Source: Atribacteraceae bacterium (GTDB lineage: Bacteria; Atribacterota; Atribacteria; Atribacterales; Atribacteraceae). From it: DNA of 41,583 bases. Shown piece by piece: positions 1-41,583 of this stretch. Position numbers and translations under genes: made by a program. Location: the NCBI GenBank assembly GCA_035477455.1, contig DATIKP010000039.1:1-41583 (forward strand), read 5' to 3'. The notes below the pieces were generated by a model, which worked only from the letters and a program-made list of their open reading frames with translations, was not told where the DNA came from and searched no databases. The stretch's first letter is position 1; the number at the start of each line of letters is the position of its first letter.

Positions 1-594
1 AATTTGGGTGCCTGGCGATTTGTTCTGGCGGCAACCGGCGACCGGATGATTGCCGCACTGACGGTGGTCCTGGTTTGGATCGGGCTCACCCGGGCGCTTC
101 ATCTGGACGGGGCGGCGGATATCGCCGACGCTCTGTTTGGAGGCTGGACCCCGGAACAACGGCGGTCGATTCTCGCAGACTCCCGCCTAGGGACGTTCGG
201 AGTCGTTGCGGTGTTTGTTCTCCTCGCAGGAAAACTCGTTTTCGTTTTCGGCTTAGCGACCTCTTTTCCGCTGGTGCTGGCTCCGGTTCTGGGGCGGACG
301 GCAGCCTTATATATGGGGATCTTGTTCCCCCCCCTTCCTTTGGGGGGAAAAGGGATGGGAAAGGAGATCAGCGGCCGGATTCCCGCTTGGTATGGCTTAC
401 TATGGGTGGCGATCGTTGCCGGCTTCAGTCTGGCGCAGGGCGGCCGGACTCTTTTGAAAACGGCGGTTATCTTTATTATGATCTACCTGTTTGGGCGAGC
501 GTTGGTGCGTACCCTTGAGGGAGTAAACGGCGACGGGCTCGGGGCCGGAGTCGAATGGGCGGAATTCCTGTTTCTTTTCCTGCAAAGAGCGTGA
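1..594 (+). CDS. cobS: Adenosylcobinamide-GDP ribazoletransferase (cobalamin synthase), 5' end missing
   Basis: Joins adenosylcobinamide-GDP to alpha-ribazole (or its phosphate), the last step of the B12 nucleotide loop, in the inner membrane. The reading frame is open from the left edge, so about 50 N-terminal residues lie outside the window; the TTG near base 4 is unlikely to be the true start. Visible are the family motif HLDGAADIADALFGG (about residues 33-47 of the visible part), DSRLGTFG, several hydrophobic segments and the C-terminal NGDGLGAGVEWAEFLFL block. Length and ending agree with E. coli CobS. It is followed by a CobC-like phosphatase and cbiB, so it is the visible head of a nucleotide-loop assembly cluster. 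Confidence 0.93.
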   Translation, partial: NLGAWRFVLAATGDRMIAALTVVLVWIGLTRALHLDGAADIADALFGGWTPEQRRSILADSRLGTFGVVAVFVLLAGKLVFVFGLATSFPLVLAPVLGRTAALYMGILFPPLPLGGKGMGKEISGRIPAWYGLLWVAIVAGFSLAQGGRTLLKTAVIFIMIYLFGRALVRTLEGVNGDGLGAGVEWAEFLFLFLQRA

Positions 595-663
595 ATGACT
601 TCGAGATTAACGGGAACGATGCTCGAAGACAAGTAAGACTGAAGAATGCGAGGATTTGAGTCG

Positions 664-1275
664 ATGAAAGAGATAACGTTATTGCGTCATGGAGATACCG
701 AAGCTACGGAGAAGGGATATTTTTCCGGCTGGAGCGATGTTCCCCTCTCAAGGCGGGGGCGGGAACGCATCGCCCTCCTCCGTCCGTTGTTCTCGGATCG
801 GCGATTTCAAGGAATTTTTGTCAGCCCCCTGAGCCGAGCGTTGGAAACGTTCCGCCTGCTCTTCCCGGAGGGTTCAAGCTTCGAAGTCCACGAAGACATC
901 AGAGAACGCTCTTTCGGAGACTGGGAAGGGGTCGCTTGGGAAGACATCGGGAAACGATTTCCTGAAGAGATAGAGCGCTGGAAAGCGGAACCGTTTTTGT
1001 TTACTCCCCCCGGCGGGGAAAGCTTTGTCCAAATGCAAAACCGGATTAGCTGTTTCTGGGAAGAAATCACTTCCCGGGAGGACGGAAGGTATCTGGTGGT
1101 GACCCATGCCGGGACAATCCGCTGTCTTCTCGCGCACCTGACCGGGATGTCGTTTCAGACGACATTTCATCTGCTGCTTGATCCGGGGGTACGGTTGAAC
1201 CTCCGCCATGGCCCGCTTTTTACCCAGGTCGTCTCCCTGGAAAACTCCGAGGTCCCAACATGCCCGCCCTTTTGA
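664..1275 (+). CDS. Histidine phosphatase family protein, probable alpha-ribazole phosphatase
   Basis: Phosphoglycerate-mutase-fold phosphatase. The RHG motif with the catalytic histidine is at residues 8-10 (LLRHGDT), the second catalytic histidine is in VVTHAGTIR, and the CobC-like stretch ERSFGDWEG is present. Length is 203 aa. An in-frame ATG at 646 exists, but 664 is preferred because a GAGG lies about 10 nt upstream and the protein then begins right before the first beta strand. It overlaps cbiB by 16 bp and follows cobS, so dephosphorylation of alpha-ribazole-5'-phosphate (CobC role) is the likely job. Family is certain; substrate is inferred from context. Confidence 0.85.
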   Translation: MKEITLLRHGDTEATEKGYFSGWSDVPLSRRGRERIALLRPLFSDRRFQGIFVSPLSRALETFRLLFPEGSSFEVHEDIRERSFGDWEGVAWEDIGKRFPEEIERWKAEPFLFTPPGGESFVQMQNRISCFWEEITSREDGRYLVVTHAGTIRCLLAHLTGMSFQTTFHLLLDPGVRLNLRHGPLFTQVVSLENSEVPTCPPF

Positions 1276-2219
1276 GGTTGCTGGCCGGATTTTTCCTGGA
1301 CCAGGTCCTAGGAGATCCGCCGGACCGATGGCATCCGGTGGCCTGGATCGGCCGGCTGATTGATGCCTTGGAGCGGATTTTCTTTCCAAAGGTCCGTAAC
1401 TTCAAAAAGGAGTTTGTTTTCGGTTTTATCGTAGTGTTTCTTACCGTCGGAGGGCTGGGGACCGGCTACTACTTTCTCGCCCGCTTTCTGCGGGGGGTTC
1501 ATCCGGGTCTTTTTTGGGCCCTGGAAATCTATTTTATTTTCCACTTTCTGGCTTTTTACACGTTATCGCGAAGGGGCCGTGAGGTCAAGCGCTCTCTTGA
1601 GGGGGGCGACCTTGCTGCGGCACGGCGGAAGCTCCGGCACCTGGTGGGACGGGACACCGCTCACCTCTCTGAACGAGAGATGGTGCGAGGCACGCTGGAG
1701 TCATTGGCCGAGAATTTCAGCGATGGCTTTGTTGCCCCGCTTTTCTATATAGCGATTTTTGGGGCCCTGGGCGGACTGGTATATAAAACGATCAATACGC
1801 TGGATTCCGTGCTCGGCCATAAAGATTATCGATATTATTTTTTCGGATTTGCCTCCGCCCGGGTTGATGACGTCGCGAGCTTTATCCCGGCTCGCCTGTC
1901 TGTTTTGTTTGTCGCGCTGGCGGCCTCTGTCTTGGGAGCCTTCGGGCGGGAGGCGATCGAATCGGCCTGGCGGGATGCCCGCCGCCACCCCAGTCCGAAC
2001 GCCGGCTGGCCGGAAGCGGCTCTGGCCGGAGCGTTGGGGGTTCGGCTGGGAGGGAGCAACTATTACCAGGGAAAGCGGGAGGATAGGCCGTTTATGGGAG
2101 AACCACGGCGTGAGCTGACGCCAATGCGCATCGACGAGGCCCTGTGGGCCTTGAAAGTCGCCTCCTTCCTAACCATGGCGGTCTTCGCCTGGATCCCGAT
2201 TATACTAGTCAGGCTCTAA
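1260..2219 (+). CDS. cbiB: Cobalamin biosynthesis protein CbiB/CobD (adenosylcobinamide-phosphate synthase)
   Basis: Membrane enzyme that attaches the aminopropanol(-phosphate) arm to adenosylcobyric acid. At 319 aa it has the usual length. The N-terminal signature LAGFFLDQVLGDPPDRWHPV is intact, as are the ENFSDGFVAPLFY block, the NTLDSVLGHKDYRY block and the C-terminal PSPNAGWPEAALAGALGVRLGG motif. The start lies inside the preceding phosphatase gene, 16 bp before its stop, with GAGG upstream, indicating translational coupling. A hairpin without T tract follows. Together with cobS this encodes late steps of B12 assembly or corrinoid salvage. Confidence 0.95.
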   Translation: MPALLRLLAGFFLDQVLGDPPDRWHPVAWIGRLIDALERIFFPKVRNFKKEFVFGFIVVFLTVGGLGTGYYFLARFLRGVHPGLFWALEIYFIFHFLAFYTLSRRGREVKRSLEGGDLAAARRKLRHLVGRDTAHLSEREMVRGTLESLAENFSDGFVAPLFYIAIFGALGGLVYKTINTLDSVLGHKDYRYYFFGFASARVDDVASFIPARLSVLFVALAASVLGAFGREAIESAWRDARRHPSPNAGWPEAALAGALGVRLGGSNYYQGKREDRPFMGEPRRELTPMRIDEALWALKVASFLTMAVFAWIPIILVRL

Positions 2220-2223
2220 GGAC

Positions 2224-2250
2224 CGGGCGGACCCGTTCGGTGGCCGCCCG
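2224..2250 (+). other. 7-bp inverted repeat after cbiB
   Basis: CGGGCGG (2224-2230) and CCGCCCG (2244-2250) are perfect complements around a 13-nt loop, just after the cbiB stop. There is no T tract, so it may be an attenuating or mRNA-stabilising hairpin rather than a full intrinsic terminator. Confidence 0.35.
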
Positions 2251-2304
2251 AAAGACATGCCGGAAGAGAGCAAAATATTCTTGTTGAATCAGAGAGGCTA
2301 AAGA

Positions 2305-3531
2305 ATGAGCACCCTTAAGAATCAAGAGCCAAACGGACCGCCGGAAAAGTCTGTAGCCGGAGGGTCCGAATCAGAAGAAGGCATCCTCTCGAGAACCCTG
2401 TACGGACAGAAGCGTTTTGAACGGAAGAAAATCATCCGGCAGGTTCTCGCGTCCGTTGCGATCAGCCTGGCCAGCGTCGCCCTGATCTTTTTCTTTTTTG
2501 CTCAACGGGGGATTGTGGTCGACCTCTCCGTTTTTCGTCCGGCCTGGTTTTTCGTCGGGCTCATCACGATGGTAGGGAAGTGGCTTTTGGATGGGACGCG
2601 GGTTTTCCTGAGCGCCAGGGCTTGGAAAAAACGCCTTCGCTTTCGGGACGCCGTGGGAGCGGTGCTTTCCGGGCACTTCGTGTCCGCGATCACTCCCTTT
2701 TCTACCGGCGGGAGCCCGGTACAGGCGTTTGTGTTGGCCCGCTCCGGGCTGACCTGGGGAGAGGCCGGCAGTTTTGTGGTCATCACCGGAATTCTCTTTC
2801 AGTTCAGCCCCCTACTGCTGTTTATCGTTATGATGGGCGTCTTTCGGATCGGTTTCACATTGCGAGGATTTTTGCTTGACCTATTATATTTCTTCGCCGT
2901 TTTTTATTCGGCCCTTCTTTTGATGCTCTTCTATCTGCTTCTTTACCCGAAGACGCTCTACCGTCTGATCAACTGGGGTATGCGCGTTGTTCGCCGTCGG
3001 CTTCGCCGGATCAAGTTCAATGAAGATGTGGTTTGGAAATGGATCAACGATTTTATGGGAGACTTCCGCCGCGGCTTTAAAATATTTATTTTACAAAAAC
3101 CCCAATACCTGATCTGGAATCTGGGCTGCTACCTGGTCCAGAGCTTGATGTCTTTTTCCGTGGCCCAACTGGTGCTCCTCTCGCTGGGGGCTCAACCTTC
3201 CTACCTGGCGGTGGTGGAATCTCAGATCCCGCTCTTTTATGTCTTTGCCCTGACCCCCTCCCCAGGAGCCAGTGGTGCTGTGGAATTCTCCATCGCCTCG
3301 GCTTTCCTGCGCTTTGCAGGAGCCGAGAGGCTGGGCGTGTTCGTCCTTTTCTGGCGATTAAGTACCTATTATTTCACCCTACTTATCGGTGGCCTGACCC
3401 TTTTTTTCATTTTGAAAAAAAACGGCAAGCAGACGTCTTCTGGTGACACCGGCGGCGCCGGAGAGCCCGCGGGTCGGGAGCGGCTTTCCAAAAAAACCGC
3501 AAACCCTGAAAACACCCAAACCCAAGTCTAA
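2305..3531 (+). CDS. Flippase-like / lysylphosphatidylglycerol synthase transmembrane-region protein (UPF0104)
   Basis: A 408-aa multispanning membrane protein of the PF03706/TIGR00374 type, related to the flippase half of MprF and to YbhN. A hydrophilic N-terminal tail of about 45 residues is followed by roughly eight hydrophobic segments. The family block FSTGGSPVQAFVLARSGLTW and a late SPGASGAVEFS block are visible. The C-terminal tail (about residues 375-408) is hydrophilic. Members move lipid-linked substrates or modify membrane lipids, but the substrate here cannot be told. Its TAA stop lies inside the -35 box of the sigma-28 promoter of the next gene. Confidence 0.8.
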   Translation: MSTLKNQEPNGPPEKSVAGGSESEEGILSRTLYGQKRFERKKIIRQVLASVAISLASVALIFFFFAQRGIVVDLSVFRPAWFFVGLITMVGKWLLDGTRVFLSARAWKKRLRFRDAVGAVLSGHFVSAITPFSTGGSPVQAFVLARSGLTWGEAGSFVVITGILFQFSPLLLFIVMMGVFRIGFTLRGFLLDLLYFFAVFYSALLLMLFYLLLYPKTLYRLINWGMRVVRRRLRRIKFNEDVVWKWINDFMGDFRRGFKIFILQKPQYLIWNLGCYLVQSLMSFSVAQLVLLSLGAQPSYLAVVESQIPLFYVFALTPSPGASGAVEFSIASAFLRFAGAERLGVFVLFWRLSTYYFTLLIGGLTLFFILKKNGKQTSSGDTGGAGEPAGRERLSKKTANPENTQTQV

Positions 3532-3555
3532 AGATTTCCGGGATGCGGACGATAA
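3529..3555 (+). promoter_or_regulatory. Sigma-28 (FliA) promoter of the first chemoreceptor gene
   Basis: TAAAGATT (3529-3536), 11 nt, then GACGATAA (3548-3555). The enterobacterial sigma-28 consensus is TAAAGTTT-N11-GCCGATAA; each box here has one mismatch and the spacing is exact. The -35 box starts at the stop codon of the upstream gene. It places the downstream receptor in the late flagellar/chemotaxis regulon. Confidence 0.8.
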
Positions 3556-3674
3556 TACTAAAATAAATATTCCGTCCGCTTTCCGGAGAGCCTGTCCGAG
3601 AAATAGCAAGTTAGACAATGTGGGCTTGGAGAAGAAGGCCAGAGAAGTCTACTTTCGGGAGGAGAAGATAGGCC

Positions 3675-6296
3675 ATGACCATTCGTTCAAAGCTGCTTAC
3701 CGGCTTTATCGTTGTCGCTGCCCTGGTTGCCCTGGCTGGCGGAATCGGCATCTTCGCTTTTTCCCAGATAGTAAGGAACATCTCGCGCATGGAGGAAACC
3801 ATTCCATGGTTGTTTTCATCCTTTCGCATGAAAGAGCGGTTGGCTCAGAGCTTCCAGGTTGTGACCCGCTACCTTGCCGAGCGGGATCCCTCCCGCCTGG
3901 CCGCCCTGGAAGAGGATTTTTCTTTCTTAATGAACACCGTAGAGATGTACGAAGAGGCATTGCTATCCGGAACGGACAGCCCTGCTTTTAAAGAGAAGGG
4001 GCAATTTCGGACAGCATGGGAAAAAGAAGGACTTCAACTTCCCATCTCTCGGATTACGGAGGGTTCAGAGACGAGTGAACGCGTGCGGGAGCTGTCCCAG
4101 CTTCGGGAAAATTACCGCGCACTCACGGCACAGTTGATCAACACACACCGGGAGCGACTTATCGGTAATGAAGAACTCGCCCGGAAGAGCCTGGCCCTGG
4201 ATGATCCGGTGGCCTCCCTGGAGAGATTCATGCTCTCGCTGGAAACAGCCATTGCACAGAACAACGTATCGATCGGCCAGACCCGCGATCTGCTTGCCCA
4301 ATATGCGCTGACCAGGAACCGAATAGGCAACCAATTGGGGCCGGTTGATGGATCGCTTAACATGTTGGAGTCGGGAATCGAGGGCAATATAGTTTTTTCA
4401 CGCGCGACCAAGGACCTTTTAATCGAACGGATGGCTTCGATCCGCGAACACCGGGAACGCCTTGTGGAAGTGATTGTCCGCTCAGAAGAACTCCCGGGAT
4501 CCGATTTCGAGGCGGAGATTCTGCAGACGTTCCGGGACACCGTCTCCGAAATCAACCGGCTGGGGCGCGAACTCAGTAAACTGAGCCTCAATGAATGGAT
4601 CACCCAAATCGGGGCGATGAATATCGCCCGAAAAAACTATATCATCGCTCCGGACGATGAGAAAGAAACCTTTCGCCAGGCCCACGACAGTATCTTCAGT
4701 GCGCTTGGCGAATTCTTGGGTGGGGAATTCCTGAAAAGCTATGAAGAACGGATGGCTAATCATATCTATGAAAAAAACTGGCAGGAATATGCACTGCTTT
4801 GGTCGGATGTGGTCGAAACCAGCGACCGGCTGGAGGCGCTCGAAAACGAACAAAATCAGGCTCTGGAGCGCATGCATTCACTCCAGGCGGATTTCTCGCA
4901 TTCCCTCGACGAGTTCAACCGCGTGATCAGTGGCGAGTTCCGATCAGCAGTCGGAAGCATCCACGCCACCGAACAATCCCTGCAACGGGTTCTTTATGGG
5001 ACGACTGCCGCGGGGTTGGTCATCGCCGTAGTCCTCGGATTGCTTCTGGCCTCCTCCATTGTCCGCCCTCTCCGCAAGGGAATGGAGTTTGCTGGCACCC
5101 TGGCCTCCGGAGACCTCACCGGCCGAGTGGAAAACCGAAAAAAGGACGAAACCGGCCACCTTCTGGAATCACTGAATACCGCCTCCACCTCCCTTCGTTC
5201 CTTCATGAGTGAAGTAGCCACCTCGGCCCGCTTTATTCAGGAAAAAGTCACTGACTTGGCCACCTTCGGCAATGAAGTGGCCCAGACCGGAGAGCAGATT
5301 GCTCAGACCGTTTCCCAGGTCTCACAGGGCTCGGAAGATCAAAGTCGTAATCTGAGCGAGGTATCTGAAAAGATGGGCGAACTGGTCGAAGCGGTTCGAC
5401 GGGTTTCCGGACAGCTCGTCGAACAGGTTGAGTGCTTTGGGGAGGCCTTTTCCCAGGTCGAAACGATATCCCGGAGTATAAACGAAACGGCCAGGAATCT
5501 TGATGAAGCCCGTACCCGTACCCAAGAGTCGGCCGAGAGCACCAGGCAGGGACAGGAACGGTTGACTGCCGTTTCATCGGCCATGCACGGCATCCAGAAA
5601 AGCGTGGTCCACGTGTCCCAGATTATCGGCCGGTTGGGCGAGAGCTCCCGGGAGATCGGCAACATCACCGACCTCATTACCGGCATTGCCGATGAAACCA
5701 ACCTTCTGGCCCTGAACGCGGCCATCGAAGCGGCTCGGGCCGGCGAGGCGGGACGGGGCTTTGCGGTGGTCGCCCAGGAGGTGCGTAAATTGGCCGAAGA
5801 ATCCGCCCAGGCCGCCCAGCGCATCTCGGGGCTGATCGGCGACATCCAAAAAGAGGCCCGGCTGGCGGTCGGCTCCATGGAAGAGAGCACCGGGCGGGTT
5901 TCTCAAGGGGTAGGAGCCGTCGCAGAAGCGGGCCGCTCCTTTGAGACGATCACCCAGCTTGGTCAACGGGTCAACGAAGAAGTCAGTCAGATCGCGCGCT
6001 CCTTTAAGACCATCGAAAAAGCCTCGCAGCAGGTGGTGGACACCTTACAGGGGATGGTGGGTATCTCCCGCTCGTCCCACGATTCGGCCAATGAAGCGGC
6101 AAGCCTCTCGGAAGATATTTCCGTTACCCTGGCAAGCGTAGCTTCCATTTCGGAGGAGAACGCCGCTTTGAGCGAAGAAGTGGCCGCTGGTTCTGAAGAG
6201 CAAAACGCCGCGCTCCAGGAAATTCGTAGGAACATCGAGGAAATCAACCGGATGGCCAAGAGACTGGAAGACAGCCTGGGAAAATTCAAAATTTGA
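3675..6296 (+). CDS. Methyl-accepting chemotaxis protein, long periplasmic helical sensor
   Basis: An 873-aa transmembrane chemoreceptor. TM1 is near residues 8-30 and TM2 near 438-460, followed by a HAMP domain (about 460-515) and the coiled-coil signalling domain. The conserved tip, which contacts CheA and CheW, falls at about residues 656-721 (core [20 protein letters not shown]). The periplasmic part, about 400 residues, is predicted all-helical and contains [12 protein letters not shown]. This resembles helical bimodular (HBM-type) sensors but is longer than one HBM unit; the ligand is unknown. There is no C-terminal NWETF-type tether. GGAGG precedes the ATG. The nearest relative in the window is the receptor at 8161. 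Confidence 0.93.
5641..5839 (+). repeat. 199-bp segment nearly identical to 10100-10298 (chemoreceptor tip)
   Basis: This stretch matches 10100-10298 at 198 of 199 bases (T5735 versus C10194). The flanking coding sequence of the two receptors differs much more. It encodes the signalling tip. The sharp edges suggest gene conversion or a recent partial duplication. Confidence 0.9.
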
Positions 6297-6392
6297 AAAT
6301 TCAATGATTTTTGACCCTGAAGATTCCGACTGGAGATTGGAGAGGCAAACCACCACAGTTCACCGCCGTCCGTGGATCAAGAGCGATAGTCC

Positions 6393-7418
6393 ATGCCCAA
6401 CGATCCGATGAGATGGGAAAACGGGAAGGATCTGGCTGACCGGATTCTTCCCCTCCTGGCCGAAACAAGCCCTGGTTTTGTTTCCGGAGAGGAGATTGCC
6501 GGGAGGATGGGCGTCAGCCGGGTCGCGGTGTGGAAGGCGATTCAACGACTCAAGGGACACGGCTTGGCGATACAAGCCTCCCGGAAAGGATACTGCTTGG
6601 AGGGGAGACCGGACCTTCTCTGGCCATCTTACCTGGCATGGCTCCTCGGGGAGCGGTTCCCAAACCTCTCGATTGTGTACCGGGAAACGATTGATTCGAC
6701 CAGCACCCTAGCCAAGCGTCTTGCCCAGGAAGGAGCCGGAGCCGGCACCTTGGTTATCGCCGATCAACAAGGGCGGGGGCGGGGCCGCTTAAGCCGCTCC
6801 TGGTTCTCCCGACCCGGAAAAAGTCTGCTTTTTTCTATCCTGCTCCGGCCCCAAGTAGCCCCCGAACGCCTGCCGTCTCTTTCTTTGGTTACCGCCCTGG
6901 CTCTGGCCAGGAGCCTGGAAAAACAGAACCTCCGTCCGATGCTCAAGTGGCCGAACGATCTCCTGCTCGGGGGGAAAAAGGTGGCGGGAATTTTGCTTGA
7001 GTCGTCGATGGAACCAGATCAGATCGAGTGGGTCGTGGTGGGTGTGGGTATCAATGTGAACTACTCTATAGAAGATTGGTCACAGGAACTGGCTCCCCGA
7101 TCGACCTCTCTTCAGGAAGTGACCGGAAAATCGCTGAACCGGGCAGAACTCCTGAGAGGTTTTCTGGAGGAATTTTCCCGCCACATCGACCAGTGGACGA
7201 CAGCGGGATCGTTTGCGGCTCAGAAAGGTGCCTACCTCGAGCGCATGGCCTGGCTGGACCGTGTAGTCGATATCCGCTCCGGTAAAGAGTGTAAACGGGG
7301 AGTCGCGATCGGCGTCGGAGACGGAGGAGACCTGCTTCTCCAGGTCGGAGGTGAAATCGAACGGATAAGGTGGGGGGAAGGCTCCCTGGTGATTGACAGG
7401 AACAACCCAATATGTTAA
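6393..7418 (+). CDS. birA: Biotin-protein ligase / biotin operon repressor BirA
   Basis: A 341-aa bifunctional BirA. An N-terminal winged helix-turn-helix (about residues 14-66, SGEEIAGRMGVSRVAVWKAI) is followed by the ligase domain. The biotinyl-AMP-binding glycine/arginine loop is QGRGRGRLSRSW (126-137), followed by KWPNDLLLGGKKVAGILLE (185-203), GVGINVN and a small C-terminal domain. It biotinylates carboxylase carrier proteins and, when loaded with biotinyl-AMP, represses biotin genes. bioY follows 38 bp downstream, and a BirA-type operator overlaps the birA stop codon. It sits between two chemoreceptor genes to which it has no evident functional tie. Confidence 0.95.
   Translation: MPNDPMRWENGKDLADRILPLLAETSPGFVSGEEIAGRMGVSRVAVWKAIQRLKGHGLAIQASRKGYCLEGRPDLLWPSYLAWLLGERFPNLSIVYRETIDSTSTLAKRLAQEGAGAGTLVIADQQGRGRGRLSRSWFSRPGKSLLFSILLRPQVAPERLPSLSLVTALALARSLEKQNLRPMLKWPNDLLLGGKKVAGILLESSMEPDQIEWVVVGVGINVNYSIEDWSQELAPRSTSLQEVTGKSLNRAELLRGFLEEFSRHIDQWTTAGSFAAQKGAYLERMAWLDRVVDIRSGKECKRGVAIGVGDGGDLLLQVGGEIERIRWGEGSLVIDRNNPIC
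7393..7398 (+). promoter_or_regulatory. Possible -35 element for bioY inside the end of birA
   Basis: A perfect TTGACA lies 15 nt upstream of the left operator half-site. No strong -10 is seen at 16-18 nt; the best candidates (TAACTT at 7416, TGTAAT at 7425) fall within the BirA operator, which would suit repression by occlusion. Promoter identity is tentative. Confidence 0.35.
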
Positions 7419-7441
7419 CTTAGCTGTAATATCAAGTTAAC
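7414..7441 (+). promoter_or_regulatory. BirA operator between birA and bioY
   Basis: GTTAACTT (7414-7421) and AAGTTAAC (7434-7441) form a perfect inverted repeat; the GTTAAC cores are 16 nt apart. This agrees with known bacterial BirA boxes (GTTAAC-type half-sites about 14-16 nt apart). The birA TAA stop (7416-7418) lies inside the left half, and the right half ends 15 nt before the bioY ATG. Biotin-loaded BirA would repress bioY. Confidence 0.82.
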
Positions 7442-7456
7442 GTAAGGGGGTTCCCC

Positions 7457-8047
7457 ATGATCAGAAACAGAAGAAAAATGGTAAGAAGCGCGCTGTTTGC
7501 CGCCTTGATTGCAGCCACGGCGCTGTTTTTCCGCGTGTCTTCCGGTATTGTACCTTTTAGTCTCGTTCCCTTGGTAATCATATTAGGAGGCTTGTTGCTC
7601 GAACCGGACGAGGCCCTTACCGGCACCAGCCTTTATCTGGCCCTGGGACTGGTTGGTTTTCCGGTTTTTGCCGCACCTCCTTTCGGAGGCCCCATGTATG
7701 TTCTGCAGCCGACGTTCGGCTTTCTCCTCGGTTTCCTGTGGTCTGCCCCCCTATTGGCTTTCATGGTGCAACGGTCCCGCCGGAGGACGTTCACCCGTCT
7801 GTGCCTGCTCTCAGGGGTGGCCATGGGACTCCTCTATCTCCCCGGCCTAATCTATCTCTGGCTGGTTCTCAACTTTATTATGGGAGTCGATACGGGAATA
7901 GCGCGGGTTTTCTCGATCGGTTTTTGGCCCTTTATCGGCCCGGATATCTTGAAAGCCCTGTGCGCTGCCCTTCTGGCTTGGCGCCTCCGCCGCCTGCCCT
8001 GGGTCGCCCATTCCCGGAAAGAGATCATTGTCGAAATGAACCGGTGA
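7457..8047 (+). CDS. bioY: Biotin transporter BioY (ECF-type S component)
   Basis: A 196-aa integral membrane protein with about six hydrophobic segments and the BioY signature region PFGGPMYVLQPTFGFLLGF (residues 75-93). It binds biotin and, in ECF transporters, works with a T component and ATPases; no bioM or bioN genes are adjacent, so it would use a shared ECF module or act alone. AAGGGGG precedes the ATG by about 7 nt. The BirA operator just upstream and birA itself support a biotin role. Confidence 0.93.
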   Translation: MIRNRRKMVRSALFAALIAATALFFRVSSGIVPFSLVPLVIILGGLLLEPDEALTGTSLYLALGLVGFPVFAAPPFGGPMYVLQPTFGFLLGFLWSAPLLAFMVQRSRRRTFTRLCLLSGVAMGLLYLPGLIYLWLVLNFIMGVDTGIARVFSIGFWPFIGPDILKALCAALLAWRLRRLPWVAHSRKEIIVEMNR

Positions 8048-8081
8048 GTTAGTTTTGGGAGGCGAGGCGGCAGGGCAATTA

Positions 8082-8099
8082 TTGGCAAGAAAATTCATC
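8082..8099 (+). promoter_or_regulatory. TTGGCAAG-type element (candidate sigma-54-like promoter) before the second chemoreceptor
   Basis: TTGGCAAGAAAATTCATC lies 61 nt before the TTG start of the receptor. It matches 36514-36531, upstream of flgB, at 16 of 18 positions. TTGGCA resembles a sigma-54 -24 element, but the canonical GC of the -12 element is replaced. The role is inferred from the pair and from the divergent sigma-54 in this window. Confidence 0.35.
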
Positions 8100-8160
8100 T
8101 TCCTTTCATAGGGGACCATAGAACCCAAATAGGTCAATTCGAGAAGGGAGGATACCGGGT

Positions 8161-10755
8161 TTGAGGATTTCGGCGAAGATTTCTCTTGGTTTTATGTTGC
8201 TGGCGATCCTGGCGGCGGGTATCGGCAGTGTCGCGATTTTTGCCTTTTTCCAGGTGAGAGGCTCTCTGGAAGAGGTTCGGAAACAAACTCCCATGTTTTT
8301 CACTACGTCTCGCATGAAAGACGTGTTGTTTGATCTGAATGCTCTGATGAATGCCTTTCTGTGGGAGGAAAACGATGCGGCGCTCGACCGGATGAGCGGG
8401 GAGTTCGATCGGCTGGAACAGAGATTTATGGCTTATATGGAGGCCCTGCGCCTAGGGAGTGAATCGGTGGAATTTCAGGAGTCGCCTTATGCTCAGGCAT
8501 GGGACGAGGAGGCCTTTCCCTTTCCCTTGGAAGCGATACCCCAGGAAAGCCCCTTGCAGGCCAACCTCCAGGCACTGAGGATGTTAGATATCAGGCACCG
8601 GTCGAATACCCGGGTAATTCAAGACCTCTGGAGAGAGCGACTGCAAATCCGCCGGACGATCAGCGAGACCTCCCTGGCGATGGACGAGCCATCGCGCATT
8701 GTGGAAAGCTTTATCAGCTTGGTGGGCGACACCGTCGTCAGACTGACCAATCCGATCGACGAGGTCTTCTTTCTACTTTTTCGCTACACGGCGGGCGGAG
8801 CCCGAGACCAGCGGCTCGCGGCGGGGATCGATGCGTATTTCGCGAGCTTCGAACAGGACGTGGAGCGGTCTACGCTGATATCCCAGGCCAGCAAGGACGA
8901 TATTTTAGCGAAAACGGATATCTTTCAAGAAGCCTGGTCGCGGACCGTGGCGATCATCCGGGCGGGCGAGGACCCTGGTGAGACCTTCATGGAGTTTAAC
9001 CGAAGCTATCGCGCTCTGAAAGGGTCGTTGAATCGGTTGCGCTTGGATCCCTGGCTCAAGGAGATCAACACCATCAACCAGGGACGAATGAATTATCTCG
9101 TCGCGGCCGATCCGGAAAAGAAGGCGCAAATCCGTAAACAGATAGACGCGGCATTTACCGCTCTGGGGGGGTTTCTGGAAGAAGAGTTTTTGGTTGCCTA
9201 CGACGCGACGATGGCCCAAAGCGTGATCGAAGATCGCTGGCTGCCCTTTCGGGACATGTGGCGGGATATCATCCGCCATGAAGGACTTCTCGCGCCGTTG
9301 GACAGCCAGACACAAAGGGCGATTCACGAAACGCGGGAGATCGGACAACGGCTTTCGGATTCGATGGAAGAGATGAACCGGGTGGTATTCGTGAACTTCG
9401 AAGAAACCGTCGCCGACCTCGCAATGCTCGAGTCACGGCTTTCCCGGATCCTGTACCTGGTGACCGCCGTCGTTTTGCTTTTGGCCGTGACCCTGGGGGT
9501 TATTCTTTCCCGGAGCATTGTCCGACCGATCCGGCAAAGCGTCGCGTTTGCCCAGGTGTTGGAGCATGGCGATCTCAGCCAAGAGATAGAGGAAAAGCGT
9601 TCCGATGAAATGGGCACTCTTTTCACCTCTCTGAATCGAGCGTCGCGTACTTTGCGCGAATTTCTCAGGGAAGTGGCCGATTCGTCGGAGCGGATCATCA
9701 ATTCCATGCATAATCTACACCGCACATCACAAGAGATCGCCCAATCGCAAGACCAGATCGCCCAGACAGTTTCGCAGGTCGCCCAGGGATCTGATGAGCA
9801 GAGTAAAAGCCTGACCGAAATTTCCCGAAACATGGAGTCGCTCCTGAACGGGATCCGGGAGATGGCCCACCGGCTCATGGACCAGTCGGAAAAAGCCTCC
9901 CGCTCTCTTGAGGAAGTGAAGGAAGTCCGAGAAAACATCGGCTTGACCGGTGAAAACATGGCGAGCGTAAAAGAGGCGGCCTCTTCGGCTTTTCGGGCGA
10001 CTACCCTGGGGCAGGAAACCCTGAAGGACGTAGTCGTGGCCATGGGGGATATCCGGGAATCAGTTCTTTCTGTAGGCGAGGTGGTTGAAAAGCTGGGGAA
10101 GAGCTCCCGGGAGATCGGCAACATCACCGACCTCATTACCGGCATTGCCGATGAAACCAACCTTCTGGCCCTGAACGCGGCCATCGAAGCGGCCCGGGCC
10201 GGCGAGGCGGGACGGGGCTTTGCGGTGGTCGCCCAGGAGGTGCGTAAATTGGCCGAAGAATCCGCCCAGGCCGCCCAGCGCATCTCGGGGCTGATCGGTG
10301 AGATTCAATCCGAAGCGGGGAAGACAGTCAAATCCATGGGAAAGAGCCGGGAAAAGGTCGAAACGGGAGCCGGGGCGGTGGAAAAAGCCCGGGAAGCCTT
10401 TGGGGATGTGTTCCAGGCCAACCGGGTGGTGGCCGACGAAGCCGAAAAAATTACCATCTCCTTCTCCCGGGTAGAAGCATCGTCCCAACGGATTGCCGAA
10501 CTGGTCGGCGAAGTTACGGAAATATCCCGTCAGGCGTACGCACAGACCCGGTCGGTTGTCGAATCTACCGAGTCGGTTTTTGGAAGTCTGAACACCGTGG
10601 CATCCATTTCGGAAGAAAACGCCTCCGGAGCGGAGGAGGTGGCGGCGGCTTCCCAGGAACAACATGCGGCGTTCCAGGAGACAGAGAAAAGCGTCGCCGA
10701 CACGGTCAAGCAGGCCGAAGCCTTGAAAGGAGACCTGGAAAAATTTACGATATAG
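8161..10755 (+). CDS. Methyl-accepting chemotaxis protein, paralogue of the receptor at 3675
   Basis: An 864-aa transmembrane chemoreceptor with the same plan: TM1 about residues 7-30, a helical periplasmic region of about 395 residues, TM2 about 429-451, HAMP, coiled coil, and a tip at about 647-712. The periplasmic part shares patterns such as [14 protein letters not shown] with the other receptor but has diverged. The start is a TTG with GGGAGG about 10 nt upstream; the protein then begins with a short basic stretch and TM1. No sigma-28 promoter is seen; a TTGGCAAG-type element precedes it. Base-level identity to the paralogue is near perfect only over the tip. Confidence 0.92.
10100..10298 (+). 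repeat. 199-bp segment nearly identical to 5641-5839 (chemoreceptor tip)
   Basis: Partner of 5641-5839, one mismatch in 199. Same strand, 4459 bp apart, with birA-bioY between the two copies. Recombination across the pair would delete birA and bioY and fuse the receptors. Confidence 0.9.
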
Positions 10756-10765
10756 ACTTTCGGGA

Positions 10766-10913
10766 GTTCAGTGGGCGGAGCCTTTCAGGTCAGCCGCCCA
10801 CTGAACAAACAGCCGGAGTCTTCGGCGCGGCTCTCCCCGGAAGACTCCTCGGAAAAAAGAATGGTGAACAGTGATAATGGACCTTCCTCCCTGACGCTGT
10901 CAGCCGCGCTGAC
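10766..10913. terminator. Hairpin cluster between convergent genes
   Basis: Three inverted repeats fill the gap between the plus-strand receptor and the minus-strand reductase: GTTCAGTGGGCGG/CCGCCCACTGAAC (10766-10778, 10794-10806; 13 bp), GGAGTCTTC/GAAGACTCC (10815-10823, 10840-10848; 9 bp) and GTCAGC/GCTGAC (10899-10904, 10908-10913). The only T-rich run is on the minus strand (complement of about 10853-10859). They probably end transcription from both sides, though none is a textbook intrinsic terminator. Confidence 0.5.
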
Positions 10914-10920
10914 TGGGCAA

Positions 10921-11919
10921 CTATTCTGTGATGAGGTGGTTAGCCCAGTCGATGAAGCGATAAGGATAGAGTTCGGGTGGCAGGCTTGCCCGGTCAAGTA
11001 GTTTCAGATCGTCGTCCGCGAGGGTCCAGCCGGTGCATCCTAAGTTATCTTCCAATTGTTGTGGAGTCCGGACCCCCAAAATGGGAATCGTTCCTGGGCG
11101 GGTGAGCAACCAGTTCAGGGCAGTTTGTGAGACGGTCTTTCCATATTTTTTTGCGGCTGCCTCAAGGAGGGCAAGGATTTTGAAGTTCTTTTCCGTTGCC
11201 CGGCGCTCCCAGGAATCTTCGTATTCCTTGCGCTGGCCGGGAAGCCGGCCTTCCGCCGGCCGCTCTCCGGCTCGGTATTTACCACTGAGAAACCCGCCGC
11301 CCAGCGGCCCCCAGGCCATGACGCTCAGGCCACAGGCATGACAGGCCGGCACCACTTCGTACTCGATATTCCTCTCCACTAAGCTGTACTGCATTTGAGC
11401 GGAGACAAACCTCGACCACCCCCCGCACCCGGCAACGGCGGAAGCTTGGGCGATTTGCCAACCGGCATAATTGGAACACCCCAGGTAGCGGACCATCCCC
11501 CGCTGCACAAGCGAGTCAAGGGTTTCCATAATTTCGTCGAGGGGAACGGTATTGCTCCAGCAGTGGACCTGGTAGAGGTCGATATAGTCGGTCTGCAGAC
11601 GCTTGAGGCTGCTTGTGAGCGCTCTGAAAATAGCCTTACGGGAAACATCGGCTCCGTAGGGTCCCGGCTCCGTCCGGAAATAGACCTTGCTGGCCAGCAC
11701 CACCTCTTCCCGCCGTCCGACCAACGCCCGGCCCAGGATTTCTTCAGACCGTCCATTGGCGTAGACGTTAGCGGTATCGATAAAATTGCCGCCGGCATCT
11801 ATATACCGGTTGAGCATGGCCAGCGAGGTTGCCTCATCGGTTTCCCGCCCAAAGGTCATGGCACCCAAGGACAACTCCGATACCAAAAGACCGCTTTGAC
11901 CCAGGACAACATTGTTCAT
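10921..11919 (-). CDS. Aldo/keto reductase
   Basis: A 332-aa (alpha/beta)8 NADPH-dependent oxidoreductase. The catalytic tetrad is visible as Asp48 and Tyr53 in DTANVYANG, Lys78 in LASKV and His119 in YQVHCWS. The C-terminal cofactor-binding region includes TRPGTIPILGVRTPQQLEDN. The substrate is not predictable; the family reduces many aldehydes and ketones. It is transcribed leftward, downstream of the frameshifted LEA14-like gene on the same strand, and converges on the second chemoreceptor gene. AGGGGG precedes the ATG. Confidence 0.92.
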   Translation of the reverse strand: MNNVVLGQSGLLVSELSLGAMTFGRETDEATSLAMLNRYIDAGGNFIDTANVYANGRSEEILGRALVGRREEVVLASKVYFRTEPGPYGADVSRKAIFRALTSSLKRLQTDYIDLYQVHCWSNTVPLDEIMETLDSLVQRGMVRYLGCSNYAGWQIAQASAVAGCGGWSRFVSAQMQYSLVERNIEYEVVPACHACGLSVMAWGPLGGGFLSGKYRAGERPAEGRLPGQRKEYEDSWERRATEKNFKILALLEAAAKKYGKTVSQTALNWLLTRPGTIPILGVRTPQQLEDNLGCTGWTLADDDLKLLDRASLPPELYPYRFIDWANHLITE

Positions 11920-12078
11920 GGTTTTAGCCCCCTGTCTTCATCGATAGATCCCATCCTTCTTATTATACTCTTTGCCAAAGACTTTTTCCCAAGACCCTGC
12001 ATCCTGCCACTCTTCGATTTCTATGCCCTTCTGCCAGCTGTTGACAGAGGCGGTTTGGTTTTTTCGTCCCCGGTTTTG

Positions 12079-12569
12079 TTATGGACCATTTCGATCCCCC
12101 AATTCCCGAAGGCGTCGTCCGGCCGAGTCGATCAGGGTGCTACCTCCCATGCGCAAGGGGCCGGCAGGAATCGGTCTGAGGTCAAAGTGTTTCCTTCCCT
12201 CGACGACGAGTCGACCCTGGCTACCGGCAATCAGGCCCTTGACCATCCAAGAAACGGGATCCCATTCGATTCTGTGCGTGAAGGAGACATACCGCTTCTG
12301 TCCGGGGAAAAGCCAGATATCGGCAAATTCGGATTGGGAGATCCTGATCCCGTCCTCAGCCAAAAGAAGATCGATGCGGCCTTTGGTAACCTGCAAAGGG
12401 AGCAAGCCGCCGTTCGACATCACCAGTGTCCCAGCCGGCTTGCAGTGATCCCGGCTAATGTTCTCGATTCCGGTCGGAGCCGAGAGGTCACGGTTATCGA
12501 CCGCAGGGTGATCACAAGAAGGACGGCCAAGAGAATGACCATGATAGCGATGATCAGGAGTAGTCGCAT
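12079..12569 (-). pseudogene. LEA14-like (WHy-domain) exported protein, frameshifted
   Basis: On the minus strand an ATG at 12569, preceded by AGAAGG, opens a 50-codon frame beginning MRLLLIIAIMVILLAVLLVI, a clear signal-anchor, that stops after GHW. The -1 frame carries on without a stop as DLSAPTGIENISRDHC, then GTLVMSNGGLLPLQVTKG, through LLLAEDGIRI and KHFDLRPI to the TAA at 12079. That second part has the pattern of LEA14/WHy-domain proteins (small beta-sandwich, here periplasmic). One missing base near 12500 would restore a protein of about 163 aa. It may be a true pseudogene, a sequencing error, or a recoding event. The second frame from its internal ATG alone would give 114 aa. Confidence 0.6.
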
Positions 12570-12607
12570 TTTTCAGCCTTCTCTCATTTCAGTGCTCCAC
12601 TGACACT

Positions 12608-13318
12608 ATGATATCATGCTCCACGGTTCCTCTCCCTATCTGCGTAAATCCCAAGATGCTATGCGCCTTCGTGGACGGAACCAAGACCATGGTGGAGATG
12701 GCCGAAGTGTCCAACGCCACCGGTGCGCTCCCCGATATCCCCGGCATGCACGGAGCGCCGGTGGACCTGGTTAACCTCTCCTACCACTATATCCCTCGGT
12801 CTGAGGGTGGTTTGTTCGGGCATGACTTTGTGGTAGACTATTCTACGGGAAAAGTAGCCCCCGGAGTCTTCGTGGTGTTCACTACCCCCTCTGGACATTT
12901 GCGCCGGGACCTCGGGTTTTATTCAATGGGAGAGGGTCCCTATTATACCCTGTTCCGTCCTTATCATCTGTGTAGTTTCGAGACGCCCATTTCGATAGCC
13001 CGTGCGGTGATTGCCGGTGAACCAACTATCAACACGACACGGGTTCATTCAGAAGTCGCTGCGATGGCCAAGCGGGACCTGGAGCCGGGTATGGTCATCG
13101 ACGGAATCGGGGGTTTTGACGTTTTCGGAAAAATCTACTCCTGCCAAGAGGCAAAGTCCTTGGATGCCTTACCCATTGGTCTGTCGGCCGGGGCCCGGGT
13201 TTTCGTTCCGGTTAAAAAAGGCGGGATGATCACCCGACAAGGTGTAGAGGTCAGCCGGGAATCCTTCGCTGCCAAACTGAGAGACTTACAGGACACCTTG
13301 ATGACCATGGAGCGCTGA
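12608..13318 (+). pseudogene. C-terminal part of a SAF-domain homoserine-dehydrogenase-like protein (COG4091-type), 5' truncated
   Basis: The 236-aa frame matches from NPKMLCAFVDGTKTMVEM onward the C-terminal half of COG4091-type NAD(P)-dependent oxidoreductases: ATGALPDIPGMHG, GPYYTLFRPYHL, ETPISIARAV, the DLEPGMVIDGIGG turn and a SAF domain ending in VFVPVKKGGMITRQGVEV. The family is normally about 430-450 aa with an N-terminal Rossmann fold; that half is absent. No Shine-Dalgarno is seen before the ATG at 12608 or an internal ATG at 12656, and the first 15 residues look unrelated. Most likely a deletion relic, though a stand-alone SAF protein cannot be excluded. It abuts the start of the divergent LEA14-like gene. 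Confidence 0.65.
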
Positions 13319-13384
13319 GTCTACAGACGTTGAAGGTAGCCGGCGGGCGCAATTCGGAAAAACGCTGAGGAAGGAAGAAGGCAC

Positions 13385-13867
13385 ATGATCATTGCCCTGG
13401 GTTCAGACCATGCCGGCTTTGAACTGAAAGATACGATCAAGCGCAAGCTCGAAACGGGTCCTCACCGGGTGATCGATGTTGGGACACAGGCCTCGGAGCC
13501 GCCGGTCGCGACCGCCGCCATCGCCCGGCTGGTCGCTCAAAAAGTGCTTCGCGGGGAAGCGGAGCGAGGAGTTCTCATATGTGGAACCGGGGGAGGTATC
13601 TCGGTGGCCGCGAACCGTTACCCCGGAATCCGGGCCCTACTCTGTTTCAACCGGTTCACCGCCGAGATGGCCCGGAAGCATAACGACGCTAACGTCCTGG
13701 CGCTTGGCTCCCGGACCACCGAGGTCGAAGTCGCTTGCGAACTGGTGGACATCTTTTTGAACACCCCGTTTGGGGGGGGGAAATATCTTCCCCGGATCAA
13801 GCTTCTGGAAGAAATAGAACGAGAAGTATATGATCTTTTAAAAGAAAAATACGGATGCCGGGAATAA
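13385..13867 (+). CDS. rpiB: RpiB/LacA/LacB family sugar-phosphate isomerase
   Basis: A 160-aa isomerase of the ribose-5-phosphate isomerase B family. It opens with GSDHAGFELK, has the catalytic Cys in LICGTGGG and the C-terminal half KHNDANVLALGSR. Typical RpiB has a DYPDFA-like stretch after the first 40 residues; here the region reads VATAAIARL, and GTGIGMSIAANK becomes GTGGGISVAANR. The substrate may therefore differ from ribose-5-phosphate (EryI- or LacAB-like isomerases belong to the same fold). It is preceded by AGGAAG and by the truncated SAF-domain gene, and ends in a strong terminator. Confidence 0.85.
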   Translation: MIIALGSDHAGFELKDTIKRKLETGPHRVIDVGTQASEPPVATAAIARLVAQKVLRGEAERGVLICGTGGGISVAANRYPGIRALLCFNRFTAEMARKHNDANVLALGSRTTEVEVACELVDIFLNTPFGGGKYLPRIKLLEEIEREVYDLLKEKYGCRE

Positions 13868-13932
13868 ATCCGGGCATATCCCTTATTTAACTAATAATGG
13901 AAGATACAACCAAGCGAAGCGGTTGACCGGTC

Positions 13933-13972
13933 AAAACCAGACCCCGGACGCGCGCGTCCGGGGTCTGGTTTT
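13933..13972. terminator. Strong bidirectional intrinsic terminator after rpiB
   Basis: An 18-bp perfect stem (13933-13950 with 13955-13972) around a CGCG loop. The stem core is CCAGACCCCGGACG, with an A run on the left and a run of seven Ts (13969-13975) on the right, so it can stop transcription in either direction. Confidence 0.93.
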
Positions 13973-14020
13973 TTTGCGACATCTCAGACCATTATGCCGT
14001 TATGATGTTCCCGGGAAAAC

Positions 14021-14029
14021 TGTTATAAT
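14021..14029 (+). promoter_or_regulatory. Extended -10 promoter for the LptF/G operon
   Basis: TGTTATAAT is a perfect extended -10 (TG-N-TATAAT). No good -35 is present (TTATGA at 14000, 3 of 6), which is usual for extended -10 promoters. Transcription would start near 14036, leaving a leader of about 275 nt. Confidence 0.65.
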
Positions 14030-14035
14030 ACCGAT

Positions 14036-14311
14036 CGGAGTTTTTCTCTCCTTACGCCCCAAGGAACCGTTCCGAGAGATGGCTTGTTCATCCCTCCTGG
14101 TCCACGTCGACTCGATTGAGCCACGCTCCGAATGATGACGAAGATAGGGGTGGAGGGTAAGGCGAGGAACCCGTTGATCGGGATTCGTATATATGAATTT
14201 ATCTTGCAGCTTGAAGGGGTAAAGTGGAAACCCGAATGCTCTTCTCAAAGGACGCTCTCCTGGTCCACAGGCTCCTCCCCCCTTTGATTGGCCAATTTGG
14301 AGGGTTTTTCT
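14036..14311 (+). other. Long, possibly structured 5' leader without a gene
   Basis: About 275 nt between the likely transcription start and the permease ATG. It holds the hairpin CCCG-TTGAT-CGGG (about 14170-14182) flanked by GAA/TTC, and two copies of TCCTGGTCCAC roughly 165 nt apart. No known riboswitch core or small RNA is recognised, and no convincing gene is seen. Confidence 0.4.
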
Positions 14312-15394
14312 ATGTTTAGAGTCATGGACCGGTATCTTATGAAAGAGAGCACGATCGGCATGTTCACCTGGGTGGGAGCGGTCACCATTGTCATGTTGGT
14401 CCAGACCATTTTCGAATTGGCCGATTTCTTCGTGAACAAACGGGTGCCCCTTTTAATTGTCCTGGAAATCCTCCTGCTTTATATTCCCGCGCACATGGTG
14501 ATGACGTTTCCTATTTCCGGCTTGCTTGCTTCCCAATTGACCCTCAGCAGGCTGTGCCGGGAGTCGGAATTGGTCGCCATCGAAGCCGGAGGGGTCAGCC
14601 TGAAGCGTTTTCTGCAGCCCTTCCTGATTTTCGGCCTATTCGTAAGCCTCGGTGCGTATGCCATCAATGATTTCGTGGTACCGGAGGCCAATCACCGCGC
14701 CCAGGTATTGATCCGGGAATTTGTTTATAAGGAAGGACCTCCCCGTATCGAGCAGAACGTTTTTTTCCGGGATGCCGACAACCGTTATTTTTATGTCGGC
14801 GAAATCGATAACGAAAGCTGGGAGTTGCGTAACATCATTATTTACGAACTCGGGACCCGGCACGATTACCCGGACGTCATTCTGGCTCAAACCGGACTGT
14901 GGCAGGATGAACACTGGATTCTTCGGGAGGGAGTCACGCACCGGTATAATGAACTTGGTCATCTCATCCAGGAGATCGAATTTTCGGAAATGGTCATTGA
15001 CATGCGGGAAGAATTGAAAGACTTTTTCACCCGGCAACGGTCCCCGGAGGAACTGTCCAGCCGGGATCTCAGCCGCCAGATCGATATTCTCCGGCAGGCC
15101 GGAGCGGCCACCGAAAATTACGAGGTGGCCTATTATCTTAAGATGGCTATCCCTTTTTCAGCCTTTGTGTTTCTGTTGTTCGGCATGCCTTTGGGCATCC
15201 AGCGTACCCGCGACCCCAAAGCCCTGGGAGTGATCGTTACCGTGCTCATGGCCTTTGTCTACAACATGCTGTTATCGATAACCCGTTCGCTGGGGAGGGG
15301 CGGGGTGATGGAACCATGGCTGGCCGCTTGGTTGCCGGATATCTTGTTCGGGGTCTTGGGCTTAATTCTGTTTGTGACCGTAGACCGGAAGTGA
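14312..15394 (+). CDS. LptF/LptG family permease (YjgP/YjgQ)
   Basis: A 360-aa inner-membrane permease of the LPS export ABC transporter family. Three N-terminal TM segments (about residues 15-115) precede a periplasmic beta-jellyroll (VFFRDADNRYFYVGEI onward), and three C-terminal TM segments follow (about 265-358, including FLLFGMPLGIQRTRDPKALG). LptF and LptG pair with LptB to pull lipopolysaccharide from the inner membrane; which of the two this is cannot be told. The ATG at 14312 has GGAGGG 7 nt upstream; an in-frame TTG at 14288 is less likely. The stop overlaps the Shine-Dalgarno of the next gene. It argues for an outer membrane. Confidence 0.9.
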   Translation: MFRVMDRYLMKESTIGMFTWVGAVTIVMLVQTIFELADFFVNKRVPLLIVLEILLLYIPAHMVMTFPISGLLASQLTLSRLCRESELVAIEAGGVSLKRFLQPFLIFGLFVSLGAYAINDFVVPEANHRAQVLIREFVYKEGPPRIEQNVFFRDADNRYFYVGEIDNESWELRNIIIYELGTRHDYPDVILAQTGLWQDEHWILREGVTHRYNELGHLIQEIEFSEMVIDMREELKDFFTRQRSPEELSSRDLSRQIDILRQAGAATENYEVAYYLKMAIPFSAFVFLLFGMPLGIQRTRDPKALGVIVTVLMAFVYNMLLSITRSLGRGGVMEPWLAAWLPDILFGVLGLILFVTVDRK

Positions 15395-15402
15395 GGAGGC
15401 TT

Positions 15403-16107
15403 ATGAAGCAGACTCTATACCGACAGCGTGGATGGATGATCGGTATTCTCTTGGTACTTGTGGTCGCCCAACATACGGGTATGGTCATGGCGACCGAAAA
15501 TGATCTATATCGGCAGGCGATGGAGGCTCGGTCCCGAGGTGAATTCGACGAGGCCTATCGGCTGTTCGAGCGTTCAGTGGAGGCGGGGATCCGCGTACAT
15601 GATGCTTACTGGGAAATGGGCATGATCCTGCTGGAAAAAGGATCGAGTTACCGGGTCATGCGCCAGGCGCTTCGCCTGTCGCCCCGGATTGTCGAAGCCT
15701 TCCAGGAACACCTCGCGTCCTCGCCGGATGACGATTGGAGTTGGTTCCGACTCGCTTATGTCCATGGATTGAGGAGTAAGGCCCCAGGTATCCGGGAGTG
15801 GGAAGAGGCGGAAATGGCTATTCTTCGCGCTCTGGAGATCTCACCAGAAAATTCCTTTTACCTGCTGCATCTTGGTTACATTTATTATAAAATGAATGAG
15901 TTACAAAAGGCGGTGACCGTTTTTCACCAGGCCTTGGAAAAGGATCCGACCTATTGGGAGGTCCGGTATTACCTGGCCCTGGTATACCTTGAGCTCAACG
16001 AGAAGGACCTGGCCCGGGAAGAGCTACGCATGATCACCGACAGTCTTCCTCGGGATACGGATCTTTATGATCGGGCGGCAAGAGAGCTCAGAAGATTGGG
16101 GGATTGA
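15403..16107 (+). CDS. Exported TPR-repeat protein
   Basis: 234 aa. The ATG at 15403 has GAGGAGG about 5 nt upstream and gives an N-terminal signal/anchor (MIGILLVLVVAQHTGMVMA). The rest is alpha-helical with TPR units, clearest at about residues 35-70 and 130-205 (YLLHLGYIYYKMNELQKAVTV, then YYLALVYLELNEKDLAREEL). Such proteins scaffold periplasmic or membrane complexes. One base separates its stop from the next start region, so it is co-translated with the TPR lipoprotein. No specific function is recognised. Confidence 0.8.
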   Translation: MKQTLYRQRGWMIGILLVLVVAQHTGMVMATENDLYRQAMEARSRGEFDEAYRLFERSVEAGIRVHDAYWEMGMILLEKGSSYRVMRQALRLSPRIVEAFQEHLASSPDDDWSWFRLAYVHGLRSKAPGIREWEEAEMAILRALEISPENSFYLLHLGYIYYKMNELQKAVTVFHQALEKDPTYWEVRYYLALVYLELNEKDLAREELRMITDSLPRDTDLYDRAARELRRLGD

Positions 16108-16108
16108 G

Positions 16109-17317
16109 ATGGCATTCAGCGCTCGTTTGTGGATTACGCTGACCGGCATCACCTTGACCCTTATGTGCCTGACCTTTCTCTCCGGATGCGGTGGGATCGG
16201 CGTACGGGAGACCGGCTCGGTGTCCGGTGAAGTCTGGAGTGATTTCGAACCTCTTTCCGGTGTGCTGGTGGAAGCCCAAGGAGTAAGTACGACCACCGGA
16301 CCGGAGGGGGACTTTTTTCTTGACCGGGTGCCCGTCGGAGAGCGTTACCTCTTTTTTTCCCGGACCGGCTTCACCGGCAACTTCAGCCGAGTGCGAGTCG
16401 AAAAGGGCAGAACCAGCCTGGTCAATCCGGAAGGCAGGATTTTCCTGGCCTTGCGTAATGAACAAAGCCTGGCCGAGTATATTTTTATCCTTTACGAGGG
16501 CGGACTATATGAACGGGCTATTTTCGAGTCCGAGCAGTTTTTAACCGAATATCCAGCCGGCTCCCGAACCGGCGATATTTTTTTTATTCAAGGTGCATCG
16601 TGGTACTATCTGGGAGAATACCAGAAAGCAGTGGATGCGCTTTCTGAGATGTCGGCCTTTTATCCGGAAAATCTTTTTGCTGATGACGCCCGCTATCTTT
16701 TAGCCAAGAGCTATGGCGAAGGCTTGGGGAACTTTGGGGCGGCGATCGTTCAATACCGTTATTTGGTGGACAATTACCCCCACAGCCCGCTGGTGCCCAC
16801 CGCCTATTTCGAAATGGCTGACGCGTATTACATTCTGGGATTCTTTTTCGAAGCCGCCCAGATTTATGAACTGACGATAGGATTGGGAGGGGAGGTAGGC
16901 CGTAAGGCGACCTATGCATTGGGGCACTGCTATTACCGTATGAACCAGCATCAGGAAGCAGCCCGCCAATTCGCCCTGTATGTTGCATTATACCCGGCAA
17001 CCGATCTGTCTGACGATGCCCAGTACTTTGAAGGAGCATCCCATTTCCAGAACAGAAAATTCCCGGAAGCCCTGATCGCTTTTGAAAAGACGGTCATCAA
17101 TTATCCGAACGGGACTTGGTATAACGGGATTCTCATCGCTCCGGCCGCTCTTTTTCACAAGGGCCTAAGCCTAGAGAGAATGGGCCGGTTCCAGGAAGCC
17201 CATGACGTGTATGTCGGTATAATTGTCAACTACCCCAGGGCCTTGTGGGCTGACGGGACCTCGCTTGTCAACAGTGCCCGATTTCGGATCGATTGGCTAA
17301 GGGCCAACGTCCTATAG
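16109..17317 (+). CDS. Lipoprotein with carboxypeptidase-regulatory-like domain and TPR repeats
   Basis: 402 aa. The ATG at 16109 yields a type II signal peptide ending in the lipobox LSGC (Cys27). Residues about 35-110 form a carboxypeptidase-regulatory-like beta domain (GSVSGEVWSDFEPLSGVLVE then PEGDFFLDRVPVGERY). Residues about 120-395 contain tetratricopeptide repeats of the YbgF/BamD-like type (AQIYELTIGLGGEVGRKATY, ALIAFEKTVINYPNG). Its place directly after an LptF/G gene and a TPR protein suggests outer-membrane assembly or envelope architecture; that is inference. An upstream in-frame ATG at 16067 would bury the signal peptide. Confidence 0.82.
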   Translation: MAFSARLWITLTGITLTLMCLTFLSGCGGIGVRETGSVSGEVWSDFEPLSGVLVEAQGVSTTTGPEGDFFLDRVPVGERYLFFSRTGFTGNFSRVRVEKGRTSLVNPEGRIFLALRNEQSLAEYIFILYEGGLYERAIFESEQFLTEYPAGSRTGDIFFIQGASWYYLGEYQKAVDALSEMSAFYPENLFADDARYLLAKSYGEGLGNFGAAIVQYRYLVDNYPHSPLVPTAYFEMADAYYILGFFFEAAQIYELTIGLGGEVGRKATYALGHCYYRMNQHQEAARQFALYVALYPATDLSDDAQYFEGASHFQNRKFPEALIAFEKTVINYPNGTWYNGILIAPAALFHKGLSLERMGRFQEAHDVYVGIIVNYPRALWADGTSLVNSARFRIDWLRANVL

Positions 17318-17347
17318 CGTCGCGTCTCTAATAACAAGCCATCTGAC

Positions 17348-17926
17348 ATGACGGAGAGAAACGACCGGGATATAGTCAATGAAGTGTTGAACGGGAACGC
17401 GGAGCTTTTTTGCTTATTGATTCACCGTTACGAGAAAGCCATTTTCAACTATATCTACCGCATGGTCAAACAGAAGCAGGAGGCCGAGGACCTTGCCCAA
17501 GAAACTTTTGTCCGGGTCTTCTCGAAACTGAGGAAATACAATAACACCTACGAATTTACCACGTGGATCTACCGAATCGCCCTCAATGTCTGCCGTGATT
17601 CCTTCCGTAAAAAAAGGCTGGTGTTTTTCTCTCTGCAAAATCCGGTTGGAGAGGAAGAGGAATCCGAGCTGGAAGACTTTATCGAACAGGCCTCTTTCCA
17701 GGATCCCGATGGTGATGTACTCAATCAGGAACTCCGTTTGGAAATCGAGCGGGCGATCGAGCGACTGCCGCTCAAGTTCCGGGAGATCATCGTTCTGCGC
17801 CACATAGAAAATTTGTCGTATGAAGAAATCGCCGCGGTCACCGGATTACCGATTGGGACGGTAAAAACCTATATTTACCGGGCTCGGAAGCGACTACAGG
17901 ACGATCTTCAGAGGTATTTGGACTGA
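17348..17926 (+). CDS. ECF-type RNA polymerase sigma factor
   Basis: A 192-aa group 4 sigma factor. Region 2 is at about residues 20-90 (DLAQETFVRVFSKLRKYNNT, then FTTWIYRIALNVCRD). Region 4 is at about 135-190 (LPLKFREIIVLRHIENLSYE and IGTVKTYIYRARKRL). A poorly conserved acidic linker (EEEESELEDFIEQ) lies between. No clear Shine-Dalgarno precedes the ATG. It is followed 38 bp later by a membrane protein in the usual anti-sigma position and follows envelope genes, so an envelope-sensing role is likely. Confidence 0.94.
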   Translation: MTERNDRDIVNEVLNGNAELFCLLIHRYEKAIFNYIYRMVKQKQEAEDLAQETFVRVFSKLRKYNNTYEFTTWIYRIALNVCRDSFRKKRLVFFSLQNPVGEEEESELEDFIEQASFQDPDGDVLNQELRLEIERAIERLPLKFREIIVLRHIENLSYEEIAAVTGLPIGTVKTYIYRARKRLQDDLQRYLD

Positions 17927-17964
17927 AACCGGCGCGGGTTTTTTACGTATAAGAGGGTGAGGCG

Positions 17965-18495
17965 ATGATCATGAATCACAGAGAAGAGAAGCTCATAAAA
18001 TTTTTGGAACAGCTACCGAAGAAAGAAGTTCCCCCCGATTTTTCCTCTCGGGTGATGACGGTCCTGGGAAATCGGCGAGCTGGAGCAGTGGTCTTTTCCG
18101 ACATCAAAAAATGGGTGGTCATTTCCCTGGCCGCTGCGTTCCTGGGCTTGGTGTTTCTTACCGACCTTCCCCTGCTGCCGCAGATAGAAGTAACTCAAAC
18201 GGTTGGTTATCATAAGGTGGAGCTGGTATTTTACCCCTCTTCACAGAGTCCCCGAACGGTGGCGGTGGCTGGTGATTTCAGCGACTGGGATTCCATCCAA
18301 ATGGACCGAAAATCGGGAGATTACTGGAAAGTCACCCTACAGGTTAGACCGGGAAGGTACCAGTATGCCTTTGTTGTGGACGGTTCTTTGTGGATTCCCG
18401 ATCCCCTGTCATCCCGTAAGGTGGCCGACGGTTTTGGGGGGTTCAATTCCGTTTTGGTGGTTAACGGACTTTTGAATTATAATCCTGTGGAATGA
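17965..18495 (+). CDS. Single-pass membrane protein with CBM48/AMPK-type domain, candidate anti-sigma factor
   Basis: 176 aa. Residues 1-48 are cytoplasmic and carry VPPDFSSRVMTVL, a pattern common near the membrane end of anti-sigma factors. One TM segment lies at about 50-67. Residues about 85-168 are an early-set glycan-binding fold of the AMPK/CBM48 type (VAVAGDFSDWDSI, then YQYAFVVDGSLWIPDP). No zinc-finger HxxxCxxC motif is present. It stands right behind the ECF sigma gene and overlaps the next gene by 4 bp. A role as a sigma-holding sensor whose outer domain senses glycan is inferred from position and topology. GAGGGTGAGG precedes the first of two in-frame ATGs. Confidence 0.75.
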   Translation: MIMNHREEKLIKFLEQLPKKEVPPDFSSRVMTVLGNRRAGAVVFSDIKKWVVISLAAAFLGLVFLTDLPLLPQIEVTQTVGYHKVELVFYPSSQSPRTVAVAGDFSDWDSIQMDRKSGDYWKVTLQVRPGRYQYAFVVDGSLWIPDPLSSRKVADGFGGFNSVLVVNGLLNYNPVE

Positions 18496-19334
18496 AAGCG
18501 TTTGCCATTGTTCTGTTCATCCTTTGTTTTTGCATTGTCCCTGCCTTTGCCGGAGAGACAATCGAGGGCTTGATCGAAGACGCTTCATCATACAGTGAAG
18601 AAGACCGCGCCTACCTCCTCATCCGGGTCAATGAGATTGTCCGGGAAATGGACTCATTAGGGCTTCCCACCGAACCGGTTTTACGGAAGCTCCGGGAAGG
18701 ACTGCGCAAGAAGGTCTTGCCCTACAATATCGTCCTGACCTTGGAAAGCCGGAAAAGCTCTATTTCGGAAGCGCGGGCCATTCTCAGTGAAATCGACCCG
18801 GCATTCGAAGGTGATGAAGGACTGCTTATCAACTTGGCCCTTTCTCTCGAACACGCCGTCCCGCCGGAAGCTGTTTTGGAAGCCCTCCGGGAGACGATCG
18901 CCCGGGATGGTGATTGGATCCACCTTATGGTAGACTCCCTGTCTACATTTTTGGAGATGGGCGCCTCCCCTCAGCAGGCCGCTAGCCTCACCCGCGAGGT
19001 GGCCCGGAGAAACCCGAGTCCCCGGGATTTGCGGCGCATCACCAAGCTGATCGAGCGCGCTCGGCGGGAAGGGGTCGACCCGCGAAGGACCGCCGAAGCG
19101 TTGGAGGCGGCGCTTGGCCGTTTTGGGAACCTGAACCTGGTGGAAATGGAAATGCAAAGCTTCATCAGTGACGCCCGCAACCAACCTTCTCTCTCAATTG
19201 GTCAGGGCTCGATCGTTACGGAACCGGGTATCTCCTCCGGTGGGACTCCTGCCCAAGAGGGCGGTGCCCCGATCGAAGCGACCCCTCCTTCTGGAGTCCC
19301 TCCTGCCCAAGAGGGCGGCACCCAGCTTGATTAA
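18492..19334 (+). CDS. Exported alpha-helical protein with repeated Pro/Gly tail, unknown function
   Basis: 280 aa with a signal peptide (MKAFAIVLFILCFCIVPAFA) and a mature part that is almost entirely helical and charged to about residue 230. The tail holds two copies of PAQEGG separated by a Pro-rich spacer, encoded by a 19-nt direct repeat. The start overlaps the upstream stop as ATGA, so it is translationally coupled to the CBM48 membrane protein and belongs to the ECF sigma unit. No family is recognised. It may be a periplasmic partner of the sensor. Confidence 0.75.
   Translation: MKAFAIVLFILCFCIVPAFAGETIEGLIEDASSYSEEDRAYLLIRVNEIVREMDSLGLPTEPVLRKLREGLRKKVLPYNIVLTLESRKSSISEARAILSEIDPAFEGDEGLLINLALSLEHAVPPEAVLEALRETIARDGDWIHLMVDSLSTFLEMGASPQQAASLTREVARRNPSPRDLRRITKLIERARREGVDPRRTAEALEAALGRFGNLNLVEMEMQSFISDARNQPSLSIGQGSIVTEPGISSGGTPAQEGGAPIEATPPSGVPPAQEGGTQLD
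19246..19318 (+). repeat. 19-nt direct repeat in the tail of the exported helical protein
   Basis: CTCCTGCCCAAGAGGGCGG occurs at 19246-19264 and 19300-19318, giving the duplicated PAQEGG peptide. The copies are identical, so the tail length may vary between strains by slippage or recombination. Confidence 0.85.
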
Positions 19335-19399
19335 AATGCATTAACGCCTCTCTGTATTGACTCAGAAAAGCCTCTTTACCCTCCGCCATCCTTGCTTCC

Positions 19400-20461
19400 T
19401 CAGTCCAAAAGCCTGGTGACCAGATCGCCGACCTCAGAGGTGGATAATCCCATCTTTCCCGCACTCATACTTTTAATCCGGCCGGTGGAGAGCGCGGCAA
19501 CCATCGCCCTCTCCACGGCTCCCGCCGCTTTCTTTTCACCGATCACGTCCAGCATCATCTGCAGCGCTCCAATGGCCGCCAGCGGGTTGATGATATTCAG
19601 GCCAGTATACTTGGGAGCCGATCCACCGATTGGTTCGAACATCGACACCCCGGCGGGATTAATATTTCCACCGGCGGCGATACCCATGCCGCCCTGGATC
19701 ATCGCTCCGAGGTCGGTGATGATGTCTCCGAACATGTTGTCGGTGACGATTACATCAAACCATTCCGGGTTTTTCACCATCCACATGGTGGTTGCGTCGA
19801 CATGGGCGTAATCGGTTGTGACCTCCGGGTAGTCTTTGGCCACTTCATGAAAGGTCCGCTCCCACAGGTCGAAGGCATAGGTGAGGACGTTGGTCTTGCC
19901 GCACAGGGTCAACTTTTTCTCCTGGTTCCGCTTCCGGGTATATTCGAAGGCATAGCGCAGGCAGCGCTCCACGCCGTGCCTGGTATTCACCGACTCCTGA
20001 ATGGCGACCTCCTGGGAAGTTCCCTTCCTCAGAAATCCGCCCGAGCCGACATAGAGTCCCTCGGTGTTTTCCCGGACCACCACAAAGTCGATCTCTTCCG
20101 GGCCTTTGTCTTTTATCGGGGTCCAGACATTCGGGTAGAGCTTGACTGGTCGAAGGTTGATGTATTGATCAAGAGCAAAACGAGTACGCAACAAAATCCC
20201 CTGTTCGAGAATACCCGGCTTGACCTCGGGATGACCGATGGCTCCCAGATAAATCGCGTCGAGAGAGCGAAATTCGTCGATCACCGAATCGGGAAGGGTT
20301 TCCCCGGTTTTTTGGTAGTATTCGCCCCCGAATGGATAGGCCACCGTCTCGTAAGCGAATCCATATTTGCCAGCTACCGCCTCCAGTACTCTCAATCCTT
20401 CGCGGACTACCTCTGGTCCGGTTCCGTCTCCTGGGATTACACCGACCTTGTAAGTATTCAT
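19400..20461 (-). CDS. leuB: Isopropylmalate/isocitrate dehydrogenase family protein, probable LeuB
   Basis: A 353-aa NAD-dependent beta-hydroxyacid oxidative decarboxylase. It opens with YKVGVIPGDGTGPEVVREGL and contains the substrate loop LDQYINLRPVKLYPN, FVVVRENTEGLYVG, the metal-binding aspartates in VIVTDNMFGDIITDLG, and the nucleotide site EPIGGSAPKYTG. The GTSQEVAIQESVNTRHGVER stretch resembles LeuB-type enzymes, but tartrate and homoisocitrate dehydrogenases share the fold and no leuA, leuC or leuD is nearby. AAGGAG precedes the ATG. It is convergent with the exported-protein gene, with 65 bp between. Confidence 0.85.
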   Translation of the reverse strand: MNTYKVGVIPGDGTGPEVVREGLRVLEAVAGKYGFAYETVAYPFGGEYYQKTGETLPDSVIDEFRSLDAIYLGAIGHPEVKPGILEQGILLRTRFALDQYINLRPVKLYPNVWTPIKDKGPEEIDFVVVRENTEGLYVGSGGFLRKGTSQEVAIQESVNTRHGVERCLRYAFEYTRKRNQEKKLTLCGKTNVLTYAFDLWERTFHEVAKDYPEVTTDYAHVDATTMWMVKNPEWFDVIVTDNMFGDIITDLGAMIQGGMGIAAGGNINPAGVSMFEPIGGSAPKYTGLNIINPLAAIGALQMMLDVIGEKKAAGAVERAMVAALSTGRIKSMSAGKMGLSTSEVGDLVTRLLD

Positions 20462-20535
20462 CTAAGAACTCCTTTCTGCGTTGCAATATCCAAATGGGAA
20501 TGCGTCTTTGCGTGAACCCGCCTCTGGCCTTCAGC

Positions 20536-20564
20536 AATGTAACACGAAGACAGGCAATACACAA
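20536..20564 (-). promoter_or_regulatory. Possible promoter of the LeuB-family gene
   Basis: On the minus strand TTGTGT (20564-20559), a 17-nt spacer, then TACATT (20541-20536) with a TGT just before it, so extended -10 like. Matches are partial. It is about 75 nt upstream of the start codon. Confidence 0.35.
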
Positions 20565-20593
20565 GCGGCGGGTTTAGATCTACGAACTCGCGG

Positions 20594-20770
20594 TGGATCC
20601 AGGAGCGCCTGATCGGCGATACTCAGCATGAAGTGTTTGCCCACCTTCCCTCCGCGGAGGCAGGCTTTAGTGGCCCCGAACAAGACCTCCCGGGGGCGGG
20701 TGCGGTCTTCGACCAGGAGGGGGTTGAAGCAGACGATCAGCCGTTCCCCGGGGTAGTTGATTCCCGCAGG
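20594..20770 (-). mobile_element. Decayed transposase fragment (IS1634/IS4-like)
   Basis: The minus strand reads NYPGERLIVCFNPLLVEDR, then REVLFGATKACL, then RGGKVGKHFMLSI. In IS1634-type transposases a PGERLIVCxNPxLAxxR block is followed by a helical stretch with ATExxL and, some 30 residues later, GKV...KHFxLxI. Here the intervening stretch is lost and neither the catalytic DDE regions nor terminal inverted repeats are seen. A non-functional insertion-sequence remnant lying between leuB and fliC. No other gene is seen from about 20570 to 20940. Confidence 0.6.
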
Positions 20771-20982
20771 AGGATGACCGGAGGGGAGGGGGCTGCCGGT
20801 TGGGTACGATATCGCTATGCGTGGTTGTATCTATGGGGTGGTCATATTGGGTTGGAACTTCGCTCTGTGACCGTTGGTGACTACCCTCGGAGTCGGGGCG
20901 TCTGAGTCCGGCCGGGTTCGAAAGGAGGTGGCCTTTGGAGAAAGCTCTCTGGAAAATTTTTCTAAAACCCCCTTTCTCCCAC

Positions 20983-21009
20983 TAAAGTTTCCGCTCGTTT
21001 GGCCGATAA
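20983..21009 (+). promoter_or_regulatory. Sigma-28 (FliA) promoter of the flagellin gene
   Basis: TAAAGTTT (20983-20990), 11 nt, GCCGATAA (21002-21009). This is an exact match to the enterobacterial sigma-28 consensus including spacing. Transcription should start about 21016, giving a leader of about 210 nt. An 8-bp inverted repeat (GGAGAAAG 20937-20944, CTTTCTCC 20972-20979) sits immediately upstream of the -35 box. Confidence 0.95.
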
Positions 21010-21184
21010 TTACCAGTGTATAAGTTTCTCGGGGCAGATGAGACGAGGCAACCCCGGCACTTTTTTAGGAGGTGATAGCCCAAACATACCGAATGAGCGA
21101 TACCCACAACCAAAGGGACGGCAACTTGTCCGTTCCGGGGATGAGCAAGTAACGCTCATCCAGCGATAATGCAAGTTCCAACAA

Positions 21185-21219
21185 GGGCATGGATGCCCGA
21201 ACATACCTTATGGAGGAGG
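21185..21219 (+). promoter_or_regulatory. Leader hairpin presenting GGA next to the flagellin ribosome site (CsrA-like target)
   Basis: GGGCA-TGGA-TGCCC (21185-21198) shows GGA in its loop, and the very strong ribosome site GGAGGAGG (21212-21219) follows 13 nt later. Known CsrA targets have a GGA in a hairpin loop and a second one at the Shine-Dalgarno, as in Bacillus hag. Another perfect hairpin, GATGAGC/GCTCATC (about 21140-21160), lies further up the leader. Regulation by CsrA is inference; csrA and fliW are not in the window. Confidence 0.45.
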
Positions 21220-21228
21220 TAAATTACA

Positions 21229-23259
21229 ATGGGTCTGCGTATCAATCAGAACATGATGGCGCTCAACGCGCATCGTAACCTCGTGTCCACCAACAAAGCC
21301 CTCTCCCGCTCACTCGAAAGACTCTCTTCGGGTCTGCGCATCAACAGAGCCGCCGATGATGCCGCGGGATTGGCCATTTCGGAGAAAATGAGGGCTCAGG
21401 TACAAGGCCTGGGCCAGGCCATGCGTAACGCCGAAGACGGCATCTCCCTCATCCAGACCGCCGAAGGCGCGCTCAACGAAGTTCACTCCATCCTCCAACG
21501 CATGCGGGTGTTGTCCGTCCAGGCGGCCAACGACACCCTGACCTCCAGCGACCGGGTGGAAATCCAGAAGGAAATCAACCAGCTCAGGGTCGAGATCGAC
21601 CGCATTGGCAATACCACCGAGTTCAACACCAAGCAGCTTCTCGATGGGACCACCGCGGCTCTGGCCTCGACCGATAGACTGTCGACGGTTGTTTTTATGC
21701 GCGACGGAATGAGAGTCATTGACCAGTTCGGTCAGAAGGCTGTCGGTGGCGGAAACTACCGCATCGATATCCAGGCAACTCCCGGTGCTGCTCAAGTGAT
21801 GATGACCGACATCATGAGGGTCATGCACGCGGAGAATGTAAGGAATGTTCCCGGAACCGGGGCAAACGTGAGCATGGTACAGAGGTTCAATGTAGTGGGT
21901 GCCGCTGGAGCAGCGATATCTGAGATTAACATTGAACTTACCGCTGCCACTGCTACAACAACAGCTACCACTGTTACTTGGTCTGCAGCCGGCACTATAA
22001 CCGTTCAGTTAGCTAGGGATGCGGCAGGGGCCGTTACCGCAACCACCCAGGATGTTTACAACGCATTGGCTGCAACTGCCGCTAATGTTTCTGTTCAGTC
22101 GCCGACCGGGGCAGGCCCTGTAGATATGGCTTTTAATGAGGTTTTCAACTTCAGACTGGGCGATGGGACCGTTGTGGCCCAAGAAGGATTGACTACCGTT
22201 GCCAATCAAATCGGCAGTTTCGTCGGTGATGTAGCTAACTTTTCTTCGGAGCTGCGCAACATCGACCGTTTTTGGGATGCCAGCGGGAACTTCCTGCTCC
22301 AAAACCCACAAACCATAACTCTTATCCAGGGCAATGGAAGGGAAGCCTCGATTACCCTGTTCAGCTCAGACACTGTTCAATCGGTGATCGACAAGCTCAA
22401 TGTAGCTATCGGAGTTGGCCTGGAACAGAATCAGGATATTGGGACCGCCAGAGTCACTAATTATGTAAGCTACGTGAGTCCCCACCAGACGGCTGCCATA
22501 ACAGATCAAGGATTTATGTCGGTTCCGGGTAACTTTGTCATCCAGACCGCGGTGACCGGAAATGACGGAGAGTTGAACTTTCTCGGGGACGAAGACCTGA
22601 TCAAGGCGCTCAGCCTCACCACCGTTCAGCAATCAAGAGAAAATACTTTTAGTATCGATGTCTTTGACGCCCACGATCCGACCAGAATCGTAGCTTCCAA
22701 TGTGGAAATATCCGGAAACCGCCTGATCGGACTTGTCCACTCCAGCGTCGACGTGGAGTTCGCCTCCAATAGCGGTCTTAGCGTAGCTTGGTCAGCCGCT
22801 TCAAGCTCATGGGTGTTCACGGGTGGGACAGCCAACCAAACCACTACTTTCGTCCACCTGGCTGACAATACCCAGGTCTTCCAGATCGGGGCCAATCCCT
22901 TGCAGGACGTGGGAGCGGCCATCGGTGACATGCGGGCTCGTTCCCTGGGGGTCCACAATGTACTGGTCACCACGCGTGACCTGGCCAACCGGGCGATCAG
23001 CCAGGTTGACCAGGCCGTTGCCCGAGTCTCCGGTGAACGTTCCAAGCTCGGTGCCCTGCAAAACCGGCTGGAACATACCATCTCTAACCTCGGCGTGAGC
23101 AGCGAAAACTTGGCCGCCGCCGAGGCCCGGATCCGCGATGTGGATATGGCCGAAGAGATGATGGCCTTCACCCGCGCGCAGATTCTCCTCCAGGCCGGCA
23201 CCGCGATGCTGGCCCAGGCCAATACCATTCCGCAGACCGTTCTGCAGCTCCTGCGGTAG
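21229..23259 (+). CDS. fliC: Flagellin
   Basis: A 676-aa filament subunit. The N-terminal D0/D1 region (residues 1-140, from MGLRINQNMMALNAHRNLVS through FNTKQLLDG) and the C-terminal D1/D0 region (about 575-676, ending QANTIPQTVLQLLR) are canonical. They form the helical core secreted through the flagellar export apparatus. The middle, about residues 150-560, is a large Thr/Ala/Val-rich beta insert making this flagellin longer than the common 270-500 aa. It has its own sigma-28 promoter, a strong ribosome site and its own terminator, consistent with very high expression. FliS, its chaperone, is encoded at 25802. Confidence 0.97.
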   Translation: MGLRINQNMMALNAHRNLVSTNKALSRSLERLSSGLRINRAADDAAGLAISEKMRAQVQGLGQAMRNAEDGISLIQTAEGALNEVHSILQRMRVLSVQAANDTLTSSDRVEIQKEINQLRVEIDRIGNTTEFNTKQLLDGTTAALASTDRLSTVVFMRDGMRVIDQFGQKAVGGGNYRIDIQATPGAAQVMMTDIMRVMHAENVRNVPGTGANVSMVQRFNVVGAAGAAISEINIELTAATATTTATTVTWSAAGTITVQLARDAAGAVTATTQDVYNALAATAANVSVQSPTGAGPVDMAFNEVFNFRLGDGTVVAQEGLTTVANQIGSFVGDVANFSSELRNIDRFWDASGNFLLQNPQTITLIQGNGREASITLFSSDTVQSVIDKLNVAIGVGLEQNQDIGTARVTNYVSYVSPHQTAAITDQGFMSVPGNFVIQTAVTGNDGELNFLGDEDLIKALSLTTVQQSRENTFSIDVFDAHDPTRIVASNVEISGNRLIGLVHSSVDVEFASNSGLSVAWSAASSSWVFTGGTANQTTTFVHLADNTQVFQIGANPLQDVGAAIGDMRARSLGVHNVLVTTRDLANRAISQVDQAVARVSGERSKLGALQNRLEHTISNLGVSSENLAAAEARIRDVDMAEEMMAFTRAQILLQAGTAMLAQANTIPQTVLQLLR

Positions 23260-23264
23260 AGACC

Positions 23265-23307
23265 ATAAAAAAAGCGGGGGGGGCTCAGGGCCCCCCGCTT
23301 TTTTTAT
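23265..23307. terminator. Intrinsic terminator after fliC
   Basis: A 17-bp perfect inverted repeat (23265-23281 with 23291-23307). A GCGGGGGG/CCCCCCGC core is flanked by seven As on the left and seven Ts on the right. It isolates flagellin transcription and could act on both strands. Confidence 0.95.
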
Positions 23308-23414
23308 GGCGAGGAGGGGAGGAAGCGATGAAGCGATGAGAGAGAGGCTCCCCTCATCATTGTTTACTGATCAGCGTTCACCGCTCCCTGCATTTACGGA
23401 GGAGCCCGAGAATG

Positions 23415-23640
23415 TGCAGGGGGTTGAAGAAGTGGGGAGTAATCTGGCTGGGGGAGCCGCCCGGTTTTCAAGGAAGGAATTTATCCAGTTTGTTGGAATG
23501 GCCCGGGGAGCATTATCTGAATTGGAAACGCAATTAATCATTGCAAAGAAGGTGGGATATCACGTTGATGGATTACTGATGGATGAGGTCGAGGTATTGC
23601 GCCGAAAAACGTTGAATTGTCCGCGCTATCTTAGGTTGGG
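23415..23640 (+). pseudogene. Remnant of a four-helix-bundle (S23/Avd-like) gene, copy 1
   Basis: Within an open frame (23306-23734) the part GSNLAGGAARFSRKEF followed by ARGALSELETQLIIAKKVGY matches the second and third helices of the S23-type four-helix-bundle family (usual form: SNIAEG..R.S.KEF..F..IARGSxxELETQL.IA...GY). The first helix and the normal start are missing, and the frame's own start overlaps the fliC terminator. The tail after about 23610 is unlike the family. A decayed gene between fliC and flaG. Confidence 0.6.
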
Positions 23641-23730
23641 AAATTGTCGTTACGGCGTGACAAAAAACGAGGATAAACCGAAAGAATTTTGTCGCTCTTC
23701 CTCGCTTCCTCCTCAAAGGGGTGAGAATGA

Positions 23731-24105
23731 ATGAATGTTCAACCGGTATTGAAGGCGGCGGTTAGCGTGAATAACGCCGCCGTGGGCCAAAAGCGTGAGT
23801 TTTCGGAGATCAAGCCACCACGCGGTGAGGAGAAGGCGGCTATAGTCACAGAGGTGTCCGGTCGGGAGAGTCGGGAAATTCCGGAGGAAAAGGTCGCCGA
23901 GGTGGCCCGGGTTCTCAACCAGGTGCTGGCGATCCTGGATATCGAGGCCCGTTTTTCGGTGCACGAAAAGAGCCGGGAGATCATGGTCACGCTACTCAAC
24001 CGGGACACCAAGGAAGTGATCCGCCAGATTCCCCCGGAAAAAGTGCTGGATATGCTGGCCCAGTTGAAAGAGCTGGTGGGAATACTGTTTGACGAGGTGA
24101 TTTGA
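23731..24105 (+). CDS. flaG: FlaG family flagellar protein
   Basis: 124 aa. The C-terminal two thirds (about residues 50-122) form the FlaG domain: VLNQVLAILDIEARFSVHEK, then VTLLNRDTKEVIRQIPPEKV. The N terminus is variable, as usual. FlaG proteins affect filament length; the mechanism is unsettled. AAAGGGG precedes the ATG. Its stop overlaps the fliD start by one base (TGATG). Confidence 0.9.
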   Translation: MNVQPVLKAAVSVNNAAVGQKREFSEIKPPRGEEKAAIVTEVSGRESREIPEEKVAEVARVLNQVLAILDIEARFSVHEKSREIMVTLLNRDTKEVIRQIPPEKVLDMLAQLKELVGILFDEVI

Positions 24106-25481
24106 TGGGCATTATGACGATTGACGGGCTGGTTTCGGGGTTGGATACCAGCGATATTATCAAAAAACTGATGGAGATTGAGCGGGCACCGATTACCCGG
24201 ATGGAAAACGATAAGACGGTCAACGAGGCGAAAATCGAAATCCTGCAAGATCTCAACACCCGCCTCCTCACTCTGAAAAGCTATGCCGACAACTTGAAAA
24301 CCCCTTCTTTTTTCCAGTCTAAGTCCGCCGTTTCTTCACAAAGCTCGGTCCTTGGCGCCGAGGCGGGAACGACGGCCCAGCCTGGGCGGCATGCCCTGAC
24401 TGTTGAGCGGCTGGCCCTGGCTCACCAGGTTGCCGCGCACAACGGGATCGGGCAGGGGTACGCGAGCAAAACCGCGCCGGCTTTCGGGACCGGGACCATT
24501 ACCCTTCAGATGGGGCAGACAACAAGGACCATCACCATAACAGCGGCGAACAATACGCTCGAGGGGATCCGCGACGCCGTCAACCGGACCGGACTCGCCC
24601 TCTCGGCCACCGTCGTCTCCACCGAGACGGGCTTTTCCCTGTTGGTGATGAGCAGAGAGACCGGAGTGGCGGGTGAGGTCGCTTTCACGGTGGATCTTAC
24701 CGGATTTACGCCGGGTTACGAACTCGCTTTTCGTAACATCCAGCCGGCCCAGAACGCCCGGGTTCTCCTGGGGACCGTCAATCCCCTGGTGTATGAAGGC
24801 AACTCCAACCGGATAACCGACCTGATTCCCGGCGTGACCATCGACCTCAAGACAACCAGTGCTGTGCCGGTCATGCTTGACGTCACTGTAGATACCAGTC
24901 TCGTGGAAGAAAACATCAGGGGGTTCATTTCCAACTATAACGAAGTGCTGGACACGATCAAACAGCTCACCCGCTATAACCCCGAGACCCGGGACCAAGG
25001 GGTGTTTTTGGGAAATTTCGTCGTTTCCAACCTCCGGCATCAGCTCGAACGGGTGGTTTCCGGAATTGTGGCGAGCGCGCCACCGGAAACCAACAGTCTG
25101 CCCATGATCGGTATCCGACTCAGCCGGGAGGGACGCTTGCAGCTCGAAGACCCGGAAAAGCTCAGAACAGCCCTAACCGATAATCTCAACGGGGTCAGGA
25201 GCCTCTTTACCGGGGGGATCGCCACCGACCTGTCTGACACTTTGCGGAATCTCACCACCTCCAACGGAGGCGTTCTCTGGCTGGAACGCGACCGTTTTCA
25301 ACAGCGCCTCACCCAAATCGACCGGCGCATTCAGTCCATGGAACATGTTCTTGCCCTGCGGGAAACCCGCCTTCGCCGCCAGTTCACCCGCCTCGAGGAA
25401 GTCCTGGGCGACCTTCAGGCCCAGGGCAATTGGCTAACCCAGCAAATACAACGTATGCAGACGGGAGCGGCGGGAGGATAG
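24105..25481 (+). CDS. fliD: Flagellar filament cap protein FliD
   Basis: 458 aa. The N-terminal domain (IDGLVSGLDTSDIIKKLMEI) and the C-terminal coiled coil (RQFTRLEEVLGDLQAQGNWL) are typical FliD/HAP2. The middle is a variable beta domain. The protein caps the growing filament and helps flagellin fold. The ATG at 24105 is preferred to an in-frame TTG at 24102: it overlaps the flaG stop by one base and has GAGG about 9 nt upstream. It is followed by a decayed four-helix-bundle gene and fliS. Confidence 0.95.
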   Translation: MGIMTIDGLVSGLDTSDIIKKLMEIERAPITRMENDKTVNEAKIEILQDLNTRLLTLKSYADNLKTPSFFQSKSAVSSQSSVLGAEAGTTAQPGRHALTVERLALAHQVAAHNGIGQGYASKTAPAFGTGTITLQMGQTTRTITITAANNTLEGIRDAVNRTGLALSATVVSTETGFSLLVMSRETGVAGEVAFTVDLTGFTPGYELAFRNIQPAQNARVLLGTVNPLVYEGNSNRITDLIPGVTIDLKTTSAVPVMLDVTVDTSLVEENIRGFISNYNEVLDTIKQLTRYNPETRDQGVFLGNFVVSNLRHQLERVVSGIVASAPPETNSLPMIGIRLSREGRLQLEDPEKLRTALTDNLNGVRSLFTGGIATDLSDTLRNLTTSNGGVLWLERDRFQQRLTQIDRRIQSMEHVLALRETRLRRQFTRLEEVLGDLQAQGNWLTQQIQRMQTGAAGG

Positions 25482-25506
25482 CAATGGGTGGATGGGTAGA
25501 TGGGGA

Positions 25507-25740
25507 GACATGAGACGATCAGCCGTATCATTTCCGAACAATATTGCCGAAAGGGTAGCGAGAGCCTCCGGGAAAGAATATGTTCAGTTTACCTATATTG
25601 TCCCGGGAGCGCTCTCGGAATTGAAAACTCAACATCTGATTGCCAGGGGTTCGGTCTTTGTTGACGATGATGATGTGGCCAACAGCATTCTTAGCCCGAG
25701 AAAGAAAACTTTAAGCTTTCTCAGGTCGTTTAAAAACGAT
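25507..25740 (+). pseudogene. Remnant of a four-helix-bundle (S23/Avd-like) gene, copy 2
   Basis: MRRSAVSFPNNIAERVARAS, then GKEYVQF and PGALSELKTQHLIA, align with the family core (RRSAVSIPSNIAEG.GR.S.KEF..F..IARGSLAELETQL). The first helix of about 40 residues is absent, and after about 25650 the frame departs from the family and runs into fliS. It is the second relic of this family in the flagellar region, lying between fliD and fliS. A short G-rich direct repeat (GGTGGATGG, GGTAGATGG) precedes it. Confidence 0.6.
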
Positions 25741-25801
25741 CAAAAAACCAATAGATTTAATGAATTGAATGAAGCGGTCACCAGAAAGGAGAACATCAGA
25801 A

Positions 25802-26218
25802 ATGAATGCCTACAATGGGTTGATGACTCGTTCGTACCAGCGAAACGCGGTGGATACCGGATCGCCCCTGCGGCTGATTATCATGTTGTATGACGGTGCG
25901 ATCCGGTTTTTTCGTCTGGCGGAGAAGGCCCGCCAGGACGGAAATGCTGAACAGGTTCGGGAGCATATTTTCAAAGCGGAGAAAATTATTTTCGAGTTGA
26001 TGGCCTCTTTGAATATCGAGGAGGGTGGGGAGATCGCCGCCGGTCTGTTCCGGCTTTATCAATTCATGGTTGATCAGTGCAGTCATGTGCATGAGGAGAA
26101 CGGAGCGGAGGCTTTGGCCAATATCCTCAAAATACTGGTCGGCTTGCGAGCATCTTGGGTAGAACTGGAAAAGGCGCCGCAAGTTTTTGAGCCTCAGCCG
26201 GTGAACGTCAGTGGATGA
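25802..26218 (+). CDS. fliS: Flagellin export chaperone FliS
   Basis: 138 aa, slightly longer than usual. The FliS signature is intact: AYNGLMTRSYQRNAVDTGSP, LIIMLYDGAIRFFRLAEKA, and the helix with EKIIFELMASLNIEEGGEIA. It binds flagellin's C terminus in the cytoplasm before export. AAGGAG lies about 11 nt before the ATG at 25802; an in-frame start at 25769 lies in the upstream relic. Its end overlaps the next gene by 8 bp. Confidence 0.94.
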   Translation: MNAYNGLMTRSYQRNAVDTGSPLRLIIMLYDGAIRFFRLAEKARQDGNAEQVREHIFKAEKIIFELMASLNIEEGGEIAAGLFRLYQFMVDQCSHVHEENGAEALANILKILVGLRASWVELEKAPQVFEPQPVNVSG

Positions 26219-26591
26219 TGCGCGGTACGAGAAACGGAAAATCGAATTGTATCGGGAGATGTACGGAATCACCCGGGATATGCTCTTATGCTCCGAGCGG
26301 GGAGCAATGGAGGAAGTGGCGGAGTGTATCGCGAAGCGAACGGTACTCATCGAGCAATTGAAATACCTGGCAGAGGAGGGCGGTCCGCATGGCCCGGATG
26401 AGGGGGAAAGCATGGTCGTCCTCTTGTGGGAGATGACGGAAATGGATGAAGCGGTCCGGAATAACCTGGAAAAAGGCCTTAAGGAAGAGACTGCCAGGAT
26501 AGAAGAGGCGCGAAATCAGATGCGTATGCTCAAAAACGTACGGGACACCGCTTCTTCCTCCACACCCCGGTTTTTGGACAAAAAGGGGTAA
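26211..26591 (+). CDS. FliT/FlgN-like flagellar chaperone (tentative)
   Basis: 126 aa, starting at a GTG that overlaps the end of fliS by 8 bp. It is predicted all-helical and coiled (REMYGITRDMLLCSERGAME, then LIEQLKYLAEE). Size, helicity and the position right after fliS fit FliT-type chaperones (binding FliD) or FlgN-like proteins; sequence similarity is too low to decide. The C-terminal end is Ser/Thr-rich and probably disordered. Confidence 0.6.
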   Translation: MDDARYEKRKIELYREMYGITRDMLLCSERGAMEEVAECIAKRTVLIEQLKYLAEEGGPHGPDEGESMVVLLWEMTEMDEAVRNNLEKGLKEETARIEEARNQMRMLKNVRDTASSSTPRFLDKKG

Positions 26592-26683
26592 AAGGAGACC
26601 ATCTTAGATTTATTAAATAAATTTATAAATTTACGGCAATAACCCTGCAGTATTATCCTCAAGATACTTCTATTTCCACAAGA

Positions 26684-26713
26684 CTTACAAATGTCTTTCA
26701 TTTTGTGTACAAT
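26684..26713 (+). promoter_or_regulatory. Candidate vegetative promoter for the NtrC-type regulator
   Basis: CTTACA (26684-26689, 4 of 6 to TTGACA), an 18-nt spacer, TACAAT (26708-26713, 5 of 6). It lies in an AT-rich intergenic stretch (26592-26841) and would give a 5' leader of about 120 nt. Confidence 0.5.
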
Positions 26714-26841
26714 AAGACTGTGCTGAAGTCCTTCCACCGGCCATTGGATGACCAGCAGAAAAACAATGCTGGATAAACTGGTGAATAGCGGGATATGGAG
26801 AAGATCCGGTGAATTGCTTTTCAACCAATTTGGGGTGAGCC

Positions 26842-28191
26842 GTGACTGTTGCCAAAGTTCTGGTGGCTGATGACGAAAAGTACATGGCTGAGATGCTCTG
26901 TGAGATCCTCGAGGAAGAGGGGATGCTCGTGGAGACCGCCGCCCATGGCCGGGAGGCGCTGGAAAAATTCCGCAAATTTGACTTCGACCTGGTTCTCCTG
27001 GACCTCAGAATGCCGGAAATGAGTGGGCTGGAGGTCCTCCAGCAACTCAAGAAGGATGACCCCGACATCCCGGTGATAGTGATCACTGCGTATGGATCCG
27101 TCGACAACGCCGTGGAGGCGCTCAAGATCGGAGCGTATGATTTCGTTTCCAAGCCTTTCAAGATCGAAGAGCTGAAGAACGTCGTTTCCAAGGCTCTGGA
27201 GCTCGAAAGCTTGCGGCGGGAACGGGAATATCTCCGGGAAGAAATGCGGGAGGAATTCCAGTTCGAGGGGGTAGTCGGGGAATCACCGGCGATGCAGGAA
27301 GTGATGAAAGTGGCCAAGCTTGTGGCCAGGACCGGGGCTTCGGTTCTGATTTATGGGGAGAGCGGGACCGGTAAGGAATTGCTGGCCCGTTCGGTCCACA
27401 ATCAAAGCGAGCGTCGGGACAAACCGTTCGTCGTGGTCAATTGTGGAGCGATCACTGAAACACTTCTGGAAAGCGAGCTGTTCGGACACGAGAAAGGATC
27501 TTTTACCGGGGCGCACAGCCGGAAGTTGGGAAAATTCGAATTAGCCGAAGGCGGGACGGTGCTTCTGGACGAGATCGGGGAGATGAGTCCGGCCATGCAG
27601 GTGAAACTTCTCCGGGTGCTCCAGGAGAAAAGCTTCGAACGGGTGGGTGGAACCCAGTTGATCCGGGTGGATGTGCGGATTATTGCCGCGACCAACCGGG
27701 ACCTGAGTAAAGCCATGCAGGAGAACAGCTTCCGGGAAGACCTCTATTATCGGTTGAACGTAATGCCCATTGATTTACCGCCGCTGCGGGACCGCAAGGA
27801 GGACATCCCGGTTTTGTGTGAGTTTATCCTGAGAAAACATGCCAAGGTCCTCCACAAAAAAGTCAAAGGGATTTCTCCCCAGACCATGAGATTATTGAAA
27901 AAATATCATTGGCCGGGGAACATCCGTGAACTGGACAACGTCCTGGAACGAGCCCTGATCCTGACCCAGGACGAGACCGTCAAGATCGAAGACCTTTGGC
28001 TCTTCCGCGAGCAGGGCCGAGCCCAGAAATTCAAGCTGTTACAGGACATGGAAAAAGAATATGTCGCCCGGGTCCTCAATGCGGTGGAAGGGAGCCGAGA
28101 GAAAGCAGCCCTGATCCTGGGTATCAGCGAGACAGCATTGAATCAGCTTGCTGGGGAGAACAACACGGGAGAAAAAGGAAAAAAACTGTAA
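26842..28191 (+). CDS. Sigma-54-dependent response regulator, NtrC/FlgR type
   Basis: 449 aa. A receiver domain (1-120, phosphoacceptor Asp54 in LLDLRMPEM) is followed by an AAA+ domain (about 142-370) with Walker A GESGTGKE (172-179), the sigma-54 contact loop GSFTGA (219-224) and Walker B LLDEIGE (241-247). The C-terminal Fis-like region starts normally (SREKAALILGIS) but then reads ETALNQLAGENN instead of the usual recognition helix, so DNA binding may be weak. Start is GTG. Its place behind the filament genes and the sigma-54 gene at 35117 suggest an FlgR-like role. Confidence 0.93.
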   Translation: MTVAKVLVADDEKYMAEMLCEILEEEGMLVETAAHGREALEKFRKFDFDLVLLDLRMPEMSGLEVLQQLKKDDPDIPVIVITAYGSVDNAVEALKIGAYDFVSKPFKIEELKNVVSKALELESLRREREYLREEMREEFQFEGVVGESPAMQEVMKVAKLVARTGASVLIYGESGTGKELLARSVHNQSERRDKPFVVVNCGAITETLLESELFGHEKGSFTGAHSRKLGKFELAEGGTVLLDEIGEMSPAMQVKLLRVLQEKSFERVGGTQLIRVDVRIIAATNRDLSKAMQENSFREDLYYRLNVMPIDLPPLRDRKEDIPVLCEFILRKHAKVLHKKVKGISPQTMRLLKKYHWPGNIRELDNVLERALILTQDETVKIEDLWLFREQGRAQKFKLLQDMEKEYVARVLNAVEGSREKAALILGISETALNQLAGENNTGEKGKKL

Positions 28192-28202
28192 ACAGTCAAA
28201 AA

Positions 28203-28223
28203 AAACCTCCTAATCTCAGGTTT
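28203..28223 (+). terminator. Weak terminator-like hairpin after the NtrC-type regulator
   Basis: AAACCT (28203-28208) pairs with AGGTTT (28218-28223) around a 9-nt loop, followed by a pyrimidine-rich run with five Ts. The stem is short and AT-rich, so termination is uncertain. Confidence 0.3.
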
Positions 28224-28254
28224 CCCTCCTTTTTCTTGGATTATCCTATAATTG

Positions 28255-28462
28255 ATTTTGCTGCAAAAACTCATTTCAGCAAGACCCCGTTGCCATCAGC
28301 AACGCCTCATCTGGCATTTTCTGGCACGCATCAATGACCATGTCCGGTTGCAGTGCTGCTAAAAAGGCCATCCTTGGCCTATTTACTTCGAAAATGCGGT
28401 GATTTCGGCGGCTGATTTAGGCAACTCAGGCCCCGGCTTCCTTCGTTCTTTTGCAGCAAAAT
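28255..28462. mobile_element. 208-bp MITE-like element with 14-bp terminal inverted repeats
   Basis: ATTTTGCTGCAAAA (28255-28268) and its perfect complement TTTTGCAGCAAAAT (28449-28462) bound a 208-bp unit. A second copy begins at 41385, about 93 percent identical over the 199 bases visible. It has no transposase and no evident gene. Size, perfect terminal repeats and dispersal in intergenic sites fit a miniature inverted-repeat transposable element; no clear target-site duplication is seen. An internal hairpin CGTTGC/GCAACG is present in this copy only. Confidence 0.7.
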
Positions 28463-28813
28463 TACTTATTGTAGTAGAATCATAATTTTTATCTGGTAAT
28501 CTCCGGATCCTCAGCCGCCAGGCGTTCCTCTCCGGTTTTCCCTCACTGGGCGGGTTTTTGGCAACGATGTTTATCTCCTCCCCTTTGGTGAGCCGAGTAA
28601 AACCACCAACCCCGAAACTCTTATCCCGGAACTGTACGGCTCAGTGAATTTCATGAGCACTGCCAGGTGGTGTCGGGAGGGAAAAACGGAAGGCCGTTAG
28701 GTTGTAGGCTGAGAAACCAAACCGGAGTTTTATCATATTGGGGGGTCCTCTGAGCGCCTGAGCGCCTGAGGAACTGAGTCACTATAGCCTGCTGAAACAG
28801 GGGGATTATTCTA
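28463..28813. other. Intergenic stretch with tandem 8-mers, no recognised gene
   Basis: It holds TGAGCGCC twice in tandem (28751-28766) followed by TGAG-GAAC-TGAG, and TGAGCCG/CGGCTCA complements about 45 nt apart (about 28590-28645). On the minus strand an open frame without a start codon runs from here into the MITE-like element and shows no recognised similarity. No riboswitch core is recognised. Confidence 0.4.
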
Positions 28814-29185
28814 ATGAAACTATGCCGAAACGGGATTGTTCTTTGTCTGGCCCTTGCCGGTGTTCTTGTGGGAGTGGCTCTTTTGGCCGGGTGTGTCCGC
28901 TGGCAGGAGAAAACGGTGGGTTTTTATGTCTATGCCATGGAACCTTTCTCGGTGGAAGGTTATGTCTTACCCCTTTTCGGAGCCCGGGTGGCGATTGCGG
29001 GCGGAGTTTCCCTGACGTTGTACACCAATTCCCACGGTAAGGCAGTCACGCAGCTCCCTCCGGGCACCTACCAGGTGACGGCGTCCCATTCCGGTTATTC
29101 CCCGGTTAACCGGGTGATTACTCTGTATACCTTGGATTTGGGCCCCCTATACTATGATTTTCAGCTGGCTCCTACGGGAGGGTAG
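28814..29185 (+). CDS. Small lipoprotein with PEGA/carboxypeptidase-regulatory-like domain
   Basis: 123 aa. A signal peptide ends at the lipobox LAGC (Cys27). The mature part is one beta-sandwich of the carboxypeptidase-regulatory or PEGA kind: FSVEGYVLPLFGARVAIAGG, then LPPGTYQVTASHSGYSPVNR. Such domains are extracytoplasmic and often involved in surface or glycan contacts. It is followed 2 bp later by a second lipoprotein with the same fold, so the two form a unit. No specific function can be assigned. Confidence 0.78.
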   Translation: MKLCRNGIVLCLALAGVLVGVALLAGCVRWQEKTVGFYVYAMEPFSVEGYVLPLFGARVAIAGGVSLTLYTNSHGKAVTQLPPGTYQVTASHSGYSPVNRVITLYTLDLGPLYYDFQLAPTGG

Positions 29186-29187
29186 TG

Positions 29188-29802
29188 ATGCCAAGCCGGA
29201 TTTTCATTGTTCAGGCCCTTTTGATTGGTTTTGTTCTTGTCGGGTGCGGCGGGTCGAACCTCTCCCAACTTCCCCCGGTCCGTCCCATGGTCAGCGTATC
29301 CGGCCGGATCACCGACGCCTCGAGCGGTGAAAGGCTTGGCGGAGCTTTGGTTAAGGTCCGGGACTATCCAACTCGTCGGGACCTAAGCGCCGTTGACGGC
29401 TCTTTCCTGTTACGCATGGTCCCTACCGGCCGGCAAATTGTCCTGGTCACCCTGTTCGGCTACGACCCTTATGAAACTGTGGTGGAGCTCGAGCCAAATC
29501 TCGATCTTACACTCACTGTCGCGATGGTTCCGCAACGGGGGGCCTTGCTGGGATACGTGTTCGATGAAACGGGCAATCCCCTGGGTGGAGCTCGGGTGAC
29601 GGTCGGGGGGTTGTTCGTGAGCACAACCAGCGACGATGGGCGTTTCTCCTTTGTAGAGCTACCGGTTGGCGGTCATCTGATCGTCGTCGAAAAAACTGGG
29701 TATCTCCCACATACGGGAAGTGTCACTATCGCCAAGGGGGAATATGCTGTTTTGGAAATCACCCTTTTATTCCCCTTGGGAGGAGGAACCGGAAATAACT
29801 GA
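29188..29802 (+). CDS. Lipoprotein with two carboxypeptidase-regulatory-like domains
   Basis: 204 aa. The lipobox LVGC places the acylated Cys at residue 20. Two beta-sandwich repeats follow: about 36-110 (VSGRITDASSGERLGGALVK, DGSFLLRMVPTGRQIV) and about 118-195 (GYVFDETGNPLGGARVTVGG, DGRFSFVELPVGGHLIV). The second shows the classic D-G-x-F-x-x-L-P-x-G pattern. The ATG at 29188 has GGGAGGG about 6 nt upstream; a GTG at 29185 is an alternative. Probably works with the neighbouring lipoprotein at the cell surface. Confidence 0.8.
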   Translation: MPSRIFIVQALLIGFVLVGCGGSNLSQLPPVRPMVSVSGRITDASSGERLGGALVKVRDYPTRRDLSAVDGSFLLRMVPTGRQIVLVTLFGYDPYETVVELEPNLDLTLTVAMVPQRGALLGYVFDETGNPLGGARVTVGGLFVSTTSDDGRFSFVELPVGGHLIVVEKTGYLPHTGSVTIAKGEYAVLEITLLFPLGGGTGNN

Positions 29803-29808
29803 ATAACA

Positions 29809-29817
29809 TGTTATAAT
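29809..29817 (+). promoter_or_regulatory. Extended -10 promoter of the ROK gene
   Basis: TGTTATAAT, identical to the element at 14021, lies 34 nt before the ROK start. No convincing -35 is present. A short leader with AAAAAGGAGG follows. Confidence 0.65.
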
Positions 29818-29850
29818 AGAGGGACCATAGGCACAAAAAGGAGGTTTCTG

Positions 29851-31080
29851 ATGCCCAGAAGGAAAAATAACATCGTAAGAAATTACTATAAAGCTCTCAT
29901 TAAAAACCTCAACCGGGTTTATGGTCCCATATCCCGGACGACTCTCCGGAAAATGACGGGAATGAAGCCGGCCAGCATTACCGACGTGACCAAAGAACTC
30001 TTGCAGGAAGGCATCATTCGGGAGAGAGGTCACGAGAGTTCCAAGCGAGGAAGAAGGAAGGTCCTCTTGGACATCAACCCGGACGGGGGACGGGCGGTGG
30101 CGGTGGAATTCAGCCCATCCCGGATTTTAGGGCTGGGGATCGACCTCAAGCTCGGGGTTTGCTACAAAACCCGGCGGTCGCTACCACCCAAAGCGGGCAA
30201 GGAGATCGTCATCGAGTCGATCAAAGGGGTATTTCGTGAGGTGTTCGACTCCCCTGGTGTCAAGGCGGCTCCGGTCCTCGGGTTCGGGGTGGCCGATCCG
30301 GGGATTGTCGATACGCGGGGCGGGATCTCGGTTTTCTCCACTCAGGTCAAGGGATGGGAAAATGTGCCGCTCAAGGAGATTTTTGAAAAGGAATTTCCCT
30401 ATCCGTTTTTCGTGGAAAGGGATACCCGCTGTCGCTTGATAGCCGAGAAAAACCTCGGGTTGGCCCGTCCTTACAACGACATTCTGATGGTCGACCTTTC
30501 CTCCGGAGTCAGCTCCGGAGTCATGTCGGAAGGAAAGCTGTTTCGGGGGAGCCGGGGCGCCGCCGGGGAACTGGGACACATGATGATGGTGGAAAACGGA
30601 CCCTACTGTAACTGTGGGAGCCAGGGTTGTCTCGAAGCGTTGGTGTCTTCTCGGGCGGTGGTGCAAAGGATCCTGGAGGCCATCCGGTCAGGGGCGACTT
30701 CCCTGCTCGAGGACATGGCCGGGGGAAACCCCGAGCGGATTGATATTCACATGGTTGCCCAGGCGGTGGAAGACGGAGATAAGCTCTCCCTGCGGGTGGT
30801 GGAGGAAACCGGCCGGCTGATTGGGGAAGCGATTGCCAATGCGGTGAACCTGTACAATCCGGAAATCGTGGTGCTCACTGGGGAACTTCTTTCCTTCGGG
30901 GATCATATTCTTCAGCCAATCGAGGGAACGGTGAGACGCCAGGCCTTGAGCTACAACACGGCCGACCTGAAAATCGAGGTGGCCGAAGTGGGTGAGGAAG
31001 GAGCGGCCTGGGGTATGGCTGCCCTGCTGCTTGATCAAGTTTTTGAAATCCGCGGCCTGCATCTGGAGGCAGAAGAATAG
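29851..31080 (+). CDS. ROK family protein with N-terminal winged helix (NagC/XylR-type regulator)
   Basis: 409 aa. Residues about 8-65 form a winged helix-turn-helix (ISRTTLRKMTGMKPASITDV, then LLQEGIIRERG). The rest is a ROK sugar-kinase fold with the zinc-binding signature CNCGSQGC (Cys253, Cys255, Cys260), preceded by GELGHM. ROK repressors of this type sense a sugar or sugar phosphate. No sugar operon is adjacent; it stands directly before cheA, 70 bp away, so it may control distant genes or link carbohydrate status to motility (inference). AAGGAGG precedes the ATG. Confidence 0.9.
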   Translation: MPRRKNNIVRNYYKALIKNLNRVYGPISRTTLRKMTGMKPASITDVTKELLQEGIIRERGHESSKRGRRKVLLDINPDGGRAVAVEFSPSRILGLGIDLKLGVCYKTRRSLPPKAGKEIVIESIKGVFREVFDSPGVKAAPVLGFGVADPGIVDTRGGISVFSTQVKGWENVPLKEIFEKEFPYPFFVERDTRCRLIAEKNLGLARPYNDILMVDLSSGVSSGVMSEGKLFRGSRGAAGELGHMMMVENGPYCNCGSQGCLEALVSSRAVVQRILEAIRSGATSLLEDMAGGNPERIDIHMVAQAVEDGDKLSLRVVEETGRLIGEAIANAVNLYNPEIVVLTGELLSFGDHILQPIEGTVRRQALSYNTADLKIEVAEVGEEGAAWGMAALLLDQVFEIRGLHLEAEE

Positions 31081-31150
31081 CTGCTCAAGAGCCGGCGGTG
31101 AGATAGTGCTTCGATAGTCAGCCGAACAATGAAGCCATGGGAGGTTAACC

Positions 31151-33178
31151 GTGCCGGACCAGTTTGATATCAATAAATATGTCGGGGTTTTCCTGGAAGA
31201 GGCCGATGAACATATCGAACGGCTTGAGGAAAACCTGGTGCAATTGGAAAAGGAACCAGGTAATCGAGAGCTCGTACAGGCGGCTTTCCGATCGTTTCAT
31301 ACCATCAAGGGCTCTTCGGGTTCCATGGGTTTTGCGCGAATGATGGAACTGGCTCACATAATGGAGAACGTTTTGGAAGGTGTGCGGGGCGGGCGGCTTG
31401 AGCCAGCCCCCCTGCTTATTGATGCGCTTCTGCGCGGTGTAGACCTCCTGAAAATCCTGCGGAACGATATATCCTTCCTCGGCCAAGAACCGGATGTCGA
31501 CATCGGGACCGTGGTTAGCCTCCTGAAATCTTTTTTGTCTGAAAAACCCGGGGCCAATCCTTCGCCACCCATGGACTCAAAACTACGGCCGGAAAGACTG
31601 GCGGAGACTACGGAAGGTTCTTTCACAAGAAAAAAGGATCTGAATTTACAGGTCATCCTGAACGCAGAGTGCTCCATGAAGGGAGTGCGGGCCTACCTGG
31701 TGATTAACCGCCTGCAAGAAGCAGGAGTGACGGCGGTCTCTACCAATCCCTCCCTTGCGGACCTTGAAACTGAAAACTTCGGCCAGGAATTCACGGTCAT
31801 AATCCAAACCGAGAAAGGTGAAGAAAATATCCGTCGGATAGTCGAATCGATCGCCGAAATCGACCGGGTTGAATTTCTGCAGGATATTGACCAAGAAGCG
31901 CTTCAGAAATCGGATGTCCCCCAGAAGGTGGTCGAAAAGCGGGGAGAGGAAGAAAAACTGTCCCGCAACCTGAAAAAAACCGTTCGGGTTGACGTCGAGA
32001 GGCTTGATGCTCTCCTTAACTTGGTCGGGGAGCTGGTCATTGACCGCGCCCGGCTGGAGGACACCATTCAGAAGTTTTCCGACGCACATTCGAACAACGG
32101 GCTTCAAGAGATTCTGACCGAAACCACCACTCATATCGGTCGGGTGACCAACGAGCTTCAAATGGAAATTATGAAAGCCCGCATGTTGCCGCTGTCCGAG
32201 GTTTTTAACCGGTTTCCCCGGATGGTCCGAGATCTTGCCCGCCAGTCGGGGAAGGACGTTGATTTTATAGTGGAGGGCGAAGAAACCGAGCTCGATCGCT
32301 CGCTCCTGGAGGAAATCACCGATCCTTTGATACATCTTCTGCGTAACGCGGTCGACCACGGGATCGAGGAGCGTGAGGAACGCCTGTCCCGGGGCAAGCC
32401 GGAACGGGGTACGATTCTCCTCAAGGCCTACCAGGAGGAGAACTCGGTGGTGATCTTGATCCGGGACGATGGAAAGGGGATGTCTCTCGAGCGTTTGCGG
32501 TCCCGTATGCTCCAGTTGAGCCTGTTCACTGGTGATGAAGTGGCGCAAATGACTGACCAGGAAGTGTTGGAGATCATTTTCACCCCCGGATTTTCTACCA
32601 GTACGGTTGTGACGGACGTTTCCGGCCGGGGCGTAGGCATGGATATCGTGAAAAAAAATATCGAACGGGTAAATGGGCAGGTTTTACTGGAAAGCGACGA
32701 GGGTAAAGGGACCTCCTTCTATCTTCGACTGCCCCTGACGTTGGCCATTGTCCGGGCGCTTCTCATCAAAGCCGATCATTCGATCTATGCGCTCCCCTTG
32801 AACGCTGTGGTGGAAATTGAAAAGGTGGAACGGAAACAGGCCTGCTGGGTCAACAAAGTCCTCGTATCGGTTTTCCGGGATCAGACCTTGCCGCTCTTAC
32901 GTTTGGACGATCTCTTGCGCTCCCGGAAGGCGGAATTCGTTGAAAGTGCGCCAGTTCCGGAAACCCTCTATGTCATAGTAGTGAAAATTGCGCGGAACAT
33001 GGCCGGTCTGGTGGTGGATGAGATTATCGGTGAACAGGAGATCGTCATCAAATCGTTGGGTTCTTTCGTTGGAGACATCAGGGGATTAGGCGGAGCAACC
33101 ATTCTCGGTGATGGCAGGATTTCCTTGATATTGGATGTTGCCAGCTTGCTCTGGAAATTTTCTCACGTAGGAGGTTAG
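31151..33178 (+). CDS. cheA: Chemotaxis histidine kinase CheA
   Basis: 675 aa. The HPt domain carries the phosphorylated His50 in FRSFHTIKGSSGSMGF. A CheY-binding P2-like domain spans about residues 160-240, and a dimerisation domain follows (RVDVERLDALLNLVGELVID). The HATPase domain has LLRNAVDHGIEE, DDGKGMS and GRGVGMDIVKKN, and a C-terminal CheW-like domain couples it to receptors. It autophosphorylates under control of the chemoreceptors and passes phosphate to CheY, encoded 7 bp downstream. Start is GTG with GGAGG about 8 nt upstream. Confidence 0.97.
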   Translation: MPDQFDINKYVGVFLEEADEHIERLEENLVQLEKEPGNRELVQAAFRSFHTIKGSSGSMGFARMMELAHIMENVLEGVRGGRLEPAPLLIDALLRGVDLLKILRNDISFLGQEPDVDIGTVVSLLKSFLSEKPGANPSPPMDSKLRPERLAETTEGSFTRKKDLNLQVILNAECSMKGVRAYLVINRLQEAGVTAVSTNPSLADLETENFGQEFTVIIQTEKGEENIRRIVESIAEIDRVEFLQDIDQEALQKSDVPQKVVEKRGEEEKLSRNLKKTVRVDVERLDALLNLVGELVIDRARLEDTIQKFSDAHSNNGLQEILTETTTHIGRVTNELQMEIMKARMLPLSEVFNRFPRMVRDLARQSGKDVDFIVEGEETELDRSLLEEITDPLIHLLRNAVDHGIEEREERLSRGKPERGTILLKAYQEENSVVILIRDDGKGMSLERLRSRMLQLSLFTGDEVAQMTDQEVLEIIFTPGFSTSTVVTDVSGRGVGMDIVKKNIERVNGQVLLESDEGKGTSFYLRLPLTLAIVRALLIKADHSIYALPLNAVVEIEKVERKQACWVNKVLVSVFRDQTLPLLRLDDLLRSRKAEFVESAPVPETLYVIVVKIARNMAGLVVDEIIGEQEIVIKSLGSFVGDIRGLGGATILGDGRISLILDVASLLWKFSHVGG

Positions 33179-33184
33179 CGGTTT

Positions 33185-33550
33185 ATGGCTGGAAAAATCA
33201 TGATCGTTGACGATGCCGCCTTTATGAGGATGATGCTCAAGGACATTATCACCAAGAATGGCTTTGAAGTGGTTGCCGAAGCCGCCAACGGCCGGGAAGC
33301 GGTAATGAAGTTTGACGAACTGAAGCCGGATTTGGTGACCATGGATATCACGATGCCGGAAATGGACGGAATCAATGCCACCAAGGAAATCAGGTCGAAA
33401 AATCCTGAGGCGAAAATCATCATGTGCAGCGCTATGGGACAGCAGGCCATGGTGGTGGACGCCATCCAGGCGGGAGCCAAGGATTTTGTGGTCAAACCGT
33501 TCAAACCGGACCGGGTTCTCGAAGCGATAAAAAAGGTTCTGGGGTTATGA
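33185..33550 (+). CDS. cheY: Chemotaxis response regulator CheY
   Basis: A 121-aa single receiver domain. Acidic pocket DD at residues 9-10, phosphoacceptor Asp54 (VTMDITMPEM), and a conserved Lys in FVVKPF. The compact form MAGKIMIVDDAAFMRMMLKD is typical of thermophile and Firmicutes-like CheY. Phospho-CheY binds the flagellar switch. The cheA stop, GGAGG and the start lie within 25 bp, so the two genes are co-translated. Confidence 0.96.
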   Translation: MAGKIMIVDDAAFMRMMLKDIITKNGFEVVAEAANGREAVMKFDELKPDLVTMDITMPEMDGINATKEIRSKNPEAKIIMCSAMGQQAMVVDAIQAGAKDFVVKPFKPDRVLEAIKKVLGL

Positions 33551-33593
33551 AATCGACCAGTTGGATGAAGACGGTCTAGGTAAATCGCGGGTA

Positions 33594-35117
33594 ATGACCA
33601 GGCTGGACAGCGATTTTGTACGGTATTTTCTCAGGAATCTTCGTCGTTTCCTGAGCGCTTCCTTTGTCGTTCTGGTGAGTGGAGAGAAGAGGGTGCCGGT
33701 TTGTTACAGCGGGCTCCACCGGTATCGCGCCTCCTTGCGTAATATTCTCTCGATGCTTCCCCCCGGCAAAAGGGAAGAAACCCTGCGCCTGACGGTGGCC
33801 AGGGATCGAGCACTTACCGTCCGGGTGCTTTATTTAGGCGAAAGCGGATTGTTGTTGGTCGGGAACAGTGAAAACGAGGATCACGAATTTCTCAAAATTC
33901 CGTTGCCCGGACGGGAACGCCGGGTCCTCGAGCGGTTTCTGATAAAAATTGGAGAGGAAAGCGGCTTGGACGTAGAGTCCGCCCTGTTTTCCTATAGTTT
34001 TTTCAGCCGGATTCCCTTCGGATTGTTGGTGATGGATTTCCAGGGAAAAATCATCGAATGGAACGAGAAAATGGCCATACTCAGCGGTTGGTCTAGACAG
34101 CAGGTCCTGGGCCACCGGTATTCTGAGTACCTGCTTTGTGACGTGCCCCTGGAAAGCCTGTTGCGTGGTCTATTGTTCGGCGACAGCCTCTTCCTGCGGA
34201 ATTATCGATTTATGAGCCGGCACCAGGAAGAAATTCTGATGAATGTTCATCTCTTTTTGTGGGAACGGGATGAACGGTTTCCTCGGGTGGTCTTCGTGGT
34301 CGAAGATGTCACCGAGAAAGCCAGGCTGGGGGAAAATGTCCGCCAGATTGAAAAACTCTCGACCCTGGGTCGTTTTATTTCCGGAATCGCCCACGAAATC
34401 AACAATCCACTGGCGGTCATCTACGGGTACTCCCAGATGCTTCTGCAAAGCTTGGATCGGGAAACGGCGGACTGCCGGGAGTGCAAGACGGTGCGACGTG
34501 GTCTGGAACGTATCGAAGACGAAGCTGAGCACTGCGGAAAACTCATCCAGAATCTGATCGATTTTTCCAAGCCCACCTCTCTCCATCGGGAGCTGACCGA
34601 CATCAACCTACTGGTTAAGGAAAGCCTGAATCTGATGGATATATACCTACTGCAGGGGAGGAAGACGGAATTCAGCCTGGCTCCTGATCTCCCCGAAATC
34701 ATGGTCGATCGCCTCAAATTGAAGCAGGTTTTTATCAACCTGGCCAAAAACGCCTTCGAAGCCATGACCGGCGAAACCGGACGGATGCTCCTGTCCACAC
34801 GGCTTCGGACCCTCTCCTCCCTTCCCGGTAAAGATCTGTCTTTGGTTTTGAGCGCGACGGAAAATCGCCGTCAGGACGGTCTCCGCTTCGTCCAGATTAT
34901 TTTCTCCGACAATGGCGAAGGTATTTCCCGGGACAAGATACCGCACATATTCGAACCCTTTTATACCACGCGTGACCGGGGAACCGGCCTGGGTCTTTCC
35001 ATCTGTTACGGCATTGTGAAAACGCACGGGGGATGGATCGAGATCGATTCTCCGTGCGAAAACGAGCGGGGGACCACGGTAACGATTTTTCTTCCTGTGG
35101 AGGCGAAGACATCCTGA
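33594..35117 (+). CDS. PAS-domain sensor histidine kinase, NtrB/FlgS-like
   Basis: 507 aa from the ATG at 33594 (518 aa from a TTG at 33561; neither has a good ribosome site). It lacks TM segments, so it is probably cytoplasmic. A variable N-terminal region is followed by a PAS domain (about 145-250, GLLVMDFQGKIIEWNEKM). The dimerisation/phosphoacceptor helix has His267 in SGIAHEINNPLAV, and the ATPase domain shows NLAKNAFEAM, DNGEGIS and GTGLGLSICYGI. Soluble PAS kinases of this kind activate NtrC-type regulators. The gene overlaps rpoN by one base (TGATG), supporting an FlgS-like role with the regulator at 26842. Confidence 0.9.
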   Translation: MTRLDSDFVRYFLRNLRRFLSASFVVLVSGEKRVPVCYSGLHRYRASLRNILSMLPPGKREETLRLTVARDRALTVRVLYLGESGLLLVGNSENEDHEFLKIPLPGRERRVLERFLIKIGEESGLDVESALFSYSFFSRIPFGLLVMDFQGKIIEWNEKMAILSGWSRQQVLGHRYSEYLLCDVPLESLLRGLLFGDSLFLRNYRFMSRHQEEILMNVHLFLWERDERFPRVVFVVEDVTEKARLGENVRQIEKLSTLGRFISGIAHEINNPLAVIYGYSQMLLQSLDRETADCRECKTVRRGLERIEDEAEHCGKLIQNLIDFSKPTSLHRELTDINLLVKESLNLMDIYLLQGRKTEFSLAPDLPEIMVDRLKLKQVFINLAKNAFEAMTGETGRMLLSTRLRTLSSLPGKDLSLVLSATENRRQDGLRFVQIIFSDNGEGISRDKIPHIFEPFYTTRDRGTGLGLSICYGIVKTHGGWIEIDSPCENERGTTVTIFLPVEAKTS

Positions 35118-36457
35118 TGTCCAGGCTCAGGCAGGTGATGAGAACCGTTACCCGGCAGCAGATGTTACCCAAGATGGTTGTGGCGGGAGAGATGATGGCC
35201 ATGAACCTGGTTGAACTCGAACAGAAACTCCAGGGGATCCTCGAAGAGAACCCGGCTCTTGACTTCAGTGACGATGGTTTGTGTTTCTTCTGCGGCGGCC
35301 GTCTCGGACGACACCATGAACAATGTCCCAACTGTGGCCGCAACCTTCGCGCTGGAAGCCAGAACGAGATGCCCATTGAAGACGTTCCCTCGATTCATCA
35401 GATGCGCAACTGGAAAAACCTTCTCCAGGAGGAGATCGAGTCCTTTGTCGAACTTGTGCCGGAGGACATCAACCTGTTCCGCTTATTGATCATTAACCTT
35501 GACCGGGAAGGGTTTCTGCGGGTCGACCTGGACCAGTTGGCCCTAATTGCCCAAGAAACGGAAGGCCGCATCCGGGATTTGATCGATAGAATTCGCGCAG
35601 CCGGATTTCCCGGTTTTGCCTGCCGGGACGCCGTGGAATTTCTGGTTGTCCAGCTCCGGGACCTGGGAACGCTCGATTCGTCGCATTCCTTTGATGCGAT
35701 CAGGAAGGAAATACGGAGAAGCCCCCAGTGGTTCGAAAAGCTGGTGGAAACGGTGCGGGACCGGCTATCCTACTCTCCCGCTCAGCTGTTCGAAGCCTCC
35801 TTGGGCCAGGAGCGGGACATTGTCTCCAGTGAGGAGGAATACATACGCTGGGACGCGGAAATCTGGGAAAATGAAGAAGGTCGTTTTGATGTCGCCCTGC
35901 TTTCCTCATCCCTCCTGGACGTGAATATCAACCGGGAGTTTGTTCGGATCGTGAACCAAGAGACGGCAAATTTTTCGGAAAAAGATCGGTTGTATTGTCA
36001 GGAAAAACTACGCGAGGCGAAAGAAGTGATATCCTGTCTGAGTTACCGGCACAGGCTGCTCCTGTCGGTCCTGCAGTATATCGTGAGCCAGGAACAGGAT
36101 TATTTCCGCCATGGCTTTCGCTATTACGTCCCGCTCAAACAGCGGGAAATCGCCGAGGCGCTGGGGGTGTCCAACAGTGGCATCTGTCAGATCCTGAAAA
36201 ACAAAGCCGTGCGTTTCCCGGAGGGAACGGTGCGGGACATCAAATTTTTTTTCAATACCTCCTACCCGGTGAAGGAAATGATCCGGATTCTCCTTGCCCG
36301 CGAGAACCCCCGGCACCCCTTTTCCGACCGAAAACTCCAGATGGAGCTCAAAGAAAACGGCTTTGCCCTCTCGCGACGCAGCATCACCCTCTACCGTGAA
36401 GATATGGGCGTCTTGCCTTCCTTCCTGAGAAGAAGAATGTGGGCTTCAACGCACTGA
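35117..36457 (+). CDS. rpoN: Divergent sigma-54 factor with zinc-ribbon-like insert
   Basis: 446 aa. N-terminal region I is shortened and poor in Gln, but ends in the recognisable LEQKLQGILEENPALDF. It is followed by a four-cysteine zinc-ribbon-like motif, CxxC at Cys56/Cys59 and CPNC at Cys70/Cys73, which ordinary sigma-54 lacks. The core-binding region spans about 95-300. The central HTH (PLKQREIAEALGVSNSGICQ, then NKAVRFPEGTVRDIKFFF) and a C-terminal DNA-binding domain follow. The RpoN box is LSRRSITLYRED (418-429), diverged from the usual ARRTVAKYRE. A start at 35117 overlaps the kinase stop by one base. Expected to serve the flagellar genes around it. Confidence 0.85.
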   Translation: MSRLRQVMRTVTRQQMLPKMVVAGEMMAMNLVELEQKLQGILEENPALDFSDDGLCFFCGGRLGRHHEQCPNCGRNLRAGSQNEMPIEDVPSIHQMRNWKNLLQEEIESFVELVPEDINLFRLLIINLDREGFLRVDLDQLALIAQETEGRIRDLIDRIRAAGFPGFACRDAVEFLVVQLRDLGTLDSSHSFDAIRKEIRRSPQWFEKLVETVRDRLSYSPAQLFEASLGQERDIVSSEEEYIRWDAEIWENEEGRFDVALLSSSLLDVNINREFVRIVNQETANFSEKDRLYCQEKLREAKEVISCLSYRHRLLLSVLQYIVSQEQDYFRHGFRYYVPLKQREIAEALGVSNSGICQILKNKAVRFPEGTVRDIKFFFNTSYPVKEMIRILLARENPRHPFSDRKLQMELKENGFALSRRSITLYREDMGVLPSFLRRRMWASTH

Positions 36458-36765
36458 AGCGGTTCGCTGTGACGGTCAATACTCCTCTCTGATTTTTTCT
36501 GATTGTCCTCCTTTTGGCAAGAAATTTTATCCCTATCCCCAATTAGGTGCAGGCAACAGGCCTTGGACTAACCCGACTAAGAGGAAAGCGCTTGTCGTCC
36601 CGCAGGGGAGGTATTCATCGGGGAACGTTGTAGGACATTGTTTGACCCCTGATTCTGGATCATGCTGGATCATGACCGGGGGGGAGGTCAAGTGCGGGTG
36701 TGTGATGATCAGCGTGGTGGCTGGTACTGGCAACGCATGCCCACCATGAAAGGGAGGTGAAATCG
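36458..36765. other. Intergenic region upstream of flgB with tandem 10-mer
   Basis: 308 nt without a gene. It carries CTGGATCATG twice in tandem (36655-36674), a TTGACC that could be a -35 (36642) but without a good -10, and the TTGGCAAG-type element listed separately. A pair of GG and GC dinucleotides near 36710-36730 has the wrong spacing for a standard sigma-54 site. Confidence 0.5.
36514..36531 (+). promoter_or_regulatory. TTGGCAAG-type element (candidate sigma-54-like promoter) before flgB
   Basis: TTGGCAAGAAATTTTATC matches 8082-8099 at 16 of 18 positions. A -24-like TTGGCA is followed at standard distance by TTTATC instead of TTGCAT. It lies 235 nt before the flgB start and just after rpoN, so it could drive the basal-body operon. 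Confidence 0.35.
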
Positions 36766-37176
36766 GTGACCGGGAAAATAGTCCATAATAGAATCATCAA
36801 CCTTTTGGAGCGGGGCTTGGATGCCTCGGCCTTCCGGCATGGGATCCTGGCCGGTAATGTGTCCAACGTGGAAACGCCGGGATATCGTCGGTTCGACATG
36901 GATTTTACCGGGTACCTGGAAGCCGGGATTCAAAAGCAAACAGCGAAGCTTCCGCTTGTGTTCACTCATGAAAACCATTTCCGCGAAGGGCCATACCGGA
37001 TCAAGGGTCTCGAAAAAGAAATGGAAGAATTTGCCGTCCGGCAGGACGCCTCAGGGGTTGATATCGAAAAAGAAATGACTTTGGTTCTGCAGAACGCCCT
37101 CTATCATCAAATTCTGTCCCGTATAATTTCCGATAGGCTAAGCGGGCTGCGCAACGTTATCCGGGAGGTCCGATAA
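36766..37176 (+). CDS. flgB: Flagellar basal-body rod protein FlgB
   Basis: 136 aa. The family N terminus LERGLDASAFRHGILAGNVS leads to NVETPGYRRFDMDF; the C-terminal helix (LVLQNALYHQILSRIISDRL) completes the rod fold. The GTG at 36766 has AGGGAGG 8 nt upstream; a GTG at 36757 is inside that ribosome site and less likely. First gene of the rod/rotor operon, 2 bp before flgC. Exported and assembled as the proximal rod. Confidence 0.93.
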   Translation: MTGKIVHNRIINLLERGLDASAFRHGILAGNVSNVETPGYRRFDMDFTGYLEAGIQKQTAKLPLVFTHENHFREGPYRIKGLEKEMEEFAVRQDASGVDIEKEMTLVLQNALYHQILSRIISDRLSGLRNVIREVR

Positions 37177-37178
37177 CC

Positions 37179-37574
37179 ATGAAACTTTTCCGTCATCTTG
37201 ATATCAGCGCCTCCGCCCTCACTGCCGGACGCTTTCGCATGGATGTTATCGCCACCAACATCGCCAACGCGGAGTCCACCCGTACGGAGAACGGCGAGGT
37301 TTTCCGCCGCAGACAGGTCGTCTTCCAGCCGATCAGGGAAACCGGCGGAGTAAAAGTGGTACGGGTCATGGAAGATCAGGTCACACCTACCCGCTTTGTC
37401 TACCAGCCCGGCCATCCCGACGCGAATCCCAGCGGGTATGTCGAATTTCCCAATGTGATTATGGTCAATGAAATGGTGGACCTGATGGCCGCTACCCGAG
37501 CCTATGAAGCCAATATCACCGTATTGAATGCATCCCGGGAAATCATCAATGCCAGCCTGGGCATTGGAAGGTAA
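37179..37574 (+). CDS. flgC: Flagellar basal-body rod protein FlgC
   Basis: 131 aa of normal length. The N terminus FRHLDISASALTAGRFRMDV is followed by ATNIANAESTRTENGEVFRR, and the C-terminal YVEFPNVIMVNEMVDLMAAT block and ending are typical. Proximal rod subunit acting with FlgB and FliE. GGAGG lies upstream inside the end of flgB. A 15-bp inverted repeat separates it from fliE. Confidence 0.96.
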   Translation: MKLFRHLDISASALTAGRFRMDVIATNIANAESTRTENGEVFRRRQVVFQPIRETGGVKVVRVMEDQVTPTRFVYQPGHPDANPSGYVEFPNVIMVNEMVDLMAATRAYEANITVLNASREIINASLGIGR

Positions 37575-37582
37575 ATCGGTGA

Positions 37583-37638
37583 ACCGTGATCAGTGATCGG
37601 CGTTCAATCAATTGCCTTGCTCCATCACTGATCACGGT
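37583..37638. repeat. 15-bp perfect inverted repeat between flgC and fliE
   Basis: ACCGTGATCAGTGAT (37583-37597) and ATCACTGATCACGGT (37624-37638) around a 26-nt loop. There is no T tract. Part of it (GATCGGCGTTCA) recurs with one mismatch at about 23369, upstream of the first four-helix-bundle relic. It may be an mRNA-processing hairpin or a small dispersed repeat. Confidence 0.7.
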
Positions 37639-37659
37639 ACTTTACAGGAGAGTGGATCG

Positions 37660-37962
37660 ATGATTATTCGTGATTTGACGTCGATATATAACGGATTGAA
37701 GTCTTTGCCCGGAACGGAACAGGAGAAAGTTGGACCGGGACCGTCTGGTTTCGGTAACGCGTTGACCGACGCCCTGCAGGAGGTCAATGAACTGCAGCAT
37801 GCGGCGAATAAGGAGATCGAGAGCGTGGTCCTGGGAACGGAGCAAAACGTCCACCAGGCGCTTATCGCCATGGAGAAAGCCGGTATCGCTATGCAGTTGA
37901 CGATCCAAATACGAAACAGAGTGGTTGAAGCTTATCAGGAAATCATGAGAATACAGGTATAG
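37660..37962 (+). CDS. fliE: Flagellar hook-basal body complex protein FliE
   Basis: 100 aa. The C-terminal block VHQALIAMEKAGIAMQLTIQ, followed by IRNRVVEAYQEIMRIQV, is the FliE signature; ALTDALQEVNELQH precedes it. It joins the MS ring to the rod. The ATG at 37660 has CAGGAG about 9 nt upstream. An in-frame ATG at 37612 lies in the inverted-repeat loop and is unlikely. fliF starts 5 bp after the stop. Confidence 0.95.
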   Translation: MIIRDLTSIYNGLKSLPGTEQEKVGPGPSGFGNALTDALQEVNELQHAANKEIESVVLGTEQNVHQALIAMEKAGIAMQLTIQIRNRVVEAYQEIMRIQV

Positions 37963-37967
37963 ATAGA

Positions 37968-39566
37968 ATGCAAAGACCATTTTCCGATCTCCAGAGCCAG
38001 CTTAAAAAAGTCTGGGGCGGGATGAGCCAGGGCCAGAAGATCGTCTTCCTAATGATCAGCGCAACCCTGATTGCAGGATTGATTACTGTGGTAATTTATT
38101 CCGGCCGGCCTGACTTTGCCGCCATTTACCAGCAGTTGGGTCCGGAAGAGGCTGGGCAAGTGGTGGATAAGCTTCGGGAACTCAATATTCCCTACCGGAT
38201 TTCCGCGGGAGGGACCCGTATCGAGGTTCCCCAAGATCAGGTCCATGCGGTGCGCATGCGCATGGCCCAGGAGGGCATCCCTCCCCGGGGAACCGGCTTC
38301 GAACTATTTGACCGGGGCACTTTTGGGTTGACCAATTTCTTGCAGCGGGTCAATTACCAGCGAGGACTCCAGGGAGAACTGGAACGAACCATCATGCAGC
38401 TCGAGGGAGTGGAGAGCGCCCGGGTTCACTTGGTCATGCCCGAAGACGGGCTATTCCTGGATGAACGCCGAGAACCTACCGCTTCTGTGGTACTCCGGAT
38501 GCGTCCAACTGCAACGTTAGGGGAACCGCAAACCGAAGCTATCACTAGCCTGGTGGCCAACAGCGTCGAGGGTCTCAATCCGAACCGGGTGACCATTGTC
38601 GACGACCGGGGGAATATCCTGGCTACAGGCACGGATGAAGCCAGTTGGACCTCGCTTTCCGGTTTTTCGGCCATGCAACTGGCCATGAAGAGAGATTATG
38701 AAGACGGGCTGACCCGCCGGATCCAAAGCATGCTCGAAAGCGTCCTGGGGTACCGGCGGGCAGTCGTGAGGGTCAGTGCCGACATTGATTTCGAACGCCG
38801 GGAGGGAGAAAAGGAAATTTTCGAACCAATCACCGGTACCGAGGGGATTCCCCGCAGCATTCAGGAGACCGAAGAACGCTATGAGGGCGGTGGCCAGTTT
38901 CCGGGAGGCGTCCCCGGTATCGGATCGAATATTCCCGTGTATGGCACCGAAGAACCTCCCCAGGAACACGGTACCTACTCCCGCCGGGATTCCACGGTCA
39001 ACTTCGAGATCAACCGGATCACCGAGCGCTTTGCAGTCAGTCCGGGCCGCCTCAATCGACTGTCCGTGGCGGTCCTGGTTGACGATACCTTACTTCCCGA
39101 AGACCTGGTCAGGGTGAATGAGGCGGTCCGGGCCGCCTCCGGCGCCGATCCGGCCCGTGGTGATGTAGTCATCGTAGAGGCGGTGCCTTTCAACCCCGAG
39201 ATCTGGGAAGAAGAACGGCGGGCACTAGAAACCCGCCGCTTGTTGGAATTCATCGAGCTTTTTGCCAAATACGGAATTCTGGCTGCCCTGCTTATTCTCA
39301 TGTTTATCATGGGCCGTCGCATTCTGGCTGCGGCGACGGCGACACCCGAAGAAGTTTTCGCTGAGTTCTATGAAGACGATAAAGAATACGGGGAAGCAGG
39401 GGAGGGCGAGGAAGAATTGGTCCCGGTCCGGCTTGGAGATCTGTCGCGGGAAGAGAAGATGCGCATGGAACTCCAGGGACACATGGAAAGCGAGATCAAG
39501 AAGCTCTTGCAGAGCAACCCCGAAGATGGGGCAAAGCTGATCCGAAACTGGTTAGTCGAGGAGTAG
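37968..39566 (+). CDS. fliF: Flagellar MS-ring protein FliF
   Basis: 532 aa, normal length. An N-terminal TM (about residues 24-43, ISATLIAGLITVVIYSG) is followed by ring-building domains with YQQLGPEEAGQVVDKLRELN, GLTNFLQRVNYQRGLQGELE and VRVSADIDFERREGEKE. A second TM lies at about 428-450. The cytoplasmic tail (MRMELQGHMESEIKKLLQSN) binds FliG. The MS ring is the assembly base of the flagellum. fliG starts 3 bp later. Confidence 0.97.
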   Translation: MQRPFSDLQSQLKKVWGGMSQGQKIVFLMISATLIAGLITVVIYSGRPDFAAIYQQLGPEEAGQVVDKLRELNIPYRISAGGTRIEVPQDQVHAVRMRMAQEGIPPRGTGFELFDRGTFGLTNFLQRVNYQRGLQGELERTIMQLEGVESARVHLVMPEDGLFLDERREPTASVVLRMRPTATLGEPQTEAITSLVANSVEGLNPNRVTIVDDRGNILATGTDEASWTSLSGFSAMQLAMKRDYEDGLTRRIQSMLESVLGYRRAVVRVSADIDFERREGEKEIFEPITGTEGIPRSIQETEERYEGGGQFPGGVPGIGSNIPVYGTEEPPQEHGTYSRRDSTVNFEINRITERFAVSPGRLNRLSVAVLVDDTLLPEDLVRVNEAVRAASGADPARGDVVIVEAVPFNPEIWEEERRALETRRLLEFIELFAKYGILAALLILMFIMGRRILAAATATPEEVFAEFYEDDKEYGEAGEGEEELVPVRLGDLSREEKMRMELQGHMESEIKKLLQSNPEDGAKLIRNWLVEE

Positions 39567-39569
39567 GCG

Positions 39570-40589
39570 ATGGCGATTATCCCCCGTAAGGAGTTCACCG
39601 GAAGGCAGAAGGCGGCGATACTTTTGGTCAGCCTCGGTTCGGATGTCTCCGCGCAAATTCTGAAGCGTCTCTCGGAAGACGAGATTGAGAATCTCACCCT
39701 GGAAGTAGCCACACTGGAAAAAGTGCCCCCCGAGATCCGGGAATCGGTGATAAACGAATTTTACCATATGGCCGTTGCCCAACAATTCATATCCCAGGGA
39801 GGGATCGATTTCGCCAGGCAGCTCTTGGAAAAAGCGCTGGGCGCCCACAAGGCCCAGGAAATCATTCACCGCCTTTCCTCAAATCTCCAGGTAACCCCCT
39901 TTGAAACGCTGCGCCGCGCGGATGCTTTCCAGGTTTTGAACTATGTCCAGAACGAACACCCCCAGACCATTGCCCTGATTCTTTCGTATCTCAAGCCTGA
40001 CCAGTCGGCCCTCCTTTTGGGGAGCCTCTCGGAAGTCGTGCGGGGAGAGGTGGCCATGCGGGTGGCGACGATGGATCGCACCTCTCCGGAAGTGATCCGG
40101 GATATCGAAACGGTGCTCGAACGTAAAATCGCCAACTTCTTGACCCGGGACTTTACCCGGGTCGGCGGCAAGAAGAAACTGGTGGAAATCCTGAACAAGA
40201 GCGACCGGGGAACTGAAAAAAGCATTTTGGAGGCCCTCGAAGAACGCAATCCCGAACTTGCCGAAGAAATCAAGTCCGAGATGTTTGTCTTCGAAGACAT
40301 CGTGGTTTTGGATGATCGTTCCATCCAGCTGGTTTTACGCCAGGTGGACACGAAAGATCTCTCCCTGGCGCTCAAGGGGGTCAGCGGGGACGTGGGCGAC
40401 AAGATTTACCGCAATATGTCCCAAAGGGCGGCGCAGATGCTCAAGGAGGACATGGAATATATGGGTCCGGTACGGGCCCGTTCGGTCAACGAAGCACAGC
40501 AAAAGATCGTGAACGTGATCCGTCGTCTCGAGGAAACCGGAGAGATCATTATTTCCCGCGGTGCCGGAGAGGATGAAATCATTGCATAA
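39570..40589 (+). CDS. fliG: Flagellar motor switch protein FliG
   Basis: 339 aa. The N-terminal domain (TGRQKAAILLVSLGSDVSAQ), middle domain (EHPQTIALILSYLKPDQSA) and C-terminal torque domain (FVFEDIVVLDDRSIQLVLRQ, then MSQRAAQMLKEDMEYMGPVR) are all present. The charged torque helix residues are retained. It couples ion flow through MotAB to rotation and binds FliF and FliM. Its last 17 bp overlap fliH. Confidence 0.97.
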   Translation: MAIIPRKEFTGRQKAAILLVSLGSDVSAQILKRLSEDEIENLTLEVATLEKVPPEIRESVINEFYHMAVAQQFISQGGIDFARQLLEKALGAHKAQEIIHRLSSNLQVTPFETLRRADAFQVLNYVQNEHPQTIALILSYLKPDQSALLLGSLSEVVRGEVAMRVATMDRTSPEVIRDIETVLERKIANFLTRDFTRVGGKKKLVEILNKSDRGTEKSILEALEERNPELAEEIKSEMFVFEDIVVLDDRSIQLVLRQVDTKDLSLALKGVSGDVGDKIYRNMSQRAAQMLKEDMEYMGPVRARSVNEAQQKIVNVIRRLEETGEIIISRGAGEDEIIA

Positions 40590-41343
40590 AGTGTATAAAC
40601 TGGTCGACCTCCTTGAGCAAGCCGTGCGGGTGGGCGAACCTCTCGTTACAGACACCCTTGAGGACGAAACTGATCCAGGTGAGACCTTTTCACCGGATAA
40701 TGATGGCTCCCGGGAAAAAATACTTCGGGATCGTCGGGAAGCGATTTTAGAGGAAGCTCGCCGGGAACGGGACGCTATCCTCACCCAAGCCCGACAGGAG
40801 GCGGAGATCCTGGTAAAAGCGGCCTGTGAAGAGTGTGAATCGCTCCATGAAACTGCCCGGGAAGGGGGCCGGGAAACCGGTGTCCATGAAGGGCGGGAAT
40901 GGGTCAAGCAAGAATGGGAGCGAAAGGTCGCCCTTTTCGAACAGTGGTTCCAGACAATCCGGAAAAGCCGGGAAGAGCTTCTGGAGACCATCAGGGAACC
41001 ATTGATGGATTTGTGTGTCTTTATTGCCGAAAAAATTATCCAGCGGGAAGCGGAACGGGACCCCTTCATCATGCATATGATCAAGCGAGCTTTGGAGAAA
41101 CTCTCCCATCGGGAGCGGGTGGTAGTCCGCGTCAACCCGATGGAATACGTACTGGTCCGGGAATTGAAAGACGATCTTCTGGCCCGGGTGGACGGAATCG
41201 ATTTCCTGGAAATTCGGGAAGATAACCGGATAGAAGCCGGCGGCTGTCTGGTGGAGACGCTCTATGGCACTGTCGATGCCCGGATCAAAGACCAGTTGGA
41301 CATTATCCGGGAGATCCTCCGCGAGGCCATCCGCATTATCTAA
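40573..41343 (+). CDS. fliH: Flagellar assembly protein FliH
   Basis: 256 aa from the ATG at 40573 (a GTG at 40561 is in frame); GGAGAGG lies just upstream inside fliG. A long charged helix or coiled coil (about residues 40-125, EEARRERDAILTQARQEAEI) precedes the V-ATPase E-subunit-like C-terminal domain (about 140-250, DLCVFIAEKIIQREAERDPF, DNRIEAGGCLVET). FliH regulates the export ATPase FliI. fliI would be expected next but lies beyond the window; a MITE-like element comes first. Confidence 0.92.
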   Translation: MKSLHKVYKLVDLLEQAVRVGEPLVTDTLEDETDPGETFSPDNDGSREKILRDRREAILEEARRERDAILTQARQEAEILVKAACEECESLHETAREGGRETGVHEGREWVKQEWERKVALFEQWFQTIRKSREELLETIREPLMDLCVFIAEKIIQREAERDPFIMHMIKRALEKLSHRERVVVRVNPMEYVLVRELKDDLLARVDGIDFLEIREDNRIEAGGCLVETLYGTVDARIKDQLDIIREILREAIRII

Positions 41344-41384
41344 ATGAATTAACGTGTGACCGGGCAACCGGTAATCTAATCTTG

Positions 41385-41583
41385 ATTTTGCTGCAAAAAC
41401 TCATTTCAGCAAGGCCCCGTTGCCATCAGCCCCGCCTCATCTGGCATTTTCCCGCACGCATTAATGACCACGTCTGGTTGCAGTGCTGCTGAAAAGGCCG
41501 TCCTTGGCATATTTACTTCGAAAATGCGGTGATTTCGGCGGCTGATTCAGGCAACTCAGGCCCCGGCTTCCTTCGTTTTTTTG
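41385..41583. mobile_element. MITE-like element, second copy, cut by window end
   Basis: Starts with the same ATTTTGCTGCAAAA terminal repeat as 28255 and matches that copy with 13 differences in 199 aligned bases and no gap. The last 9 or so bases with the rest of the right terminal repeat are outside the window. It lies 41 bp after fliH, within what is normally a continuous fliH-fliI operon, in the same orientation as the first copy. Confidence 0.7.

Follow-up and report, generated by a model that had tools for sequence, protein, structure and literature searches.

Sigma-54 reads promoters whose -24/-12 consensus is regarded as nearly universal. The rpoN gene studied here, from a member of the OP9/Caldatribacterium order (Atribacterota), a group of heat-loving, uncultured bacteria, raises the question of whether a sigma-54 can come to read a different promoter element, and which part of the protein would be responsible. 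The gene lies at 35117..36457 of the window, i.e., the whole 41,583-nucleotide stretch of DNA that was analysed; all features given below are on the + strand. A sequence-only reading of this locus had proposed a flagellar specialist among sigma-54s that reads its promoters in an altered way, and had pointed to a zinc ribbon and a degenerate RpoN box as its distinguishing features.

A divergent sigma-54 without a second copy

The 446-residue product of rpoN is a divergent sigma-54 with a putative zinc ribbon. Three Pfam models match over their cut-offs, namely AID (region I) at 1e-6, the core-binding domain at 4e-12 and the DNA-binding domain at 1.5e-28, and in a fold search sigma-54 chains are the sole matches at E<1e-3. 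The AlphaFold model of the whole protein has a mean pLDDT of 76.8. With the NCBIfam equivalog model rpoN_sigma (TIGR02395) it reaches 173 bits, short of the 277 bits required; by the NCBI threshold the protein is therefore a divergent sigma-54, and no equivalog. The open reading frame, its coordinates and the location of Cys56, Cys59, Cys70 and Cys73 between region I and the core-binding domain were confirmed as described in the earlier reading, and so was the absence of the usual Gln-rich run: region I (residues 1-52, 35117..35272, delimited by alignment) is of a 'PKM' type without QLQQ, with PKM where canonical proteins have PQLQQ.

The possibility that an ordinary rpoN is encoded elsewhere was not borne out. 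No second gene was found in the host assembly (2.16 Mb, 96% complete), and the copy in the window is the sole sigma-54. Sigma-54 matches occur in 14 other genomes of the order, at ~39-55% identity. A search of a named contig collection with the single protein gave no matches, and an alignment-based search identified Candidatus Caldatribacterium and other OP9-type Atribacterota as close relatives. Sigma-54 is missing from most of the remaining members of the family to which the window belongs, and flagellin from nearly all of them. One such relative (G001, contig C212), otherwise non-flagellated, carries a broken flagellin relic, which suggests that flagella were lost in the family. In the phylogenetic tree, the OP9 proteins, those of the G125 phylum and G064, and one ribbon-free relative fall on one side of a 99% branch, and the proteins of the sister class of the phylum fall among canonical ones. 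The OP9 stem is very long, with 1.59 changes per site.

A four-cysteine ribbon directly after region I

The ribbon (residues 56-76, 35282..35344) has the pattern C56xxC59-x10-C70xxC73 and begins immediately C-terminal of region I, where it takes the place of the start of region II; lengths of this region were compared crudely, from the few rows parsed. The four cysteines are invariant in 13 aligned members of the OP9 order. Because these members are at 39-47% identity, the cysteines are not a chance occurrence. Taken alone, the ribbon segment gives sub-threshold matches to DZR and zinc-ribbon Pfam models. Short strands flank the knuckles in the AlphaFold model, and PDB matches to the isolated segment are mostly four-cysteine zinc ribbons or fingers (~1 A over 22-27 residues), none with a significant E-value.

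A search of homologues for CxxC-x10-CxxC found the pattern throughout the OP9 order, i.e., in all homologues with a complete N-terminus (12 other genomes). The sister class within the phylum has ordinary sigma-54s that lack it, and it recurs in several other lineages. These include the G125 phylum, where one family has two ribbon paralogues and another has none, and the three-genome G064 phylum; a profile search of 386 genomes added further scattered cases (L339-L342). In the G125-phylum family with two ribbon RpoN paralogues (L230-L235, L247-L252), one is found beside an NtrC-type activator and the other in a chemotaxis/flagellar neighbourhood.

A search of the open-access literature found no paper on a zinc ribbon inside RpoN. 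The recurrent ribbon after region I seems to be a module that has not been described before, and it adjoins the segment of sigma-54 threaded by AAA+ activators. In the E. coli protein, region II starts with a flexible stretch, and what activators pull through and unfold is approximately helix 1 of region I, ~26 residues long (PMC10786286, PMC12054792). Our favoured guess, a weak one suggested by the position of the ribbon, is that it forms a compact, metal-clamped knot, which might halt threading past region I, or might dock on a partner, either RNA polymerase or the activator.

rpoN is embedded in a flagellar and chemotaxis system

Two carboxypeptidase-regulatory-like genes (28814..29802) head the rpoN operon, which ends with cheA (31151..33178), a cheY-like response regulator gene (33185..33550), a PAS histidine kinase gene immediately 5' of rpoN (33561..35117), and rpoN itself. 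Downstream lies the flgB-flgC-fliE-fliF-fliG-fliH operon (36757..41343), in which flgB has no Pfam match and was identified from synteny and homology within the order. This arrangement, cheA-cheY-kinase-rpoN with flgBC-fliEFGH next in most cases, is conserved throughout the OP9 order. A gene for a methyl-accepting chemotaxis protein (MCP) is also found in the window (8161..10755).

The window also encodes an NtrC-type sigma-54 activator (26842..28191) with a GSFTGA loop and a degenerate or missing C-terminal DNA-binding domain. In 11 of 11 members of the order (the window and L124-L134), the activator keeps GAFTGA or GSFTGA, and the C-terminal DNA-binding helix is not recognisable. There is essentially one strong NtrC-type activator per flagellated genome, and none of that score in non-flagellated ones; sigma-54, this single activator and flagellin co-occur across the order. 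The PAS kinase is likely to be the partner of the activator, judging from gene content and order.

The flagellin gene (21229..23259) belongs to the class read by sigma-28, and not by the OP9 sigma-54. Its promoter was considered as sigma-54 dependent and ruled out: it is of the sigma-28 type, TAAAG-N15-CCGATAA (20983..21009). Across the order, a sigma-28 promoter of the form CTAAAGTTT-N11-CCGATA is conserved 5' of flagellin (L154-L164). Two PF05635 genes, encoding four-helix proteins of the 23S rRNA-intervening-sequence type (23306-23734 and 25492-25893), are located within the flagellin/FlaG/FliD/FliS cluster.

Predicted promoters with an altered -12 element

The element TTTTGGCA-N6-TT(T/C)ATC is common to the regions upstream of flgB and of the rpoN-terminated operon. 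TGGCA-N6-TT(T/C)ATC is present in 16 of 16 such regions across the order and TTGC in none of them. These 16 loci were picked by RpoN homology and are the sole set that we count as unbiased, other site tables being mixtures of pattern-chosen and homology-chosen sites. When no motif was preset, the best gapped dyads of two 4-mers were GGCA-N6-TTTA and its shifted versions, in 14/16 regions, compared with <=6 in shuffled sequences. The -24 TGGC and the fixed spacing of canonical promoters are thus found in all 16 regions; GG is separated from TA by 10 bases, the same as GG from GC in ordinary promoters. That is, the -24 half is intact, and the GC of the -12 half is replaced by TA.

In the window, variant sigma-54 promoters are predicted ahead of the flgB operon (TGGCA-N6-TTTATC, 36515..36531), ahead of the operon that ends with cheA-cheY-kinase-rpoN (28559..28575) and, by pattern scan, in the TTCATC form 78 bp 5' of the MCP gene (8083..8099). 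The rpoN operon itself seems to depend on a promoter of this class, which would make it autoregulated. In the genome as a whole, sites lie 5' of flgB, the rpoN operon, flhB, flgF and an MCP gene. In several genomes, flhB, rod genes of the flgF type, chemoreceptor genes and a pilin-like gene are likewise preceded by exact matches, at a distance of 33-95 bp. Of the six exact matches in G012, a complete genome, three lie 39-59 bp before flgB, flhB and flgF, for which a simple model gives a chance of ~1e-11.

Genome-wide counts of both promoter patterns were discarded as evidence. Non-flagellated relatives match as often as flagellated genomes, partly in repeats, and location alone separates the two; a reversed-pattern control is misleading because the reversed pattern contains CpG. 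In G021, of the same order, sites identical to the variant promoters of its congener G019 are present and neither rpoN nor flagellin was detected, possibly owing to an assembly gap. In several OP9 genomes the variant promoter also precedes a type IV pilin-like gene (L213, L262, L266, L268, L272, L280, L289), and the regulon may therefore exceed flagella and chemotaxis.

TGGCA-N6-TTTATC deviates from the -12 consensus and is predicted from sequence, and in principle a different regulator or a different sigma factor could bind there, in which case it would not be a sigma-54 promoter. We consider this quite improbable, since the site has the -24 TGGCA of sigma-54 promoters, with its second element at exactly their GG-N10 distance, and is neither a palindrome nor a -35/-10 pair. 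The sites lie mostly 36-85 bp ahead of start codons, the 16 upstream regions offer no TTGC in their place, and flagellin has a sigma-28 promoter of its own.

The recognition helix, and not the ribbon, tracks the altered element

Residues were numbered as in E. coli by alignment with PDB 7qxi, the solved E. coli sigma-54. In this alignment, Gln358 in the recognition helix of the HTH (NSGICQILKNK, residues 353-363, 36173..36205) corresponds to Arg383, and Leu425 in the RpoN box (SRRSITLYRED, residues 419-429, 36371..36403) corresponds to Lys460. The canonical RpoN box is ARRTVxKYRE; compared with it, the OP9 box has RR, Y and R in place, and Lys460 is changed to Leu. The earlier description of this box as degenerate thus applies to K460, whereas R455, R456, Y461 and R462 are retained. 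All 90 canonical rows and all 25 ribbon/PK-type rows have Arg at position 383, where each of the 22 OP9 rows has Gln; at position 460, the same 115 rows have Lys and the 22 OP9 rows have Leu. The OP9 rows combine two collections and stand for ~13 genomes. R383Q is the most telling change of the protein, and was absent from the sequence-only reading.

In the cryo-EM structure of the E. coli closed complex, R455 and R456 contact the -24 CTGGC, and H377, S379 and R383 read the GC at -14/-13 (PMC9770992). Because both RpoN-box arginines are retained in OP9, a kept -24 and a changed -12 are what this structure predicts.

Gene order, co-occurrence and the altered -12 of the predicted promoters give good support, then, to the proposal of a sigma-54 specialised for flagella whose promoter reading is altered. 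That this alteration stems from the zinc ribbon together with the degeneracy of the RpoN box is, by contrast, very unlikely. Neither the ribbon nor K460L varies within the order that has the altered promoters. However, the ribbon recurs in lineages with ordinary DNA-binding residues: other ribbon-bearing proteins retain ESTVSR, and at L237, in another phylum, an RpoN with a ribbon, a PK-type region I and Arg383 is encoded amid a cheA-like and flgBC neighbourhood whose flgB promoter, TGGCACTCGAATTGCT, has the ordinary TTGC form. This combination uncouples the ribbon from the promoter change and implicates the HTH. We conclude that the ribbon is real, yet probably not the cause of the altered promoter reading. 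Nor does the RpoN box account for it; with R455/R456 kept, the -24 TGGC that adjoins this box is left as it is, and the E. coli residues named as readers of the -24 are R455/R456, not K460 (PMC9770992). The altered half is the -12, which tracks R383Q.

The strength of this link is limited by descent. The OP9 rows are related, so the joint change of helix and promoter counts as one evolutionary event; OP9 being a single lineage, the structure makes the link to R383Q strong but does not prove it, and other changes on the long stem branch could weigh as much.

A sigma-54 that decays towards loss of function with a relaxed HTH is barely credible: flagella and sigma-54 are lost in most other family members, with one flagellin relic, and the stem branch is long, but Gln, Leu and the four cysteines are invariant in ~13 genomes of four families at 39-48% identity, the promoters are conserved alongside sigma-54, and the domains are complete in nearly all rows.

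Discussion

We regard it as highly probable, on the basis of the sequence comparisons above, that this protein is the single sigma-54 of the OP9/Caldatribacterium order, dedicated to flagella and chemotaxis, which would recognise the -24 TGGC through R455/R456 and, through its Gln383-bearing HTH, the TA of TT(T/C)ATC at an unchanged spacing, the GC at -14/-13 being read no more. In the mechanism that we propose, the PAS kinase encoded beside rpoN would activate the one NtrC-type activator; the activator, which in this order has no usable DNA-binding domain, would pull region I through its ring; and RNA polymerase would open TGGCA-N6-TTTATC promoters at rpoN's own operon, flgB, flhB, flgF and receptor genes, with flagellin left to sigma-28. 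A bolder version, in which sigma-54 shifted throughout the order to an orthogonal GG-N10-TA class via R383Q and neighbouring changes, and in which the ribbon would be the mechanical stop of the activator, seems to us evenly balanced between right and wrong.

With the canonical sigma-54 of E. coli, Klebsiella and Aquifex, the OP9 protein shares region I, the core-binding domain, the long helix-HTH and the RR and YR of the RpoN domain; the promoters share the -24 TGGC and the spacing, and the activators are AAA+ proteins with a GAFTGA-type loop. It differs from them in R383Q, K460L, the absence of QLQQ, a ribbon in place of the N-terminal region II, and TT(T/C)ATC in place of TTGC. The ribbon RpoNs of the G125 phylum, the G064 phylum and L339-L342 also carry four cysteines in a ribbon that follows region I without a gap, and those of one phylum have a comparable cheA-rpoN-flgB neighbourhood, but they keep Arg383, have Lys460 in nearly all those checked, and have a TTGC flgB promoter where seen (L237).

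Another zinc ribbon tied to RpoN and flagella is that of HP0958/FlgZ, a Helicobacter protein that binds RpoN. The likeness is at the level of description, as HP0958/FlgZ is a separate, chaperone-like protein and the OP9 ribbon is a domain inside the sigma factor. A flagellar sigma-54 with a kinase, an NtrC-type activator and a sigma-28 flagellin is likewise known from RpoN2 of Rhodobacter sphaeroides and from the FlgS-FlgR-RpoN system of epsilon-proteobacteria, whose FlgR also has no DNA-binding domain. Rhodobacter uses one of four rpoN paralogues for flagella (PMC7277832), whereas in OP9 it is the only sigma-54 that would have been re-specified at -12.

The strongest result of this analysis is what appears to be a naturally re-specified -12 element of sigma-54, together with a matching change in the recognition helix. 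If the bolder version holds, we know of no earlier natural change in the core -12 dinucleotide specificity of sigma-54. Because genome surveys look for TTGC, the sigma-54 promoters of the OP9 order would escape them. The order would offer a natural experiment in which one HTH residue is tied to one promoter base pair, and possibly a ready-made orthogonal pair of sigma-54 and promoter.
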